From contig JALUBH010000037.1 in the NCBI GenBank assembly GCA_027050775.1, positions 1 through 64,000 of the forward strand: a stretch of 64,000 bases of DNA. The letters are read 5' to 3'. The notes under the pieces were generated by a model that did no database searches, was not told the DNA's origin, and saw only the letters and a list, made by a program, of their open reading frames with translations. A program made the position numbers and the translations under genes. Shown in pieces: positions 1 through 64,000 of the stretch. Origin of the DNA: Campylobacteraceae bacterium. Its GTDB lineage: Bacteria; Campylobacterota; Campylobacteria; Campylobacterales; Sulfurospirillaceae. Every line of letters begins with the position of its first letter. Position 1 is the stretch's first letter.

Positions 1-258
1 GAGTCTAACCCTCTCTCAATTGGCTATATTTTTTGAGGGAAGGCTAGATAGTGAGCTTAAAATTTAAGCTTAGGTGTGATAGAATTACTCCTATCAGAAT
101 TTATGTGACACGGAATTTTGAACGCTCTCTAATCTCTTTTAATAATTCGTTTCCATTGTCTTCGATGGAAATACATACTCAAACAAACACAACAAACACA
201 ACGATACTCCAAGATAAATTAAAAAGCAAAAGACAATAATCAATTTACAACAAACATA
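1..258. other. Left flank without a recognisable gene
   Basis: I see no supported gene here. A 62-codon plus-strand ORF from 51 has no ribosome-binding site and no recognisable motif. On the minus strand a short stretch ending at a TAA at 101-103 reads like the charged tail of a protein (ELLKEIRERSKFRVT) but has a stop just upstream, so at most it is a gene remnant. The stretch does not encode the missing 5' half of ffh, which matters for interpreting the junction at 873. Confidence 0.4.
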
Positions 259-259
259 T

Positions 260-286
260 GCATTCCACCTCAGGAGAGGTGGAACG
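260..286. repeat. REP-like hairpin, left copy
   Basis: Inverted repeat with arms ATTCCACCTC and GAGGTGGAA around a short AGGA loop, followed by YGAGGAAA. A near-identical copy in the same orientation lies at 844-869. The left hairpin also encodes the last residues and stop codon of the RAYT transposase read on the minus strand. A pair of like-oriented hairpins bracketing a Y1 transposase is the expected layout of a REP/RAYT unit. Confidence 0.75.
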
Positions 287-809
287 AGGAAATCTTCACA
301 AGCCCCTCAATCCCTTCATAATCTCTAGCGCTACTATATCTCCAGTGTTTCACTTCATCCACATATCCTCTTTTTACTGGATTTTGATGTATATAATTTA
401 TCTTTTGAATCATCATTTTTTCATCTTGTATGAGTTTTGGTTGATATCCTTCTTCCCATACTTGATATGTTTTTTCTCTATAGTGAGCTTTTTTATAAAA
501 CATAAGTTGGTCCAATATTGTTTTTGCGTTTTCTTTTTTTAACAACTCCAATATCTGCTTTGCTGTATATTATTTGAATGATTGCATAGTTTTATGCAAA
601 GCATCGCTTGAGAGTATCATATGAAGATGATTTTCAAGTATCACATAAGCATATAGCTTTAGATTGTCTTTTTTCTGAAGAAATTCAATGCTATCAAATA
701 TTATCTGAGTGCTTTGAACTCTTGTAAATATCGGCAACCAATGCAATATAGTGCAAGTTACAAAATGTGGATATGTTGGTTCATGTATTTTATATCTAGT
801 TCTTCCCAT
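270..809 (-). pseudogene. REP-associated tyrosine transposase (RAYT, Y1/IS200-like), interrupted by an in-frame stop
   Basis: Single-strand-acting Y1 transposase of the REP-associated (TnpA-REP) kind. Reading from ATG at 809, the first 79 codons hold the N-terminal strand (HFVTCTIL) and the HUH metal motif ENHLHMIL. A TAA at 570-572 then interrupts the frame, which stays open in the same frame to 270. The second part holds the catalytic-tyrosine region KINYIHQNPVKRGY and the usual tail HWRYSSARDYEG. No frame change is needed to join the halves, so one base change (for example TCA to TAA in FKSYTA) explains the break. Because the stop separates the HUH motif from the tyrosine, the product should be inactive without read-through. 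Hairpins flank the gene. Confidence 0.8.
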
Positions 810-843
810 TTGGATATTTTAGTAAATATTAGCTTAATGTATA

Positions 844-869
844 CATTCCACCTCAGGAGAGGTGGAATG
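844..869. repeat. REP-like hairpin, right copy
   Basis: Perfect inverted repeat with 11-bp arms (CATTCCACCTC / GAGGTGGAATG) and loop AGGA, followed by AGGAAA. It is almost identical to the copy at 260-286 and has the same orientation. Homology to Ffh begins within a few bases of its end, at about 874, so this hairpin marks the junction between the element and ffh. Confidence 0.8.
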
Positions 870-873
870 AGGA

Positions 874-1476
874 AAAGGTGGAGTTGCCCTTGGTATCGCT
901 TCACTAGTTGGTATACCGCTTCGTTTTATAGGTACAGGTGAAAAGGTAGCTGATTTAGAGCTATTTGTGAGTGATCGTATCGTAAATCGATTGATGGGCG
1001 AGGGTGACTTGGAGACTTTGGCTGAAAAAACAAGCGCCATTATAGATGAGAGAGAAGCTAAAAAAATCTCAAGCAAGATAAAAAAAGGTGAATTTAATTT
1101 TAATGATTTTCTTGCCCAGATGGATCAAATGAAAAAACTAGGAAGCATGAAGTCCATCATGGGCATGATTCCGGGCATGTCCGGAATGGCAGGAAAATTA
1201 AAAGATATGGATTTAGAAAATTCTGTGGAGATGAAGAGAATAAAAGCCATGATAGGTTCCATGACTAAAAAAGAGAGAGAATTGCCGGCACTTTTGAATA
1301 ACAGTAGAAAAAGAAGAATAGCCAAAGGAGCAGGTCTTTCACAGATGGAAGTAAACAGGTTTTTGAAGCAATTTAAAAATGCAGCCAAAATGGCAAAGAA
1401 ATTTTCAGGCAAAAGGGGTATGCAAGATTTGCAAAATATGCTATCCCAATCACAAAGACAAGGCATCCCGAGATAA
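874..1476 (+). CDS. ffh: Signal recognition particle protein Ffh, C-terminal part only (5'-truncated at a repeat)
   Basis: SRP54-type GTPase that binds 4.5S RNA and targets nascent membrane proteins. Only about 200 of the usual ~450 residues are present. The frame begins KGGVALGIASLVGIPLRFIG, the end of the G domain (DAKGGVAL, TGEKVADLE), followed by the methionine-rich M domain (SMKSIMGMIPGMSGMAGK, then SKRRIAKGAG-like RKRRIAKGAGLS, which binds SRP RNA). P-loop and N domain are missing. In frame there is a TGA at 868-870 inside the upstream hairpin, and the first possible start is a GTG at 967 inside the conserved part, so no intact start exists. The downstream order rpsP-khpA-rimM-trmD-rplS is the native location of ffh. 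Since ffh is normally essential, a rearrangement with another copy elsewhere, or a misassembly at the repeat, is likely. Confidence 0.9.
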   Translation, partial: KGGVALGIASLVGIPLRFIGTGEKVADLELFVSDRIVNRLMGEGDLETLAEKTSAIIDEREAKKISSKIKKGEFNFNDFLAQMDQMKKLGSMKSIMGMIPGMSGMAGKLKDMDLENSVEMKRIKAMIGSMTKKERELPALLNNSRKRRIAKGAGLSQMEVNRFLKQFKNAAKMAKKFSGKRGMQDLQNMLSQSQRQGIPR

Positions 1477-1550
1477 TAGATTAAACCTGTCATCTATTTA
1501 CTTTTAAAGAAGTTTTAGATATAATTTGCATTCGTTTTTGGCTTTTGCAA

Positions 1551-1605
1551 TAATCCCTCTGTGAACAAGAGCCGTAAAGACACCGATATGGTGGTAAAGA
1601 GGCAC
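1551..1605 (+). promoter_or_regulatory. Possible structured leader RNA ahead of rpsP
   Basis: The 196-bp gap between ffh and rpsP has a TATAAT-like box (TATAATT near 1520) and then a segment able to form nested and competing pairs: CCTCT (1556-1560) can pair with AGAGG (1598-1602) around a CACC-GATAT-GGTG hairpin (1581-1593), or CTCT can pair with the nearby AGAG (1567-1571). Mutually exclusive pairings are what a regulatory 5' leader would show, but I cannot name an RNA family. Confidence 0.3.
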
Positions 1606-1672
1606 ATTATAACTTATTTATTCTGCGCAGAAATTACCCTCATATATAATTAAAAATTAAAAAAGGACTAAA

Positions 1673-1900
1673 ATGACAACAGTAAGATTAACAAGAATGG
1701 GAAGAAAAAAGAAACCATTTTATAGAGTAGTGGTAACAGACAGTAGAAAAAGAAGAGATAGTGGCTGGATAGAAGCGATTGGATATTATAATCCATTAAC
1801 TGAACCAGAAACTATCAAAATAGATATGGATAGATTAAATTACTGGAAAAGTGTTGGCGCAAGAGTAAGCGACAGGGTTGCAAAAATCGCTGGTAAATAG
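1673..1900 (+). CDS. rpsP: 30S ribosomal protein S16
   Basis: Structural protein of the small ribosomal subunit. At 75 residues it is slightly short, as in other Campylobacterota. The family start [20 protein letters not shown] and the block [19 protein letters not shown] are intact. AAAAGGAC precedes the ATG. It is the first complete gene of the rpsP-khpA-rimM-trmD-rplS operon; khpA follows after 2 bp, indicating translational coupling. Confidence 0.97.
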
Positions 1901-1902
1901 CA

Positions 1903-2148
1903 ATGATAGATCAATTTTTTTATGAATTTGCCAAGCTTTTAGTTGATAATCCAGAAGCCGTGAGAGTAGAAAAAACGGATGTTGATGAAACTTTTTGTGA
2001 GATAACCATATATGCCAATAAAGGCGATACGGGTAAGCTCATAGGTAAAGACGGAAAGATGATAAATTCACTAAAGACGATTATATCCGGTTGCAAAGCA
2101 AAAGATGGAATCTCTTATAGAGTGAGTGTTAAAGCAAACGACGAATAA
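1903..2148 (+). CDS. khpA: KH-domain RNA-binding protein KhpA
   Basis: Small cytoplasmic RNA-binding protein of 81 residues with a single KH domain; the loop IGKDGKMINSLKTII is the GxxG-type RNA contact. The family (KhpA/YlqC) sits between rpsP and rimM in many bacteria and in other species partners KhpB in RNA binding. Start ATG lies 2 bp after the rpsP stop, and rimM starts at the end of this gene. Confidence 0.92.
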   Translation: MIDQFFYEFAKLLVDNPEAVRVEKTDVDETFCEITIYANKGDTGKLIGKDGKMINSLKTIISGCKAKDGISYRVSVKANDE

Positions 2149-2149
2149 A

Positions 2150-2686
2150 ATGACAAAAGACAATGAGCTGGTTCAAGTCGCCAAAATAGGGCGACTTGTA
2201 GGCTTAAAGGGTGAGTTAAAGTTAAATATTCACTGTGATTTTCCAGAGCAATTTCACAAAAACGCCTCCTTTTTTACAGATAAAAACTTCAAACTAGAGA
2301 TAAATACATTTAGTGCCAAAAAAAAGCTGGTCTCCTTTAAAGGGTATGCTAGTCGCGAAGAAGCCATAAATCTTGTAAATATAAATCTGCTCACCACAAA
2401 AGAAAACTCACAAAAAGAGTGTATTTTGCACGAAGGTGAGTTTTTTTGGTTTGATATGGTAGGCTCAATTTTAAAAGATGAAGAGATAATTTTGGGAGTC
2501 GTTCAAGATATACAAAGGATTGGTTCAAACGACTATTTGATAATCAAGACAGATGAAAAACTAACCAAGAAAAATCTTCCCAAACTCTTCTATGTTCCGT
2601 ATATAGATAGATATATAGTGGATTTTGATAAGGATAAAAAAGTCATACAAGGTAAAGACACGCTTGGTATTTTGGAAAATTCATGA
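2150..2686 (+). CDS. rimM: 16S rRNA processing protein RimM
   Basis: Assembly factor for the 30S head that binds S19 and helps mature 16S rRNA. The product is 178 residues with the N-terminal RimM barrel ([18 protein letters not shown]) and the C-terminal PRC-barrel ([28 protein letters not shown]). The ATG at 2150, directly after the khpA stop, is preferred over an in-frame ATG at 2126 inside khpA because homology begins at VQVAKIGRL. The 3' end overlaps trmD by 4 bp. Confidence 0.94.
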
Positions 2687-3375
2687 GATTTACCTATGTT
2701 ACTCTTTTCCCAAATCTGATATCCCCTTATTTTGAAGACAGTATTTTGAAAAGAGCAAAAAATAATAAAAAAATAGAGATAGACTTTAAAAATCCACGAG
2801 ATTTTACAAAGAACAAGCACAATAAAGTAGATGATTACCAAGCAGGAGGCGGGGCAGGGCTTTTGATGTATCCTCAGCCTCTTTGTGACTTGCTGAATGA
2901 TCTTAAAAAAAAGTCTCCACATGTACATATTGTTTTTCCAACTCCATCAGGCAAACCATTTCGTCAGATAGATGCAAAAAGGTTGGCAAAAAAAGAGCAT
3001 ATTGTTTTTGTGAGTGGAAGATATGAAGGGATTGATGAGAGAGTCATCGAGGAGTATGCTCATGAGGTTTTTTCTATCGGTGATTATGTGCTAACAGGCG
3101 GTGAGTTGGCTAGTTTGGTTATGAGTGATGCTATAGCTAGAAATGTAAAAGGTGTACTAGGAAACGAGAACTCTTTAGACGAAGAGAGTTTTGAAGATGG
3201 AGTTTTGGAAGCCCCGTCTTTTACAAAACCAAATATTTTTAAAAAAAGCGCTATTCCCTCAGAGTTTTTAAAGGGAAATCACGCTATAATCTGCACCTTA
3301 AAAAAAGAAATGTCAGGTCTTAAGACAAAATATTTCAGGCCGGACCTATTTTTGCGAAATGTAAAAGGAAAATGA
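2683..3375 (+). CDS. trmD: tRNA (guanine-N1-)-methyltransferase TrmD
   Basis: Methylates G37 of tRNAs using S-adenosylmethionine, which prevents +1 frameshifting. At 230 residues it is of normal length. The N-terminal [13 protein letters not shown], the block [13 protein letters not shown] and the knotted SAM-binding region [11 protein letters not shown]-like [15 protein letters not shown] followed by [13 protein letters not shown] are all visible. The ATG overlaps the rimM stop (ATGA). rplS begins directly after it. Confidence 0.97.
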
Positions 3376-3376
3376 T

Positions 3377-3733
3377 ATGAGAAACAAATATATAGATGCT
3401 TTCGAGAAAGCACAAGTTAGTGAAAAAAATATTCCTGATTTTAGAGCCGGCGATACGCTAAGAGTAGCTGTTACCATCAAAGAGGGTGACAAGCAAAGAA
3501 TCCAAAATTATGAGGGTGTTTGTATAGCTAAAAGAGGAACAGGCACAGGTGCCACTTTTAATGTAAGAAAAATAGGTGCAAACTCTGTCGGTGTTGAAAG
3601 AATTTTCCCACTCTATTCTGATAGTATAGATAGTATAACTGTTGTTAGAAAAGGAAGAGTAAGAAGAGCAAAACTTTTCTATCTAAGAGACAGAAGAGGA
3701 AAAGCTGCAAAAATTAGAGAACTTAGAAAATAA
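3377..3733 (+). CDS. rplS: 50S ribosomal protein L19
   Basis: Ribosomal large-subunit protein located at the 30S-50S interface. It has 118 residues; the signature [20 protein letters not shown], then [19 protein letters not shown] and [14 protein letters not shown], and the basic tail [17 protein letters not shown] are intact. It closes the ribosomal operon and is followed by a hairpin at 3747-3765. Confidence 0.97.
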
Positions 3734-3746
3734 TAAACTAATAAAT

Positions 3747-3765
3747 GGCGACCAATAAGGTCGCC
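3747..3765 (+). terminator. Hairpin after rplS
   Basis: Perfect 7-bp GC-rich stem GGCGACC / GGTCGCC with loop AATAA, 14 bp after the rplS stop. It is followed by TCCTTCC rather than a clean T run, so termination may be partial. It separates the ribosomal operon from the citrate lyase genes, which have their own TATAAT at 3814-3819. Confidence 0.6.
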
Positions 3766-3844
3766 TCCTTCCAATAATCCACAAATATTTATCAATATAC
3801 AAGTTAAAAGTGCTATAATTCCACCAAAAATATTAGGCTAGTTT

Positions 3845-4852
3845 ATGGACTCATCTGTCAGTTTTTCTGATTTTGATTTTACAAATGCAAGAAGAGTAAA
3901 AAGAGTAGAAAAATTTTTAAATACTATTGGTTTAGATTTTCCAAGCAGCATAGAAAATTTTGTAATAGCTAAAGACGGTAATGAGCTTATAGCCTGTGGA
4001 GGACTTGATGGAAAAGTCTTCAAAGGTATCGCCGTAGCACCCCGTAGAAGAGGGGAAGGGCTGATATTGTCTATCATGACACGGCTTATAAATATCGCTT
4101 ATTCAAAAGGCATAAAAGATCTTTTTATCTTTAGTACACCCAATAATATAGAACTTTTTGAGGGCTGTGGATTTAAGCTTATAGAAAATTGTGACAATGA
4201 AATAATGCTTATGGAAAATAACGACAATCTTGCTAATTATAAAAACATACTTACAAAAGAGCGAAGAGACGGTAATGTCATAGGAAGTATCGTTATGAAT
4301 GCAAACCCATTTACTCTTGGACATCAATATTTGGTTGAGCAAGCAGCCAAAAAATCGGATTGGCTACATCTATTTGTTGTTAAAGAGGATCTTTCCGAGT
4401 TTAAATTTAAAGATAGATTTGAATTGATCAAAAAAGGTGTTTCACACATTTCTAATGTTACAGTTCATGAGGGCTCAGATTATATCATATCAAATGCTAC
4501 ATTTCCAACATATTTTATAAAAGACAAAGGCAGGATAAATGAACTGCACGCAAAGCTTGATTTGATGGTTTTTAGAAATCATTTGGCTCCCGCTTTGGGT
4601 ATAACTCACAGGTTTGTCGGCACTGAGCCGTATTGTGTAGTGACAAATAATTATAATAAAAATATGAAGAAAATTTTAGAAGACCCGGACGGAAAATCAA
4701 ACCCGATAGAAGTGGTTGAAATTCAAAGAGTTGAAAAAGAAGGAAGAGCTATCTCGGCTTCTAGAGTGAGAGAGCTTTTGAGAGTTAAAAAATTTGATGA
4801 ATTAGAAAAGATAGTTCCCGCAACTACGATGAAATTTTTGAAAAATATGTAG
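3845..4852 (+). CDS. citC: [Citrate (pro-3S)-lyase] ligase CitC
   Basis: Activates citrate lyase by ATP-dependent acetylation of the prosthetic-group thiol on CitD. The 335-residue product has an N-terminal GNAT-like half (GGLDGKVFKGIAVAPRRRGEGL, residues ~50-80) and a C-terminal nucleotidyltransferase half with NANPFTLGHQYLVEQAA (the HxGH-type motif) and SASRVRELL near the end. It starts the citCDEFXG operon; a TATAAT lies at 3814-3819, 25 bp before the ATG. The gap to citD is 5 bp. Confidence 0.95.
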   Translation: MDSSVSFSDFDFTNARRVKRVEKFLNTIGLDFPSSIENFVIAKDGNELIACGGLDGKVFKGIAVAPRRRGEGLILSIMTRLINIAYSKGIKDLFIFSTPNNIELFEGCGFKLIENCDNEIMLMENNDNLANYKNILTKERRDGNVIGSIVMNANPFTLGHQYLVEQAAKKSDWLHLFVVKEDLSEFKFKDRFELIKKGVSHISNVTVHEGSDYIISNATFPTYFIKDKGRINELHAKLDLMVFRNHLAPALGITHRFVGTEPYCVVTNNYNKNMKKILEDPDGKSNPIEVVEIQRVEKEGRAISASRVRELLRVKKFDELEKIVPATTMKFLKNM

Positions 4853-4857
4853 GAAAA

Positions 4858-5157
4858 ATGATGAATAAAATCAAAAAAAGAGCATACGCCGGCACACTAG
4901 AGTCAAGCGATGCTTTTATAGAGATAGAACCGATAGAAGAAGATGAGATTAGGATTGAGCTTCAAAGTAGCGTTGAGGAGATGTATGGAGATGATATCAG
5001 AGACTTGATAGCAAAAGTTATAAAAGAGATGGATATCAGTTATATAAGTGTGAGAGTTCAAGATAAAGGAGCGCTCGATTATGTGATAAAAGCAAGACTT
5101 CAAGCTGCAATTCTTAGAGCAAATGATGATAAAAAGATAAAATGGGACAAATTATGA
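4858..5157 (+). CDS. citD: Citrate lyase acyl carrier protein (gamma subunit) CitD
   Basis: Small subunit (99 residues) that carries the 2'-(5''-triphosphoribosyl)-3'-dephospho-CoA group as a swinging arm during citrate cleavage. The attachment region AGTLESSDAFIEIEP near the N terminus contains the serine used for linkage. Two adjacent ATGs follow AGGAAAA; the first is chosen. The stop codon overlaps the citE start (ATGA at 5154). Confidence 0.94.
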   Translation: MMNKIKKRAYAGTLESSDAFIEIEPIEEDEIRIELQSSVEEMYGDDIRDLIAKVIKEMDISYISVRVQDKGALDYVIKARLQAAILRANDDKKIKWDKL

Positions 5158-6035
5158 AACTAAGAAGAAGTATGCTTTTTGTGCCAGGTTCAAACACTTC
5201 TATGGTTTGCAATGCTTTTGTATATAGACCGGATACCGTGATGTTTGACCTTGAAGATTCTGTTGCGATTGAAGAAAAAGACTCGGCAAGGCTCATGGTG
5301 TATCACGCATTGCAACACTTTACTTATGAAGATATAGAAACTGCCGTGAGAGTAAATCCACTACACAGCATATATGGTCTTTTGGATTTGGAAGCTGTTA
5401 TCAGAGCTGGGGTGGATATCATAAGATTACCCAAGACTGATACGGTTGAAGATGTTTTGCAGATGCAAGAAGTGATAGAAAAGATAGAGTTCAAGATAGG
5501 CACAGATAAAAGAACCAAACTTTTAGCAGCGATTGAGAGTGCTCAAGGTGTGGTAAATGCAGTTGATATAGCAAGATGTAGCGATAGACTGATGGGTATA
5601 GCACTTGGTGCCGAAGATTTTGTAAGAGATTTACACACGCAAAGGACAAAGGCCGGATCAGAGCTTATGGTGGCTCGCGCCCAAATACTTCTTGCGGCTC
5701 GTGCGGCAAAAATTCATGCTTTTGATTCAGTTTTTTCTGATGTTAGGGATAAAGAAGGCTTTGTGAAAGAAGCAAATTATATAAAAGATTTGGGTTTTGA
5801 TGGAAAGTCACTTATAAATCCAAATCAAATATCTGTATTGCATAAAATATTTGCACCTTCAGGTGATGATGTTGAGTGGGCATTGGATGTCATAGAAGCC
5901 TCTGATAATGCAAAAGAGAAAGGTTTGGGTGTTGTTTCTATCGATGGGAAGATGGTTGATGCTCCGGTTATCGCAAGGGCTCAATGGACTCTTGAGCTTG
6001 CAAAGGCTTCAGGCATGCTAGGAGGTGATGAGTGA
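5154..6035 (+). CDS. citE: Citrate lyase beta subunit (citryl-ACP lyase) CitE
   Basis: Cleaves citryl-ACP to oxaloacetate and acetyl-ACP; HpcH/HpaI aldolase fold. The protein has 293 residues with start block LRRSMLFVPGSNTSMV, the acid site MFDLEDSV, RVNPL, a LLAAIESAQGVVNA block with the metal-binding glutamate, and GAEDFVRDL. I use the ATG at 5154 overlapping the citD stop rather than the in-frame ATG at 5142 inside citD, since homology starts at LRRSML. The end overlaps citF by 4 bp. Confidence 0.95.
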   Translation: MKLRRSMLFVPGSNTSMVCNAFVYRPDTVMFDLEDSVAIEEKDSARLMVYHALQHFTYEDIETAVRVNPLHSIYGLLDLEAVIRAGVDIIRLPKTDTVEDVLQMQEVIEKIEFKIGTDKRTKLLAAIESAQGVVNAVDIARCSDRLMGIALGAEDFVRDLHTQRTKAGSELMVARAQILLAARAAKIHAFDSVFSDVRDKEGFVKEANYIKDLGFDGKSLINPNQISVLHKIFAPSGDDVEWALDVIEASDNAKEKGLGVVSIDGKMVDAPVIARAQWTLELAKASGMLGGDE

Positions 6036-7534
6036 TAAATTCAAACGATATAAAAAACGGATCAAAATTGACTCCAAGTAAGGCAAACTTTTTTGCAGCA
6101 TTTCAAAAAGATCATAGTGGAAAAGAGAGATCTAGTAAAATATGCCAAAACATAGAAGAGAGTATAAAAAGATCAGGTTTAAAAGACGGTATGACCATAT
6201 CGTTTCATCATGCTTTTCGTGGCGGAGATAAAGTTTTAAATATTGTGATGGATGTGATAGCAAAGATGGGATTTAAGGATTTGACACTTGCTTCAAGTTC
6301 GCTAGCAAGCGTGCATGATCCTTTGATAGAACATATCAAAAATGGAGTTGTAACTCAGATATATACCTCTGGATTGAGAAGTAAACTTGGAGAAGCTATC
6401 TCAAACGGTTTGATGGAAAAACCTGTACAGATCCACTCTCATGGCGGAAGAGTACATCTAGTAAAATCAGGTGAATTAAATATCGATGTAGCTTTTATAG
6501 GAGTCCCGATAATAGATAGATTTGGCAATGCGACGGGTTATAAAGGTCGTTCAAAATGTGGCTCATTAGGATATGCTATGACAGATGCTAGATATGCAAA
6601 ATATGTGATTGCTATAAGCGAAAGCTTGGAAGACTATCCTAGCTTTCCGGCAAGCATAACTCAAGATCAGGTAGATGCGATTGTGTTAGTGGATGAAGTT
6701 GGAGATCCCGGTAAGATAGGCGAGGGTGCAACAAGAATGACAAGCAATCCAAAAGAGTTACTTTTAGCAAGAAGAGCAGCAAAAGTCATAGTAAATTCAG
6801 GACTGTTTAAAAATGGATACAGTTTGCAAACAGGAACAGGAGGGGCATCTCTAGCCACAACAATCTTTTTGAGTGAAAAGATGGAAGAAGAAAATATCAC
6901 AGCCAGTTTTGGATTGGGCGGAATAACTGGTACTATGGTCTATATGCTAAAAAGAGGACAGATAAAAACTCTTTTGGATGTTCAAAGTTTTGATGAGTTT
7001 GCAGCAAAATCTTTAGGGGAAAATCCAAATCACATAGAGATAAGCGCAAATCAATATGCAAATCCAAGTTCCAAAGGTTCGGCCATAAAGCAACTTGATG
7101 TGGTGGTTCTCAGTGCTTTGGAGATTGATGTTGATTTTAATGTAAATGTTTTAACAGGCTCAAAAGGGATTCTTAGAGGTGCAAGCGGTGGACACTGTGA
7201 TACAGCAGCAGAAGCCAAACTTTCTATCATAGTAGCTCCGTTGACAAGAGGCAGGATACCAACTATCGTAGAGAGAGTAAATACTATAATCACTCCGGGA
7301 AACACGGTAGATGTTGTAGTGACAGATCAGGGAGTAGCAGTAAATCCAAAAAATATACAATTAAAACAAAGACTCAAAAAAGCAGGTATCACGGTAGTTG
7401 AGATAGAAGATCTTTATGCAAAAGCTATACGAATCTGCGGAAAACCAAAGCCTATAAAATACAGCGATAAAGTTGTCGCCACAATTCGCTACAGAGATGG
7501 CTCAATTTTGGATGTTGTAAAGGCCTTGGCATAG
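6032..7534 (+). CDS. citF: Citrate lyase alpha subunit (citrate:acetyl-ACP transferase) CitF
   Basis: Exchanges acetyl for citryl on the ACP thiol (CoA-transferase fold), the first half-reaction of citrate lyase. It has 500 residues, the normal length; blocks visible include MTISFHHAFRGGDKVLN, IHSHGGRVHLVKSGEL, FGNATGYKGRSKCGSLGYA and a C-terminal IRYRDGSILDVV. It starts with GTG overlapping the citE end. No transporter or oxaloacetate decarboxylase lies nearby, so the fate of oxaloacetate is not shown by this window. Confidence 0.95.
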   Translation: MINSNDIKNGSKLTPSKANFFAAFQKDHSGKERSSKICQNIEESIKRSGLKDGMTISFHHAFRGGDKVLNIVMDVIAKMGFKDLTLASSSLASVHDPLIEHIKNGVVTQIYTSGLRSKLGEAISNGLMEKPVQIHSHGGRVHLVKSGELNIDVAFIGVPIIDRFGNATGYKGRSKCGSLGYAMTDARYAKYVIAISESLEDYPSFPASITQDQVDAIVLVDEVGDPGKIGEGATRMTSNPKELLLARRAAKVIVNSGLFKNGYSLQTGTGGASLATTIFLSEKMEEENITASFGLGGITGTMVYMLKRGQIKTLLDVQSFDEFAAKSLGENPNHIEISANQYANPSSKGSAIKQLDVVVLSALEIDVDFNVNVLTGSKGILRGASGGHCDTAAEAKLSIIVAPLTRGRIPTIVERVNTIITPGNTVDVVVTDQGVAVNPKNIQLKQRLKKAGITVVEIEDLYAKAIRICGKPKPIKYSDKVVATIRYRDGSILDVVKALA

Positions 7535-8019
7535 AAAATATACTTCGAAGCAAAGAAGAGAGGGTAAAAAGACAAGAAGAGTTGATAGGCAAATACAACT
7601 CTTCTATGCTTAGTATGACTGTCAATATCCCCGGTCCAAACAAACTTACTAAAGATGCAAAGTTTATTTTTGATGTGATGATGGATAAAATTTCAAACTT
7701 AGACCTTAAAATTTTAGAAATTAGAAAATATTCAGTAGCTAGTGGATATGAAGCTCAAATCGCAGTAGATGAAGATGCGGTAAAACTAAAAAAAATAGTA
7801 GTATTGATTGAAGAGACGAATATTTTGGGAAGATTTATGGATATAGATGTGATGAATTGCGATAAAAAACAGATTTGCAGAAAAGATATAGGTATGCTTC
7901 CTAGAAAATGTTTTATATGTGATAATGATGCAAAGATATGCGCTAGAAGTGCAAAACACTCTCTTGAAGAGTTACTCTCTTTTATGCATAAAAAAGTTCG
8001 GCAATATGATGAAAATTGA
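7531..8019 (+). CDS. citX: Apo-citrate lyase phosphoribosyl-dephospho-CoA transferase CitX, unusual start
   Basis: Transfers the prosthetic group onto CitD. Family blocks: SMTVNIPGPNK, LGRFMDIDVMN, RKDIGMLPRKCFICDNDAKICARS. Conserved sequence already begins at ENILRSKEERVKRQEELI, which aligns with the start of E. coli CitX (LLVSRDERQARQ), yet no ATG, GTG or in-frame TTG precedes it back to a stop at 7468. The codon at the expected start is ATA (7531), overlapping the citF stop as ATAG with AAAGG upstream. The first canonical codon is a TTG at 7582, which would delete 17 conserved residues. Identity of the gene is sure; the start is not. Confidence 0.85.
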   Translation: MENILRSKEERVKRQEELIGKYNSSMLSMTVNIPGPNKLTKDAKFIFDVMMDKISNLDLKILEIRKYSVASGYEAQIAVDEDAVKLKKIVVLIEETNILGRFMDIDVMNCDKKQICRKDIGMLPRKCFICDNDAKICARSAKHSLEELLSFMHKKVRQYDEN

Positions 8020-8830
8020 AGAGTTGGCATATAAAGCACTTATAAAAGAGGTGCTGTTGACTCCAAAGCCCGGGCTTGTTGATAAAAACAACAATGGCTC
8101 TCACGATGATATGAATATAGAAACTTTTTATGATAGCTCAAGTGCTATTAAGCCTTTTGTAAAGAGATTTTATGATTGTGGAAAAGAGGCTCTACATGTA
8201 GAGCCTAAAATTTTATTCCAAAGTCTTAAAGAGATAGGTAAAGAGTGCGAAAAAGAGATGTTTCTTGCAACTAAAGGTGTAAATACTCACAAAGGTATCA
8301 TCTTCTCTTTTGCCGTGATATGTGGAGCGATAGGGAGATTGCGAGCTAAACAAGACACTTTTGCATATAGGCAATTACAAGATGAGATAAAAGATATATG
8401 TGTAGATTTGGTCAAAAGAGACTTATTGGAAGGTACAAAATGCAATACTGCCGGTGGGAGACTGTTTAGAGATACAAAACAAGCAGGTATCAGAGATGAG
8501 GCGCAAAAAGGGTATCCGTCTATTTTTGAACACAGTTTGCCTTTTTATATTGAGCAAGAGCGATTATTAGGCGAGCAGGTTGCTCTCAAGTTGACACTTT
8601 TGTTGATTATGAGCATGGTAACGGATAGTAATATTTTTGCAAGAGGAGGAGTAGATGCGATGGAATTTGTAAAACTTGAGTCTTACAAATTATTGCATAA
8701 AACAAATATGGAGGAGTTGGATAAAAAACTTATAGGATTTGATAAAGAGATGATAAGAAGAAATCTCTCGCCCGGCGGGAGTGCTGATCTTCTGTGTCTT
8801 ACTTGGTTTTTAGCAAAGCTTGATTTGTAG
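8006..8830 (+). CDS. citG: Triphosphoribosyl-dephospho-CoA synthase CitG
   Basis: Makes the citrate lyase prosthetic-group precursor from ATP and 3'-dephospho-CoA. About 274 residues; blocks VLLTPKPGLVDKNNNGSHDDM, TKGVNTHKGIIFS, CNTAGGRLFRDTKQAG and NLSPGGSADLLCLTWFL match the family. It overlaps the citX end by 14 bp; two adjacent ATGs (8006, 8009) are possible starts. A 20-bp palindrome (8187-8206) lies inside and codes for ALHVE. The gene is convergent with the MFS gene. Confidence 0.94.
   Translation: MMKIEELAYKALIKEVLLTPKPGLVDKNNNGSHDDMNIETFYDSSSAIKPFVKRFYDCGKEALHVEPKILFQSLKEIGKECEKEMFLATKGVNTHKGIIFSFAVICGAIGRLRAKQDTFAYRQLQDEIKDICVDLVKRDLLEGTKCNTAGGRLFRDTKQAGIRDEAQKGYPSIFEHSLPFYIEQERLLGEQVALKLTLLLIMSMVTDSNIFARGGVDAMEFVKLESYKLLHKTNMEELDKKLIGFDKEMIRRNLSPGGSADLLCLTWFLAKLDL
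8187..8206. repeat. Iterated palindrome CTCTACATGTAGAG, copy in citG
   Basis: Perfect 20-bp palindrome AGGCTCTACATGTAGAGCCT inside citG, in frame as EALHVEP. The same core recurs exactly at 10143-10158, 34432-34445 and (13 of 14) 45544-45556, and in degenerate form at 31341-31361, 54135-54148 and 59982-59995. Confidence 0.7.
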
Positions 8831-8874
8831 TTTTTTGAATTTCTTGGAGTATCAAAAAATGGCAAAAGAACATT

Positions 8875-10080
8875 TTAGTCTTTGAGTTTGAAAGACAAGA
8901 AGAGAGCTAGCAAGAGCGTAAGTATGGTTACACTATAAAGTGTTGGATAGTTTGTAAAATGTAAAATTGCTCCGCCTAAAACAGAGAAAAATATCCCAAA
9001 AGAGACTATATTGACTTGGAGTGCCACATATGTCGGCCTAAGTTTTGGTGGTGCTAAAATCAAGATGAGGTTTCCTGAGGAGATTCTATTTCCATCGGTT
9101 GCAGCTCCTATCAAAAAAAAGACTGCCATATACATGTATATGTTTGAGCTCAAAGTTGCGAGTATGATAGCGCTGATATGAAGAGATATGGAGATGATGC
9201 CGGTAAGCTTATTGTATCCTCTGCCGCTTAGATTGCCCCATAAAAAGTTGCTAAGCATGGCTCCTATCATCTGTGCTGTGATTAATGTTCCTATTGCTAC
9301 ACCATTTAGGCTGATTGTCTCTTTTGCCTGCAAGATGATAAAAGGGAGCGCTATAAGATAGCCATAAGCAAAGAGAAATGTACTTAGTTGGATTTGTAAA
9401 TCCTTGTCACTTTTGAGTGTTTCTAGAGAGTTTTTAAGAAACTTTTTAAAAGAGTTTTCGCGAACAGGAATGTCTTGTTTTATAGGTTCATCAATAGTTC
9501 CAAAGGCTATGTAGCCAAGCGACATTATAAATGAGCTGAGCATAAACAGGTACCCAAAACTATATGGTGCTTTAAATTTTTCTAAAATAACTGCTGTTAT
9601 CGCACCACTTATTAATCCTCCTAGTCCACTGAAAAACTGTCTGTAAGCCATGGTTTTGCCACGAAATTTATGACTAAAAATTTTTGCGACTATATCTTTG
9701 AAGTAAATCGCACCAAATCCGGCACTAAATGAGAAGCTAAAGAGTCCAATACCTATGCAAAAAAGAGTTAGGTTTGGGTGTTTACTCCCAATAAAATTGA
9801 TAGCAACTCCTATAAAAAACCAGGAGATAAATCTAAAAACAAAAACTCGCCTAAGGTATGGTAGCATCCTTGCATAGCTTTGTGATTTGAAAGCCGCGAA
9901 GAGTTGGACGACTATAGCACCGCCTCTAAGAAGCGTGGCAAAAAGTCCTACAATCATTGAGCTTCCGCCAAAATGATTTACCATTAGAGGCAAAATTGTT
10001 GAAGGCTCTGCAATTGTAACACCGATAGTGAGAAAAAAACCATGTAAGATATTTTTGATATGATTTGAAAATTTGTCCAA
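8875..10080 (-). CDS. Major facilitator superfamily transporter
   Basis: Inner-membrane protein of 401 residues with about twelve hydrophobic segments in two halves around a charged loop (residues ~200-220). The N-terminal half has STILPLMVNHFGGSSMIVGLF and KFRGKTMAYRQFFSGLGGLISG; the latter resembles the conserved cytoplasmic loop of MFS proteins. The substrate cannot be deduced. It converges on citG and is probably transcribed alone; being next to the citrate genes is weak evidence for a link, as it lies on the other strand. Confidence 0.85.
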   Translation of the reverse strand: MDKFSNHIKNILHGFFLTIGVTIAEPSTILPLMVNHFGGSSMIVGLFATLLRGGAIVVQLFAAFKSQSYARMLPYLRRVFVFRFISWFFIGVAINFIGSKHPNLTLFCIGIGLFSFSFSAGFGAIYFKDIVAKIFSHKFRGKTMAYRQFFSGLGGLISGAITAVILEKFKAPYSFGYLFMLSSFIMSLGYIAFGTIDEPIKQDIPVRENSFKKFLKNSLETLKSDKDLQIQLSTFLFAYGYLIALPFIILQAKETISLNGVAIGTLITAQMIGAMLSNFLWGNLSGRGYNKLTGIISISLHISAIILATLSSNIYMYMAVFFLIGAATDGNRISSGNLILILAPPKLRPTYVALQVNIVSFGIFFSVLGGAILHFTNYPTLYSVTILTLLLALFLSFKLKD

Positions 10081-10139
10081 AGTAGCTTGTCCTAATGAAA
10101 TAAGTGAGGAATTATACCATATTTGACTAGGTACTTATC

Positions 10140-10161
10140 TTAGCTCTACATGTAGAGCTAA
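10140..10161. repeat. Iterated palindrome CTCTACATGTAGAG, intergenic copy upstream of the MFS gene
   Basis: Perfect 22-bp palindrome with core CTCTACATGTAGAG extended by TTAG / CTAA. It lies 60 bp upstream of the MFS start. It could act as an operator or hairpin here, but identical cores in coding sequence elsewhere in the window argue that it is a dispersed repeat. Confidence 0.7.
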
Positions 10162-10214
10162 ACTAGTGGCAGCCGGTTTTTTAGCCTGTGTATTGCCCCT
10201 CTTTGAAAGATGAA

Positions 10215-10252
10215 TCTTAGGTATATAAATATAGCAACTTATACACCTAAGA
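10215..10252. terminator. Hairpin between the FmdE-like gene and the MFS promoter
   Basis: Inverted repeat TCTTAGGTATATAA / TTATACACCTAAGA, 14-bp arms with one mismatch and a 10-nt loop, about 30 bp past the stop of the minus-strand FmdE-like gene. No T run follows on the minus strand, so terminator function is tentative. Confidence 0.4.
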
Positions 10253-10283
10253 TAAAAATTATTTTAGTATCTATTGATTTAAG

Positions 10284-10892
10284 TCAAATCTCCACTATGT
10301 CTATCATTTCTTTATTGTTTATATTGTCTGTAAGTATCCTTTTTACACGCTCTTGCCATAGTTGACCAAACTCTTTAATTTGTTCTTTGCTTGCATTTTC
10401 TGTTATAACTAGACCCATCAACTCTTGCATTTTAGGATGTGGTGGAATTATCCCTGGATTGTAAAATACATCTACGCTTTTGTCTGTATCTATTCTTGTA
10501 AATCTTGCATTTGAATTTATATTTGAGTTAAATTTCATCAAAGAGTGTCTTGCAAAGTTTCCATTTAAGCCTTTGAATCCACTTTTATCTGTGGCACCTG
10601 TTATGTTTGAAATTACATTTCCTATAACCCCGGCAACTCCATCTTCCATATCTTCTTTAAACTCAACTTTTATCTCGCCTCTGACTGCCGGTTTATCAGG
10701 ATAGAGGGCATCAAGGGCTTTGAGTGTCATTAAATATGCTCCTGCTACCGTTGGGCAACTATGTCCAGCAGATTTTACGATTTGCGTATATCTGAATTTA
10801 ATAATTCCATCTTCGACAGTGCCTAGAGTCAAAGCAAGTGGGTCAAAAGTAGTAATTCCCGGTACTTCATCGAAAAATATTGGAAAACTCAT
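10284..10892 (-). CDS. FmdE-like protein
   Basis: 202 residues from the ATG at 10892, which overlaps the stop of the preceding gene (TGATG); a longer frame to 10958 lies inside that gene. Residues ~40-55 read KSAGHSCPTVAGAYLM, resembling the GHxCPG metal site of FmdE-type proteins (subunit E family of formylmethanofuran dehydrogenase); a further conserved-looking block is GFKGLNGNFARHSLM. The family often binds zinc or lies near molybdenum or redox enzymes; the role here is unknown. Last gene of a four-gene operon controlled from 12857. Confidence 0.6.
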   Translation of the reverse strand: MSFPIFFDEVPGITTFDPLALTLGTVEDGIIKFRYTQIVKSAGHSCPTVAGAYLMTLKALDALYPDKPAVRGEIKVEFKEDMEDGVAGVIGNVISNITGATDKSGFKGLNGNFARHSLMKFNSNINSNARFTRIDTDKSVDVFYNPGIIPPHPKMQELMGLVITENASKEQIKEFGQLWQERVKRILTDNINNKEMIDIVEI

Positions 10893-11194
10893 CAAAATGC
10901 TCCTAGTGCTTTTTTTACTTCGTCGCTTGCCATAGTGACATTCCATGCCGGCTCCCAAACGATTTCAACTTCACAACTATTTATACCGTTAATTTTCTCA
11001 ACAGCCTCTTTTGTCCATTGTTTCATCATTTCATGTAAAGGACAGCCTCTAGTTGAAAGGGTCATTGTTACATGTACATGATCGCCTTCAACTTTTGCCC
11101 CATAAATTAAGCCCAAAGAGTAGATGTCAAATCCGACCTCAGGGTCTATTACTGTTTTTATAGCATCATATACCATTTCCTCAGTTACCGCCAT
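10892..11194 (-). CDS. MIP18/DUF59-family (SufT/PaaD-like) metal-sulfur cluster protein
   Basis: Small cytoplasmic protein (100 residues) with the DUF59 fold: VYDAIKTVIDPEVGFDIYSLGLIY (residues ~8-31) and the cysteine motif TLSTRGCPLHEMM. Relatives such as SufT, PaaD and CIA2 assist iron-sulfur maturation. The end reads VEIVWEPAWN, also typical (WxPxW). It overlaps both neighbours by a few bases, so it is made together with the membrane protein before it and the FmdE-like protein after it. Confidence 0.85.
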   Translation of the reverse strand: MAVTEEMVYDAIKTVIDPEVGFDIYSLGLIYGAKVEGDHVHVTMTLSTRGCPLHEMMKQWTKEAVEKINGINSCEVEIVWEPAWNVTMASDEVKKALGAF

Positions 11195-12476
11195 TTTTTA
11201 ATCCTTTATTATAATTTTCTAACTCTTCTATGCCATAGACGAGTGTAAAATAGATATTGTATATCACCAATAGTGTGCCTATCCCCATGATCACTGTTCC
11301 GACTTGGAATATTAACGGAATTTTTAGTATAATAGCACTGATGGCTAGCAAAAGTCCGACAAGTGTAATCCAAAACTGGATATCTGCTACTTTTTCGTGT
11401 ACCATATCATTTAGCATTGGAACTTTTATTTTTCCGACGAGTGGGGAATATCTCTGATACCACACTAGGAAAGGAAGTATTTTATATATATGCCCGACTA
11501 CAAAAAAAGTAAAAAATCCAAAAAATAGAGTAAATCCAAAAAGTAGATAATATGTATCGTTCTTAGTAATAACTCCTGTTAGAAGAATGAAAAATGATAT
11601 TATAAGCGTAGCAAACGAAGCCATCATATTTTTTGCCCAAAAATCATTTTGTTTTCTGATTCTTGTTGAAAATATCAGATACATTTGATAAAGTGCAAAA
11701 AAGATAGCTATAGTTGAAAAGAGTACTCCGCCAAATTTTAGGATATTAATCTTAAAAAAAGTTCCTATTAAAAATAGAACCAACCCTGTGATTATAGTAT
11801 AAAAAGCCATCTCTATCGCAGTTTGTTTAAAGCCGTGTGAAAGTGAAAACATGGGCAATAAAATCATGCCGATCCCCATGATGGTCATGATAACATATCC
11901 AAATATAGTCGTAGCTATGTGCATTTGTACTAAGTCTAGTATGTCAGGATAAAATCCGTATATGAGATTTAATGCGATTATAAAACCTATAGTGACGCCG
12001 ATAGTCAAAAATATATTTGAAACAAGTATGAATTTTGCAACTATATCCCATCTAGTGATATTTCTATATGTAAGAAAAATATTTGTGATGAAAATAAGTA
12101 TAGATACATACATCAACATTGCACCATAAGGTAGGATCTGCGTATAGTTTTCATCTCGTAAGCCAAAAGTAAATATCAAAATACCGCCAACAAACATATA
12201 AAATTGCACATAGGCAAAATCTTTTGAAAAAATTGGTATTTCAAGCACCACAGGAACAAGCTGGTACATAGCTCCAAAGATAACCATCATCACAAAACCA
12301 AGCAGATACAAGTGCATTAGAGATGCTATCGAGGATGAGAGGAAATATCCGCTTACTTCATTTGCATAAAAAGGCAGTAGAAAAGCGGTGAAGGCATAAA
12401 AAATTGCTCCTGCTATCATATAATGAGCCACCAATATAAATGGTGGCGCCATATCTGTGGCTAAATTTTTTGCCAT
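11181..12476 (-). CDS. Heme-copper-oxidase subunit I-like multi-pass membrane protein
   Basis: 431 residues with about twelve membrane helices. Histidines lie at positions reminiscent of heme ligands in oxidase subunit I: VAHYMIAG (helix 1), LMHLYLLGFVMMVIFGAMYQLVP (helix 2), DLVQMHIATTIFG (middle), FSLSHGF, and VGHIYKILPFLVWYQRYS near residue 335. It lacks the full Cu-B histidine pattern, so it may bind heme without being an oxidase. An NnrS-type protein is an alternative. Operon context (FNR-type promoter, DUF2249, MIP18) points to nitrogen-oxide or low-oxygen physiology, by inference. Confidence 0.6.
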   Translation of the reverse strand: MAKNLATDMAPPFILVAHYMIAGAIFYAFTAFLLPFYANEVSGYFLSSSIASLMHLYLLGFVMMVIFGAMYQLVPVVLEIPIFSKDFAYVQFYMFVGGILIFTFGLRDENYTQILPYGAMLMYVSILIFITNIFLTYRNITRWDIVAKFILVSNIFLTIGVTIGFIIALNLIYGFYPDILDLVQMHIATTIFGYVIMTIMGIGMILLPMFSLSHGFKQTAIEMAFYTIITGLVLFLIGTFFKINILKFGGVLFSTIAIFFALYQMYLIFSTRIRKQNDFWAKNMMASFATLIISFFILLTGVITKNDTYYLLFGFTLFFGFFTFFVVGHIYKILPFLVWYQRYSPLVGKIKVPMLNDMVHEKVADIQFWITLVGLLLAISAIILKIPLIFQVGTVIMGIGTLLVIYNIYFTLVYGIEELENYNKGLKNGGN

Positions 12477-12478
12477 TT

Positions 12479-12838
12479 TTATCCGTTACAACTTTTGTCA
12501 CTAAGGTCGGCTTTTTCGCTCATACCATCTTTATATGAAAAGACTAATTTTGCTTTTCCATCTTCTGTATTTCCTTCTTCTATATTGTAGTTTGCATTTA
12601 TTTTAGGAAGTAACCCGGCAGGACTTTTATGATTTATCATGATAACTTTTGTGTTTTTGTCTTTGATTAGACCAACTGCAAGCATAGCATTTACCATTGG
12701 CTCTGGTGGACCACATCTTGATGTGTCAAACTCTATGTATGTAGTTTCTCCTATCTTATATTCAAAAAAAGGTACTGTTTGTCCCTCAACTTTTATCTCT
12801 TCTGCGTCATCTGGTTTTGTGATTTTTAAATCAGACAT
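12479..12838 (-). CDS. DUF2249-like small protein
   Basis: 119 residues, cytoplasmic. The block IEFDTSRCGPPEPMVNAML followed by KVIMINHKSPAGLLPKI resembles DUF2249, a TusA-like fold with a LDxRGLxPPEPMV start. A CxNG-type end (KSCNG) adds a second cysteine region. Its molecular role is not known. First gene of the operon; RBS AGGAGTTAAT before the ATG and a TATAAT at 12864-12869. Confidence 0.65.
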   Translation of the reverse strand: MSDLKITKPDDAEEIKVEGQTVPFFEYKIGETTYIEFDTSRCGPPEPMVNAMLAVGLIKDKNTKVIMINHKSPAGLLPKINANYNIEEGNTEDGKAKLVFSYKDGMSEKADLSDKSCNG

Positions 12839-12856
12839 ATTAACTCCTATTTAATT

Positions 12857-12905
12857 TTTCGAAATTATACACTACTTTTATTTAAAGTTAATTGATTTAT
12901 GTCAA
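12857..12905 (-). promoter_or_regulatory. FNR/CRP-type class II promoter of the DUF2249 operon
   Basis: On the minus strand TATAAT (12869-12864) predicts a transcript start near 12857. The dyad TTGATTTATGTCAA (12892-12905) is one base from the FNR consensus TTGAT-N4-ATCAA, and its centre falls at -41.5, the classical position for activation by FNR/CRP-family proteins. A Crp/Fnr-family gene lies at 32778. A near copy, TTGATTTAAGTCAA, sits at 10274-10287 at the end of the same operon. Confidence 0.65.
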
Positions 12906-12907
12906 TA

Positions 12908-13048
12908 TTATGCAAATTCGGCTATCAAAGATGGCGCGTTTAAAACTTTTAATATTATTTTATCGTTTTTTGGTAGTGTATGCAGGTATTTCGAGTCATC
13001 CTCTCCAAAGAAGATGACTCTATTGTTTTCAAATATTTTTACTGTCAA
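12908..13048 (-). CDS. Possible 46-residue protein
   Basis: Short frame from TTG at 13048 to TAA at 12908, 14 bp after the PAS gene stop. AGAAGGA sits 5 bases before the TTG. The product starts MTVKIFENNRVIFFGEDDS and continues with YLHTLPKNDKIILKVLNAPS; composition is balanced and not like random AT-rich sequence. No family is recognised. It could be a real last gene of the NosL/ABC operon or the remnant of one. Confidence 0.4.
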   Translation of the reverse strand: MTVKIFENNRVIFFGEDDSKYLHTLPKNDKIILKVLNAPSLIAEFA

Positions 13049-13062
13049 AATATCCTTCTAAA

Positions 13063-13587
13063 CTAGTAAAATCTATGTATCTCTTCCATTAAGTTGTCTA
13101 TAGTAATATCATCGCCTTTATCGGCTAAAAATTCATTCAAGTATTTTTCACTAGCTTCCATTCCACCGTCTTTTTCTATTTCAACAAGTTTTTTATATAG
13201 AGGCAATAAAATATTGGTTATATGTTTAGAGACCGCTTTTCTGTATGCTCTGTATCCTTTTATCTCTTTTGTGTTAATATCTCTCATGATTTCAAAATGT
13301 GTAAACACCCAATAGTATCTTCCATCCCTTGCTAGATTTTTTATGACAGCTGTTAAGTTATGGCCATTTTGGATTCTATCCCACAAAAGTTTGAATGCAA
13401 TACGAGGCATATCAGGATGTCTTACAATGCTATGAGGTTGCCCTATAAGCTCTTTTTTTGGGTATCCGGAGATCTCTGCAAAGTAGTCATTGCACTCTAT
13501 AATTATGCCTTTTTTGTCTGTTTGTGATTCTATATATTTTGTATTGTCTAAGATTATCTCTTCATCTATCGGTTCTGGTCTTTTCAT
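13063..13587 (-). CDS. PAS-domain protein
   Basis: 174-residue soluble protein dominated by one PAS domain (residues ~20-115): GIIIECNDYFAEISGYPKKEL, GQPHSIVRHPDMPRIAFKLLW, then NLARDGRYYWVFTHFEIM. This resembles the Aer-type redox/oxygen PAS that often binds FAD. No output domain follows, only a short helical tail, so it must act through a partner. It overlaps the NosL-like gene before it by 4 bp. Confidence 0.85.
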   Translation of the reverse strand: MKRPEPIDEEIILDNTKYIESQTDKKGIIIECNDYFAEISGYPKKELIGQPHSIVRHPDMPRIAFKLLWDRIQNGHNLTAVIKNLARDGRYYWVFTHFEIMRDINTKEIKGYRAYRKAVSKHITNILLPLYKKLVEIEKDGGMEASEKYLNEFLADKGDDITIDNLMEEIHRFY

Positions 13588-14099
13588 TTGTTTTCCTCTT
13601 GAAGTATTTTTTTTCTGATTTTTGGATTTGTCATATTTTCTCCTCTTAACATTCTAAGTCTCATTTCATTATAATTTATAAAGTTCTTTCTATCTTTTTC
13701 ATACGGTGCGAATCCATAGTGCATCGGTGTTTCAAAATCGCTTATGCTATAGTATGCTTTTTTGGCATTTATCCACTTTTTGGTATCTGTTGCATATGCC
13801 CAGATTGTAACATTTTTTGGATTAATATTGTGTGCTTTCATCCAAAGAATAGAGCATCCGGGATCGTCAAAAAAGTGTGTTTTATAATCTTTTGTGATAA
13901 TTTCTACGGCAAAAGTGTCTTTTGATAGATACATGTGACATTGAGGGTCTTGCATCTTGTTTGGTATTATCTTTAATGGAATTTTTTTGATATTTTTCAC
14001 ATCTTCACTCTTTTTTCCCGAATCCAATTTGTAATACAAGAGTCCGAGTATAACCAAAATTGGAAAAACAATCAATATAATCTTTTTTATCATAACCAA
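13584..14099 (-). CDS. NosL-like membrane-anchored protein
   Basis: 171 residues: an N-terminal membrane anchor (IILIVFPILVILGLLYY) then a periplasmic NosL-like domain. MQDPQCHMYLSKDTFAVEI corresponds to the NosL metal site but keeps only one cysteine; HFFDDPGCSILWMKAHN and WINAKKAYY match the canonical nosL product at 18663 (FDDMGCGIMWLK, WIDARKAYY). NosL proteins bind Cu(I) and supply copper for NosZ; a role in copper or metal delivery is inferred. Overlaps both neighbours, so co-translated. Confidence 0.8.
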   Translation of the reverse strand: MVMIKKIILIVFPILVILGLLYYKLDSGKKSEDVKNIKKIPLKIIPNKMQDPQCHMYLSKDTFAVEIITKDYKTHFFDDPGCSILWMKAHNINPKNVTIWAYATDTKKWINAKKAYYSISDFETPMHYGFAPYEKDRKNFINYNEMRLRMLRGENMTNPKIRKKILQEENK

Positions 14100-15052
14100 G
14101 CTCCATGTTTTATATAGTATGTAATCGGATATGCACTTATGATGATGGCATAGATAACATTAAATATAGCAGATACATTATAGTAGAATTTTTCTTTCTT
14201 TTTCTCTAAAATAGACATTATAGCTCCACTTATACCAAAAAATGTTCCAATATAAAGAGTTATATACACAACATACCCTATGTAGTCATAATTTTTTTGT
14301 AGCATACAAAAAGGGCAATGATGTGTTGGAAGTTGATATATGTAGGTTCCAAAAAATACAATTAAAGAGATGATAGCTATAAAAACATATATGAGATTTA
14401 AACTCAATACTACAAAAGCATTTTTGAATATATACGAGATCATCAAGAGTACAAAAATAGCATAAAATATATATACAAAGTATAGCTTATTTACGGTAAA
14501 TATAAAAGAAAAAGATGAGGTTGATGCAGCGGAAAATAGGGCTCCACAGCAACTAACTAGTTTACTCACATCAAGTGAAGTGAAAAAATCAATGTCAAGA
14601 TATATCTCAACAAGAAGAAAAATAAATCCTATGGCATATAGTAAAAATTTATATCTTGTATATGGCTGATTTTCATTTTTTAAATCAAAATGATTAAGAA
14701 CGAGCCAAAAACCAAATATATATAGATTGAGGATTTTATAAAAAAACATAGCAGAGCCAAAACTAACGGAGTTTACTACGCCGGCGGCACACATGGCACC
14801 TACAATTACATTTGAAAGCTTATTGGCTGTAAATATAAAAAATAGAAAGAGAGGTAGCTTTACTACAAATATGTATTTTATGATAGTTGCGACCAAAAAA
14901 CTCTGTTTTTCTAGTTTGTATTGCAACGGAGTTGTGGAGTTTAAATCCCAGTATCTCGCTATTCTTATGCTGATGAAAAAAGCAATTGTTCCAAAAAATA
15001 AAAATATAAAATCAAGTGCTAGAATAGTGATGATTTCAGGTGTTAGAAGCAT
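14090..15052 (-). CDS. Polytopic membrane protein with a DsbB-like CPFC motif
   Basis: 320 residues with about nine membrane helices. Between helices lies LPTHHCPFCMLQKNYDYIGY; CPxC followed by LQ resembles the first periplasmic redox loop of DsbB-type quinone-linked thiol oxidoreductases, and the HH pair could bind metal. A second cysteine pair (SKLVSCCGALF) is near residue 165. No further family match. Encoded between the ABC transporter and a NosL-like protein, so it may keep NosL-type cysteines in the right redox state. Confidence 0.6.
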   Translation of the reverse strand: MLLTPEIITILALDFIFLFFGTIAFFISIRIARYWDLNSTTPLQYKLEKQSFLVATIIKYIFVVKLPLFLFFIFTANKLSNVIVGAMCAAGVVNSVSFGSAMFFYKILNLYIFGFWLVLNHFDLKNENQPYTRYKFLLYAIGFIFLLVEIYLDIDFFTSLDVSKLVSCCGALFSAASTSSFSFIFTVNKLYFVYIFYAIFVLLMISYIFKNAFVVLSLNLIYVFIAIISLIVFFGTYIYQLPTHHCPFCMLQKNYDYIGYVVYITLYIGTFFGISGAIMSILEKKKEKFYYNVSAIFNVIYAIIISAYPITYYIKHGAWL

Positions 15053-15720
15053 TATAGAATTTCTCCGTTATGTATATCAATCTGTCTGTCTATAAAGTCC
15101 AAATCAAAAAAGAGAGGATCATGCGAAGCTATGATGATGCTATTATGACCATTTTTTAGTTTTTTTAAGATCTCTATGAACTCCAAAGAGAGTTTTTTAT
15201 CCAAATTTGCCGTCGGTTCATCTGCTATGATTATACTTGGATTGTTGACTAGTGCTCTTGCGATTGCAACTCTTTGCTGCTCTCCACCAGAGAGGTTTTT
15301 GACCATAACTTCCATCTTTGATTCGAGTGAAAAGTTTTGAAAAAGTTCTTGTAGTCTATCTTCTAACCAATTGCTATCTGGATTGGATGGGATGAGCGGA
15401 ACTATCACATTTTCTTTTGCACTAAGGCTTGGAATGAGATTGTATCTTTGAAATATAAAACCTATATTTTCTCTTCTAAAGAGCGAGGTAAAATTGTCAG
15501 CTAGTTTTGAGACTCTTTTGCCATCAACTATAACTTCTCCGATTGTAGGTTTGTTTAGTGCTGCTATTAGCGATAAGATTGTACTTTTACCACTACCGCT
15601 CGGACCTTTTAGAAGGACTATTTCACCTTTTTGCACATGCAGATTTATATCTTTTAGTGCGACAACTTTGTCTTTTGCTCCAACTTTAAACTCTTTGGTT
15701 ACATTTTTTAATTCTATCAT
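15052..15720 (-). CDS. ABC transporter ATPase, LolD/MacB type
   Basis: 222 residues. Walker A GPSGSGKST (residues ~39-47), Q-loop FQRYNLIPSLS, signature LSGGEQQRVAIARAL, Walker B IIIADEPTANLD and H-loop SHD are all intact. LolD/MacB/FtsE-type ATPases pair with FtsX-like permeases, as with the next upstream gene, and use ATP to drive mechanical movement of periplasmic domains. It overlaps the permease by 4 bp and the next gene by 1 bp. Confidence 0.93.
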   Translation of the reverse strand: MIELKNVTKEFKVGAKDKVVALKDINLHVQKGEIVLLKGPSGSGKSTILSLIAALNKPTIGEVIVDGKRVSKLADNFTSLFRRENIGFIFQRYNLIPSLSAKENVIVPLIPSNPDSNWLEDRLQELFQNFSLESKMEVMVKNLSGGEQQRVAIARALVNNPSIIIADEPTANLDKKLSLEFIEILKKLKNGHNSIIIASHDPLFFDLDFIDRQIDIHNGEIL

Positions 15721-16904
15721 CTCATCACCTCGTCAGCATCCATAGATGCCACTCTCCAAGATGGAATGATTGTAGCAGCTATGTAGATAGGAACCGTTAG
15801 GAAAAATATGATTGCAAAAGTCTGAAAATCAAAACTAAAAGGCAGATCAAATGCAGGTTTTAGGTTTGAATATCCTATAAAGATATTTCTCAAAAGTGGC
15901 GCATTTAAAAAATATACATAAAACATAGACAAACAAAGAGCAGTTATAAACGAAACAAATGAGATGACAAAGGCTTCATAAAATTTCTCTTTTAGTATGT
16001 CATCTATCGTCCATCCTACAGCTTTTAGTATGCCTATCTCTCTTTTTTCATCTGAACTTACGCCACTGGCTTTGTCGTATATAATCATAAAAAATGTAAA
16101 AGTACTGATGACAAACAGAGCTAAAAAAAGACCACCTTTGTAGTCAAATAGATTTTGATAGCTGATCTTTAAGTCCTCTTTGGTGATAACTCTAGTATCT
16201 GGGTAAATCTCTGTGATTTTTCTAGCTATATTTGGTATTTCTGATGGATTTGCAACTTTGATTACAAAATCAACTGCTTCATCGGGCTTCATACCAAAAA
16301 TTTCTCTTACCTTTTTTATTGGCATAACAATTACATCATTTGATTCTAGTGCGGTGTCAGCTTTGAAAACACCGTCAATTTTGACTTTAGCTAGACTGCC
16401 GTCTGGTTTGACAAAATTAAAATAGCCTTGGTAAAAGTTGTTTTTTAGCATCTGGTCTATCCCACTCCCTATCAACATACCAGAGTCCTTTTTGAGTTTG
16501 TCAAAATTAAATTTATCGCATAGTTTTGTGTATAAGTCTCTATATTGATCTTCAAATTGGTCGATTCCGACCACGGAAAAATTGGCACCGGCATTTGCAA
16601 AGTAGTAATATCCCCAAACTCTTGGAATCACAGCATTTACACCATCTATCGCCAAAAGTTTGTTTAACCTAGAGAGAGGCATATTTATGGCTCTACCGGC
16701 TTGCAGTCTCTGAACTGTTATGTCGGGAAGTGCATTTAGAGTCGTATCCAATTCACTTTTTATAGAGTTTGATATAAACAAAACTGAGCTTAATAAAAAA
16801 ATCAATAGGGTAAAAACAAAAAATATAAATATATTTTTGCTACCCCTTCTGAAAATAGACAATACGGAAAAATCAAATAAAAACAGGTTGATTTTACTTT
16901 TCAA
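15717..16904 (-). CDS. ABC transporter permease, FtsX/MacB type
   Basis: 395 residues: one N-terminal helix (~20-45), a large periplasmic MacB-type domain (~46-265), then three C-terminal helices. The coupling segment DEKREIGILKAVGWTIDDIL between helices is the hallmark of MacB/FtsX permeases, and the end SWRVASMDADEVMR is typical too. Such transporters move lipoproteins, peptides or periplasmic substrates. Located with NosL-like genes it resembles ABC systems linked to copper-site maturation, an inference from context. Confidence 0.9.
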   Translation of the reverse strand: MKSKINLFLFDFSVLSIFRRGSKNIFIFFVFTLLIFLLSSVLFISNSIKSELDTTLNALPDITVQRLQAGRAINMPLSRLNKLLAIDGVNAVIPRVWGYYYFANAGANFSVVGIDQFEDQYRDLYTKLCDKFNFDKLKKDSGMLIGSGIDQMLKNNFYQGYFNFVKPDGSLAKVKIDGVFKADTALESNDVIVMPIKKVREIFGMKPDEAVDFVIKVANPSEIPNIARKITEIYPDTRVITKEDLKISYQNLFDYKGGLFLALFVISTFTFFMIIYDKASGVSSDEKREIGILKAVGWTIDDILKEKFYEAFVISFVSFITALCLSMFYVYFLNAPLLRNIFIGYSNLKPAFDLPFSFDFQTFAIIFFLTVPIYIAATIIPSWRVASMDADEVMR

Positions 16905-17202
16905 CTTCTATCCTTGATGGTAGATTTTTTTGGATATTCGAATAATTATACACAAAAGTCGAAGGAAAATTTTCGCCAAGTGTCGGTGAATTACTAAATA
17001 TAGAAAATGTATCACTTAGACTTCTGTGTCTTACATAGTGAGTTTCGTTTGATATAGCCAAATCAGGCAAACCTATGAGCTTTACAAAATCCACTTTTTC
17101 AGCAACATTTGTTTTCCTCAGATTCAGATATATCACTTGAACAACAGTAAGCGATAAAACAGTAAACATAAAGAAGAGTATAAAACGAACTTTAAATTTC
17201 AT
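16894..17202 (-). CDS. Small membrane-anchored periplasmic protein of unknown function
   Basis: 102 residues with one N-terminal helix (FILFFMFTVLSLTVVQVIYL) and a hydrophilic periplasmic part. No motif is recognised. The ATG overlaps the stop of an upstream frame (TAATG at 17200-17204), so it is probably translated by coupling; the 3' end overlaps the permease by 11 bp, suggesting it is part of the ABC system. Confidence 0.65.
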   Translation of the reverse strand: MKFKVRFILFFMFTVLSLTVVQVIYLNLRKTNVAEKVDFVKLIGLPDLAISNETHYVRHRSLSDTFSIFSNSPTLGENFPSTFVYNYSNIQKNLPSRIEVEK

Positions 17203-17291
17203 TATTTTGGCACCGCCATATCTTGTACTAAATATCTTTGTTTAACTTGGTTATCAAGTTGATAAGATGTGACATAGTACAAAAAGGTCAG

Positions 17292-17759
17292 TTACTCCAT
17301 GTCTAAAAGCTGTATTAGGTGAAGTGAAATATCTTTGAAGCTCAATATCTTTGATCCGCCATAGTCTTTTTCAAATAGTTTTGCAGATTTTATGCTCTCA
17401 AAAGGAACTAAATTGGCACCATTAGGCCCTACAATACCACTTCCAACAACATAAAACGCTGTTTTTGCATTTACTTTTTTGCCGGTTCTAAAATCTTGTA
17501 CAAACATATCTTTTATCTTTGCGGAGATAAGCTTTACCTCCAAGAAATGTTTCTGGTGCCAATAAACTTGTATCATTGATTTCATGGAGACAAACTGTAC
17601 TGTTTTGCCATTTTGCAATTTTGCTTCACAAATAAATCTCTTATACTTCTTAAGCGAAGTATGATAAACCATATCATTTGTATTTGGATTTAGTAGTGTT
17701 ATCTTATCTGCAAAAATGCTGATGCTCAATAAAGCCATGACAAGTAGTATCTTTTTCAT
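17292..17759 (-). CDS. Secreted degenerate NosL-like protein, possibly shortened by an in-frame stop
   Basis: 155 residues with signal peptide MKKILLVMALLSISIFA. The C-terminal half (KVNAKTAFYVVGSGIVGPNG then ANLVPFESIKSAKLFEKDYG) matches the second NosL domain of the protein at 30670-31797, but the usual CxxCGM metal motif is absent. After the TAA at 17292-17294 the same frame stays open for 29 sense codons (LTFLYYVTSYQLDNQVKQRY...) to a TAA at 17202 that overlaps the next ATG. The likely original gene end is 17202. Has its own OmpR-like promoter (17781-17830). Confidence 0.75.
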   Translation of the reverse strand: MKKILLVMALLSISIFADKITLLNPNTNDMVYHTSLKKYKRFICEAKLQNGKTVQFVSMKSMIQVYWHQKHFLEVKLISAKIKDMFVQDFRTGKKVNAKTAFYVVGSGIVGPNGANLVPFESIKSAKLFEKDYGGSKILSFKDISLHLIQLLDME

Positions 17760-17780
17760 ATTTTTCTCCCGTATTAAATT

Positions 17781-17830
17781 TTATATAATTATATACAATA
17801 TTTGTTAAATCTGCATTAATTTGCATTAAT
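17781..17830 (-). promoter_or_regulatory. Promoter with phased TTAAT/TTAAC half-sites ahead of the NosL-like gene
   Basis: On the minus strand: TTAAT (17829-17825), TTAAT (17819-17815) and TTAAC (17808-17804), spaced 10 and 11 bp, then 10 bases, then TATAAT (17793-17788). Half-sites on one face of the helix, placed where a -35 would be, are typical of OmpR/PhoB-type activation. The same arrangement occurs at 31809-31835 and 31955-31991. Confidence 0.55.
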
Positions 17831-17838
17831 CTAAATTT

Positions 17839-18666
17839 CTATAATAAATCTTTTTTCTTAAATGCAACATAGCCTAGTAAAGCAAATATCAGACCTAAAA
17901 CTATCGGATAAAATATAGAGTAAAGTATCAATAGTTTTGTTCCAACAGAATCAAGTATATAGTATGCAACAGGTCCTATGACCGATAATTGTGGATCAAA
18001 TAAGGATATTGCTCCGATTCTAAATACTTCTATAGGATTCAGCATAGCAATACCTATAATAAGTTCATCGTTAATTCTATGTTGAAGCATTAGACCAATC
18101 AACCCTATATCGATAAAGGCCAATAATGCAATCCATACAACAAAAGAAATTCCGACCGCAATATCAGTTGACTTTACAAGAGTTGAAATAAAAAAAGCAA
18201 TTCCTAGAAAAATCAAACAGACAGAAAATAGAAGTGCAGAATACAATAATATGATATTCCAAGGGAGATTACCTCCTTTAATTAAACCAAAAATAACACC
18301 AAGCAATAATGCAAGTATAACAGGAACAAAGACTGTCAAAAATCTTCCCAAAATCTTGCCCCAGTAGTAATTTCTAAGTGAAATTGGAAAAGATAACATA
18401 TACTCTAAAACATTGCTTTCTCTGTCACCTGAGATGGACTTTACTGTTGTTATAAGTATAAAAATAGGTAGTATGATGATAGTAACTTGTATAAATATAA
18501 GTAGCATTCTACTAAGTCCGGTAAATCCCATAATAACCGAGTTTGAGATTCCTGTTATAAAGAATAATGCCATCAATCCGCCAAACACAACGGTATAAAC
18601 ATAAAACCATTTAGATCTTAATGATTCTCGTACATCCAAATACGCAACTAAAAATAATTTTTTCAT
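17839..18666 (-). CDS. nosY: ABC-type nos permease NosY
   Basis: Inner-membrane partner of the NosF ATPase in the NosDFY system needed to mature the copper centres of nitrous oxide reductase. 275 residues with six hydrophobic segments; NVLEYMLSFPISLRNYYWGKILG is the cytoplasmic coupling region typical of this family (also GldF-like). It overlaps nosL by 4 bp and is the last gene of the nos operon. Confidence 0.93.
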   Translation of the reverse strand: MKKLFLVAYLDVRESLRSKWFYVYTVVFGGLMALFFITGISNSVIMGFTGLSRMLLIFIQVTIIILPIFILITTVKSISGDRESNVLEYMLSFPISLRNYYWGKILGRFLTVFVPVILALLLGVIFGLIKGGNLPWNIILLYSALLFSVCLIFLGIAFFISTLVKSTDIAVGISFVVWIALLAFIDIGLIGLMLQHRINDELIIGIAMLNPIEVFRIGAISLFDPQLSVIGPVAYYILDSVGTKLLILYSIFYPIVLGLIFALLGYVAFKKKDLL

Positions 18667-19133
18667 ATCGCCTCTTTTCCTTCTACTAATTTATCTATTT
18701 TATATATATGCTTCACGGCTTCTTTGTAATCAAGACCTTTTTTGCCTTTTGGCAAGGTCTTTTTCGTGTATCCTGCAAGACCATAGGCCATAGGTGTTAT
18801 ATTTCCAGTAGTATAGTATGCTTTTCTTGCATCTATCCATTTTCCACTTTTTGCATCAATTATCCACATAATTGCTCTATTTTTCCAAGGAACATTTTGC
18901 TCCTTTAGCCACATTATGCCACAACCCATATCGTCAAATTTATGAACTTTTCCGCTTGTTGGATTTATAACCTCAAAAGCAAATCTTCTATCGCTAAGAA
19001 TCATATAGCATCTTTCGCATGCATCTCTATCCCAGTGAATTTTAACAGGCTCTCCTATCTTTTTCTTGTCACATCCTGAAAAAAATAGACTAAGAGATAA
19101 AAACAGAAGAGTAAGTAGTTTAAATTTGTTCAT
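18663..19133 (-). CDS. nosL: Copper chaperone lipoprotein NosL
   Basis: Periplasmic lipoprotein (156 residues) that delivers Cu(I) to the NosDFY complex. Lipobox LFFSGC puts the lipidated cysteine at ~residue 21. The metal motif DACERCYMIL (CxxCxM), AFEV and FDDMGCGIMW are canonical. WIDARKAYYTTGNITPMAYG completes the fold. Located between nosF and nosY with overlaps on both sides. Confidence 0.95.
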   Translation of the reverse strand: MNKFKLLTLLFLSLSLFFSGCDKKKIGEPVKIHWDRDACERCYMILSDRRFAFEVINPTSGKVHKFDDMGCGIMWLKEQNVPWKNRAIMWIIDAKSGKWIDARKAYYTTGNITPMAYGLAGYTKKTLPKGKKGLDYKEAVKHIYKIDKLVEGKEAI

Positions 19134-19761
19134 CTTCTACTATTTTTCCTAGCTCCATATAAATCTGTCTATTTACCAAATTTTTAATCTCATCTAATCT
19201 GTGAGTGATAAACAAAGTCGAACACTGCTTATCCAATCCTTGCAGTAAATCATAGAAATGATCTCTTGATTTGGGATCCAAGTTGGCTGTTGGTTCATCA
19301 AAAATTAATAAAGAACTTTTCTTCGAAAGTGCTATCGCAATAAGCAATTTTTGCTTCATACCACCGGATAACTTAAAAAACTGTTTTTTAAGATTATAAT
19401 TCAAATCAAGATCCATCTTATAAGCTTCTTGAAAAATCAACTCTTCAGATATATTTGAGCTTTTTACTATAAATGATATCATCTCTTTTAGACTCAGCTT
19501 GATAGGAGGTGGGAGTTGAGGAATGAAACTTATATTTTTCAATACCTTAACTCTTTGCTTGACAGGGTCATATCCACTCACTTTTATGCTACCTTTGTCT
19601 ATGTGATAAAAGCCCAATATTGCACGAACCAAAGTGGTTTTTCCAGCTCCATTTGGACCCATCATTACGATTTTGTCACCTTTTTTGATATCAAGACTAA
19701 CATCATCTAGTATATTTTCACCAAAAAATTTCTTATATATATTTTTAACTTCAACTAACAT
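19120..19761 (-). CDS. nosF: ABC-type nos ATPase NosF
   Basis: Cytoplasmic ATPase of the NosDFY transporter. 213 residues; Walker A GPNGAGKTT, signature LSGGMKQK, Walker B LLIFDEPTANLDP, H-loop TH. It starts 2 bp after the nosH stop and overlaps nosL by 14 bp. Relatives drive transfer of copper or sulfur species for assembly of the CuZ centre of NosZ. Confidence 0.94.
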   Translation of the reverse strand: MLVEVKNIYKKFFGENILDDVSLDIKKGDKIVMMGPNGAGKTTLVRAILGFYHIDKGSIKVSGYDPVKQRVKVLKNISFIPQLPPPIKLSLKEMISFIVKSSNISEELIFQEAYKMDLDLNYNLKKQFFKLSGGMKQKLLIAIALSKKSSLLIFDEPTANLDPKSRDHFYDLLQGLDKQCSTLFITHRLDEIKNLVNRQIYMELGKIVEDEQI

Positions 19762-19762
19762 T

Positions 19763-20674
19763 TTATACTAAATCCTTTAATCTAAAATCAAGATGATAAG
19801 CATCCATATGACATACATCCACGCATCTTCCGCAAAGAGTGCAATCACCATTTTTTACATACTCTTGTTTTATATTTTTATCTGCTCTCTCTTTATCATG
19901 TCTAGGTTTGATAAATTCTAAAACATGGTCTTCGGGGCAAACAGCTATACAAGCTGAACAGTGATCGCATTTATCCATATCCCATTTTAGTCTAGTTAAG
20001 CTTATCCATCCTAGAAAATTGTATGTCGTTCCAACAGGACAGATGTATTTGCACCATCCTCTTCTCGTAAAAAATATCTCAAACAATAATATGATAATAA
20101 CAAAAACTAAAGCCAAACTCCATCCGTAAGTGATAAATCGACTAATGATACCGATGGGATTTATAACTTCAAAAACTAGAAATCCATCTATTAAAGCAGC
20201 TATTAAGAAAATTGCCCAAAAGAAAAATCTTATACGAGGATCAAATTTTCTTGATTTGATGATTCTTTTTTTTACTAAGATTAGATGAATCTTCTCTCCG
20301 ATCTCACTCAACAACCCATAAGGACATACCCAAGAGCAGTAAGCTTTACCTCCAACAAGGAGATAAAATACGATAAGTGTAACACTACCTATTATAATAT
20401 TTACACCCATGCTGTGGTCTGCCACATAGATTTCCAATGCGGTAAACGGGTCTATAAGGTGAAAGCCAAGAAGTCTTGAACCGTTCAATGTTCCTTCCAA
20501 TATCTGGATATCGATATGAAATGATAAGAAAAAAAGTAAATTTATGATTATTATAACTGACCATCTTATCCCTCTCCATGATAGCCTAGTTTTTCCATTT
20601 TTATTTTTACTTATAAATGTCGAAAAAAATGAAGCATTTACTAGTTTTCCGACATTTTCATGATATCTATCCAT
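19763..20674 (-). CDS. nosH: Quinol dehydrogenase-like membrane ferredoxin NosH
   Basis: NapH-like membrane iron-sulfur protein of 303 residues thought to pass electrons from menaquinol toward NosZ together with NosG and the cytochromes. Four to five helices; cytoplasmic cysteine motifs CSWVCPYG and CKYICPVG, then two [4Fe-4S] motifs CDHCSACIAVCP and CTLCGRCVDVC. The order matches the Wolinella-type nos cluster. Confidence 0.92.
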   Translation of the reverse strand: MDRYHENVGKLVNASFFSTFISKNKNGKTRLSWRGIRWSVIIIINLLFFLSFHIDIQILEGTLNGSRLLGFHLIDPFTALEIYVADHSMGVNIIIGSVTLIVFYLLVGGKAYCSWVCPYGLLSEIGEKIHLILVKKRIIKSRKFDPRIRFFFWAIFLIAALIDGFLVFEVINPIGIISRFITYGWSLALVFVIIILLFEIFFTRRGWCKYICPVGTTYNFLGWISLTRLKWDMDKCDHCSACIAVCPEDHVLEFIKPRHDKERADKNIKQEYVKNGDCTLCGRCVDVCHMDAYHLDFRLKDLV

Positions 20675-20716
20675 CTTCTATCCTTGTTAATTTTAATATA
20701 TTTTATAAAAAGTTTT

Positions 20717-21229
20717 TTACTTTTTATTTACTGCGTCATATTTCGCTTGAAATGTTGATATCTCAGTTGCCAATTTATTTAACTGCTCTTTAGTTAAATT
20801 TTGTAGGAGTCCGTACATAACATAATTTTTCTTTACTCCTGATTTAAACTCTTTAAGATTTGTTAAAATAAATTTTTTGGTTCTTCCCATAAGTTTTGGA
20901 CCGATAATACCTTGACCAATTTTACCATGGCAAGATGAACAATTTTGCGCATATAGCGAACTCGTTTTAAAAGCAGCCATACTTCCTGAACTTTTTTGCA
21001 AAGCTTCTAACTCTTTATTTGCTGAATCATTTGAATTGCTAGAGCCTCCTGTTGTAAGCATCTCTTTTATAACTAGTTTTTTGGTACTTTTCTTAATCGT
21101 AATAGCTGATTTCGCTATAATTTTATGAATATTTTCTAGCTTGTGTGCCTCTTTATCCAAACCATACATGTATATACTTGACCAAATCGCCAATACAATT
21201 GAAACCGCCGCTATAATATGTTTAATCAT
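20717..21229 (-). CDS. nosC2: Monoheme c-type cytochrome NosC2
   Basis: 170 residues: N-terminal anchor or signal (HIIAAVSIVLAIWSSIYMYG) and a class I cytochrome c domain with CSSCHGKIGQGIIGPKL (heme attachment CxxCH) and a likely methionine ligand in NYVMYG. It overlaps nosC1 by 4 bp. In Wolinella-type clusters NosC1 and NosC2 are proposed to transfer electrons to NosZ. Confidence 0.92.
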   Translation of the reverse strand: MIKHIIAAVSIVLAIWSSIYMYGLDKEAHKLENIHKIIAKSAITIKKSTKKLVIKEMLTTGGSSNSNDSANKELEALQKSSGSMAAFKTSSLYAQNCSSCHGKIGQGIIGPKLMGRTKKFILTNLKEFKSGVKKNYVMYGLLQNLTKEQLNKLATEISTFQAKYDAVNKK

Positions 21230-21828
21230 TTTCCTATCCTCATTTTTTGTACTTCTTTATTAAATTTTGAAATTTCACCAGCCAATGACATTAGCTTTTT
21301 ATCACTAAGTTGTCTTACTAATTGCACCATAAGAACATTTTTTTTCTTACCTGTCTTAAAGTCCGTTATCCTTTTGTAGATAAATTTTTTGCTCTTACCT
21401 AGCAAAGAAGGTCCTATGATACCGTTTGCATAATCACTATGACAAGCTGAGCACAGAAGTATGTAATTTTTGCTAAGTTTTTGTTTCATTTGCAAAAGTT
21501 CTTCCATATTGACAGCAGTCAAGGGTTTCCTTACTCGTCTAAATGCATCAATCTCAGTCGTTTGTTTTGCACTCTTTTTTATGTATTTCTCTATCTCTTT
21601 TGCCTCTTTTGACATTCCAGGCTTATTGTAAGAGTAGTAGATCTCTCCACTATTTTCCTTGGAAACCTCTTTTTTTGTGCTTTTTTTAACGACATTATTT
21701 GTAACTACAATTTTAGCTGTAGATTGTTTATTTACCGTAGTGTCTTCTTTCTTTTTCTCACCACATCCGACAAATAACAATGCAAGCGTAAGTGCAAATA
21801 CAAAACTTTTCTTATCCATTTTGTCCAC
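21226..21828 (-). CDS. nosC1: Monoheme c-type cytochrome lipoprotein NosC1
   Basis: 200 residues; lipobox ALLFVGC (lipidated cysteine ~residue 22) anchors it to a membrane. After a lysine-rich linker comes a cytochrome c domain with CSACHSDYANGIIGPSL. The IIGPxLxGKSKKFI pattern is shared with NosC2, suggesting duplication. The start overlaps nosG; a second ATG lies 9 bp inside. Confidence 0.92.
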   Translation of the reverse strand: MDKMDKKSFVFALTLALLFVGCGEKKKEDTTVNKQSTAKIVVTNNVVKKSTKKEVSKENSGEIYYSYNKPGMSKEAKEIEKYIKKSAKQTTEIDAFRRVRKPLTAVNMEELLQMKQKLSKNYILLCSACHSDYANGIIGPSLLGKSKKFIYKRITDFKTGKKKNVLMVQLVRQLSDKKLMSLAGEISKFNKEVQKMRIGK

Positions 21829-22603
21829 CTTTTTTATATATATTAGTGTAAGTTTCTCTTGGTATCACCTTCAAGACTTCAACAGGACAAAGCTCGACAC
21901 ATGCTCCACATCCGACACATGCATCCCTTATCTCAGGTATCAGTCCTTTACCACTTTTGACCATACCGATTGCATTGATCGGTGTTGGAAATGGACATAA
22001 GCTAGCACAAATAGTACACTGTTTATCTCTAAATTTGTCAAGTTTTAGCAAAATCTCTTTTTGCAATTTCTCTTTTTCCGTATCATCTGAACTGATGATT
22101 ATCTCTTTGTTTTTTCTCTCAGTTTTAGATAAAATCTTAGTATGATTGTAGATTTTATCTATCGCACTATTCGGTACTGTTTGTTTTTTGAAAGCCAAAC
22201 AAGCATCCGCATTGGTGAGAACAGCTATTCCCATGTCAACATATTTGATATTGTCATGAGAGTGATCCAATGCTCCTGATGGACATGCTAACATGCAAGG
22301 GAATGCTTTACAAAGATAACAACCTCTTTTGGTTGGGTCTATGTAGGCCATACCAAGACTAGCACCACCTTTTATACCTTCTAATTCTATTGCATCATAA
22401 GGACAAACTTGAAGGCACTGTCCGCACTTTATGCAAAGCTTTAGAAATCTATCTTCGCTAACAGCCCCAGGTGGTCTTAGTATCGGACTTTTTGCCTTTA
22501 AATCAGGGGCAAAAAACATACCTGCTCCACTTGCCAAACCCAAAACTCCAAGTCCTGTCATTTGTTTGACAAATTTTCTTCTTTTTTTATTTTCTATATT
22601 CAT
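21812..22603 (-). CDS. nosG: Periplasmic iron-sulfur protein NosG
   Basis: NapG-like ferredoxin of 263 residues. The N terminus RRKFVKQMTGLGVLGLASGAG is a Tat-type signal in weak form (RRxFV). Four [4Fe-4S] motifs: CIKCGQCLQVCP, CYLCKAFPCMLACP, CTICASLCPFP and CVGCGACVELCP. It would pass electrons from NosH to the cytochromes. Overlaps nosD by 17 bp and nosC1 by 17 bp. Confidence 0.93.
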   Translation of the reverse strand: MNIENKKRRKFVKQMTGLGVLGLASGAGMFFAPDLKAKSPILRPPGAVSEDRFLKLCIKCGQCLQVCPYDAIELEGIKGGASLGMAYIDPTKRGCYLCKAFPCMLACPSGALDHSHDNIKYVDMGIAVLTNADACLAFKKQTVPNSAIDKIYNHTKILSKTERKNKEIIISSDDTEKEKLQKEILLKLDKFRDKQCTICASLCPFPTPINAIGMVKSGKGLIPEIRDACVGCGACVELCPVEVLKVIPRETYTNIYKKGGQNG

Positions 22604-23819
22604 CTATATCCCCTATATTCATCATTGGATGTTTATCTTCAGCCAATTTTATAGGCTGAGAAAATGGAGCTAATTTATCTAAAAAATCCATAATACTCAT
22701 AACAGGTGAGCCAAAGAAAAATCTTAAATCAGGATCCAAAAGCCACAGCTTGTTTGCATAAAGATAGCTCACATAAGGAGTATCTCCAGTACCGTCATCA
22801 TTTCTATCGAAGCCCTGATAATCATCCCAGTAATTGCCATCCCAGACATTGTCTATGATATCTTGTGAAACAGTAGCATCGTCTATGTTTTCTATATTGC
22901 CTTTAAAGATATTACCTTTAAAGATATCTCTTCTGCTCATGGTTTGCAATTTTATAGCCGTAGTATTATAGAGAAATTTATTGTCTATAAAATGGTTATA
23001 AGTGCCAACATGATAAGAAGACCTATTTAGAAAAACTCCTAGTGCACAGTACACTATCGCGTTGTCTTTTATCGTAAAATTGGAACAATCTTGCAGACCT
23101 ATGCCTAGACCGGTTGTTCCTATGGAACTTTCGATCACATTTCCTGTGGCAATAGAATCTTGAGAATACATGAAAAATATCCCAGCTATATTGTGCTTGT
23201 AAAGATTATTTCTCACTATATTTTTTCCTGTGTACATAAAATGCAAAGAGTATCTGCTGTATTGTCCGTAATTATTTTCTATGAAATTACCATTGCTAAA
23301 CCAAATCACAAAATCTCTCGATTTGGTAACAAAGTTATGAGACAATATATTGTCATTGCTATACCATAGTTTTACGGCATCTCCTCTAAGTCCAATACTA
23401 AAATTTTTAGATGTTATATGATTGTATGAAATATTACAATCGTCAGCTTTTTCCATATCAATACCAAACAAATCATCAACAAACTTACAATGAAGTATAT
23501 TGCAATGTTTAGCACTTTTTATAGATACCCCAGAATCAATCCCTTCGTGGTTGATTCCACTGTGTTCAATCGTAAGACCTTTCAGTGTAACATACGAACT
23601 TGTAATTTTTACAACTGTACCATTTCCATTACCGTGGATGATAGTCTTTTGATTTTTCCCCTCTATGACGAGGGGTTTGTTTATAACTATGTTTCCCTTA
23701 TATATTCCGGCAGGAAGTGTTAACATAGAACCTGCCTTGGCATTATTTATAGCTTCTTGCAAGATATTTTTAGCCATAAGAGGTAAAAATAAGATAAGGA
23801 ACATAAATAATATTTTCAT
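22587..23819 (-). CDS. nosD: Nitrous oxide reductase maturation protein NosD
   Basis: Periplasmic right-handed beta-helix protein (410 residues, signal MKILFMFLILFLPLMA) that works with NosFY to deliver material for CuZ assembly. Repeated turns such as GKNQKTIIHGNGNGT, CNILHCKFVDDLFGIDMEKA and NDNILSHNFVTKSRD show the NosD/CASH repeat. The C-terminal NVWDGNYWDDYQGFDRNDDG motif is the typical NosD end. It starts 7 bp after nosB. Confidence 0.94.
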   Translation of the reverse strand: MKILFMFLILFLPLMAKNILQEAINNAKAGSMLTLPAGIYKGNIVINKPLVIEGKNQKTIIHGNGNGTVVKITSSYVTLKGLTIEHSGINHEGIDSGVSIKSAKHCNILHCKFVDDLFGIDMEKADDCNISYNHITSKNFSIGLRGDAVKLWYSNDNILSHNFVTKSRDFVIWFSNGNFIENNYGQYSRYSLHFMYTGKNIVRNNLYKHNIAGIFFMYSQDSIATGNVIESSIGTTGLGIGLQDCSNFTIKDNAIVYCALGVFLNRSSYHVGTYNHFIDNKFLYNTTAIKLQTMSRRDIFKGNIFKGNIENIDDATVSQDIIDNVWDGNYWDDYQGFDRNDDGTGDTPYVSYLYANKLWLLDPDLRFFFGSPVMSIMDFLDKLAPFSQPIKLAEDKHPMMNIGDIDEYRK

Positions 23820-23826
23820 TGTTTAC

Positions 23827-24606
23827 CTATTTTTCTGACTTTGAAGCTTTACTTCTGGACACTATGGCCAACAAAGATATAATAGCTATAGCAACTAAAA
23901 GCCAAAAACCGAAACTTGGGAATGAATGTGTTGTAAATTGTGCAACCTTTCCATCTCCAAACACCGTCGGGGTAAAAGGCTTGATGTGAAATGCCCCCCA
24001 GTTGTGCATATGATGACCAAACCAATATAGCCAATAGGTATAAAAACCAAGAAATATCAGTGGCAAAGCAACGGGGATAAGCATAAGAAGACTTAATATC
24101 TTTGAATCATACAATGTAAATAAAAGTATAACCAATGCAGTAAAAACTAATGCATAAGGAGCAAGCATTCTTAGATAAGGGGCGCCTCTATGCATCGGAT
24201 CCATACCGATAAAGTGATTTATAGTATTCATCTCAAAAACATTACCGCTAAATCCATCAAAATGATAATAGACTGGAATTCCATGTGGAAAAACTGTCTT
24301 AGGGTAATTTGGAGCTTCTAACGCAACATACCAAATAGGAGCCGTAACAGATCCTACCTCAACGGTTCCCTTTACAAGTGCAATCAGATTATCTGATAGA
24401 CCTTTTGGCGTTGCCGGATTGACATATCTACCTTTTTTATAATAATTCCATACCTTTGTTGCAAGTGGAGAGATTTGCTTTATCTTATGCTCCTGTGCAA
24501 ATGTCACAACATCGTGAGTGAGGACTGCTGGAATCACAAAGAAATAGAGCAGAAGACCAAGTGCCAATATGGAAAAAATCCTTGATTTCATTAAAGAACT
24601 GTTCAT
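23827..24606 (-). CDS. nosB: Nos-cluster membrane protein NosB
   Basis: 259 residues with an N-terminal helix, a periplasmic segment (~30-150) rich in conserved-looking HGIPVYYHFDGFSGNVFEMN, and four further helices; WYGHHMHNWGAFHIK-like FGHHMHNWGAFHI supplies a histidine cluster. NosB is specific to clade II nos clusters and required in relatives for N2O reduction; its mechanism is unknown. A TATAAT at 24646-24651 gives it a promoter separate from nosZ. Confidence 0.88.
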   Translation of the reverse strand: MNSSLMKSRIFSILALGLLLYFFVIPAVLTHDVVTFAQEHKIKQISPLATKVWNYYKKGRYVNPATPKGLSDNLIALVKGTVEVGSVTAPIWYVALEAPNYPKTVFPHGIPVYYHFDGFSGNVFEMNTINHFIGMDPMHRGAPYLRMLAPYALVFTALVILLFTLYDSKILSLLMLIPVALPLIFLGFYTYWLYWFGHHMHNWGAFHIKPFTPTVFGDGKVAQFTTHSFPSFGFWLLVAIAIISLLAIVSRSKASKSEK

Positions 24607-24700
24607 TTTTACTACCTTTTTTTAACTTTTATTATCTTAACTCTAATTATATCACATAGTTAAAATTAAAACAATACGATGATTTTGATAAATGGAAAAG

Positions 24701-24730
24701 GATACCAAGGCTATCTCTAGCCTCAGTATC
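24701..24730 (-). terminator. Hairpin between nosZ and nosB
   Basis: Inverted repeat GATAC-ca-AGGCTA / TAGCCT-ca-GTATC with a 4-nt loop, 14 bp past the nosZ stop, followed on the minus strand by CTTTTCC. It should terminate or stabilise the nosZ message and would allow more NosZ than accessory proteins to be made. Confidence 0.6.
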
Positions 24731-24743
24731 TTTTGGGGTTTGA

Positions 24744-27350
24744 TTAAAACAAGTTAGCGTTTTTATCTATCCATTTTAGATATTGGATGATATCGTCTAC
24801 TTGTTTACCTGTCATACCTTGGTTTGGCATATGCATCTTAAAGTAGTGATACAATGCTTCTATATAAGGTGTATGATAGTCTTTTTTAGGATTTAAAATC
24901 CACTCTTTGACCCATTTTTCTCCGTTTTGATGTCTTTGTAAAACACCAACTAAGTCTGGTCCTGAACTTACTTTTCCTATAACATGGCAACCGTTACAAC
25001 CGCCCTCTAAATATGCCTGATGACCTCTTTTTGCAGCAGGACTCATAGGAGTAGCAGCTTTTAGTACGAGTAGTTTTTGTGCACGAATACCAACAGTAGC
25101 GGTTTTAACCAAATACTGAAATGCCTCATTTTGAAACAAGATGGCATTCATAATTTTGCCTTCTTTAAGATTCTTTTCTGCAAGTTTTTGTTGTTTTGCA
25201 ACTTTTGCATACTGAACCATAGCATTATTGTTTATAAGTTGTTTGATAAGAGGATATTTTTGATAATGATTTGTTTTCAAAAACTTAACAACACCCAATA
25301 CTACTTTGTTTGTAGCATTATTTGTAGCAACAATTTTATCATACTGAGCTTTAAGTTGTTTAGGACTCATTTTTTTCATTTTCATAGACTTAACTGAAAC
25401 ATAATGCTTGTTTGGATCTTTAACTAACAAGTATCCGAACATTTCTAAGTGAAGTGCAGAACAGAACTCTGTACAATAGTATGGGAATACTCCCTCTCTG
25501 TCAGCTTTAAAAGATACAGATACTGTTTTACCAGGCTCTAAAGATGTATGAACATTGTAGTCATCAACTGTAAAACCGTGAGTTTCGTCTTCAGCTCTTT
25601 CAAGATTTGTTAAGTGGAAAGTCACTGTATCGCCTAAGTTTACAGTTACATGCTCAGGGTTGATATGACTTCTTACAACAGTTCCATATACGATTACATG
25701 GTGACCTTTTCTGACAATTCTCTCTTGACCTGCTAGAGTTTTGTATTTTGAAGGTGTCATTGTAAATGAATCCCAACCTATAGGATAAACTTTCCAAGGA
25801 TGTAGTTTGCTAATTCTTATAGCTACAGCTTCGTGAGGCTCACCTAAACCTATCGGCAAGTCATAAAGAAGTTGCATTTTCTTTTTGTTTCTAATGTCTA
25901 TCAATTGCTCATTTTGTGGATGCAATGGCCCAATTCTGTCAAATCTGTCGATTGATAACTTATCAAGAGCTATGACATAATCTCCTTGAGGAGTTTCAGT
26001 TTTTCCTTCCATTCCACACATGTGACCGATATTGTAACTTACATTTATCTTAGATTGAACTTTACAAGTTAGATAGTTCCATCTTACAACTTGAGAATCA
26101 ACATACAATGAAGTGTATATTTCGCCATTTTTCCAATCTTTTCCAAATGTATCATGCAATGGTCCAAGTCCCAACTCTGCTTGACAATGCATAGTTTTTT
26201 TCATACTAATGATAGGAATACCATAAGGGTCATGTCCTATATAATCATGATTGTCTATAGCTTTTTTGATTTTTTTCCAGCTAAATACAGTATCGTGAGT
26301 ATCAAGTTTACCACAAACTACTATGTATTTTCCATCAGGAGATACATCAACGCCATGAGGAGATTTTTCCTCAGGAATTAAAAATAGATCATGATGTTTA
26401 ACAGCTACAGAGATAGGTATAATTTTCATACCGTTGATTATTTTATAATTTTTTGGATCTTTTGCAAGTTTTGCAAGGTCTTTCCAATTATAAACATGTA
26501 AAAAGTCGGTATCGCTTCTTGAACATCCTGCCTCAAACGGAGGAAGACCTTTTTCTATACCACCTGTGTACATCTCAGAGTTGAAACTATTTGTAAAGCC
26601 CCAACCGTAACTAACTTTTTTACCTGCATCAGATAAATCTTGCATATAAGGAGGAAGTTCTAATGTAAAAGATTTTTTAACATTAATTCTACCTGTCTTA
26701 TCATTAAATTTCCACATTGTTACACCACCACGGAAAACAGCTTGGTACTCTGACATTGGGTGGTAGTTATTGTCAAATGGAGCTGCGTATTGACAAGCAG
26801 ATAGGATATATTCACTATTTGGAGTGAAGAAAGCTCCACCATGCTCACTTTTCAATACAGGGTTTACAACTATTTGTTTTGTAACAAAGTCTCTTAAGTC
26901 TATAACGCCGATTCTTGGATTTGCTTTGTCATTTATAACAAGCCATTTTCCATCATATTTACCATCTGTTTCTGAAAGAGCCGGGTGGTGAGTATCTCCC
27001 CAAGTTATTTTCTTGCCTCTAATATTTCCTTCCGCAAGAATTTTCTTAGTATCGTCATCATATCCCCAACCTTGCCAAGGCTCAGGAGTAAAAACAGCTA
27101 TGTATTTTAGGATTTTCATAGATGGAACGCCCCATACTATTATCTGTCCTGATTGACCGCCGGAACTAAAAACCATATATTTGTCACGGTGACCGCTTGG
27201 TAAATAAGTTTTAGCCGCTGCTAGCAAATCTTGCTGAGACAGATGCCTTCTCTTCATCACCTTTTGCAGTTCGGTAGTTCCATTAGCACATGTTGCTAAA
27301 AGTGAAAGCCCAGCTATTGCAAGCGACGCTTTCTTGATTATGTCCTTCAT
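24744..27350 (-). CDS. nosZ: Nitrous oxide reductase NosZ, clade II with C-terminal cytochrome c domain
   Basis: Periplasmic copper enzyme reducing N2O to N2. 868 residues: a Sec signal (KASLAIAGLSLLATCANG, not Tat), a seven-bladed propeller with CuZ histidines (DTHHPAL near ~128, KHHDLFLIPEEKSPHGVDVS), a cupredoxin domain with CuA ligands CTEFCSALHLEM (C626, C630, H634, M637), then a fused monoheme cytochrome c (CNGCH at ~785, later MHMPNQGM). Sec export plus the heme domain defines the epsilonproteobacterial form. Strong RBS AGGAGGACAACAA. First gene of the nos cluster. Confidence 0.97.
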   Translation of the reverse strand: MKDIIKKASLAIAGLSLLATCANGTTELQKVMKRRHLSQQDLLAAAKTYLPSGHRDKYMVFSSGGQSGQIIVWGVPSMKILKYIAVFTPEPWQGWGYDDDTKKILAEGNIRGKKITWGDTHHPALSETDGKYDGKWLVINDKANPRIGVIDLRDFVTKQIVVNPVLKSEHGGAFFTPNSEYILSACQYAAPFDNNYHPMSEYQAVFRGGVTMWKFNDKTGRINVKKSFTLELPPYMQDLSDAGKKVSYGWGFTNSFNSEMYTGGIEKGLPPFEAGCSRSDTDFLHVYNWKDLAKLAKDPKNYKIINGMKIIPISVAVKHHDLFLIPEEKSPHGVDVSPDGKYIVVCGKLDTHDTVFSWKKIKKAIDNHDYIGHDPYGIPIISMKKTMHCQAELGLGPLHDTFGKDWKNGEIYTSLYVDSQVVRWNYLTCKVQSKINVSYNIGHMCGMEGKTETPQGDYVIALDKLSIDRFDRIGPLHPQNEQLIDIRNKKKMQLLYDLPIGLGEPHEAVAIRISKLHPWKVYPIGWDSFTMTPSKYKTLAGQERIVRKGHHVIVYGTVVRSHINPEHVTVNLGDTVTFHLTNLERAEDETHGFTVDDYNVHTSLEPGKTVSVSFKADREGVFPYYCTEFCSALHLEMFGYLLVKDPNKHYVSVKSMKMKKMSPKQLKAQYDKIVATNNATNKVVLGVVKFLKTNHYQKYPLIKQLINNNAMVQYAKVAKQQKLAEKNLKEGKIMNAILFQNEAFQYLVKTATVGIRAQKLLVLKAATPMSPAAKRGHQAYLEGGCNGCHVIGKVSSGPDLVGVLQRHQNGEKWVKEWILNPKKDYHTPYIEALYHYFKMHMPNQGMTGKQVDDIIQYLKWIDKNANLF

Positions 27351-27784
27351 TTGTTGTCCTCCTTATGAATTATAACCAAAATATTTCTCGATACTTATCA
27401 TGTATCACCTCAAAATTTGCATTTTAGCAAAACCCTCCGCTAATTTAACAGTAAATTAACAAAAATTTAACAGTAAATTAACTATTTCTCTGAAATTATA
27501 CATTATCAAGGGTTTCTTTTGAGTCGCTTTTTTAAATTTATCAAAAATAATTTTACATCAGCGAGTCATTTGTACATTACCTAAAAATAAACTGCCGCAT
27601 AAGCTAAATTAAATTTTGAAAGAGCACAATATAATAAAGAATATTATACTAAAAATAACTTCAATTGTGTCTTAAATATGAACTATTTTTAAGAAAGAGT
27701 CATGGTAGTTCATGAGGTTAATAATTTAGATAAAATTTATCATTTTTGTGATATACTCATTTTCAATTTTTAACAGGAGTTTCT
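27351..27784. promoter_or_regulatory. nosZ upstream region with four TTAAC repeats at 11-bp phasing
   Basis: This 434-bp gap holds TTAAC on the plus strand at 27445, 27456, 27467 and 27478, exactly 11 bp apart, in two copies of TTTAACAGTAAATTAAC. This is typical of OmpR/PhoB-family operators. For nosZ (minus strand) a TATAAT lies at 27369-27374, and an inverted repeat GATAC-N7-GTATC at 27390-27406. A promoter TATACT near 27753 and AGGAG serve the plus-strand gene at 27785. I see no convincing gene in the gap; a 23-codon ORF from 27702 is unsupported. Confidence 0.6.
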
Positions 27785-28207
27785 ATGAGATTATTTATTT
27801 TGATGGTTATTAGCTTTGGTATTTTAAATGCGCAAATTGTAAAAAGTTCTGACAGCACGGTGATTGACACCTCTACAAAACTACAGTGGCAAGATAATGC
27901 GAGTGCAAAAACACTCACTAAAGATTGGAAAAATGCCATAAAGTATTGTAAAAATTTGACACTTGATAATCACAGTGATTGGAGATTGCCGACTATCAAA
28001 GAATTAAGAAGTATAAGACACTATTCAGATGGAGCTCCATCTTTGGTCAAAGGTTTTAAAAATAGTGCTTATGGTGCTTATTGGGCATCTACACCTTATA
28101 AAGGTTATCCTAAATATGCTTGGGGTATTAACTTTTTTAGTGGCTATGTCGGTTTTGTTATCAAAAACTACAAAGGTCTTGTTAGGTGTGTTAGGAATTC
28201 AAAATAG
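27785..28207 (+). CDS. Secreted DUF1566 (Lcl C-terminal-like) protein
   Basis: 140 residues with a signal peptide (MRLFILMVISFGILNAQ) and one DUF1566 domain: DTSTKLQWQDN, WKNAIKYCKNLTLDNHSDWRLPTIKELRS, YWASTPYKGYP and the final LVRCVRNSK. The fold is related to C-type-lectin/FGE-like proteins and is common in Campylobacterota secretomes, usually as surface or adhesion modules. Function unknown. Apparently transcribed alone. Confidence 0.85.
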   Translation: MRLFILMVISFGILNAQIVKSSDSTVIDTSTKLQWQDNASAKTLTKDWKNAIKYCKNLTLDNHSDWRLPTIKELRSIRHYSDGAPSLVKGFKNSAYGAYWASTPYKGYPKYAWGINFFSGYVGFVIKNYKGLVRCVRNSK

Positions 28208-28241
28208 CATCAGACTCTTCAATAAATAAGCCTAAAATAAA

Positions 28242-28928
28242 CTAGGGTATCATATAACCTAGTTTATTGACGGTCTTTATAATATCAATTTTTAATTTTT
28301 TTCTTAATTTGAATACTAAATTTTTGAGTGCAGATGGAGGAGCTTCTTCGTATATGTAAAGTTTGTCTTCTATATCTCGTTTGGTCACAAGATTGCCTCT
28401 GTGAGCAAGTAGTATCTCAAAAAACTCTACCTCTTTTTGTGTGAAAGGTATAGATTTATTTTTGTAGATAAATTTTTTGTTATCAAAGTCATATATGCAA
28501 TCTTCTTCTAGTTTTATAATAGTTTCAAATTTTTCATTTAGTTGTTGCGCACACTCTTCTAAAAGCCTGTCTAAGTCTTTTTCTTTTATAGGTTTAACTA
28601 CATACTCGATTAAAGATAATTTTATGGACTCAAGTAGCAAATTTTGATCTGTATATGCACTTGTAACTACGATAGGTATATCACGATTTTTTTCTCTTAT
28701 TTTTTTAATAAGTTCTAAACCATTTAATTTTGGCATTTTTATATCTGTTATGATTATATCTGGCTGTTTTTTTGTGTATAGGTTAAACGCTTCTTCCCCG
28801 TCTTTGGCGGTAAATACTTTATCCACATATAAGAGTAGAACCTTTTTAAAACTCTCTCTTACATTTTCCTCATCTTCTGCTAAAAGAATGGAGCTTTTTC
28901 TTAAAAGAATCTCATGCTTTATATCCAA
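28242..28928 (-). CDS. OmpR-type response regulator
   Basis: 228 residues from a TTG at 28928, preceded by AAGGGG; the longer frame to 28970 overlaps the -10 box TATAAT. Receiver domain: DEEN acidic pair, phosphoacceptor DIIITDIKMPKLNG, SAYT and K in YVVKPI. The C-terminal winged helix (~135-228) reads FTQKEVEFFEILLAHRGNLV then SALKNLVFKLRKKL. It is divergent from the sensor kinase at 29022, its likely partner. Its position between nosZ and NosL genes that carry phased TTAAC sites makes it the best candidate regulator of these promoters. Confidence 0.92.
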   Translation of the reverse strand: MDIKHEILLRKSSILLAEDEENVRESFKKVLLLYVDKVFTAKDGEEAFNLYTKKQPDIIITDIKMPKLNGLELIKKIREKNRDIPIVVTSAYTDQNLLLESIKLSLIEYVVKPIKEKDLDRLLEECAQQLNEKFETIIKLEEDCIYDFDNKKFIYKNKSIPFTQKEVEFFEILLAHRGNLVTKRDIEDKLYIYEEAPPSALKNLVFKLRKKLKIDIIKTVNKLGYMIP

Positions 28929-29021
28929 AAAAATACCCCTTCGCTTAAAATATGTTATATTATAACACAAAAAATTATATAATACGCTTTCGCTAAGTAC
29001 TTAAATAACCAAGGAATACAT

Positions 29022-30668
29022 ATGTTTAAACCGATTAGTTTTACCAAGCGATATGTTTTTGCGCTCTCCTTGATAGCGTTGTTGTCAACTTTGGCATATT
29101 TTAATTTAGATCATCTTATAAGTTCTCAAGCAGACAATGGAAAGATGATATATCTCAGTAATAGACAAAAGATATTTGCACAAAAGATAGCATTTTATTC
29201 TATATATTACAAGATAAAAGAGTTGGAACCCATGATAAAAGAGATGGAAGAGTCACATAAGCAGCTGACTGGTACTCCTATGTCTTATGAGCTTAGAAAA
29301 TTGTATTTTCAAAAGCCTGTTTTTCTTAACAGGAAGGTTGAGCTCTATCTTTTTCATGCAAAAAGATTTGATAGTACTCGTGATGGGAGAAGTTTGACAT
29401 ATCTTTTGCAACACTCAAATATGATATTAGAAAATTTGGATAAGGCAGTAAATTTATATCTTTTAAAAGCAAGAAACGACACAAGTAAGCTGAAGCAGGT
29501 AGAGCTTTTTATATTTATATTTACCCTTTTTACACTATTTTTTGAAGCTATATTTATCTTTAGACCTGCAAACAAAAGAATCAAACAAGACACAAAAGAT
29601 TTGACATCTCAAAAAGATTATTCAAATGCTGTTATTGAATCTAGTACAAATGCTATCATCACTCTAGATAGGGATTTGAGGATACGAACTTTTAATAAAA
29701 TGGCAGAGAGAATCTTTGGTTTTAGCAAGGAGGAGATGCTAAATCAATCTGCTTTTGATAAGATTGTCCCTATGCAATATAAAATTTTGCATGATGAGGG
29801 TATAGATGAGTTTCTAAAAACACTGAATCTTGATGAGATCGGTGAAGTTGGTGAGATTGATGCGATAAATAAAAAAGGTCGCATATTTCCTATTAGAATA
29901 TCTTTTGGAACAAGCGGAGAAAACGAAACGATAGCGATAGTTGCAAATATACAAGATATTACAAAGGAGAAACTCAAGGATCAACTGTTACAACAGCAGG
30001 CAAAATTTGCTGCTCTTGGTGAAATGATCGCAATCATAGCTCATCAGTGGAGACAACCTTTGGCAGAGTTAAATTTTAATTGTATGTATATAAGAAAAAA
30101 ACTTCATAATAAGGAGTTGATTGATGATATTAGTAAAAATGAAGATATTATCCAATTTATGTCAGATACTATCACTAACTTCCAAAATTTTTATAAAGTT
30201 ACTCAAAATAGCACATTTCATCCAGTTTTATCTGTAAACCAAGCTTTGAAAATCGTAGAATCTTTATTGAGGTTAAATCAGATAAATCTGATAAAAGAGT
30301 TAAAATCAAATATCACAATTTTTGGAAATTCAAACTCTTTGTCTCATGTTGTGTTGTCAATTTTGCAAAATATTATAGATGTTGTAAAAAATAGGCAGAT
30401 AGAAAATCCTATGATCTCGATATCTTTAAAAGATACGAAAACACATATAGTTTTAAAAATCAAAGATAATGCCGGAGGTATACAAATAGAGTCTCTAGAT
30501 GATATTTTCAAGCCATTTAAGAGTGAAAAGAAAACACCTTCAACCGGTATAGGACTCTATATGTCTAGGCTTGTCATACAGAGTAAATTTAAAGGTAGCA
30601 TTGAAGTAGCAAATATAGAAAATGGGGCAGAATTTACTATAAAGTTACCCCATAATTTAGGTATTTAA
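29022..30668 (+). CDS. Sensor histidine kinase with NarX/PilJ-like periplasmic domain and PAS domain
   Basis: 548 residues. Helix ~13-28, periplasmic part with YLSNRQKIFAQKIAFYSIYY, resembling the P-box-like helix of PilJ/NarX nitrate/nitrite sensors (SGRQRMLSQR), helix ~163-183, PAS domain (~200-310, AIITLDRDLRIRTFNKMAER), H-box AIIAHQWRQPLAELNFN (phosphorylated histidine near 343) and ATPase domain with N-box-like SVLQNIIDVVKN, DNAGGI and GIGLYMSRLVI. Its promoter TATAAT is at 28978-28983. The likely signal is a nitrogen oxide or the membrane redox state, inferred from fold and neighbourhood. Confidence 0.88.
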   Translation: MFKPISFTKRYVFALSLIALLSTLAYFNLDHLISSQADNGKMIYLSNRQKIFAQKIAFYSIYYKIKELEPMIKEMEESHKQLTGTPMSYELRKLYFQKPVFLNRKVELYLFHAKRFDSTRDGRSLTYLLQHSNMILENLDKAVNLYLLKARNDTSKLKQVELFIFIFTLFTLFFEAIFIFRPANKRIKQDTKDLTSQKDYSNAVIESSTNAIITLDRDLRIRTFNKMAERIFGFSKEEMLNQSAFDKIVPMQYKILHDEGIDEFLKTLNLDEIGEVGEIDAINKKGRIFPIRISFGTSGENETIAIVANIQDITKEKLKDQLLQQQAKFAALGEMIAIIAHQWRQPLAELNFNCMYIRKKLHNKELIDDISKNEDIIQFMSDTITNFQNFYKVTQNSTFHPVLSVNQALKIVESLLRLNQINLIKELKSNITIFGNSNSLSHVVLSILQNIIDVVKNRQIENPMISISLKDTKTHIVLKIKDNAGGIQIESLDDIFKPFKSEKKTPSTGIGLYMSRLVIQSKFKGSIEVANIENGAEFTIKLPHNLGI

Positions 30669-30669
30669 A

Positions 30670-31797
30670 TTATTTTGTATCAAGTTTGTAGGGCAAGCTC
30701 TCTTTTATCTGATCAAATCTTAATATTTTTTTGCCTTTGTGGTCATTTTTGAAATTTTTTGCCTCTTCAAGCGTAGCAAATGGTACAAGTTCATTGCCCA
30801 TCGGTCCATAGATGTTGCTGCCAAGCACAAAATAGGCATTTCTTGCATCAATCGCATACTGTTTATAGTAGTCGGTTACAAGCATCTTGGTTATATATTT
30901 TCTTTTAGCAAAACTGTATTTTCCCCATTTTTTGCTGTTAAAATAAAACTTCATCATGTCTTTTACACCATCAAATGAGAGGTGATGTTTGTGGTTGCCG
31001 TGCTTGTAAAATATCTGAGTTGCCCATCTTGGGTATTTAGAGACAAACATACCGCAAACAGGGCACTTGTCATCCTCTTTTACTATGACTTTTTGGACAT
31101 TGTTGCTAATTCCACCTTCTCTTTTAACATTCCAAAGATAAAGAGCTACTGCTTGCAAGTGTTCTTCGTCTAAGTTTTTGCAAAGTTTATTTTTTTGTAT
31201 TTCGCCTTTCAATCCATTTATCTCTATAAAATCACTCAAATCTATTTTTTTGCATCTTTTTTTATATATTCTTTTTCCCATCATATAGAGTTTTTTTGTG
31301 TATATTCTTTTCATAAAAGAGATACTATTTTTGATATTTGAGGTAGCTACATGTAGAGCCTTTTTAAAATCTACAATCTTACCGCCATATTTTTTAGAAT
31401 ATCTTATGGCAACCTGTTTATTTTTAAATGCGAGAGTGGATATCTCTCCAAAAGAGGGATTTATGGATGAATCTATAAGAAAATAGGCTTTTTTTGCATC
31501 TATATAGAGCTCTTTTTGAACATCTAACACTTTTATAGAGTTCATATTTATGCCGCTATCTTTTATGTCTATGGCTAGCGCTGTGATTGAGCTGTATTGC
31601 CTGTATCTGCCGTTCGATTTTAATTTTGCTACATAAGATGTTTTGTAAAAATCGGCTATCTTTTGACCGGTGATGGGGCACCATTGCTTTTCGATGCCAC
31701 TTTGAAAAAGCTTGGGTTCTACAGTGGCTTTCTTTGAAAAATCAGCAAACAGATGAGAAGAAAGCAAAATGGATATAATTAAAAGCATTTTTTTCAT
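30670..31797 (-). CDS. Double-domain NosL-family periplasmic protein
   Basis: 375 residues with signal MKKMLLIISILLSSHLFA. First NosL domain ~25-150 with a reduced site (WCPITGQKI), an alpha-helical connector with four cysteines and a MGKRIYKKRCKKIDLSDF pattern, then a second NosL domain ~240-375 with the canonical CPVCGMFVSKYPRWATQI, HLSFDGVKDMMKFY and IDARNAYFVLGS. The duplication would bind two metal ions. No Shine-Dalgarno is seen before the ATG, and the -10-like TAAACT sits so close that the message may be leaderless. Contains a degenerate palindrome copy (ALHVA). Confidence 0.88.
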   Translation of the reverse strand: MKKMLLIISILLSSHLFADFSKKATVEPKLFQSGIEKQWCPITGQKIADFYKTSYVAKLKSNGRYRQYSSITALAIDIKDSGINMNSIKVLDVQKELYIDAKKAYFLIDSSINPSFGEISTLAFKNKQVAIRYSKKYGGKIVDFKKALHVATSNIKNSISFMKRIYTKKLYMMGKRIYKKRCKKIDLSDFIEINGLKGEIQKNKLCKNLDEEHLQAVALYLWNVKREGGISNNVQKVIVKEDDKCPVCGMFVSKYPRWATQIFYKHGNHKHHLSFDGVKDMMKFYFNSKKWGKYSFAKRKYITKMLVTDYYKQYAIDARNAYFVLGSNIYGPMGNELVPFATLEEAKNFKNDHKGKKILRFDQIKESLPYKLDTK

Positions 31798-31816
31798 TTC
31801 GGAAGTTTAGCAAATA

Positions 31817-31978
31817 TTTGTTAAATTTGTATTAATTAACCAACCTTGCGCACTTTTTTCTAAAAAAGTTCTACCTTTCGTAGCTTTAGGGGGTTGTAGG
31901 GACTTTAGTCTCTGCCACTATAATGAGCTTTGTTCATTGTTGTGCGCAAGAATAGTTAATTAATACAAATTTAACAAA
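31817..31978. repeat. Large inverted repeat carrying mirror-image promoters of two NosL genes
   Basis: Arms of 24 + 9 perfectly matching bases (31817-31853 and 31942-31978) separated by an 88-bp spacer. Each arm carries TTAAT and TTAAC half-sites 11 bp apart, directed outward: left toward the double NosL gene (-10 TAAACT 31809-31804), right toward the gene at 32022 (-10 TACAAT 31986-31991). In both, and at 17804, exactly ten bases separate TTAAC from the -10. The spacer and inner arms (GCGCACTTTTTTCT ... ATAATGAGCTTTGTTCATTGTTGTGCGC) resemble the intergenic elements at 50897 and 57391. Confidence 0.65.
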
Positions 31979-32021
31979 CATTACATACAATTACATAAAA
32001 TTTATTAGTAGGAGAATAAAA

Positions 32022-32705
32022 ATGAGAAAGATTTTGTTGATTTTAGTGACATTTTCACTATTTTTAGTTGCAGGTGGTATGCAAAAAAATATGAAAAATT
32101 ACAGAGCAGTGCCTATGAAAAAAGCACAGATTTTGCAAAAGGGACCGGGGAAGATGTTTTGTAAGGTTTGCGGTATGACACTGCCTATGTTTTACAGAAC
32201 AAACCATGCTGCAAAAGTAGATGGCAAAGTCCATCAGTACTGCTCAATGCACTGTATGGTGGAAGAGGCAGTCAAAAATGGTGGTGATCCGGTTGATCCG
32301 CAGGTAGTTGATAATACTACTTTGAAGTTTATAAATGCAAACAATGCATACTATGTTGTAGGTTCAAAGAAGCCGGGTACTATGTCTATGGTGAGTAAGT
32401 ATGCTTTTGGTACAAAGAGTGCAGCGCAGGCTTTTGCTAAGAAATTTGGTGGAAAGATTATGAGATATGCCAAACTTGAAAAGATGGTTAAGAAAAACCT
32501 CAAAAAAGAGATAGCCGGTATCAGAAAAAAACAGGCAAAAATGGCAAAAATGGGGAAAATGATATATAATAAAATGTGTAAAGTGACAAAGAAAAGATTT
32601 AAAAATCCAGCCATGGCAAAAATCTACATAAAAGAGCATGCTTTGTGTGGCAAGATAAAAGGTAAGAAATTTCAAGCCGTAGCACTCTACCTAACAGGTC
32701 GATAA
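32022..32705 (+). CDS. NosL-family periplasmic protein
   Basis: 227 residues, signal peptide ILLILVTFSLFLVAGG. Canonical NosL metal motif MFCKVCGMTLPMFYRTNHA, a second cysteine pair HQYCSMHCMVEEA, then FINANNAYYVVGSKKPGTMS. The lysine-rich C-terminal tail (~150-227) with two cysteines and AVALYLTGR matches the connector of the double NosL protein at 30670 (AVALYLWNVKR), so the two share ancestry. Strong GTAGGAG ribosome site and the OmpR-like promoter at 31955-31991. Confidence 0.9.
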   Translation: MRKILLILVTFSLFLVAGGMQKNMKNYRAVPMKKAQILQKGPGKMFCKVCGMTLPMFYRTNHAAKVDGKVHQYCSMHCMVEEAVKNGGDPVDPQVVDNTTLKFINANNAYYVVGSKKPGTMSMVSKYAFGTKSAAQAFAKKFGGKIMRYAKLEKMVKKNLKKEIAGIRKKQAKMAKMGKMIYNKMCKVTKKRFKNPAMAKIYIKEHALCGKIKGKKFQAVALYLTGR

Positions 32706-32777
32706 AAATATCTTAAACAGGTCGAGGTCCTCCTCGACCACATCTGCCGATAATCTCTATTTTGTTATAATATGCTT

Positions 32778-33464
32778 ATGAAAAAATATGACATAGAACT
32801 TTTTGAAAATCTTAACGACACACTTAAAGATGAGATAAACAGATATGCAAAACTTATAAAATTTGAAAAAAAGAAGTATGTTTTTGGTAGCTATGATACT
32901 ACGAAATATTTTTATATTTTTCTGAGCGGAAGAGTTAAAGTTTATCAGGTGAATCTTGACAATTTAAAAGAGCAGACAATATCTATACTTGGTTTTGGCG
33001 ATATGTTTGATATTATAACTCTCCTCGATGGGCAAATTCACGAAGTGATGATAGATATCTTGGAGAGCGGTGAAGCTTTGAGGTTTCCGATTGATAAAGT
33101 TAGAGAGTGGATATATAAAAATCCAGCATTTAACCGGATATTTTTTCCTTATATCGCATCACAAATAAGGAAGGCTGAAAATCTCTCTTGCGAATTGTCT
33201 CTTTATGATACAAATGAGAGACTTATCCATCTGATTCTTCAAAATTTAAAAACAGATAAAGGTGCTAAAAAAACACTTTTGCAAAATTTATCGAGAAGTG
33301 AGATTGCAAATCTCATAGGAACAGTAAGACATGTTGTGGACAGACACATAAAAGAGCTCAAAAATTTAGGTGCCATAGAGACAAAAAGAAAAAATATAAT
33401 AGTAAAAGATATAGAAAAATTACTAAAACTACTAAAAAATTCTTCACAAATGCTACTAAAGTAG
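32778..33464 (+). CDS. Crp/Fnr-family transcription regulator, likely leaderless
   Basis: 228 residues with a cyclic-nucleotide-binding-like domain (~20-130, FYIFLSGRVKVYQVN, LGFGDMFDIITLL) and a C-terminal HTH (NLSRSEIANLIGTVRHVVDRHIKEL). The FNR iron-sulfur cysteines are missing, so it would sense another signal, possibly nitrosative as in the NssR/DNR type. TATAAT at 32766-32771 puts +1 at about the ATG at 32778, so translation probably starts at the 5' end of the message; an in-frame ATG at 32772 lies too close to the -10. Candidate for the TTGAT-N4-GTCAA site at 12892. Confidence 0.9.
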   Translation: MKKYDIELFENLNDTLKDEINRYAKLIKFEKKKYVFGSYDTTKYFYIFLSGRVKVYQVNLDNLKEQTISILGFGDMFDIITLLDGQIHEVMIDILESGEALRFPIDKVREWIYKNPAFNRIFFPYIASQIRKAENLSCELSLYDTNERLIHLILQNLKTDKGAKKTLLQNLSRSEIANLIGTVRHVVDRHIKELKNLGAIETKRKNIIVKDIEKLLKLLKNSSQMLLK

Positions 33465-33546
33465 CAAAACTTTTTTAAACTACTTGTTAAAATTTCATCA
33501 AAGTTTAGTTTAATAGACTAAAGAAAATTAACTAAAGGAGTTTAAA

Positions 33547-33993
33547 ATGTTACTAACAAGATTTGAACCTGTCAGTGAATTTAGAGATTTAAGAAAAGGA
33601 TTTGATTATCTTAATTCCGTCATGGAAGAGCTAGAAGGGCAAAATCTAGAAGACAGTATGTCAGCATTTGTTCCAACTGTAAACAGTAGAGAAGCAGATG
33701 ATGCTTACTATGTAGAAGTTGACTTGCCCGGCGTCAAAAAGGAAAATATTTTGGTGGATGTAAAAGATAACATTCTCAGCATTTCAGGTGAGAGAAAAAT
33801 TAAAAAAGAGGATAAAGAAGATACCTATTATAAGGTTGAAAGTAAATACGGAAAGTTTGTAAGAAACTTTACTTTGCCAAAAGATGTTGATGTTCAAAAG
33901 ATTGAAGCGAGTAATAAAAACGGCGTATTGGAAGTAAAAATTCCAAAGCAGGTAATTGTAGAGAAAAAACCTAAAAAAATTGAGATTAAATAG
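33547..33993 (+). CDS. Small heat-shock protein Hsp20 (first of three)
   Basis: 148 residues with an alpha-crystallin domain (~40-140): YYVEVDLPGVKKENILVDVK, NILSISGERK, FVRNFTLPKDVD, NGVLEVKIPK. ATP-independent holdase for unfolding proteins. RBS AAAGGAG. Upstream is an inverted repeat TTTAGT-N7-ACTAAA (33504-33522), a possible operator; no CIRCE (HrcA) element is seen. Starts a three-gene Hsp20 cluster. Confidence 0.93.
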   Translation: MLLTRFEPVSEFRDLRKGFDYLNSVMEELEGQNLEDSMSAFVPTVNSREADDAYYVEVDLPGVKKENILVDVKDNILSISGERKIKKEDKEDTYYKVESKYGKFVRNFTLPKDVDVQKIEASNKNGVLEVKIPKQVIVEKKPKKIEIK

Positions 33994-34002
33994 GAGGATA
34001 AA

Positions 34003-34428
34003 ATGGATATTGTAAAAAGCAGTAAAAATATCGGTTCTGAAATTGAAAAAAAGGTAGAAAGAGGACTTGAAAAAACAAAAGAAGTTTTTACAAATGTTGC
34101 AAGCCATCTTCCTTTTGCAAATCTTGCTAAAAAAAATAGTGATACATTTAGCGTAGAAGTTGATTTTCCAGGTGTTGATAAGAAAGATATAGATATAAAA
34201 ATCGAAGACAATCTCTTAAGAGTAAGTGCTGTTCGAAAGATGAAAAAAGAGGTTAAGAAAAAAGATTATTATGTGCTTGGAAGTTATTTTGGCGAGATTT
34301 CACGAGCTTTTGTATTGCCTGAAGATATAGATAAAGACAAAATAAATGCAAAATTTGAGGATGGAAGATTATATGTAACTTTAGAGAAAGTTGAAGCCAA
34401 AAAAGCAAAAAGTATAATAGTAAAATAG
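34003..34428 (+). CDS. Small heat-shock protein Hsp20 (second of three)
   Basis: 141 residues, alpha-crystallin domain ~45-135: FSVEVDFPGVDKKDIDIKIED, LLRVSAVRKMK, ISRAFVLPEDID, DGRLYVTLEK. The N-terminal arm is helical and charged (SEIEKKVERGLEKTKE). Follows the first Hsp20 by 9 bp with TAGGAGG before its ATG, so co-transcribed; hetero-oligomers of the two are likely, as in other tandem Hsp20 pairs. Confidence 0.92.
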   Translation: MDIVKSSKNIGSEIEKKVERGLEKTKEVFTNVASHLPFANLAKKNSDTFSVEVDFPGVDKKDIDIKIEDNLLRVSAVRKMKKEVKKKDYYVLGSYFGEISRAFVLPEDIDKDKINAKFEDGRLYVTLEKVEAKKAKSIIVK

Positions 34429-34431
34429 AAG

Positions 34432-34445
34432 CTCTACATGTAGAG
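34432..34445. repeat. Iterated palindrome CTCTACATGTAGAG, copy between Hsp20 genes
   Basis: Exact 14-bp palindrome in the 35-bp gap between the second and third Hsp20 genes, just before the ribosome site AGGAGG of the third. As an RNA hairpin it could tune translation of the third gene. Confidence 0.65.
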
Positions 34446-34463
34446 TCTCCTAGGAGGTAAAAT

Positions 34464-35048
34464 ATGAAAAACAGACAGTATTTGATAGTTTTTTTATTGG
34501 TGGTAGTGATTGGTTTGCAAGGAACTTATATATATGCCAATAAGACAAATAACCCACTCAGCGCTCAGAAGATTTTACCCGCTAAACAGGTAAACCAACC
34601 ACTAGCGAAAGAGAATGATTTAGATAAAATATATGCAGAAAATCCATTTGAGCAGATGCAAAAGATGGAGCAAAATATGCAAAAAGTATTTAATTCTATG
34701 AATTCACAATTTGCGACTATGCCGGAGTTTAAGAAGTTCTTCAGAGGTGGCATGAGTATATCTCCTGCACTAAATATGAAAAGTTATAAAGATAGGTATG
34801 AGCTAAGAGTGAGTATTCCCGGTAGTGAAAAAAATAATATAAAAGTCAATATTACAAATAGAACTTTAACGATTGAGGCAAAAACCAAAAGTATCAAAGA
34901 TGAAAATAGCTCAAATTTTATAAAAAGAGAGATGTATGAGGGAACATTTGCTAGGAGCTTGAGTTTGCCAAGTGATGCAGACACAAGAAGTATAAAAACA
35001 AATTATAAAGACGGAATTCTTACGATAATAATACCAAAGAAAAAATAA
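34464..35048 (+). CDS. Membrane-anchored periplasmic Hsp20-family protein
   Basis: 194 residues. An N-terminal hydrophobic segment (YLIVFLLVVVIGLQGTYIYA) acts as an uncleaved anchor or signal, then a linker rich in Q and M (FEQMQKMEQNMQKVFNSM) and an alpha-crystallin domain (~95-192): YELRVSIPGSEKNNIKVNI, LTIEAKTKS, FARSLSLPSDAD, DGILTIIIPKK. Nearly all Hsp20 proteins are cytoplasmic, so a periplasmic version is unusual; it may protect periplasmic enzymes such as NosZ. Strong RBS AGGAGG. Confidence 0.88.
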   Translation: MKNRQYLIVFLLVVVIGLQGTYIYANKTNNPLSAQKILPAKQVNQPLAKENDLDKIYAENPFEQMQKMEQNMQKVFNSMNSQFATMPEFKKFFRGGMSISPALNMKSYKDRYELRVSIPGSEKNNIKVNITNRTLTIEAKTKSIKDENSSNFIKREMYEGTFARSLSLPSDADTRSIKTNYKDGILTIIIPKKK

Positions 35049-35051
35049 TCT

Positions 35052-35080
35052 TGCAGCCGGTCTTTGATTTGGATCGGCTG
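35052..35080. terminator. Bidirectional terminator between Hsp20 and tonB
   Basis: Ten-pair stem (GCAGCCGGTC / GATCGGCTGC, one G-U pair) with a 9-nt loop between convergent genes; followed by TTCTTT on the plus strand and preceded by AAGATTATTTT on the other side when read in reverse. Confidence 0.8.
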
Positions 35081-35085
35081 CTTCT

Positions 35086-35829
35086 TTAATCCTGTAATTT
35101 ATATACTAGAGTCACTTTTATATATAAATCCTTTGGAGGCTTGGGAAAATAAGCACTTGCTTTTTCAATAGTTTTTCTAGTAGCTTTTTTTAAAAATCTT
35201 TTTGCACAAAGAAGCTCTTTTATATCCACGCTACCATCTTTTTTCAGTAAAAATTTTACTTTTACTTCACCCTCGATATGGAGTCTTCTCGCTCTTCTTG
35301 GATAAAATTTTACATCTTTTATGGATGAGAGGATTTTTTGATAATTATATTTTAGATACCTTGCTTTTAGATCAATTTTTGGTGGAGATTTTGGAATAGA
35401 TTTAGTTAAATTTTCATCCATTTTTCTAGGTATGGGTTTAAAAATCTTTTTGACAATAGTCTTCTGTAAAACCTTTTTAGGTTTAGGTAAAGGTGGCGTT
35501 GGTTTTATATACTTAGTTTTACGGATAACTTTTTTCACTACTTTTTTAGGTTTAGGTTTAGGTTTAGGTTTAGGTTTTGGTTTGGGCTTAGGTTTGGGCT
35601 TAGGTTTAGGCTTTGGTTTAGGCTTTGGTTTAGGCTTAGGGGAGATTTTTTTTATAATTTTTGTTTTTTTTGGCTTGTGCACAATTTTTTGAACTATGAT
35701 TCTGTGTATGTGCATTTGAGTGATTTTCTTCTTTTTTACTATATTTGTATTGAAATTTACAAATATAAGAGAGAGAAGCGTTATATATATCAGCGATGCA
35801 ACTAAAAACGAGGAGAAGTATCTATTCAT
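35086..35829 (-). CDS. tonB: Energy transducer TonB with long Lys-Pro repeat
   Basis: 247 residues: N-terminal anchor (YFSSFLVASLIYITLLSLIFV), a periplasm-spanning stretch of about fifteen consecutive KP dipeptides (~residues 63-95), and a C-terminal TonB domain (~165-247) with YPRRARRLHIEGEVKVKFLL and AYFPKPPKDLYIKVTLVYKL. It carries proton-motive energy from ExbBD to outer-membrane receptors. The KP region is coded by a hexanucleotide tandem repeat (35547-35640). It overlaps exbD by 8 bp and ends the receptor operon. Confidence 0.93.
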   Translation of the reverse strand: MNRYFSSFLVASLIYITLLSLIFVNFNTNIVKKKKITQMHIHRIIVQKIVHKPKKTKIIKKISPKPKPKPKPKPKPKPKPKPKPKPKPKPKPKPKKVVKKVIRKTKYIKPTPPLPKPKKVLQKTIVKKIFKPIPRKMDENLTKSIPKSPPKIDLKARYLKYNYQKILSSIKDVKFYPRRARRLHIEGEVKVKFLLKKDGSVDIKELLCAKRFLKKATRKTIEKASAYFPKPPKDLYIKVTLVYKLQD

Positions 35830-36202
35830 GTTTGGTTATGATTCCTAGATTCGTATATCCTTTTTGTTTTAGCAAGTCGATAACTTTTACAAAATTGTCA
35901 AATTTGGAGTTTTTATCACAGTTTATGTTTATTGCTACACTCTTTTTGTAAGACAATAGTTTGGGTGCTATTTGCGAGAGAGCAACCTCTTGTTTGTTAA
36001 AATACAGATTACCGTCTTGTTTTATGGTTAAAATTATGACTTTTTGTTTGCTGATTTTTACAGAACTCTTGCCTTCGCTGAGATTTACGGGAATCATGCC
36101 GGTTGCTATAAAAGTGGCTGTCGTCAATACGATGACAAGCAGAACCAGCATGATGTCTATAAAAGGGACAACATTTATCGAGTCAAATTTTTGTATTTTC
36201 AT
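35822..36202 (-). CDS. exbD: Biopolymer transport protein ExbD
   Basis: 126 residues with one helix (VVPFIDIMLVLLVIVLTTATFI) that contains the essential aspartate of the ExbD/TolR motif (FIDIML), then a periplasmic domain. Forms the proton channel with ExbB. Overlaps exbB by 20 bp and tonB by 8 bp. Confidence 0.94.
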   Translation of the reverse strand: MKIQKFDSINVVPFIDIMLVLLVIVLTTATFIATGMIPVNLSEGKSSVKISKQKVIILTIKQDGNLYFNKQEVALSQIAPKLLSYKKSVAININCDKNSKFDNFVKVIDLLKQKGYTNLGIITKHE

Positions 36203-36623
36203 GCATCATGTCCCATTTTGCCAATACAACTTCTATTTTCCTTCCAAGATGATTATAAAACATCATGGAAGGAATCGCGACTATGAGACCCATAGCGGTG
36301 GCTTTTAGTGCCAAAGCTAGAGATGTCATGATGGTTTTTATATCCATATTTCCGCTTTGGCCCATAGCATAAAATGTGACAATGATACCAAATACGGTTC
36401 CAAGCAGCCCTATATAGGGTGCATTGGAGCCAAAAGAGGAGATGATTGTGATATGATTTGTCAAATCAATTTCAAGTTGTTCTTTTTGTTTATATTTTTC
36501 AAGCTTGATTTGTCTGAAAAATAGTAGTCTCTCCAAATAAAACCATAAAGATAAAAAACTCATAAGAGCTAAAACTCCCAAAATGCCAAAATCAACCGCA
36601 CTCTTTAAAAATTCGATATCCAC
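36183..36623 (-). CDS. exbB: Biopolymer transport protein ExbB
   Basis: 146 residues with three helices. The channel part APYIGLLGTVFGIIVTFYAMG followed by ALKATAMGLIVAIPSMMFYN is the conserved TolQ/ExbB/MotA region. Short relative to E. coli ExbB, as in Campylobacter/Helicobacter. Starts 9 bp after the copper receptor gene stop. Confidence 0.94.
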   Translation of the reverse strand: MDIEFLKSAVDFGILGVLALMSFLSLWFYLERLLFFRQIKLEKYKQKEQLEIDLTNHITIISSFGSNAPYIGLLGTVFGIIVTFYAMGQSGNMDIKTIMTSLALALKATAMGLIVAIPSMMFYNHLGRKIEVVLAKWDMMHENTKI

Positions 36624-36632
36624 TCTTATCCT

Positions 36633-38660
36633 TTAAAAACTGTATTTTAAATTTGCATAAAGATAACGACCTGGTTCATTTAAAAGCATAACATCTCCTG
36701 TTGAACCTGATACTAAAGTCAAGTCTTTATATGTGTTCGAAACGGCATAAGCTTTGTCAAAGACATTATCAACACCTAAAGTTAGATTAAAACCTTTGTA
36801 AAAATCTTTACTAACTTTTAGATTCAAAACACTCCAGCTGTCTATCGCCTGTTCGCCGTTATCTGAGTCATATTTACTCCATTTTCCAGAAGCTACAACC
36901 TCAGCTTTTAAGCTAAGAGATGAGTCATAATCATAGTTTACGGCTATGTTAGCTTTAACAGGTGGTATGGAAGGCAGATTTGTATCGCTCTGTCCTGCCA
37001 AAGGAGAATCTTTCTTGCCTCTTTGATAAGCGATACCATAATCAAAATATAGATCATCAGTTGCAAAGTAGCTACCGCTAAACTCCACACCATATATTTT
37101 TGCATCTGTATTTTGATACTGTTTTGCAGTGGAATTATAGACTATAAAATCTTTCAAAATGCTGTAAAAAACTTTTGCTTTAAAAGTGTTGTTCGTATAA
37201 ACACCCTCGAGACCCAAATCAGCTTCGTAATTTTTTGTCTCATCAAGGTTTGGATTTCCGATTAGTTTTCCATTGGTTTTACCAGTGAGATCTTTGCCTC
37301 TGAAATGTGACTCTTTGCCATCAGGCACTCTTATAGACTTTCCAAGGCCAATAAAAGATTTTAAAGAGCTGTTGATGTGGTAGTATGCAAAAGCATAGCC
37401 GCTTATATCATTATATGTCTCATCAGAGTCACTGTTTCCCGGGTCAATTTTTGTGTGATCATATCTTAAGCCGCCATTTAATTCCATCTTGCCAAAACTT
37501 TTTTTGGCTTTAGTGAAAAAACCGATATTGTTTGTGTCAACATCAGGAAGGCTTTTATTTAGTGCTATCGGGTTGGATGAAGTATATTTTTTATAGTATC
37601 TTCCGTCCCAATTTCTTTTGCTTGCTTCAAGTCCATAAGTAATCTTTGTGTCATTTATATGAAAATCATTATTGATTTTTGCTCCATATATGGTTGCACT
37701 CATCACATTTGCTATAGTTCCGGCAGGTCCACCGCTCATCTTTCGATATTGAGTTGTCATAGGGTGGTCAACTGTCGAATAGTAGTACTCAAATCCAAGT
37801 TTATCCGAATATTGACCTAAAGAGTTTATGATGTATTTGACATTATATAGATCAGAATTATCAGATATAGCATCCATTGGAGTCGAAGGGTAGAGAACAT
37901 TGTCGCTTCGGTTTCCTGTGTAGCTAAGTCTTAGTTCTTGATTGTCGGTCACATTTATATATGCTTTGCCCATAAATGATGTTTTTCTGTATGCATCTCT
38001 GTCAAATTCGCTTGGTTTGTACTGTGTCTTAGCATTTACAGTTCCGTCAGTTGCGATTTTTAACTGCTCTGCTAGAGTATTTCCATTTCCATCTTCATAT
38101 TGATCGCTTTGCTCTGTTGATGCACCAACAAGAACTTTTACTTTGTCGCTTCCTCCGCTGACAAAAGCTGAACCTTTTTTATATCCCCAGCTCCCTACAT
38201 TTAGATTTACATCTCCATGTAAATCTTTGGAGGGTTGATTTGTCGTAACTTTCACAGCTCCGCTTAGTGTTCCAAAATCTTCAACATCATAAGGACCCTC
38301 TATGACCTCTACATCTTTTATATTGTTTGTGATTATATGTGAAGTTGGTGGATCCATCCTATTTGGACAGGCTCCATATATCTTTCCGCCATCAACTATG
38401 ACATTGATATTGTCTTTTCTTTGACCTCTTAAAATTATATCGTTTGCTATCCCACTTCTTCTTTGTATGCTTATGCTAGGAACTGCGTTTGTTAAAGCCT
38501 CTGCCAAGTCAGCGGACTTCAAATCCTCGCCCGATACATCCGTGACTTCTGTCTTAATCGCAGAGCCCTCCACTGTAACCTTGTCCAAATTTACACTTTG
38601 TGCCGCATTCAAACAAGATGCCGCTGCAACTGAAATGGCTATTGCCAAATATCTCTTCAT
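36633..38660 (-). CDS. NosA/OprC-type TonB-dependent copper receptor
   Basis: Outer-membrane receptor, 675 residues: signal MKRYLAIAISVAAASCLNA, TonB-box-like VNLDKVTVEG, plug domain (~40-150, NVIVDGGKIYGACPNRMDPP) and a 22-strand barrel ending in YLYANLKYSF. The plug carries C98-P-N-R-M102 and an extracellular loop carries H299-P-M301, which together reproduce the CxxxM-HxM Cu site of OprC (NosA family). Such receptors import copper, and NosA in Pseudomonas stutzeri was linked to NosZ copper loading. Co-transcribed with the regulator before it and exbBD-tonB after it. Confidence 0.88.
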   Translation of the reverse strand: MKRYLAIAISVAAASCLNAAQSVNLDKVTVEGSAIKTEVTDVSGEDLKSADLAEALTNAVPSISIQRRSGIANDIILRGQRKDNINVIVDGGKIYGACPNRMDPPTSHIITNNIKDVEVIEGPYDVEDFGTLSGAVKVTTNQPSKDLHGDVNLNVGSWGYKKGSAFVSGGSDKVKVLVGASTEQSDQYEDGNGNTLAEQLKIATDGTVNAKTQYKPSEFDRDAYRKTSFMGKAYINVTDNQELRLSYTGNRSDNVLYPSTPMDAISDNSDLYNVKYIINSLGQYSDKLGFEYYYSTVDHPMTTQYRKMSGGPAGTIANVMSATIYGAKINNDFHINDTKITYGLEASKRNWDGRYYKKYTSSNPIALNKSLPDVDTNNIGFFTKAKKSFGKMELNGGLRYDHTKIDPGNSDSDETYNDISGYAFAYYHINSSLKSFIGLGKSIRVPDGKESHFRGKDLTGKTNGKLIGNPNLDETKNYEADLGLEGVYTNNTFKAKVFYSILKDFIVYNSTAKQYQNTDAKIYGVEFSGSYFATDDLYFDYGIAYQRGKKDSPLAGQSDTNLPSIPPVKANIAVNYDYDSSLSLKAEVVASGKWSKYDSDNGEQAIDSWSVLNLKVSKDFYKGFNLTLGVDNVFDKAYAVSNTYKDLTLVSGSTGDVMLLNEPGRYLYANLKYSF

Positions 38661-39337
38661 ATTAACTCCTTTTGTATTAATTTATATCCTATGCCTTTGA
38701 TATTTTCTATGCTATCTTTGCCTATTATATTTTTTAGTTTGCTGACATATACTCTTATAGAGCCGTAGCTATGTTTATCCGAACTACTCCATAACTTTTG
38801 TATTATCAGCTCTTTCGTGACAACTTTAGATCTGTTTTCTAGTAAGAGTTCCAATAGAAGTATGACTTTTAAGGATATTTTCATAGAAATATCGCCGTAA
38901 AATATAGTCTTTTGTTTAGAATCATAATAATATCTATCATTAAGCCTTACTTTTGTGCTTAGTTTTTTTCTGTTTTTAAGAAGAGTTTCTATGCGATAGA
39001 GTAACTCTTCGAGATCAATAGGTTTTTTCATATAGTCATCACAACCCAACATGTAGCCTTTTTTAAGAGTCTCCAAATCTTGATAAGAAGTTATAAACAT
39101 GGCAGGTTTATTATCTCCGCTATCTCTTAGCATTTTTAAAAGTTCCAAGCCATCTATCTTTGGAACTTTAACATCTAAAAGATATAAATCATAATTTGTA
39201 TGGTAGCTTTTTTGAAGTGCTTCTTCCCCGTCTTTTGCTATATTAACCAAGAAGCCCTCATCTTGCAGAAATTCTTGCAGAGTTTGCGCAAAAAGAAGAT
39301 TGTCTTCAAGCAATAAAACCTTCTCTCTCTTTTTCAT
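38657..39337 (-). CDS. OmpR-type response regulator without adjacent kinase
   Basis: 226 residues. Receiver: LLLEDN, phosphoacceptor LYLLDVKVPKIDG, TSYQ and lysine in MKKPIDLEEL. The winged-helix effector (~130-226) includes SMKISLKVILLLELLLENRSKV and SYGSIRVYVSKLKNIIG. Its stop overlaps the receptor start region, so it heads the receptor-exbBD-tonB operon. No kinase gene is next to it; its partner may be elsewhere or the sensor at 29022. Phased TTAAC repeats lie between it and the divergent TonB receptor. Confidence 0.9.
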   Translation of the reverse strand: MKKREKVLLLEDNLLFAQTLQEFLQDEGFLVNIAKDGEEALQKSYHTNYDLYLLDVKVPKIDGLELLKMLRDSGDNKPAMFITSYQDLETLKKGYMLGCDDYMKKPIDLEELLYRIETLLKNRKKLSTKVRLNDRYYYDSKQKTIFYGDISMKISLKVILLLELLLENRSKVVTKELIIQKLWSSSDKHSYGSIRVYVSKLKNIIGKDSIENIKGIGYKLIQKELI

Positions 39338-39360
39338 TGCGTAATTCTATCTTTTGAGTG

Positions 39361-39450
39361 TTAAAAATGTGTTAAGAATTTCTTTGACGAAAAAAGTAAA
39401 TATTTAACAGATGATTAACAGATCATTGTTAAACTTCCTTTTTATAAAAT
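39361..39450. promoter_or_regulatory. Divergent control region with 11-bp phased TTAA(C) repeats
   Basis: Between the response-regulator gene (minus) and the second TonB receptor (plus): TTAAA/TTAAG 11 bp apart near 39361-39376, and TTAAC at 39404 and 39415, 11 bp apart, with a third imperfect TTGTTAAAC at 39426-39434. A TATAAAAT box (39443-39450) serves the receptor. Consistent with an OmpR-family operator controlling both directions. Confidence 0.5.
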
Positions 39451-39487
39451 ACCAGGAGTGGTACCCTGAGCAAAAGGAGTGTGGCGT

Positions 39488-41662
39488 ATGAGTAAAAAGG
39501 TATATTTGTCTATATTTTGTGCTTTATTGATGAGTGCAAATGCAGCTGATTTAGGTATTGTTAATGTTGAATCATCAACTATTTCCGATTTGGCAACAGA
39601 TAAAAAAACAGAGGTTTCTACAGTAAATACAATAGATGAAAAGAAGATAGAAATAGTAGATCCAAAAAATATAGGAGAAGTTCTAAATACAATTCCTGGC
39701 ATTACCGCTGATGTAAGAAGTGGAGAGACTGTTGAGATACACATAAGAGGTGTTGGTCAGCAAGAGTTTATGTGGGAAGATACCGGTGTTGCTGTAGTGA
39801 TAGATGGTGTTCCTGTTCTTCAAAATGGAGGAAAGGTAAAATTAAACCTTGATGATATAGAGTCCATTAAGGTTATCAAAGGCGGTGCTAGTTATCTATA
39901 TGGAAGAAATGCATTGGCTGGAGCTATCATGATAACTACAAAGAAAGCAAAAAATAGAAATGAAAACAGTGTCAAATTTGAATATGGCAGTGAAAATTAC
40001 AATGATTTAGTAGCATCTTTGATAAGAGGCACTGATAAATATTCATTTATTTTAAATGCTAATTACAGATATACTGATGGTTACTGGGATATGAGTCAGC
40101 TTGAAGATAAGTCTGCAAATGGAAAATTCCAATACTATTTGGATGATATGAGTGATATAACAGTGGGAGCTAATATAGAGCGAAAATATGAAGAGAGTAG
40201 CAGGGGAAGTGTTACGGGAGTTTCGGCAGCGCAAACAAATCCAACAGGAGCAAATGATGGCGATTTGCCTTGGAATAGTGATTATTACTCTGATATAGAT
40301 AAATATTTCGTAACATACAATAGAGATTTTGAAAATGGGAACAACTTACGAGTAAATACATATTACTATCAAGATTTATATAACTTTTTATCATCCCCAC
40401 AAGATTTGAACGGTGATGGGCTTGACGATGGTTATACTAGTGATAATGATGAAGATATAAAACAGTATGGAGTAAAATCAGAGTACAGAGGAGAAAAAAA
40501 TAACCTTGCATATATGTTTGGTTTGGATTTAGGACAGAGGGATCTTGATGATAGCTGGAATAAAACAGCAACATATAGAAGCAGAGGAAGACGGTATTAT
40601 AAAGGAGAATCTTCAGAATCAGACACAGCAGCAAAAAACTCAGCCCTATATGCGGAAGCAAAATATAAAGTAAATGAGAAATTTACAGCTGTATTTAATG
40701 CAAGAGCTGATTATACAACTTTTGATTATGATGTGTTTGCACATGATTATAATGGGACTACTTGGAGTGATAGTTCTATTTCAAGAACTACAAATTTTTC
40801 AAATTTTTCATATAGAGTAGGCGGAACATATGAACTAAATGAAAAAAATATACTATATGCAAATATCTCTACAGGCTTTAGAAACCCTAGAGTTTATGAG
40901 TTGTATGCACATGATTTTGATCCGGATAGATATACGAAAAATAATACTGAAATAGATACCGAAACAACATTTAATATTGAGGCTGGTGTGAGAGGAAACA
41001 AGATAGTTTCAAATACAAAATTATCTTATGATTTGTCAATTTATCAAATTGATACAAAAGATATAATTGGAAAAATTGGAGGAACTTACTATTCAGGCGG
41101 TACAAATGTCTATTTTGACAATATAGGTGATGCAAGAAGCAGAGGAGTTGAATTTTCACTCAAAAGTGACAAAAGAAAAAAATTAGCTTTTGAGTTGGCT
41201 TATACATATCTTGATGCTTATTATACTTCTCATAAGCCTTTTACAGTTGATTTAACACCAATTTACAGATCAACAGGAGATAAAACATACGATATAAATG
41301 GAAATCAATTACCAAGAACTCCACATCATAAGATAAATATTATGACTTATTTGAAGATTGCTCCAAAATGGATGGTTGTACCATCTTACTATTGGCAATC
41401 AAGTTACTATGCAGATGAGACAAATTTTGTAAAAATGCCATCATATGGTGTTGCAAATCTGCTGGTAAAATATAATACAAAAGTCAAAGGTGGTGATTTA
41501 GAACTTTTTGCTAGAGCAGATAACTTATTTGACAAACAATACTACAGAACAGTTTATCTCTTTAGTGACAGAAATAGAGACGGACAACTTGATGCAGAAG
41601 ATGGAAGCATAACAGTTGACCCGGGTCGTGTTTTTTATGTCGGTTTTAAATACAAGTTTTAA
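39488..41662 (+). CDS. TonB-dependent outer-membrane receptor, ligand unknown
   Basis: 724 residues from the ATG at 39488, chosen over an upstream GTG because AAAGGAG lies 8 bases before it. Signal KVYLSIFCALLMSANAA; TonB-box region ~25-35; plug (~45-165) with VLNTIPGITADV, EIHIRGVGQQEFMWEDTGVAV and a VIKGGASYLYGRNALAGAI block; barrel with the typical FARADNLFDKQYYRTVYLF and final VFYVGFKYKF. Acidic Asp-rich loops (DLNGDGLDDGYTSDNDEDIK; DRNRDGQLDAEDGS) look like calcium or metal sites. Siderophore-type architecture. First gene of an operon through the RND gene. Confidence 0.9.
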   Translation: MSKKVYLSIFCALLMSANAADLGIVNVESSTISDLATDKKTEVSTVNTIDEKKIEIVDPKNIGEVLNTIPGITADVRSGETVEIHIRGVGQQEFMWEDTGVAVVIDGVPVLQNGGKVKLNLDDIESIKVIKGGASYLYGRNALAGAIMITTKKAKNRNENSVKFEYGSENYNDLVASLIRGTDKYSFILNANYRYTDGYWDMSQLEDKSANGKFQYYLDDMSDITVGANIERKYEESSRGSVTGVSAAQTNPTGANDGDLPWNSDYYSDIDKYFVTYNRDFENGNNLRVNTYYYQDLYNFLSSPQDLNGDGLDDGYTSDNDEDIKQYGVKSEYRGEKNNLAYMFGLDLGQRDLDDSWNKTATYRSRGRRYYKGESSESDTAAKNSALYAEAKYKVNEKFTAVFNARADYTTFDYDVFAHDYNGTTWSDSSISRTTNFSNFSYRVGGTYELNEKNILYANISTGFRNPRVYELYAHDFDPDRYTKNNTEIDTETTFNIEAGVRGNKIVSNTKLSYDLSIYQIDTKDIIGKIGGTYYSGGTNVYFDNIGDARSRGVEFSLKSDKRKKLAFELAYTYLDAYYTSHKPFTVDLTPIYRSTGDKTYDINGNQLPRTPHHKINIMTYLKIAPKWMVVPSYYWQSSYYADETNFVKMPSYGVANLLVKYNTKVKGGDLELFARADNLFDKQYYRTVYLFSDRNRDGQLDAEDGSITVDPGRVFYVGFKYKF

Positions 41663-41670
41663 GAGAATGT

Positions 41671-42333
41671 ATGATTGAGTACTCAACATTTTTTTCTGTT
41701 TTCATCATAGGATTATCTTATGGTACTACGGCATGCATGTTTTCATGTATGCCGTTTTTAACACCTCTGCTTATATCAAATTCAAACAGTACCAAAGAGG
41801 CTATGGGGGTCATATTGCCTTTTAGTTTCGGAAGAGTTTTTAGCTATACATTCCTAGCTGTGATTGCATATCTAAGCTCTTTTTGGGTGAAGAAGATTTT
41901 GGATGACAATGTCATAACAGATACTTTTTTAGGTGCTACTACGGTGATTATGGGTATTTACCTTTTTTACAGGAGTTTTGTGAGCCTAAACTCCTGCTCA
42001 AGCAATCTTCATAAAATCAAAAATACAAAAACAAGCAAGATAGGTTTTTTTACGATAGGGGCTACGATGTCTTTAAACCCTTGTGCTCCTATACTCGCAC
42101 TTTTGGCGGTGGCAATAAACAGTAAAGCTTTGCATGATGCTATCGGAATTGGTATATTTTTTGGTATTGGTGCGGTGCTTTTCTCTATACTTTTTTATGG
42201 TTTTATATTTTCAAAGTTTATAAGAGGTATTTTGGTGCAGTTCGTTGCATATAAGCCGTGGATTGAGAGATTTACAGCTGTGTTTTTGGTCGTCTTGGGT
42301 TTGACCATATTAAATAAAAACCTGATGTTTTAA
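41671..42333 (+). CDS. CcdA/DsbD-like (TauE/SafE-DsbD_2) membrane protein
   Basis: 220 residues, six helices in two repeats. Cysteines TACMFSCMPFLTP in the first and SLNPCAPILALLA in the second repeat lie where CcdA/DsbD proteins hold their transmembrane redox cysteines, and NPC-P near the second is typical. Such proteins move electrons or, in the related heavy-metal branch, copper across the membrane. Starts 8 bp after the TonB receptor stop. Confidence 0.8.
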   Translation: MIEYSTFFSVFIIGLSYGTTACMFSCMPFLTPLLISNSNSTKEAMGVILPFSFGRVFSYTFLAVIAYLSSFWVKKILDDNVITDTFLGATTVIMGIYLFYRSFVSLNSCSSNLHKIKNTKTSKIGFFTIGATMSLNPCAPILALLAVAINSKALHDAIGIGIFFGIGAVLFSILFYGFIFSKFIRGILVQFVAYKPWIERFTAVFLVVLGLTILNKNLMF

Positions 42334-42343
42334 GGAGTGGGTA

Positions 42344-44671
42344 GTGGTAGATTTTATAAAGAGAGATAAAAATGATATATTTGGTAAAAAAATTCTAGGT
42401 TTTTTGTTTAAAAATCAAAAATTTTTATTGTGTTTGAGAGTTCTTGTGACTTTTCTCTTCTTTTATGCTATATTTTTAGGTTTTAGTGATAATTCAAAAG
42501 GCAATCTCTTCACTTCTGCTCTTTTTTGGGGTATATTTTGGTCTTTTTTCATGGTAACGACTCTGCCTACATTTGGAAGAGTGTTTTGTAGCATCTGTCC
42601 TCATGGGTTTTTAGGTAAGTATATTAGCAAAATTGGTCTAAAAAAGAGTATGCCTAGATGGATGCAAAACCGCTTTCTTGGTCTTTTTTTACTAGTTCTT
42701 GGTTGGTGGGGAGTTTACTATGTGTTTCCTGGGGTATATAGAACACCGTTTGGTACTGCTATGCTGTTTTTGGTTATGACTCTTTTGTCGCTTGTGATCT
42801 ATTTTTTATATAGAGATATGAGTTATTGCAAATACATCTGCCCTATCGGCACAGTTACAAGGGCATTTTCCAAGCTCTCTTTCACAAGGCTTGGAACTTA
42901 CAAAAGTGCTTGTAGCGAGTGTAAGACATTTGATTGTGCTACTGCTTGTCCATACAACCTAAAACCCTTTAAATTTGATAAAAAGAATTCTATGGAGGAT
43001 TGCACTTTGTGCATGGAGTGTACTACTGCATGTGAGTCTGTGAACTTTAAGTTTAAAAAACCTTCATTTTCACTATTTGAAAAATTTAAACCCCAAAAAG
43101 CTGAGGTATGGGCATATATACTTATACTAGCATCCATACCTATAGCTATGGCATTTCATCATGGCATAGGTCGCAGTAAAGTCGCAAAAGATATGATTTG
43201 GTATAAAACTGCAGAAATTTTTAAGCCGTTACTAGGAAATTCTCTTGATAGTGTAGGGCTTTTTGCCTATCTTTATGCTATGCTTTTTACGATATTTGCT
43301 GCGACAATCGGTATGTATATAGCTTCAAAGATATTAAAAAAACCTTTCAAAGAGCTGTTTTATAATCTTGGTTACTCTTATGCGCCTCTTTTTATATTTG
43401 CTTCGCTCGGACATGCATTAAGTGGCTTTTTTACTAGAGGATATGAGAAAATTGTGGAGGGTTTTGCCTGGGCATTTGGTCTAAGTGTAGATGTAGCACC
43501 TCTTGCGAAAAGAGGAGATGACTGGCTGATGATATTTTCTGCTTTTAAGTGGTTGGCTATCATTTGGGCAGTAATGATACTATATAAAAGGATGAAGCTT
43601 CTAAAAGCAGACAAGATGAGAAAGATAGTGGCTTTTCCTTTTGCTGCGCTATTGATAATTTTCTATTTTGGTGTTAACGAGTATAGAGAATATATTATCG
43701 ACACTTATGGAAGAGCAGATAACGGTATGCACAGCAATAGAGGAGCAGGACACACTAGACACAGCAGGGCAAAAGGCAGACAAGGCTATTCTAAAAGTAC
43801 TTTAGCTTATGCAAAACCAAATGATACACTCTTTTTCACCGATAGAAATCCTGCTGTTGGGGGAAGAGGTGGCATGATGGGTATGATGAGAGCAAACAGA
43901 GATTCAAATGCTATCCCTAAAAGGTCTTTTTGGTTAGTTACTAAAAAATTAGACAAACCAAAATGTGTCAAAAATATAGATGGAAAATTTTATATTTTAA
44001 ATGTGAACGGAGAGCTTGTAAAGTCAAAAATTAAGAGCAAAAAAGGGTGTACTAGCATAACTTTTGAAGTTCCAAAAAACGGTTATTATACAATCTACTA
44101 TATAAGAGATCTCGACAAAATAGTAAATGTAGCAAAGTATGAGTACAAGAGGTTTAATCATGGCAGCAATGAGGAGTTTAGCAAAGATAAGATAACTCCA
44201 AAAACCATAAAGAAAGCTACTGTTGATATCACAAGATTAAGAGATGGTGAAGACTCCTTTTATTATAGTTTGCATGCAGGAGATATGCTAAGATTTAAGG
44301 TTCAAAAAGATGGCAAAGCACTTCAAGGAGCAAGAGTAACACTCAAGACTCAGTTTGGATGGCAAAAGAGTGTCAGAACAGATAAAAGCGGTATAGCAAA
44401 ATTTAAACTCATACAAGACTATAACCCAAAATGGGAAAAATTCAACAAAAGATTTAGAGAAAAATTTTTGGTAACAGCAGTATATAAAGACAAAAGTGAC
44501 AAGTACAAAGTAAGTTATACGGCTGTATATAGGCCATCAAGAGAGGCTTATCAATCGTATGCTTATGCACTCGTTATATCTATAATACTACTTATTATTT
44601 TAAGCTTAGGTATTTTTATTTACAGATATAAGGTGCAAAAGCCTTTCAAAGAGGTAACTTTTGATGAATAA
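42344..44671 (+). CDS. NosR/NapH-like membrane polyferredoxin with periplasmic carboxypeptidase-like domain
   Basis: 775 residues from GTG at 42344 (AAGGAG before it). N-terminal helices with CSICPHGFLG and CKYICPIGTVTRAF, then clusters CSECKTFDCATACP and CTLCMECTTACESV (~residues 185-230), five or more helices, a His/Met/Arg-rich stretch (GMHSNRGAGHTRHSR and GGRGGMMGMMRANR, ~465-520), a periplasmic domain with KDGKALQGARVTLKTQFGW and TDKSGIAKFKL (DUF4198/transthyretin-like, often linked to metal uptake) and a final helix. It could shuttle electrons across the membrane to a metal or metal chelate. Substrate unknown. Confidence 0.75.
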   Translation: MVDFIKRDKNDIFGKKILGFLFKNQKFLLCLRVLVTFLFFYAIFLGFSDNSKGNLFTSALFWGIFWSFFMVTTLPTFGRVFCSICPHGFLGKYISKIGLKKSMPRWMQNRFLGLFLLVLGWWGVYYVFPGVYRTPFGTAMLFLVMTLLSLVIYFLYRDMSYCKYICPIGTVTRAFSKLSFTRLGTYKSACSECKTFDCATACPYNLKPFKFDKKNSMEDCTLCMECTTACESVNFKFKKPSFSLFEKFKPQKAEVWAYILILASIPIAMAFHHGIGRSKVAKDMIWYKTAEIFKPLLGNSLDSVGLFAYLYAMLFTIFAATIGMYIASKILKKPFKELFYNLGYSYAPLFIFASLGHALSGFFTRGYEKIVEGFAWAFGLSVDVAPLAKRGDDWLMIFSAFKWLAIIWAVMILYKRMKLLKADKMRKIVAFPFAALLIIFYFGVNEYREYIIDTYGRADNGMHSNRGAGHTRHSRAKGRQGYSKSTLAYAKPNDTLFFTDRNPAVGGRGGMMGMMRANRDSNAIPKRSFWLVTKKLDKPKCVKNIDGKFYILNVNGELVKSKIKSKKGCTSITFEVPKNGYYTIYYIRDLDKIVNVAKYEYKRFNHGSNEEFSKDKITPKTIKKATVDITRLRDGEDSFYYSLHAGDMLRFKVQKDGKALQGARVTLKTQFGWQKSVRTDKSGIAKFKLIQDYNPKWEKFNKRFREKFLVTAVYKDKSDKYKVSYTAVYRPSREAYQSYAYALVISIILLIILSLGIFIYRYKVQKPFKEVTFDE

Positions 44672-45644
44672 GATAAGAGAATTTATAAATTATGGTGATT
44701 TGAGAAAATTTAGATTTTGGTTGCAACTTTTCTTTTTTATAATATTTATATATGGTGGCTATATGGCTATAGATTTGGGTAGAAACTTGCCTATCTTCTC
44801 CTGTGGATATGCTAGAGAGACGGGCGGAAACTGCTACTTTTTGGGTGTACAGCATCAACTTGCTCGTCCATGGAGCAGGCTCTTTAGTTATGCAAGCATA
44901 GGAGTATTAACGGGTTTTTTAACCTTTTTGCTATGGTTTGTAGTGTTTAATAAAGCTTGGTGTGGATATGCCTGTCCTTTAGGGACTATTCAAGATTGGA
45001 TAACAAGTTTTAGAAAGTTTTTGAAGATACCGTACAGCACATATACTCGTCCTCAGTATCAATTTTTAAAGAAAATAAAATATGTTTTCCTTTTTATAGT
45101 TATCATATTTCCATTGATGCTAGGGCTTGGATTGCTAGATGGCGAGTGGCGAGGTGCATTTTGTAAGATGTGTCCGGGCAGACTTATAACACCACTTTTT
45201 GTGGGCGATTACTCTCAGTGGACACTAGATTTTTCTACAGGTACAGCACTGTTTTTGACAGCTTTTGGCATGGGATTTACTGTTGTCTTTTTTGTAGGCT
45301 CTTTTATAAAGAAGAGGTTTTTTTGTTTCTTTTGCCCGATGAGTGCTATGCACTATATATTTAGTGATTGGGCATTGTTAAGGCTCAAAAAAGATGGTGA
45401 CAAGTGTACAAAATGTGGAGATTGTTACAATGTATGTGATATGCAGATAAAAGATATAGCAGATGATGTTAAAAGTAAAAATATACTAAGAGATGATTGT
45501 ATCTTTTGCATGAAGTGTGTTGCTGCCTGCCCTGAAGAAGATGCTCTACATGTAGATATATTTAACATCAAAGTTTTCACCTCTACAAAAGGTGGATTTG
45601 CAAAAAGAATGAACATAAATAATAAACAGGAAACAAAAAAATGA
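44664..45644 (+). CDS. NapH-like membrane ferredoxin
   Basis: 326 residues starting at ATG 44664, overlapping the previous gene by 8 bp. Four helices, cytoplasmic cysteine motifs CGYACPLGTIQDW and CKMCPGRLI plus CFFCPMSAM, then two [4Fe-4S] motifs CTKCGDCYNVCDMQ and CIFCMKCVAACPEED. Resembles quinol-oxidising NapH/CcoG-type proteins that can feed low-potential electrons. Contains a copy of the iterated palindrome (DALHVD). Ends in ATGA shared with the next small ORF. Confidence 0.87.
   Translation: MNKIREFINYGDLRKFRFWLQLFFFIIFIYGGYMAIDLGRNLPIFSCGYARETGGNCYFLGVQHQLARPWSRLFSYASIGVLTGFLTFLLWFVVFNKAWCGYACPLGTIQDWITSFRKFLKIPYSTYTRPQYQFLKKIKYVFLFIVIIFPLMLGLGLLDGEWRGAFCKMCPGRLITPLFVGDYSQWTLDFSTGTALFLTAFGMGFTVVFFVGSFIKKRFFCFFCPMSAMHYIFSDWALLRLKKDGDKCTKCGDCYNVCDMQIKDIADDVKSKNILRDDCIFCMKCVAACPEEDALHVDIFNIKVFTSTKGGFAKRMNINNKQETKK
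45544..45556. repeat. Iterated palindrome CTCTACATGTAGA, copy in the NapH-like gene
   Basis: 13 of the 14 core bases, in frame as ALHV, just after the last ferredoxin motif. Reading ALHV recurs in three unrelated proteins of the window (citG, this gene, the double NosL gene), which points to a shared DNA repeat rather than a shared peptide. Confidence 0.6.
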
Positions 45645-45727
45645 ATATTTTCTCGGCTTCAGCCGAAGCTTCAGTCGTGAGGAATTTTGCTTGGGCTTTG
45701 CTCAAGCAAAAGGGGACAATAAAATGA
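45641..45727 (+). CDS. Possible 28-residue coupled ORF with two hairpins
   Basis: ATG at 45641 overlaps the stop of the NapH-like gene (ATGA), and its TGA at 45725 overlaps the ATG of the double-cubane-like gene (ATGA). The product reads MNIFSASAEASVVRNFAWAL then LKQKGTIK. The DNA forms two hairpins, TCGGC-TTCA-GCCGA (45653-45666) and TTTTGCTTG / CAAGCAAAA (45685-45711). Either a small coupled protein, a translational leader controlling the next gene, or a repeat insertion that happened to keep the frame open. Confidence 0.35.
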   Translation: MNIFSASAEASVVRNFAWALLKQKGTIK

Positions 45728-46983
45728 AAAGAAATATTGAGACTCCAAAAGATAAACAAAATCGCCATAAGGCCATGGAGGCGGTTGCTATGTTGGATAA
45801 AATCAGGCATGATTTTATCCAACCTCCAAAAAATATGGACTATTTTTATGATTTATATGAGAAGGTTTATTGCAAGAGAGAGTCGTTGCATGCAAAAAGT
45901 GTCAAAGTGGGCACGATGTGCATACAAGTACCTTATGAGATTATCTATGCGCTAGATGCCGTTCCTATTAGATTGTGCAATGGTTTTTATACTGATGATG
46001 AGATAGGGAGTGATCTTGCCCCCTCGAAAGCTTGTCCATTGGTAAAGGCTACTGTAGGTCAGTTTAGCTCAAACAACTTCAGCGATAAGCCGGATTTTGT
46101 TATATCTCCCACTACATGTGACCAAAAGTCAAAATCGGGTGCCATTATAGAGGATATGGGTTATCTTGTATATGATATGGAGTTTCCTAGAACAAAAGAG
46201 AGTGAAGAGAGTAGAGAGTATTGGCGAAGGAGTGTGAGGAAGTTTACAAAAGAGTTATCTAAAAACTTAGGAAAAAAACTAAAAAAATCAAAACTAAAAA
46301 AAACTATACAAAGGATTGGCTATGCTCAGTATCTTTACCATCAGTTAAATGATTTAAGAAAAGAGCCAAATCCGCCGATTCTCGGCAAAGATATATTTTT
46401 AGTAACAAATGCTTTCTTTTTTGACAAGATAGACAACTGGATAGAGGCAACACAAAAACTATATGAAGAGTGTAAAATCAGAGTTAAAAATGAGGATAAA
46501 ACTCATAAAAATAGCCCTAGAATTGTATATACAGGCTCTCCTCCAATCTTTCCAAATCTTAAAATTCCACTTCTAATAGAGCAATCAGATGGAATAATAG
46601 TTGCAGATGAGACTTGCTCTGCAAATAGACTTTTTAACGACATGGTAAGTATTGATGAGTGGTTTTTGTATGATATGGTTGATGCTGTTGCAGATAGGTA
46701 TCTAAAAGGGTGTACTTGTCCAATATTTACAAAGAACAATGATAGAATCAGAAGAGTGATAGATTTAGTCAAAGAGTATAAGGCAGAGGGTGTTGTGTAT
46801 CAGGCTTTTGCGGGTTGTCAAGTCTATGAGATGGAGCAAAGGTCAGTAATAGAAGCGATGGAAAAAGAAGGAATTCCCATCTTGTACCTTGAGAGTGATT
46901 ATAGCCCTAGCCATTTAGGGCAGCTAACAACAAGGATAGAGGCTTTTATAGAGTCACTCAAGAATAGAAGGAGAAGAAGATAG
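45724..46983 (+). CDS. Double-cubane cluster-type protein (HgdB/2-hydroxyacyl-CoA dehydratase D-component family)
   Basis: 419 residues from ATG 45724 (AGGGGAC before it). Cysteines C66, C104, C132, C298, C330, C332 and C365 lie in family blocks: GTMCIQVPYEIIYALDAVPI, LCNGFY, SKACPLVKATVGQF, SPTTCDQKSK, ADETCSANRLF, YLKGCTCPIF and FAGCQVYEME, then GIPILYLESDYS. True dehydratases need two such subunits; here only one is encoded, next to its activator ATPase, as in double-cubane cluster proteins that reduce small molecules at very low potential. A long basic insert (~170-200) and a C-terminal RRRRR tail are odd. Confidence 0.8.
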   Translation: MKRNIETPKDKQNRHKAMEAVAMLDKIRHDFIQPPKNMDYFYDLYEKVYCKRESLHAKSVKVGTMCIQVPYEIIYALDAVPIRLCNGFYTDDEIGSDLAPSKACPLVKATVGQFSSNNFSDKPDFVISPTTCDQKSKSGAIIEDMGYLVYDMEFPRTKESEESREYWRRSVRKFTKELSKNLGKKLKKSKLKKTIQRIGYAQYLYHQLNDLRKEPNPPILGKDIFLVTNAFFFDKIDNWIEATQKLYEECKIRVKNEDKTHKNSPRIVYTGSPPIFPNLKIPLLIEQSDGIIVADETCSANRLFNDMVSIDEWFLYDMVDAVADRYLKGCTCPIFTKNNDRIRRVIDLVKEYKAEGVVYQAFAGCQVYEMEQRSVIEAMEKEGIPILYLESDYSPSHLGQLTTRIEAFIESLKNRRRRR

Positions 46984-47798
46984 TGAGATATTTCGCAGGT
47001 ATAGATATAGGCTCAACAGCCATAAAGATAGCAATCATAGATGAAAATAGAGAGTTGTTGGGGAAAAAAATAAGTGCAAGTGGTAGTATGTTTTACAAGT
47101 ATGCAAAAGAGGCACTTGCGGAGTTGCTGAATGAACTAAATATCAAAGAGGAGAATTTGGTATATACAGTCTCTACCGGATATGGAAGAAAGCTTTTCAA
47201 AGAGGCAAATGAGAAGATTAGTGAAATCACAGCAAATGCCATCGGTGCAAGAGCCGCTGCTAGAGCTGAGGGCAAGAAAGAGATAAAAACAATCATAAAT
47301 ATAGGCGGACAAGACAGTAAAGCTATATCTTTAGATAGTGATGGAAATGTAGTAAATTTTGCTATGAACGACAGATGTGCAGCAGGCACGGGTAAGTTTT
47401 TGGATGTAGTTGCACTTAAGCTTGAAATTGGGGTTGATGAATTAGGCGATTACCATTTTAAATCAACAGGCACACCGCTATCAATCAATAGTACTTGTGC
47501 AGTGTTTGCAGAGTCTGAGATTATAGGGCTCTTGGGAAATAACCATAGCATAGAGGATATAGTAGCAGGTGTTCACTACTCTATAGCAAGAAGAATTATA
47601 AAGCTTGTCAAGAGAGTGGGGATAAAAGAGGCTATCTATTTTGATGGTGGTCCTGCACTAAATGAGGGCTTAGTCAATGCTATTGAAAATGAGTTGACAA
47701 AAGAGATATTTATACCAAAATACCCTCAAATCACCACATCTTTCGGTGCGGCTATACTAGCACTTGAGTCTTATGAATATTTATCTAATCAAAATTAG
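46983..47798 (+). CDS. Activator ATPase of the BadF/BadG/HgdC family
   Basis: 271 residues, ASKHA fold: GIDIGSTAIKIAIID (phosphate 1), NIGGQDSKAISLD, and two cluster-binding cysteines per monomer, C132 in NDRCAAGTGKFLD and C172 in NSTCAVFAESEII; DGGPALNEGL is the adenosine site. The homodimer holds one [4Fe-4S] and injects electrons, upon ATP hydrolysis, into the HgdB-like partner encoded just upstream (stop/start overlap TAGTG). GTG start. Confidence 0.93.
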   Translation: MRYFAGIDIGSTAIKIAIIDENRELLGKKISASGSMFYKYAKEALAELLNELNIKEENLVYTVSTGYGRKLFKEANEKISEITANAIGARAAARAEGKKEIKTIINIGGQDSKAISLDSDGNVVNFAMNDRCAAGTGKFLDVVALKLEIGVDELGDYHFKSTGTPLSINSTCAVFAESEIIGLLGNNHSIEDIVAGVHYSIARRIIKLVKRVGIKEAIYFDGGPALNEGLVNAIENELTKEIFIPKYPQITTSFGAAILALESYEYLSNQN

Positions 47799-47807
47799 GA
47801 AATAAAA

Positions 47808-50800
47808 TTGTTTGAGAGAGTGTTAAAATTTTTTATCGAAAATTACAAGTTAAACTATATACTGTTTTTTCTAATTTTTGGTTTGGGTGTGTATAGTTAT
47901 ACTCTTTTGCCAAAAGAGGTATCACCTGTTGTAGAGCCTGATTCGATAACGATAAGGGGCGGATATAGTGGTGCATCATTAGATACTCTAAACAAGATGG
48001 CAGTCGAAGAGATAGAAGCTGAAGTGCGAAATATAGATGGCATAGATACCATCTCTTCTCGCATAACACCAGGAAGATTTTCTATCACTCTTGAACTTAA
48101 AAAAGGTGTTGATAAAGAGAAAATTCAAAAAGATGTGGATGATGCCATAACAGCTATAAAATCAGATCTTCCAAGCGATATGGATGAACCTACGACAAGT
48201 ACGGTGGCTCACTCAAGAGGTCTCATGCAAGTCTCTGTTTTTAGTAAAGTTTTAAGTAGAGACAAACTTATAGAGAATGCAAAAGAGCTGAGACTGAAGC
48301 TTTTGGGTATAAAAGATATATCAGATGTGACCATATTTGGTGATTCGGATGTATATTATGAAGTATTGATTGATGATAAAAAGGTCGAAGCTTATGGGTT
48401 GACACAAAAACAAGTCATAGATATCATACCAAATATCTCATACACCTTTCCACTAGGTCAAATAAAAAGTAACAAACAAGATTACTATATATCTCTTAAA
48501 AATAAAAAAGATGCTCTTAAAGAGTTTCAAGAGACGCTTCTAAATATAGATGGTAAAGTTATACCGCTAAAAGATGTGGCAATTATAAAAAAGAGATATG
48601 AAGACTCTTCAACGCTAGCTAGCATGAATGGTAAAAATGCAATAACTCTCTCTCTTTCTCAAAATCCCAAAGGCAATGCCATAGAGATATCAAAACAGGT
48701 TCGTAAATTGATAAAAAAGTTTAAAAAACCTGAAATTGAGTATGATATCAGAAACGATCACTCAACAGTAGTGAAAGATAGACTAGATATCGTTATTTCA
48801 AATATTTTGATGGGGATTATCCTCATAACACTCATAACCTCTTTGCTGATAAATATCAGGATGGCATTTGTGATAGCTTTGGGAATTCCTACATCATTTG
48901 TTATTGGAGCTATATATTTTTATTTGACAGGATATAGTGTAAATATAAACTCACTCATAGGAGTACTTATAGCCATCGGTATAATAGTAGATGATGCGAT
49001 AGTGATAAGCGAAAATATACAACAGTATATAGAAAAAGGTTTTTCTCCAAAAAAAGCGGCTTTTTTAGGGACAAAAGAGATGGCAAAACCTGTAGCTATA
49101 GCATCCTTGACTACTATTTTTGCATTTATACCTCTTTTGATGCTTACAGGCAGACTAGGGCAAATTATGGAGCTTATTCCAATAGCTGTCAGTGTTTTGG
49201 TTGTAGCCTCTTTGATTGAGTCTTTTTTGTTTTTACCTATACATTCGGCACACATCTTAAATAAAAATGCTCGCACACTCTCTTGGAGAGGCATAAGTAG
49301 TTTTTATTCAAAAATGTTAAGAATAGTCATCAAAAACAAGGTTATGTTTTTGAGTATATTTTTGATTTTAACACCTCTTCTGATGTACAACAGCCTAAAA
49401 CATTTAAGATTTAAGATGTTTGAGCCTTTTGATTCGACATCGGTAAGCATAACTTATAAGGCTTCTAAAGATACAACTCTTCAGGACTCCATAAAGATTG
49501 TTCAGACTATAGAAAATGATCTCTTAAAACACAAAAAAGAGTTTTTTATAGACTATGTAAGTTCGACAGCAGGATATAGAAGAAGTGTGGCAGGAGGTGC
49601 TGAGATGTACCCTTATGTCGGTTATGTTACGCTTTATCTGCAAAAAAAGTCTCCATCAAACTTTCTTGAAAAGTATATAACTCCATATCTTAGTTTTTAT
49701 TATGATAAAAAAGGCAGAGTCAGAACTGAAAATTCCAGACAAATCTCAAGAAAACTGAGGAAATTTTTAAGGAAACAGAAGTATAAAAAGAGATTTCACT
49801 TAGAGGAGATTAGTACTTTGGAGAGGAGAATGGGACACTCTAGAACTGATATTATGGTTGGAATAATCGGAACAGACTATAAAAAAGTGATATCTGGCAT
49901 AAAAAAACTAAAAAACAGCCTTAGAAAAATCAAAGCAGTAAAATTTGTGAGTGACAATATGAAGTTTGGCTCTAGTGAAATTAAGATAAACCTAAACTCC
50001 TATGGAAAACGACTTGGAGTTACACAGAAATATTTAGGTAACTATATAGCTGACCTTTATCTAGAGAAAAAAAAGGGTGTAATTTCAGATAAAAAAGGGA
50101 TGTTAGATATAAAAGTTTCCTCAGAATACAAAAATAGTAAAAAAGATTTTAATACACTGAAAATTGCATTGAAAGATGGTAAAACCGTGATGCTTAAAGA
50201 TATATGTGATTTTAGTATTACTCAATCTTTAGAAAAGTTGACAAAAGATGATGGAGAGGTTAATTTTTATGTATATGCCAATGTTGATCAAGATATAAGC
50301 ACCACAGGTGAAGTGATGAGAAATATTATGCCGATTTTAAAAGAGCTTAAAAAAAGTGGTTTGAGATATAAGCTAAGAGGTGAGTATAGGCAGAAGAAAA
50401 TCCTCCAAGAAGATATGTTAAAGGCTATTTTTGTAGCTGTAATATTGATATTTTTGTCTATTTTATATCTATTTAATTCTATTAGAGAAACACTTATGGT
50501 TATGAGTGTTATACCTTTATCCTTTTTGGGTGTTCTATTTGGGCATCAGATTATGGGATTAAATCTTTCCATACCATCTATAGTTGGGGCATTGGGACTT
50601 GCTGGAGTGATTGTAAATGATGGTATATTGATGCTATCAATCATAAAAACTGCAAAAAGGCAAGCAGATATATCAACTTTGGCTAAGAAGAGGTTTCGAC
50701 CTATCATTTTAACTTCGGTAACTACTATCATAGGACTCTCTTCTCTTATGTTTTTTGCTACGGGGCAGGCAGTTACATTTCAACCGTTGGCAGTATCGTT

Positions 50801-50894
50801 AGGCTTTGGATTGCTTTGGGGTACTATACTAAATCTCTTTTATCTACCCAATATATATGCACTTTATCATATAAGGGAGACAAAAGACAACTGA
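47808..50894 (+). CDS. RND-family efflux transporter, inner-membrane component
   Basis: 1028 residues from a TTG at 47808. Standard AcrB/CusA-type layout: helix 1 (NYILFFLIFGLGVYSY), large periplasmic loop, helices 2-6 (~335-480) with the proton-relay region LIGVLIAIGIIVDDAIVISE, second loop, helices 8-12. DD at the relay marks the HAE-type. No membrane-fusion or outer-membrane partner is in the operon. Paralogous to the gene at 61466. Probably exports a product or poison linked to the operon. Confidence 0.92.
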   Translation: MFERVLKFFIENYKLNYILFFLIFGLGVYSYTLLPKEVSPVVEPDSITIRGGYSGASLDTLNKMAVEEIEAEVRNIDGIDTISSRITPGRFSITLELKKGVDKEKIQKDVDDAITAIKSDLPSDMDEPTTSTVAHSRGLMQVSVFSKVLSRDKLIENAKELRLKLLGIKDISDVTIFGDSDVYYEVLIDDKKVEAYGLTQKQVIDIIPNISYTFPLGQIKSNKQDYYISLKNKKDALKEFQETLLNIDGKVIPLKDVAIIKKRYEDSSTLASMNGKNAITLSLSQNPKGNAIEISKQVRKLIKKFKKPEIEYDIRNDHSTVVKDRLDIVISNILMGIILITLITSLLINIRMAFVIALGIPTSFVIGAIYFYLTGYSVNINSLIGVLIAIGIIVDDAIVISENIQQYIEKGFSPKKAAFLGTKEMAKPVAIASLTTIFAFIPLLMLTGRLGQIMELIPIAVSVLVVASLIESFLFLPIHSAHILNKNARTLSWRGISSFYSKMLRIVIKNKVMFLSIFLILTPLLMYNSLKHLRFKMFEPFDSTSVSITYKASKDTTLQDSIKIVQTIENDLLKHKKEFFIDYVSSTAGYRRSVAGGAEMYPYVGYVTLYLQKKSPSNFLEKYITPYLSFYYDKKGRVRTENSRQISRKLRKFLRKQKYKKRFHLEEISTLERRMGHSRTDIMVGIIGTDYKKVISGIKKLKNSLRKIKAVKFVSDNMKFGSSEIKINLNSYGKRLGVTQKYLGNYIADLYLEKKKGVISDKKGMLDIKVSSEYKNSKKDFNTLKIALKDGKTVMLKDICDFSITQSLEKLTKDDGEVNFYVYANVDQDISTTGEVMRNIMPILKELKKSGLRYKLRGEYRQKKILQEDMLKAIFVAVILIFLSILYLFNSIRETLMVMSVIPLSFLGVLFGHQIMGLNLSIPSIVGALGLAGVIVNDGILMLSIIKTAKRQADISTLAKKRFRPIILTSVTTIIGLSSLMFFATGQAVTFQPLAVSLGFGLLWGTILNLFYLPNIYALYHIRETKDN

Positions 50895-50896
50895 CC

Positions 50897-50935
50897 TTAC
50901 ACTCTATAATGAGTAAAGCTCATTATAGAGTGTAA
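50897..50935. terminator. Long hairpin after the RND gene
   Basis: Perfect 17-bp stem (TTACACTCTATAATGAG and its complement) with loop TAAAG, 2 bp after the RND stop. No T run follows. The sequence shares TGACCTTACAC and GCTCATTATAG-GTGT elements with intergenic structures at 57391-57455 and 31845-31950, suggesting a dispersed repeat that also serves as terminator. Confidence 0.6.
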
Positions 50936-51061
50936 TGATAAATGGTTTACATGCCATGCTGCAATTTATCCTCTATAAATATATATTTAAATAGTATTAA
51001 ATATATATTTAAGAATTAATATTAATATTTCAATACTAAATAATACTTACTAAGGTGAATA

Positions 51062-52009
51062 ATGAATACTAAAATTGATGATATAAAAAAAGAGATAGGC
51101 AAAATTATAGTTGGTCAAGAGGATTTGGTAGATTCTCTTTTGATTGGTTTGATTAGTGGTGGACATATACTTGTAGAGGGTGTCCCGGGACTGGCAAAAA
51201 CTACAGCTATAAATGCACTCTCAAAATCTTTGGGTTTGGATTTTAATCGTATACAATTTACTCCAGATTTGCTTCCTAGTGATGTTGTGGGTACTGAAGT
51301 TTATAACCAAAAAGATGCTAGTTTTGCTGTGAGAAAAGGTCCTATCTTTACAAACCTACTTTTGGCAGATGAGATTAACAGAGCTCCTGCAAAGGTGCAA
51401 TCTGCGCTACTTGAAGTGATGCAAGAGAAGCAAGTGACTATATCTGATACTACTTTTAAGCTAGATGAGCCTTTTTTGGTCATGGCTACTGAAAACCCGG
51501 TAGAACAGGAGGGAACTTATAGGCTTCCTGAAGCGCAATTAGATAGATTTATGCTTAAAGTCATGGTTGGCTACAATACTCCTAGTGAGGAGTTTGAGAT
51601 AGTCCAAAGAGTAGCAAAAAATGGTTTTGAAGAGGTTAGACAGGTAGCTGATGTCAAAGATGTGTTGGATATTAGAGAGAAACTACAAACGGTACATATA
51701 GATGATGAATTGCAAAGATATATGATAAACATAGTTTTTGCAACAAGATTTCCGGCCAAATATGGACTAGAAGAACTTGAGGGTATGATAGAATTTGGTG
51801 CAAGTCCAAGAGCATCTATAGATATGTATAAGGCAAGCAGAGCTATGGCACTCATCAGAGGAAAGGATTTTGTCACACCGTTAGATGTAGCCAAAGTTGT
51901 CAACTCTATACTAAGACACAGAGTGATACTAAGCTATCAAGCAGAGTCGAGTGGACTTGACAGTGACAAGGTAGTGCAGAAGATTATGAATGTCATCAAA
52001 GCTCCATAG
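51062..52009 (+). CDS. MoxR-family AAA+ ATPase
   Basis: 315 residues: Walker A GVPGLAKTTA, Walker B LLLADEINRAPAKVQSALLEVM, sensor ATENPVEQEGTYRLPEAQLDRF. MoxR ATPases act as chaperones that activate VWA-domain proteins; here they are encoded downstream as BatA and BatB. First gene of the Bat operon. The 167-bp AT-rich upstream gap after the RND hairpin contains only AT repeats (ATATATTTAA) and AAGGTG before the ATG. Confidence 0.95.
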   Translation: MNTKIDDIKKEIGKIIVGQEDLVDSLLIGLISGGHILVEGVPGLAKTTAINALSKSLGLDFNRIQFTPDLLPSDVVGTEVYNQKDASFAVRKGPIFTNLLLADEINRAPAKVQSALLEVMQEKQVTISDTTFKLDEPFLVMATENPVEQEGTYRLPEAQLDRFMLKVMVGYNTPSEEFEIVQRVAKNGFEEVRQVADVKDVLDIREKLQTVHIDDELQRYMINIVFATRFPAKYGLEELEGMIEFGASPRASIDMYKASRAMALIRGKDFVTPLDVAKVVNSILRHRVILSYQAESSGLDSDKVVQKIMNVIKAP

Positions 52010-52018
52010 GAGTATAAG

Positions 52019-52852
52019 GTGATAAGAAATAGACTCAAAGAGATACTTCTCAAGGTCAAGAAAAAAGTTTTTACAGGTAATCTTGGCAATACTTTAAGTA
52101 CCTTTAAAGGTACAGGATTGGATTTTAGCGAGATAAAAGATTATGTCATAGGTGATGATGTAAGAGCTATAAACTGGAAATCAACGGCCAAAGGACTAGG
52201 CGTAAAAATCAATCTTTTCAATGAGGAGAGGGAGTTAAATGTCATAGTTGCCTATCTAATAAGTGGCTCTATCAACTTTGGAGTCAGACGGATGAAGCAA
52301 GATGCAATGGCTGAAGCTTTAGGATATATAAGCTACTCTGCTCTTAAAAATAGTGATAACTTAACAACTATCTTTTTTGATGAAAAAATGGAAAAACTCT
52401 TTAAGCCTACAAAAAAACTAGGTATATTAGAAGATTTGATAGGTCATGCACTGAGCTTGGATGCAGTAGGACATAGTGTGGATTTTGAGAGTTTTTGTAC
52501 TTTTATAAACTCTAGCATCAAAAAAAGATCTCTTATATTTTTAATTGGAGATTTTTATGGTGCCGTGAATATATCAAAGATTTCACATAAAAATGAAGTT
52601 TACGCACTGATAGTAAGAGATAGGTTTGAAGAAAATCCATCTTTTAGCGGAGATATATCTTTGGTCGATCCTGTAAGTTTAAGTGAGGATGATTTGAGTT
52701 TGGACAGCAGCAGTTTAAAGGAGTATAAAAAGGTTTTACAAGAGCAAGACGATAGGCTTTTCGAACACTTTTTAGCTCACAAAGTGAAGTATGGAAAAAT
52801 CTATACAGATGATGATATCTATATGAAAATATCACAAATTACAAAAGGATAA
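52019..52852 (+). CDS. DUF58-domain protein
   Basis: 277 residues, cytoplasmic. GLDFSEIKDYVIGDDVRAINWKSTAKG is the DUF58 signature, followed by a VWA-like region. DUF58 proteins always accompany MoxR and Bat genes and are thought to act in the same complex. GTG start with AGGAGTATAAG; spacing to the MoxR gene 9 bp. Confidence 0.93.
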   Translation: MIRNRLKEILLKVKKKVFTGNLGNTLSTFKGTGLDFSEIKDYVIGDDVRAINWKSTAKGLGVKINLFNEERELNVIVAYLISGSINFGVRRMKQDAMAEALGYISYSALKNSDNLTTIFFDEKMEKLFKPTKKLGILEDLIGHALSLDAVGHSVDFESFCTFINSSIKKRSLIFLIGDFYGAVNISKISHKNEVYALIVRDRFEENPSFSGDISLVDPVSLSEDDLSLDSSSLKEYKKVLQEQDDRLFEHFLAHKVKYGKIYTDDDIYMKISQITKG

Positions 52853-52855
52853 GAG

Positions 52856-53230
52856 TTGGAAAAACTAAGAGACATAAAAGGTATAGTTGAGGTTAGCGAC
52901 TACTCTGTCTACTATCTTTTTGCATATATCTCTCTTGCTGTTTTGTTATTTGTTATAATTATCTATTTTTTAACTAGACAAAAAAGAAGAAGAAAACCCA
53001 ACAAAAAAGAGATTGCACTAAGAAATCTTAGAGATATAGATTATAAAAATCCAAAAGATATAGCTTATAAATTTACTCTAAATATACCATTTTTTACAAT
53101 GGACGAAAATCAAAAAGAGATAAAAAACTTATTGGAAAAATTGGAAATTTACAAATATAAAAAAGATATACCGGATATAGATGTGGGATTAATAAATAGT
53201 ATCAAGAAAATCATAGGAGGGTTGAAATAG
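52856..53230 (+). CDS. Small membrane protein of the Bat operon
   Basis: 124 residues from TTG at 52856. One helix (YLFAYISLAVLLFVIIIYFL) followed by a basic cytoplasmic region (RQKRRRKPNKKEIAL). Position corresponds to the DUF4381-like member of Bat operons, but similarity is weak. Starts 3 bp after DUF58 and overlaps batA by 1 bp. Confidence 0.75.
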   Translation: MEKLRDIKGIVEVSDYSVYYLFAYISLAVLLFVIIIYFLTRQKRRRKPNKKEIALRNLRDIDYKNPKDIAYKFTLNIPFFTMDENQKEIKNLLEKLEIYKYKKDIPDIDVGLINSIKKIIGGLK

Positions 53231-54126
53231 TGCTAAACCAAATAGTTTTCGAGTACCCTTTGGCATTTTTAATTGTTATACCTTTTGTAATTTGTCTATA
53301 TTTTTGCAAACCGAAAATGGATGCTATATTTTTTCCAACGATGAAGTTTTTAAAAAAAGCGACAAAAAAAAGTATGCTTTTGGAGAATGCTCTTAAAGTG
53401 CTTATAATTTTACTTTTGAGCACTGCCCTAGCAAGCCCAATCATAAGAGATGAGATAAGTGTAAAGAACGATAAAGGCTACGAGATATCTTTGATAATTG
53501 ATGCAAGTGGTTCTATGGCACAAAACAACAAATTTGGCATAGTTAAAGAGATAGTAGGTGATTTTTTGACAAAAAGAGTGCATGACAAAATAGGACTCAG
53601 TATATTTGGTGATTTTGCCTATGTTGCTGTGCCTTTAACTTATGATAAAAATAGTATAAAAAGATTGCTTAACAGGCTTCAAGCCGGGATTGCCGGCAGC
53701 AGTAGAACAGCCCTTTATGAGGCTCTTTTCTTGAGCTCAAATCTATTTAAAAACTCACATGCAAAGAAAAAGATAGCGATTTTACTAACTGATGGCATGA
53801 ATAATGTAAACAATATACCGCTTGATGTTGCCATGAAAACAGTAAAAAAATATGGCATAAAAGTTTATACTGTAGGAATTGGCAATGCCGGTGACTTTGA
53901 TCCTAATGTGCTTAGAAAGATAGCACAAGAGAGTGGCGGTAAGTTTTTTCATGCAAATAGTAAACAGAAATTAAAAGAGATTTATAACACTATAGACAAA
54001 TTGGAAAAGAGCAAGATAAAGGCAAATAAATATGTGAAAAAAAGGTACCTTTTTGCCTATCCGCTAGGCTTGGCACTCTTTTTGAGCATACTTTTGTTAT
54101 TTAGAAAAAACAGGGAGTTGGTATGA
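53230..54126 (+). CDS. batA: VWA-domain protein BatA
   Basis: 298 residues: N-terminal helices (~10-25 and ~55-75), a VWA domain with MIDAS motif IIDASGSMAQ, T in SSRTALYEA and D in LLTDGMNNV, then a C-terminal helix. A periplasm- or membrane-facing aerotolerance-type protein; MIDAS intact. GTG start overlapping the stop before it. Confidence 0.9.
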   Translation: MLNQIVFEYPLAFLIVIPFVICLYFCKPKMDAIFFPTMKFLKKATKKSMLLENALKVLIILLLSTALASPIIRDEISVKNDKGYEISLIIDASGSMAQNNKFGIVKEIVGDFLTKRVHDKIGLSIFGDFAYVAVPLTYDKNSIKRLLNRLQAGIAGSSRTALYEALFLSSNLFKNSHAKKKIAILLTDGMNNVNNIPLDVAMKTVKKYGIKVYTVGIGNAGDFDPNVLRKIAQESGGKFFHANSKQKLKEIYNTIDKLEKSKIKANKYVKKRYLFAYPLGLALFLSILLLFRKNRELV

Positions 54127-55088
54127 TAAATTTTGTACATGTAGAGCTTCTTTGGCTTTTAATTTTGCTTTTGCCACTGTTGTATTTCTTGAAGTATAAT
54201 AAAAAGACTTATGAGGCACTTTTTGCTAAGGATATATTAGAAAAGATCAGAGTGAAAAATAGAGGCTTTAGCAAAAAAGTGAGAAATATCTTACTAATTG
54301 CCTCCGCATTTTTTATGATTGTAGCACTAGCCCGTCCTTATATAGACAAGGGAGACATAAAAATAAAATCAAGTTTTATAAATGTGGTGGTAGGATTGGA
54401 TATATCCAATTCTATGTTTGTAAATGATGTCTATCCTAGTAGATTTGGATTGGCAAAAAAGAAATTTTATGAATTTTTGAAGGATATGAAAAATGCTAGA
54501 GTCGGAGTTATCGGCTTTAGTTCACAATCCTTTTTGGTGGCCCCTCTTAGTGAAGATTATCACTCCTTGGATTTTTTAGTTAAAAATCTAAATACTGCTA
54601 GTGTGAGTCTAAGAGGTACCGATTTTATGAGTGCACTTGAGGCGGCAAATGATCTCTACGAGACAAAGCAGAAAAAGGCATTTTTGATCTTTACAGATGG
54701 TGGGGATCAGAAAAATTTTGCTAAAGAGATAGAGTATGCGAAAAAGCACAATATCGTGGTATTTGTTTATGCTATAGGAACAGATAAAGGTGGAGTTATG
54801 AAGACTAAAAACGGTCCCCTAAAAGATAAAAATGGAAATATTGTGGTAGTGAAGATAAATGAAAGTATAAAAAAACTTGCACTCAAAACAGGTGGGGCAT
54901 ATATGCGCTCAACCCTCTCAAGTAGAGATATAGCGATGTTAAGTGATGCTATAAAGTCAAGATTTAAAGCAAGAGGAAGCGAGATAAACACTATAAAAGA
55001 GAAGCTTGAACTTTTCTATTATCCACTTGGTTTGGCGATACTTCTGTTCTTTATGGCAAATTTTTCAATAAGGGGGAAAAGAGATTGA
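54123..55088 (+). CDS. batB: VWA-domain protein BatB
   Basis: 321 residues, same architecture as BatA (two N-terminal helices, VWA, C-terminal helix). MIDAS GLDISNSMFVND, LRGTDFMSAL and FTDGGDQKNF. Overlaps batA (ATGA) and batC. Begins with an iterated-palindrome half-copy (FVHVEL at 54135-54148). Confidence 0.9.
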   Translation: MINFVHVELLWLLILLLPLLYFLKYNKKTYEALFAKDILEKIRVKNRGFSKKVRNILLIASAFFMIVALARPYIDKGDIKIKSSFINVVVGLDISNSMFVNDVYPSRFGLAKKKFYEFLKDMKNARVGVIGFSSQSFLVAPLSEDYHSLDFLVKNLNTASVSLRGTDFMSALEAANDLYETKQKKAFLIFTDGGDQKNFAKEIEYAKKHNIVVFVYAIGTDKGGVMKTKNGPLKDKNGNIVVVKINESIKKLALKTGGAYMRSTLSSRDIAMLSDAIKSRFKARGSEINTIKEKLELFYYPLGLAILLFFMANFSIRGKRD

Positions 55089-55894
55089 AAAAAGTTTTAT
55101 TATTGATTTTTTGCTCTATCTTTCTTTACGCGGGGCTTTTGGACTTTAGAGATATAAGCAAGGCTCAAAATAGTTATAACAAAGGTGATTACAAGAGTGC
55201 TATCAGTGAGTATAGAAAGATTAAAGACAAAGATGGTGCAGCATACGATTTGGCAAATAGTTACTATAAGGCAAAAGATTATAAAAAGGCTTTGAGTGAG
55301 TATAAAAAAGTAAGTGATCCAAAACTCAAATTCAAGAAGCTACACAACATGGGAAATACATATGCAAATCTTGGCAAGATTGATGAGGCTATAAAGAGTT
55401 ATGAAGAGGCACTCAAAATCAAAAAAGACAAAGATACATTGTATAATTTAAATCTCTTGAAAAAACAAAAGAAAAAACATAAAAAACAAAATAAGAAAAA
55501 GAAGAAGCAACAGAAAAAGAAAAAGAAGAAGAATAGTAAAAAAAATAAAAAGAGTGGTAAAAACAAGAAAAAAGATAAAAACCAAAAGAAACAGCAGAAT
55601 AAGAAAAACCAAAAGAAAAAAGGTAACAATAAAAAACAAAATAAACAAAAAACCAAAGGTGAAAAACAAAAACAAAAACAAAAACAAAACCAAAACAAAA
55701 ACAAGAAAAATAAAAACAAAAATGAGAAACAAAAACAGATGCAAAAACAGATGCAAAAAAAGAAAAAAGTGCAACCTATAAGCGACATGGAAGAGAGAAA
55801 ATATAAAAAAATGTTAAATCAAAGAGGTATAAATACTCTCTTGTTACCACTTAGTACAAAAGGAGAAAAGAGAAATGAAGAAAATCCTTGGTAG
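55085..55894 (+). CDS. batC: TPR protein BatC with long Lys/Gln/Asn-rich tail
   Basis: 269 residues. Signal MKKVLLLIFCSIFLYAG, TPR repeats (~25-125: AYDLANSYYKAKDYKKALSEY, NMGNTYANLGKIDEAIKSYEEAL), then about 110 residues almost only K, Q and N (KKKKQQKKKKKK, QKQKQKQNQNKNKK), and a short end. The A-rich coding stretch 55450-55765 makes the tail prone to slippage. TTG start. Confidence 0.88.
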   Translation: MKKVLLLIFCSIFLYAGLLDFRDISKAQNSYNKGDYKSAISEYRKIKDKDGAAYDLANSYYKAKDYKKALSEYKKVSDPKLKFKKLHNMGNTYANLGKIDEAIKSYEEALKIKKDKDTLYNLNLLKKQKKKHKKQNKKKKKQQKKKKKKNSKKNKKSGKNKKKDKNQKKQQNKKNQKKKGNNKKQNKQKTKGEKQKQKQKQNQNKNKKNKNKNEKQKQMQKQMQKKKKVQPISDMEERKYKKMLNQRGINTLLLPLSTKGEKRNEENPW

Positions 55895-57386
55895 AGCGAT
55901 AGCTTTCATACTGCTTGCAAGTTCACTCTTCGCAGGAGTCACCGCAAGCGTTAACACGGATACTATATATAGCGGCGATGTAGTAAATTACACAATAAGT
56001 GCAGATGGGAAAAATCCAAAATTTCCAAACCTAAACACGATAGCAGGATATGGAGTGATGGGCGTGTCAACATCACAAAGCGTAAACATAATAAACGGAA
56101 ACTACAAAAGTACGGTTTCAAAAACATACTCTTTTGCACCAACTAGAAGTTTGATTATACCATCTTACAAGGTTAGTGTTGGTGGAAAAGTATATAAGAC
56201 AAATGAGATTAAAGTTACAATTGTTAAACCGTCTAAAGCGAAAAGAGGAAGTAAGTTTTCGGTTAGCATGAAGATAAATAAAAGCAATGTTTTTGTTGGT
56301 GAGCCGATAAAGGTCGATGTGGTATTTAAGTATAAGTTAGATGCACAAGCAGATAAGATCATGATTACCCCTCTTAAGATGAGTGATTTTTGGATAAAAA
56401 GTAGTGGGAAACCGGTAAAAACACAGCAGGGTGATACTATAATCCAGACATATCATTATCTCGTATTTCCTCAAAAGCAAGGAGATTTTGAGATAAAACC
56501 GGTTGAGGTAAATATCGGCATGTTTAGTCGAAGAAACAGAGGCGGAAACATTTTTAATGATCCGTTTTTTGACACATTTGACCAAACGCTAGAGTGGAAA
56601 AAGATCGTCTCAAACAAACTCTTTGTGCATGTAAAACCACTCCCTGGTAATCTTGAAGTGTATGGAAAATACAACATAAAAGCCAGTGTGGATAAAACGG
56701 TAGTTAGGGCAAATAAACCTGTAAATTTGACGATAAAAATAGATGGCATTGGAAATATAGACGATATAAAAAAATTTCCAATAGACATTGATGATGTAGT
56801 TGTTTACAGTGATGAACCAAAGATAAGAGCTGGCATGAATGGAGGAGTTTACCGTGGAGTTTTTACGCAAAAAATAGCTCTTATAGCTGATAGAGATTTT
56901 GTTATACCGGCTATAAAATTCAGCTACTTTGACCAAGATTTGAAAAAGGTTGTTACAAAAGAGACAAAGCCTATAAGCATAAAGGTCAAAGGCGGGAACA
57001 AAGCCGAAATAACACCAAAAATATCAACTGCTCAGAATTTAAAGAGTGGCAATAAACAGAGCACGACAACGGTAAAAAAAGAGGTATTGTTTAAAGGTGT
57101 ATATGGGTATTTGTATATTTTTATAGGCTTTTTACTTGGTATTTTGGCTAGTATCGCTTATGTAAAATTTGCAAAGAAGAGAGTGCTCAAAGAAGAGATG
57201 CCTATAATCAAAAAGATTAAAAAAGCCAAGAGTGACAAGGAGCTTTTTGAAGTTTTACTTCCTTATGGGAAAAGTGACGATTTTATAAAAGAGATATTGG
57301 AGACTTTGGAAGAAAATATATATGGCAAAACAAAATCTAAAATAGAGAAAAAAGAGATAATACAGTATTTTTTAGATTTGGATTAG
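55875..57386 (+). CDS. batD: BatD-like protein
   Basis: 503 residues: signal RAIAFILLASSLFAGVTA, beta-rich domains (~20-390) typical of BatD (DTIYSGDVVNYTISADG, FVGEPIKVDVVFKYK, TQTYHYLVFPQKQGDFEI-like), a helix (~410-430, GYLYIFIGFLLGILASIAYV), and a cytoplasmic helical tail. Last Bat gene; overlaps batC by 20 bp. Confidence 0.88.
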   Translation: MKKILGRAIAFILLASSLFAGVTASVNTDTIYSGDVVNYTISADGKNPKFPNLNTIAGYGVMGVSTSQSVNIINGNYKSTVSKTYSFAPTRSLIIPSYKVSVGGKVYKTNEIKVTIVKPSKAKRGSKFSVSMKINKSNVFVGEPIKVDVVFKYKLDAQADKIMITPLKMSDFWIKSSGKPVKTQQGDTIIQTYHYLVFPQKQGDFEIKPVEVNIGMFSRRNRGGNIFNDPFFDTFDQTLEWKKIVSNKLFVHVKPLPGNLEVYGKYNIKASVDKTVVRANKPVNLTIKIDGIGNIDDIKKFPIDIDDVVVYSDEPKIRAGMNGGVYRGVFTQKIALIADRDFVIPAIKFSYFDQDLKKVVTKETKPISIKVKGGNKAEITPKISTAQNLKSGNKQSTTTVKKEVLFKGVYGYLYIFIGFLLGILASIAYVKFAKKRVLKEEMPIIKKIKKAKSDKELFEVLLPYGKSDDFIKEILETLEENIYGKTKSKIEKKEIIQYFLDLD

Positions 57387-57390
57387 TAGT

Positions 57391-57455
57391 TGACCTTACA
57401 CATTTTTTCTCGTAGAGCCCTACTCTTATGGGCTTTTGCTCGTTATGGTGTGTAA
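57391..57455. repeat. Intergenic inverted repeat related to those at 50897 and 31845
   Basis: TTACACA (57396-57402) pairs with TGTGTAA (57449-57455), with an inner AGCCC / GGGCT stem (57416-57434). It shares TGACCTTACAC at its start and a GCTCGTTATGGTGTGT end with the other two. It may end the Bat transcript. Confidence 0.5.
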
Positions 57456-57471
57456 AGTTAGTTAGGAAGAT

Positions 57472-58179
57472 ATGAAAAAAATAGTCTTACTTTTGGTTTT
57501 AGTTGGTGCATTGTTGGGAAATGATGCACCATACTCACTTGATAAATTCAAATCCTCTTTAAATACTTCTAAACTTCAAGCCCCATATAGTCGTTATAGT
57601 GCCAAATGGAGTGCAAAATATGGAAAATTTAAAAACTTTTCAAATAAATATTTTTATCTAAGTTCTGATAGGTTTATGACTTTTTTTATGTGCCAAAACG
57701 AGAAAGAAAAGCGAAGGAGTGAGCTTAGATTTAAAAGTGATTGGCGAACTTCTACAAATAGGTTGAGAAGTTTGGAGGCAAGACTCAAAGTTCTACCTTT
57801 AAGCACTAGAAGAGAGTTTACATTTTTACAGATTCATTCGGATGGTACATTAAAAACAGAGCCAACTATAAATCTTCCACTTCTTAGAATCGTGTGGAGA
57901 AAAAAATACAAAAGTATCAAAAATCATATTTGGGCAGTTATTAGATTAAGTCCTAGCAGAAAAAAATACAAAAAGATAGATTTGGGAGTTTTGCCAAAAG
58001 GTTTTTTTAATATCAAGATTTCTGTACAAAAATCAAAGCTTTACATCATATTTGCAGGACAGAGCTACAGTCTAGATGTGTCGTATTGGGATAATTATAA
58101 AAACTATTATAAGGCGGGAGTTTACCTGCAAAGCAGAGGTTGTGCTAGAGTACTGGTTGATAGATTAGTATCTCAATAA
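57472..58179 (+). CDS. Secreted polysaccharide lyase family 7 (alginate lyase)-like protein
   Basis: 235 residues with signal KKIVLLLVLVGALLGNDAP. The three PL7 blocks are present in order: RRSELRFKS (R-S-E-L-R, ~80), FLQIHSDGT (Q-I-H, ~122) and YYKAGVYLQS (YxKAGxYxQ, ~215), so the catalytic Arg, Gln, His and Tyr are conserved. PL7 enzymes cut alginate or related uronic-acid polymers by beta-elimination. Unexpected in a lithotroph-like Campylobacterota; it may remodel the cell's own or biofilm polymer, or come from transfer. RBS AGGAAG. Confidence 0.75.
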   Translation: MKKIVLLLVLVGALLGNDAPYSLDKFKSSLNTSKLQAPYSRYSAKWSAKYGKFKNFSNKYFYLSSDRFMTFFMCQNEKEKRRSELRFKSDWRTSTNRLRSLEARLKVLPLSTRREFTFLQIHSDGTLKTEPTINLPLLRIVWRKKYKSIKNHIWAVIRLSPSRKKYKKIDLGVLPKGFFNIKISVQKSKLYIIFAGQSYSLDVSYWDNYKNYYKAGVYLQSRGCARVLVDRLVSQ

Positions 58180-58270
58180 AAAATAAATATAAAATATTAT
58201 AAAAATATTTCTTAATGTTTTTTTGAATATAATGTTTTATGGAAAATGATAATAAACAGGGTAAGTTCAT

Positions 58271-59308
58271 ATGAGAATCATAAGAGATAATATTGTATTT
58301 CTAGACTATAATGGTGAACTTGAAACAAGATATGTAAAGCTTTTGTTGCAAGATATCTTGGAATTAAAAGAGGCTATCGAGGAGAGAGATTTGAAAGGTT
58401 TTTTTATCTCTTTGAAGGATATGTCTTTCGATAGATATGCGCTTAACGATTTTATATACCAACTCAACAAAGTCGGGAAAAAACTACCAATCCCTATCGT
58501 TCTTGGAAATTATTCAACCAAGCTCTATAGAATTTTATGTAAATTAACTGTCCAAACATCTATAAAATTATATAAAAATGAACAAATTGCAAAACTTTTA
58601 TTGAGGCCTGAATCCTTCAAAAAAACCTTAAAGGTGCTCATTTGCAATGATGGAGATAGTGATAATATAGAAAATATATCATTAATGTTAAAAAAATACG
58701 GACACTCCATACGGTACTCAAAAGATATTCAAGATTTTTTAAAACAAGCAGGTAAAAATGATATGGATTTTGCTATATCTCAAACCAAGCTAAATATTTC
58801 TAAAAATGAAGTGCCAATAGAAATTCCGCATCTAAAACTTGCAAAAACCGTGATTGTTAATTTGCCTCTATTTGTAGATACAGCTGTTGAAAATTTGGAA
58901 ACGCTTACTTTGAAAAAAGCTATGAAAACTTCTCATAATGTCCAAAAATTTGATACATCTTTAAGTGCAGATATAGTGAGTGCTGTTATGAATTTCAAAG
59001 GTGATGTTTCAGGTAGTTTTGTTTTAATTTTTCCAAAGAAATTGGCTATAAAATCGATAGAAGCGATGGTTGGCGGGGATGTAGATGAGTCTAGTCTGGA
59101 TGAAATCAGTGACGGTGTGGGAGAATTTTGTAACATTATCACAGGAAGTACAAAAACAAAATTTTCCAAAAAAAATATCAAAATACTATTTGATCTCCCA
59201 AAAACATATACGACCTTGCAGGCTACAAAAAATGTTCTAAGTGATAACTTTGGCATATGGATAAATATGCTTTTAGATAAGAGCCCATTTTATATGTATA
59301 TAGTCTAA
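58271..59308 (+). CDS. CheX-like phosphatase-domain protein with N-terminal STAS-like/receiver-like region
   Basis: 345 residues. C-terminal domain (~200-345) resembles CheX/CheC: FDTSLSADIVSAVMNFKGDV, FVLIFPKKLAIKSIEAMVGG, and the phosphatase motif SDGVGEFCNIITGSTK, with Glu and Asn of ExxN. Such domains dephosphorylate CheY-type proteins. The first 120 residues (NIVFLDYNGELETRYVKLLL) look STAS-like and the middle (~115-190, KVLICNDGDSDNIENISLML) like a degenerate receiver without its aspartate pocket. A chemotaxis or turnover role is inferred. Confidence 0.75.
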   Translation: MRIIRDNIVFLDYNGELETRYVKLLLQDILELKEAIEERDLKGFFISLKDMSFDRYALNDFIYQLNKVGKKLPIPIVLGNYSTKLYRILCKLTVQTSIKLYKNEQIAKLLLRPESFKKTLKVLICNDGDSDNIENISLMLKKYGHSIRYSKDIQDFLKQAGKNDMDFAISQTKLNISKNEVPIEIPHLKLAKTVIVNLPLFVDTAVENLETLTLKKAMKTSHNVQKFDTSLSADIVSAVMNFKGDVSGSFVLIFPKKLAIKSIEAMVGGDVDESSLDEISDGVGEFCNIITGSTKTKFSKKNIKILFDLPKTYTTLQATKNVLSDNFGIWINMLLDKSPFYMYIV

Positions 59309-60039
59309 GGTACTATAAAATCTACGATTATCGGGTTGTGGTCTGAAAAAGAGTCGCATTTAATTGCTTTGGCTGATCTGATTTTTAGGCCTCTATAAAA
59401 GACAAAATCCAAAGTTTTTCCAAAAACTCTTTTTATATTTTCGTGGTCCTTAAAAGTTGCCTCTTTGAGATTTAAAATTTGTGCAAAATCTCTTAGGATT
59501 TTAACTCTTCTTTTGCTCCAGGCATTGAAATCGCCTGCTGCTATCAAGGCACCTTTAAAAGAGGATATTTGAGATTTTATGTAGTTTAACTCTTCTTTAA
59601 AACTCTTGCTGGCTACGAAGTTGATAGCATGAATATTTACAACCAATAGTTCTTGGCCATTTTTGATTGTATGTAGTGTAAAAAGAGAACTTTTATGAGT
59701 TAAAAAAGAGAGTTCTTTGGCAGATGTCAAGACCCTTCTATCTTCTATGCATGGTATTCTAAAGGCATTTAGTACACCATAAAGATGTTTTTTTGTTTGC
59801 ATGTTGACAGAAAGTATATATGAAAAATCCTCTAAAGCCATATCTTTTTTTTCATCTTTTTTTACCTCCTGAAGAAGTAGAAAATCCAACTTTTCTTTTA
59901 ATATCAATTCTTGTAGATACTTTTTAAACCCCTTATTCAAGGAGAGTTTTGCTATATTCCAACACAGAAGATTAAAACTACCTCTGCATGTAGAGTTTTG
60001 GTGTTTTAATAACTTGATAGTTTTGTTTGGCTTTAGCAT
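59305..60039 (-). CDS. Endonuclease/exonuclease/phosphatase family protein
   Basis: 244 residues. EEP motifs: LLCWNIAK, LLLQEVKK (catalytic Glu), NIHAINF, AAGDFNAWSKRR and SDHNPIIVDF. No signal peptide, so cytoplasmic. Substrate (nucleic acid or phospholipid) is uncertain; it follows cls by 3 bp and is likely co-transcribed. Includes a one-mismatch iterated palindrome at 59982-59995. Confidence 0.9.
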   Translation of the reverse strand: MLKPNKTIKLLKHQNSTCRGSFNLLCWNIAKLSLNKGFKKYLQELILKEKLDFLLLQEVKKDEKKDMALEDFSYILSVNMQTKKHLYGVLNAFRIPCIEDRRVLTSAKELSFLTHKSSLFTLHTIKNGQELLVVNIHAINFVASKSFKEELNYIKSQISSFKGALIAAGDFNAWSKRRVKILRDFAQILNLKEATFKDHENIKRVFGKTLDFVFYRGLKIRSAKAIKCDSFSDHNPIIVDFIVP

Positions 60040-60042
60040 AAA

Positions 60043-61428
60043 TTATACCTGAGGGGCAAAAATTCTCATAAAATTTTCCATTATCATCCTAGATTTTGAG
60101 GTATTTTTTATACCTTTTGTTGATTTTTGAAGTAGAGTTTTCATCCAAGTATATATCTCATCTATAGCTCTTTTACTATAAACAAATGTATCTATTTCAT
60201 AATTTAAAAAAAGGCTTCTATTGTCAAAATTTACACTTCCAAGCATAGCGCAGGTATCATCAAAGACGATCGCCTTTGCATGAAGCATATTGCCCTCATA
60301 AAGCCATATATCCACCCCCTCGTCTTCCAAATCTCTCATATATGAGCTTCTTATCAAATCAGCACTCAGATGGTTTGATTTTTTTGGTGTGATTAGTTTT
60401 ACATCTATACCCTTGTGCTTTGCTATGATTAAAGCGCGTGATAGCGAGTCGTTGGGTGCAAAGTATGGTGTGACTATCCAGATGCTCTTTTTTGCACCAT
60501 ATATAGCACAAAGAAGAGCTTCATAGAGTGCATCTTTTTGCATGTCGGGTCCGGATGGGACTATTTGAATATCGGTATCCCCATCGTCTTTAAACTCTTT
60601 TTCTTTAAACTCTAGTCTTTTCGATGAAGCATAAAACCAATCTGATGCAAAAACTTCAAAAAAATCCTTGAATGACGAGCCTGTAGATATAAAAAGTATA
60701 TCCTCCCATCTTCGTGTTTGTCTATCTGCTCCCAAATACTCATCAGCTAGATTCATGCCACCACTTAGGACTATATTTTCATCAAAAATATATATTTTTC
60801 TGTGGTTTCTAAGGTTGATATAATTTCTAAAAGGCATTTTTAGTGCAGGCATAAAAAACTCTATTTTTACGCCCGCTTTGATGAGTTTTTTTAAGTGGCG
60901 TCGGTTAAAATATAGTTTCCATGAGCCAAGAGAATCTATGAGTAGCTTTACATCGACACCCTGTCGTGCTTTTTCGCCCAAAGCTTTTAAAATCTCTTTG
61001 GTTGTTTTATCGTATCGCAAAACATAAGTGCTTATATAGATACTTGAGGTGGTATTTTTTATGCAATTTATGAAAGTATCATAAGCTACTGTGGGATCTG
61101 TGATGATTTGAAATTCCTGATTTTCTTTGAGTTGGGATACACCGCAGTTTCTAAGTATATTGTCAATTGGATTTTGCGTTCTTTCTTTTTTGGTCATTTT
61201 GAGTTTAATGTGATTTTTAGTGTATTTGTTTATGCGTTTTCGACTACCAAAGATAAAATACAACACAACAAAAAGATATGGCAAAAGTACCATGGAGAGT
61301 AACCACGCGATCATGCTAGCAGGAGTCCGTCTTTTGTAAAGCATATGCACTAGCGACACTACGATCAATAGTTCTCCAAAGACTATCAAAGAGTGAAATA
61401 ATATGATGTCTGTTATATTTTTATCCAT
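60043..61428 (-). CDS. cls: Cardiolipin synthase (phospholipase D family)
   Basis: 461 residues: two N-terminal helices (~10-60, MIAWLLSMVLLPYLFVVLYF) with FGSRKRINK after, and two HKD motifs NHRKIYIFDENIVLSGGMN (~215) and LHAKAIVFDDTCAMLGSVNFD (~390). Joins two phosphatidylglycerols to cardiolipin at the inner membrane. Length and order match ClsA. Confidence 0.93.
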   Translation of the reverse strand: MDKNITDIILFHSLIVFGELLIVVSLVHMLYKRRTPASMIAWLLSMVLLPYLFVVLYFIFGSRKRINKYTKNHIKLKMTKKERTQNPIDNILRNCGVSQLKENQEFQIITDPTVAYDTFINCIKNTTSSIYISTYVLRYDKTTKEILKALGEKARQGVDVKLLIDSLGSWKLYFNRRHLKKLIKAGVKIEFFMPALKMPFRNYINLRNHRKIYIFDENIVLSGGMNLADEYLGADRQTRRWEDILFISTGSSFKDFFEVFASDWFYASSKRLEFKEKEFKDDGDTDIQIVPSGPDMQKDALYEALLCAIYGAKKSIWIVTPYFAPNDSLSRALIIAKHKGIDVKLITPKKSNHLSADLIRSSYMRDLEDEGVDIWLYEGNMLHAKAIVFDDTCAMLGSVNFDNRSLFLNYEIDTFVYSKRAIDEIYTWMKTLLQKSTKGIKNTSKSRMIMENFMRIFAPQV

Positions 61429-61465
61429 CTTTTATTATACCAAATGTAGAGTTTCTTTTATGCAT

Positions 61466-64000
61466 CTAATATTTCTCTAGTCCTTTTTTGTATCTTTTTC
61501 TATGAAGTACCGCGTAGAGAGTCGGTACATAAATGAGATTTAGTATAGTTCCCCAACCTAGTCCAAAACCTAGAGCTACGGCCATAGGCTGAAATATAAC
61601 TGCTTGACCTGTTGGAAAAAATATAAGTGTAGAGAGTCCGATGAGCGTTGTTATGGTAGTTAGAAATATAGGTCTCAATCTCTTGCTAGACTCACTGAAA
61701 AACTGATCTAGAGTTTTTGTTTTTTGCAGGTATGTTACCATAAGTATCCCGTCATTTATCACGACACCTGCTAGTCCTAATGCTCCTATGACAGAAGGCA
61801 TACTGAGGTTTAAGCCCATGATATGGTGTCCTATCAACACTCCTAGAAAAGAAAAAGGTATAACAGAAGCTATGATAAAAGTGTCTCTAAAGGAGTTAAA
61901 GAGATAGAGCAGACTTAAAATTATAAGTAAAAATGCTACAAAAGAAGCACTCATCATGTCATTCTTCAAGTCCGCATTTTTTTTCTTTTCTCCTAAAAGT
62001 TTCAGCTGCACACCGCTTTTTTCTACCTCGTCAAGTACAGGTTGAATCTTTTCTATAGCTTCATTTGCGGTTAGTTGTTTTGGATTGACATTTGCGTATA
62101 TATAAAATGTTTTTTGTCCAAAATCCTTACTTACTCTTTCAAAAGATTTGTTGATGATGAAATCAACTACTTCATTTAAAGCTATCATTTTTCCATTTCC
62201 AATATCAATTTTCATATTTTTAAGTCTTTTAATTTCATCTTTTGCCACACTTTGGACTTTGATGTCGAGTAGGTCTTTGTCGTCTAATGCTGTAGAAATC
62301 TTTTTATCTAAAAAGTAGTTTGAGAGTGTTATTCCGATTAATCTTTCGCTTAATCCCAAACTTTCGCCGTATTTGTTGACTTTTATCTTGATTTCATCTA
62401 TACCTTCGTGCGCATTGTCGCTCAAAGTTTTGATGCCGTTTAATTTTGAAAGGGCTCCTTCGATTTTCTTTATGGCTTCTTTTGTTTTTAGCGTATCGTT
62501 TGAAATGATGCCTATTTTTACATCTGTTTTGACCGGACCTGCTCGTCTTTGGGCTATGAAAAGCTCTTGCAGATGCAATTTTTTTCGGAACTGTTTTTGT
62601 TTTAAAAATTCTTTTATCTCTTTGGCGATTTCTTGTGATGTTTTATCTCTGATTCTGCCTTTTTTATCATAGTATAGACTTAGATTTGGAGTTATATATT
62701 TATTTACAAAATCTTTTGGTTTTAGTTTGTAGAGTTCTATATTTATGCTTGCAACATAGGGGTAATTTTCGCTGCTTCCTGCTGCATTTCGTCTGTAACC
62801 CGCTATAGTGGATATATTTTTTATGAAAAATTTACCTCTATTTTTATATAGTGCGTCTGCTATGGCATTTACTTTTTTGTAAGTATCTTCTACAGGTGTG
62901 TTGATGTTGGTTTTTAGAGATATGCTCATAGTGGTCGCATCAAACTTTGGGAACATTTGGAATCTTGAAGATTTTATGCCTATGACGGTAAAAATCGGAA
63001 CTAAAACTAAAAAAGCAAATAGAAAAGTTTTTCTAAAATTCATCAGTTTGTGAATTATATAATTGTAGATTCTGTTTGGTCTATCCCACGAGAGAACTTT
63101 TGTTTTGTTGTTTAGTATATGTGCAGCGTGCAGCGGTAAAAAGACAAAAGACTCTATCAAAGAAGCTATAAGCAATGCCGAAACCGCTATAGGTATGAGC
63201 TTTATAAACTCACCCATGGTTCCGCTTATCATTAAAATCGGTATAAATGAAAAAAGTGTTGTTACTGAAGCCATGATGACAGGTTTTGCTACATCGCTAC
63301 TTCCTCTTAGAGCTGCTTCTTTTGGAGTAAATCCTTTTTCAAGGTACTGCTGTATGCTCTCAGCCACCACTATCGCATCATCAACCAAAACTCCAAGTGC
63401 CAACAATACCCCGATAAGTGAAATCATATTTATCGTGTAACCAAATGCGTGAAAATATATAGCCGCCATTATAAAAGAGGTCGGAATTCCAAGGCCCACT
63501 ATGAGTGCCATTTTTGGGTTTATGAGTAGAGCTAAAAGCAGAGTAACTAGTATAATACCAAAAAAGATGTTTGAGATTACTACATTTAGCCTGTCTTTGA
63601 TTCTGTCTGAGCTGTCATTGTTTATAGTAAATGTTATATTTTTATACTGTTTTTCAAGTGGTTTTATCAGTTTTTGGATATTTTTTGTAGCAACAAGAGC
63701 ATTGCCGCCTTCGACTTGGGTTATGGCGAGATTTAGTGATGCTTTAGTGTTTATGGTTGAGAGTGTTTTTGAGCTTTCATACTTTTTCTCTACCTTTGCA
63801 ACATCACCTAGATATATCTTCTTTCCATTTATGGAAATTATGCTCTCTTGCATCTCTTTTGCTGTTTTTGCTCCATTATATGTAGAAAGATAGTAATGTT
63901 TTCCCTCTCCTTCAATCTTGCCGACGGGAAAGATATACGATAGATTGGTAAGTGCCGATAAAAATGCACTTTTATCTATGCCTAGGGCTTCAAGTTTTTT
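61466..64000 (-). CDS. RND-family efflux transporter, cut by the right window edge
   Basis: The frame stays open from 61466 to the window end (845 codons), so the start is outside. It covers the second half of the first periplasmic loop onward; SALTNLSYIFPVGKI at the edge matches IIPNISYTFPLGQI of the RND protein at 47808. Proton-relay SLIGVLLALGVLVDDAIVVAE. It is a paralog of that gene throughout (YRRNAAGSSENYPYVASI against YRRSVAGGAEMYPYVGYV). Partner genes are not in the window. Confidence 0.92.
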   Translation of the reverse strand, partial: KKLEALGIDKSAFLSALTNLSYIFPVGKIEGEGKHYYLSTYNGAKTAKEMQESIISINGKKIYLGDVAKVEKKYESSKTLSTINTKASLNLAITQVEGGNALVATKNIQKLIKPLEKQYKNITFTINNDSSDRIKDRLNVVISNIFFGIILVTLLLALLINPKMALIVGLGIPTSFIMAAIYFHAFGYTINMISLIGVLLALGVLVDDAIVVAESIQQYLEKGFTPKEAALRGSSDVAKPVIMASVTTLFSFIPILMISGTMGEFIKLIPIAVSALLIASLIESFVFLPLHAAHILNNKTKVLSWDRPNRIYNYIIHKLMNFRKTFLFAFLVLVPIFTVIGIKSSRFQMFPKFDATTMSISLKTNINTPVEDTYKKVNAIADALYKNRGKFFIKNISTIAGYRRNAAGSSENYPYVASINIELYKLKPKDFVNKYITPNLSLYYDKKGRIRDKTSQEIAKEIKEFLKQKQFRKKLHLQELFIAQRRAGPVKTDVKIGIISNDTLKTKEAIKKIEGALSKLNGIKTLSDNAHEGIDEIKIKVNKYGESLGLSERLIGITLSNYFLDKKISTALDDKDLLDIKVQSVAKDEIKRLKNMKIDIGNGKMIALNEVVDFIINKSFERVSKDFGQKTFYIYANVNPKQLTANEAIEKIQPVLDEVEKSGVQLKLLGEKKKNADLKNDMMSASFVAFLLIILSLLYLFNSFRDTFIIASVIPFSFLGVLIGHHIMGLNLSMPSVIGALGLAGVVINDGILMVTYLQKTKTLDQFFSESSKRLRPIFLTTITTLIGLSTLIFFPTGQAVIFQPMAVALGFGLGWGTILNLIYVPTLYAVLHRKRYKKGLEKY

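Follow-up and report, generated by a model that had tools for sequence, protein, structure and literature searches.

The stretch of DNA analysed here (64,000 nucleotides, hereafter the window) carries genes for a double-cubane-type reductase and its activator between those for a TonB-dependent receptor, transmembrane iron-sulfur proteins and an RND permease. What would such a reductase do in an envelope operon? The original prediction was import, cytoplasmic super-reduction and expulsion of a substrate; the analysis below points to copper acquisition.

Operon layout and conserved core

All seven genes predicted to lie tightly spaced on one strand are present and intact in the ORF list of the window, and form one operon (39488-50894, + strand). 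They encode a TonB-dependent receptor (39488-41662; Pfam TonB_dep_Rec and Plug), a CcdA/DsbD_2-like membrane protein (41671-42333; PF13386, 72 bits), a protein that we call gene 3, in which a polyferredoxin membrane half is joined to a periplasmic, C-terminally TM-anchored domain (42344-44671; Fer4_5, weak DUF4198), a NapH-like transmembrane Fe-S protein (44661-45644), a single-subunit double-cubane-cluster protein of the HgdB/DCCP family (45721-46983), a BadF/HgdC-type ATP-dependent activator (46983-47798; TIGR00241 233 bits, cutoff 125; PDB 4eht) and an RND permease (47808-50894). Pfam and NCBIfam confirmed the TonB receptor, DsbD_2, Fer4_5, NapH-like, HGD-D (309.5 bits), BadF (188.7 bits) and ACR_tran assignments. 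The gaps are 8 bp (receptor-CcdA), 10 bp (CcdA-gene 3), 76 bp (NapH-like gene to the HgdB ATG) and 9 bp (BadF-RND), while gene 3 overlaps the NapH-like gene by 11 bp and HgdB overlaps BadF by 1 bp; 167 bp separate the RND gene from the start of the next downstream gene. No Pfam PepSY protein was found in the operon. An Rfam search of the operon region and of six proteobacterial loci gave no riboswitch family, the cobalamin type included.

The gene-neighbourhood comparison called for by the original prediction showed that the set is no chance grouping, as the core genes recur jointly in the 80 loci compared, which span five phyla (Campylobacterota, Alpha/Beta/Gammaproteobacteria, Bacteroidota, Calditrichota and Acidobacteriota). 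The conserved core consists of the periplasmic domain, the NapH-like Fe-S protein, the single-subunit DCCP and the BadF activator, usually accompanied by a CcdA/DsbD_2 protein (60/80 loci) and a TonB receptor. Among 298 Campylobacteria genomes, orthologs of HgdB (at least 63% identity) and of NapH (at least 49%) are found in the identical 17 genomes. A version of the module that has no DCCP also exists; it comprises receptor, periplasmic domain, NapH and CcdA, and its receptor is 36-40% identical to that of the operon. The gene set is widespread yet unnamed in bacteria, and searches of open-access literature found no description of a DCCP with TonB or of the dehydratase family with copper uptake.

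RND export was expected to be part of the system, which did not hold up: an RND gene lies on the operon strand in only 19/80 loci, and the one in the window is flanked by neither an adaptor nor an outer-membrane factor. The permease is an optional accessory and, judging from profile scores, probably multidrug (HAE-1)-like rather than of the heavy-metal type. It scores 426 bits to NF033617 and 244 bits to TIGR00914 (CusA/CzcA heavy-metal type, cutoff 701), and reaches neither cutoff.

For gene 3, the relatives come in long and short versions, the short ones aligning to the C-terminal domain only, and the polyferredoxin was ruled out as a core component on these grounds. The polyferredoxin half is a lineage-specific fusion and the C-terminal periplasmic half (43799-44668; HMM matches in 70 loci) the conserved part, so that the predicted fusion of a polyferredoxin with a periplasmic metal-type domain is present, but its polyferredoxin is not what is conserved. 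In Beta/Gammaproteobacteria and Bacteroidota the periplasmic domain is free-standing, and in 14 relatives a NosL-type domain is inserted into gene 3 (the seven checked exceed the Pfam cutoff). Its AF2 model (pLDDT 92.6) is predicted to have the fold of metal-bound Zcp: the best Foldseek matches were structures of Zcp bound to Cu/Zn/Co (E 2e-9, probability 1.0; TMq 0.53-0.54, TMt 0.64). The Pfam DUF4198 score of gene 3 (25.3 bits) is under the cutoff of 34. Relatives of this fold also serve iron (PMC11870441, PMC7190382) and zinc, Zcp itself being zinc-regulated (PMC13343924).

Invariant residues are also found in the other envelope proteins. The CcdA/DsbD_2-like protein has an invariant CX3C (C22, C26), C109 and C138, and H88 and M98 (plug) and H617 are identical across 33 aligned receptors of the operon receptor's group (numbering of the 727-aa ORF starting at 39479).

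The double-cubane protein and its NapH-like partner

The HgdB-like protein was predicted to be single, and it is of the double-cubane type. Its C67, C105, C133, C299, C333 and C366 align with the [8Fe-9S] ligands Cys36, 73, 100, 263, 293 and 327 of BzdN and do not vary across 77 sequences; an [8Fe-9S] cluster is predicted from these positions. Besides it, the genome encodes a single HGD-D protein, a DCCP paralog that has a BadF of its own, and no partner HGD-D subunit was found in the operon or genome. We could therefore rule out that the protein groups with the true two-subunit enzymes and has its second subunit encoded elsewhere; scores of 19-87 bits against cutoffs above 420 likewise led us to reject it as half of a 2-hydroxyacyl-CoA dehydratase or benzoyl-CoA reductase. 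Because its NF040772 score (333.5 bits) falls short of the curated cutoff of 350 and the proteins of the system form their own clade (98/98), apart from ordinary DCCPs, the sequence is best named DCCP-like. In-frame stops in Campylobacter DCCP genes were considered and dismissed; the three genomes checked have natural C-terminal stops or none.

The closest known counterparts are the Carboxydothermus DCCP with its activator (PDB 6eno, 7yyl) and E. coli YjiM/YjiL, with which it shares ~30% identity over the catalytic part, the six cluster cysteines, an adjoining BadF activator and the absence of a second subunit. Known DCCPs are soluble orphan enzymes, whereas this gene is tied to a membrane/TonB operon and belongs to a separate clade. 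For the archetypal double-cubane proteins the physiological role is stated to be unknown, their known chemistry being the reduction of small molecules in the cytoplasm (PMC11971306).

The NapH-like protein shares with the NapH/NosR/CcoG membrane ferredoxins the membrane CX3CP-type motifs and two cytoplasmic [4Fe-4S] sites. Unlike them, it adds four cysteines and a histidine (C48, C58, H65, C168, C171) predicted to face the periplasm, invariant in 48-78 aligned sequences and missing from canonical NapH (L113-L115) and from the window gene at 19763-20674. At 72.7 bits it remains far under the TIGR02163 cutoff of 213 for NapH. The structure search of its model, which is of moderate confidence (pLDDT 74), gave no fold match.

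A shared regulatory box and neighbouring copper genes

The direct repeat TTAACA-N5-TTAACA occurs in exactly four copies in the 2.19-Mb genome, every one inside the window. Two lie between the OprC-type receptor operon and the DCCP operon: TTAACAGATGATTAACA (39404-39420, +), 68 bp upstream of the operon's TonB receptor gene, and, in the opposite orientation, TTAACACATTTTTAACA (39359-39375, -), before the RR-OprC operon. The other two are tandem copies (27445-27483, +) before nosZ (24744-27350, -). Allowing one mismatch, seven boxes were observed in the window against 1.6 expected, with near matches at 31819 and 31960, at a divergent NosL-domain gene pair (PF05573; 30670-32705, comprising 30670-31797, -, and 32022-32705, +). 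In a survey of Campylobacteria (the window genome and 36 others), the box was found in the 300 bp before OprC-type genes (20/36 genomes) and before nosZ (9/31), and is conserved before the DCCP operon in 16/19 genome copies. Genes for NosL, PCuAC, CcoN, ExbB, DsbD_2 and RR are also preceded by it, and so is the DCCP-less version of the module. The box would mark a copper regulon that includes the DCCP operon, the action of the regulator on it being putative.

Divergent from the operon lies a gene for an OmpR-family response regulator (38657-39337, -; Pfam; TIGR01387 heavy-metal RR 125.6 bits, cutoff 279), and in eight further loci the operon is flanked by regulators 40-57% identical to it. The same divergent operon encodes an OprC/NosA-type copper receptor (36633-38660, -; PDB OprC 6fok, E 1.6e-28) as well as ExbB, ExbD and TonB (35086-36623, -; TonB_C, with ExbB and ExbD assigned from sequence). 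This receptor has the CxxxM (GACPNRMD) and HxM (DHPM) motifs of the copper site described for OprC (PMC8610252); we term it OprC-type because it does not reach the cutoff of the TIGR01778 equivalog (191.6 bits, cutoff 472). The operon's own receptor belongs to another group and has no CxxxM-HxM site. OprC-type receptors with this site adjoin the system in Campylobacterota, in Bacteroidota and in one betaproteobacterium. OprC is present in 16/17 genomes with the system and in 67/281 without, an association confounded by lineage, and we therefore relied on adjacency and the common box. The functional unit takes in the divergent RR-OprC-ExbB-ExbD-TonB operon (35086-39337, -) as well. A metal chelate was one of the substrates first suggested, which accords with a copper link. 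As for nosZ, 9 of the 17 system genomes carry it and 80 of the 281 others do (Fisher p 0.035), an association judged too weak for a role in N2O reduction only; with nosZ in no more than 9 of the 17, this would not be the sole purpose.

Two known arrangements resemble the system. In the CrtA-CrpH system of Bordetella, a TonB copper receptor is encoded with an inner-membrane protein that is of the PepSY type, sometimes accompanied by ExbBD/TonB, and serves copper oxidases (PMC12914433, PMC13038864). The operon, in contrast, has no PepSY protein and a receptor from a different family, its membrane partner is of the NapH/CcdA Fe-S type, and it adds an ATP-driven double-cubane donor. The Caulobacter/Alteromonas TonB/DUF4198/DUF2271/PepSY systems likewise pair a TonB receptor with a DUF4198-type protein in the periplasm, where a metal reductase is also proposed to act (PMC11870441, PMC7190382), but these are iron-regulated and flavin/PepSY based, with neither an Fe-S wire nor an ATP-driven reductase.

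Proposed role and alternative readings

Membership in the copper regulon implies that the operon probably helps to obtain copper that is hard to reach. We propose, at about even chances, that it is a copper-acquisition module in which the ATP-driven DCCP pushes electrons through NapH and so frees copper from refractory periplasmic complexes. A copper complex would enter the periplasm through the TonB-dependent receptor and be held there by the Zcp-like domain, to which a NosL-type domain is fused in many relatives. On the cytoplasmic side, BadF would spend ATP to load the HgdB-like protein's double-cubane cluster with single electrons of very low potential. From there they would pass to the NapH-like protein, entering at its cytoplasmic [4Fe-4S] clusters and crossing the membrane to its periplasmic-face Cys/His site, while the CcdA-like protein would offer a parallel thiol path. 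The electrons would release copper from a complex whose stability puts it beyond the reach of quinol-level reductants, such as a copper-sulfide cluster or a thiolate, and the RND permease would be an accessory. Reducing Cu(II) to Cu(I) needs no reductant that strong, and the requirement for a DCCP therefore rests on the assumed refractory complex. The copper link of the operon is well supported; the direction of electrons, the substrate chemistry and the metal cargo of the operon receptor are what we infer.

The first proposal had the two membrane ferredoxins feeding the activator, which fits poorly, as some relatives contain just a single one. Flow in the opposite direction, from the DCCP to the periplasm, is suggested by the additional periplasmic cysteines that are invariant in NapH and by the DCCP-less version. 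Five loci carry two periplasmic-domain/NapH modules and one HgdB-BadF pair, from which the direction has also been argued, as it has from the absence of a conserved inner-membrane importer. More tentatively, and at somewhat less than even chances, the double-cubane/activator pair and the NapH wire may form an ATP-driven transmembrane electron injector, whose sub-quinol electrons strip copper from TonB-imported sulfide or thiolate complexes. The pair is likened to nitrogenase in such a reading.

Among the alternatives, the operon might serve cuproenzyme maturation, in that copper-sulfur centres, CuZ of N2O reductase for example, would be assembled with its low-potential electrons or sulfide chemistry. 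This agrees with the box common to the operon, nosZ and NosL, with the NosL-type domain fused to gene 3 and with a nosZ cluster 12 kb away. We consider it rather unlikely, since 8/17 system genomes have no nosZ, the box is also carried by cbb3 oxidase genes, and the TonB receptor and its OprC partner indicate uptake. It is unlikely, too, that the cargo is another metal chelate (iron, zinc, nickel or cobalt) and that a regulator sensing envelope or redox stress is merely shared: the box has copper genes as its known targets (OprC, nosZ, NosL, PCuAC, CcoN) and gene 3 has NosL fusions, even though DUF4198-type proteins occur beside TonB receptors that respond to iron and come with PepSY reductases (PMC11870441, PMC7190382), and zinc-regulated Zcp (PMC13343924) binds Zn and Co besides Cu.

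Import, cytoplasmic reduction by the double-cubane protein and expulsion by the RND pump, as first proposed, would account for the TonB receptor and RND genes that lie to either side of the DCCP genes here and for the 19/80 loci with RND, and matches known DCCP chemistry (PMC11971306). This we regard as distinctly unlikely: no conserved inner-membrane importer would carry the substrate to the cytoplasm, most relatives have no RND and the window no RND adaptor, the periplasmic domain and a NapH with periplasmic cysteines are universal, and the remaining parts are retained where the DCCP is missing. Finally, copper defence, with reductase and pump repairing or exporting at copper excess, is very improbable despite the likeness of the OmpR-family regulator to heavy-metal regulators, the solitary RND nearby and the tripartite pumps of a few relatives, as OprC-type receptors and TonB machinery perform uptake, the window RND is not of the CusA/CzcA type and the same box is found at cuproenzyme genes.

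The analysis assigns one DCCP clade to a copper regulon together with named partner genes, and the system occurs in isolates such as Sulfurovum mangrovi ST1-3 (LN246_RS14995-RS15035) and Parasulfuritortus cantonensis LSR1, making the question of its role directly testable. The copper-acquisition reading, if true, would give the first physiological function for a DCCP-type protein, and an ATP-driven electron injector would be a new class of metal-acquisition machine. The TTAACA-N5-TTAACA box offers an easy way into the study of copper regulation throughout Campylobacterota. If the copper-acquisition model holds, bacteria would pay ATP for super-reduction as a means of mining copper in sulfidic or anoxic waters, in which N2O reduction, cbb3 oxidases and methane oxidation are limited by this metal, with a bearing on N2O emissions.

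The gene set and its hosts

The seven tightly spaced genes of the original prediction were borne out: the ORFs of 39488-50894 (+) are all intact and co-oriented, and the names given to them match the family search results. The window is part of contig 37 of a 2.19 Mb Campylobacterota genome. A second double-cubane-type gene of this genome (G000:C11:28262-29482, locus L001; 33% identity) has its own BadF, and no TonB gene adjoins it within the stretch covered; no exact copy of the box TTAACA-N5-TTAACA was found near it.

The proposed neighbourhood search showed that the gene set recurs across 80 loci encoding close relatives. Scored by tblastn, NapH was found in 77/80 loci, BadF in 76, gene 3 (42344-44671, +), or at least its C-terminal domain, in 71, CcdA/DsbD_2 in 60, TonB in 55, ExbB in 27 and RND on the same strand in 19, many missing genes reflecting contig ends. 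The hosts include Campylobacterota types (Sulfurimonas, Sulfurovum, Sulfuricurvum, Arcobacteraceae, Hydrogenimonas) as well as Thiobacillus, Gallionella, Dechloromonas, Sedimenticola, Methylococcaceae, Methylocystaceae, Flavobacteriaceae, Calditrichota and one acidobacterium. Among 298 Campylobacteria genomes, HgdB and NapH orthologs occupy an identical set of 17 and no others, a count that ignores relatedness. The HgdB proteins of the system form one group in the tree and the ordinary double-cubane cluster protein (DCCP) paralogs another (support 98/98). The genome search had flagged in-frame stops in Campylobacter-type DCCP genes (G123, G247, G194), but these were ordinary C-terminal stops or absent.

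The isolate Sulfurovum mangrovi ST1-3 has its copy of the system on a 395-kb sequence submitted as a plasmid (NZ_CP087125.1:353724-367503, L119), where the genes bear generic names only. Literature searches found no published description of the gene set. In the Bacteroidota loci L110 and L111, each TonB receptor gene is adjoined by repeated 125-aa proteins that bear the motif ECNGKCYLEKQL; the one searched matched no Pfam family.

Redox proteins and the periplasmic domain

The HgdB-like protein (45721-46983, +) has every one of the six cysteine ligands of the [8Fe-9S] cluster in BzdN (PMC11971306), and these are invariant in 77 sequences. The NapH-like protein (44661-45644, +) has two cytoplasmic ferredoxin sites, membrane CX3CP-type motifs and the extra invariant residues C48, C58, H65, C168 and C171, predicted to be periplasmic from hydropathy and charge. 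By contrast, the extra cysteines are missing from three canonical NapH proteins and from the nos-cluster NapH of the window. The CcdA-like protein conserves C22, C26, C109 and C138.

Four loci carry a DCCP-less version of the module, with a TonB receptor, a His-rich DUF4198-like protein as the periplasmic domain, a NapH variant and CcdA: L061:1204-5878 (-), L116:7708-12449 (-), L117:5340-9961 (+) and L118:7288-11948 (-). The NapH variant, read in L061, has the same extra cysteines, and the box precedes these modules, exactly in L116 and with one mismatch in L117, L118 and L061. Elsewhere (L049, L050, L052, L066, L104), one HgdB-BadF pair lies downstream of two periplasmic-domain/NapH modules. 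Because of the extra NapH cysteines, the DCCP-less version and the two modules per HgdB-BadF pair, we assign to the DCCP the role of donating electrons to the NapH wire; that electrons run from the DCCP to the periplasm we infer with evenly balanced confidence.

The relatives of gene 3 fall into a long (756-929 aa) and a short (about 280-390 aa) form; the short one aligns with the long one solely over the latter's C-terminal periplasmic domain. Since a profile of this domain also finds matches in 70 loci, the polyferredoxin half is a lineage-specific addition. The best Foldseek matches of the AlphaFold2 model of the periplasmic domain (pLDDT 92.6) were Zcp structures with copper, zinc and cobalt (E 2e-9, TMq 0.53-0.54); we read this Zcp as the protein whose gonococcal transcript is under zinc and Zur regulation (PMC13343924). 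A NosL-like domain is part of the long form in 14 loci and exceeds the Pfam cutoff for NosL in 7/7 checked.

A copper receptor and a shared box

Besides ExbB/ExbD/TonB, the divergent operon (35086-39337, -) encodes a response regulator and a receptor of the OprC type. This receptor can be aligned with OprC, whose copper site is described in PMC8610252, and retains the CxxxM and HxM copper ligands. Receptors with both motifs adjoin the system in L034, L035 and L072 (Campylobacterota), L110 and L111 (Bacteroidota) and L099 (Parasulfuritortus). Next to the copper-receptor operon are three consecutive HSP20 small heat-shock genes (33547-35048, +).

Two copies of the box lie in the intergenic region that separates the divergent and DCCP operons; such 11-bp direct repeats are typical for OmpR-family regulators. 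Allowing one mismatch, the window holds seven boxes versus 1.6 expected, a number reached in 0/100 shuffles. All seven lie upstream of nosZ (24744-27350, -; boxes in 27445-27483), between two NosL genes (31819-31835, 31960-31976) or between the two operons (39359-39420). The exact box has only four copies in the whole genome, all at nosZ and at the DCCP operon; one-mismatch boxes elsewhere in the genome are background (24 in all versus 37 for a reversed control pattern). The window's clade II nos cluster (17292-27350, -) encodes a Sec-dependent NosZ, NosD, NapG- and NapH-type ferredoxins and an ABC ATPase, and is adjoined by a two-component system (28242-30668).

A search of 36 more genomes gave 135 exact copies. 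When the window's genome is counted too, 20/36 of the genomes with an OprC-type gene carry an exact box no more than 300 bp upstream of it, usually 55-135 bp off (about 0.02 expected by chance, by our own arithmetic from 139 boxes, 36 genes and about 77 Mb); an exact box is also present near the estimated start of 9/31 nosZ genes and before 16/19 copies of the DCCP operon. In the Sulfurovum mangrovi plasmid copy the box occurs twice, ahead of both TonB genes. Some other boxes precede NosL genes, the regulator itself, ExbB, DsbD_2 proteins, one PCuAC copper chaperone and two cbb3-type oxidase subunit I (COX1/CcoN) genes. No exact box was found around ordinary DCCP paralogs (0/27 short stretches, 110 kb). 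The box apparently defines a copper regulon across Campylobacterota, comprising OprC, nosZ, NosL, PCuAC, CcoN, ExbB, DsbD_2 and the response regulator. At L213:1424-2500 (+) it stands ahead of a polytopic membrane protein that matches no Pfam family, resembles on visual inspection a module neighbour in L118 and is possibly a copper-sparing respiratory component.

Probable copper physiology and the proposed substrate

The system probably belongs to copper physiology, and a role of the module in uptake is moderately favoured over maturation. A TonB receptor is paired with an inner-membrane partner for copper in CrtA-CrpH (PMC12914433), and TonB receptors with DUF4198-type proteins and PepSY reductases have been proposed to act on iron (PMC11870441, PMC7190382). 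The DCCP module has the same logic as these, but with a different and stronger reductant. We file the system as a variant of TonB-linked reductive metal uptake, while also allowing some probability that it is of a categorically new kind.

Reducing copper(II) does not by itself call for a reductant as strong as the DCCP, and for this reason we propose that the substrate would be a refractory copper complex, such as the copper-sulfide clusters or thiolates of sulfidic habitats. Such a substrate would fit the hosts in which the system is found.
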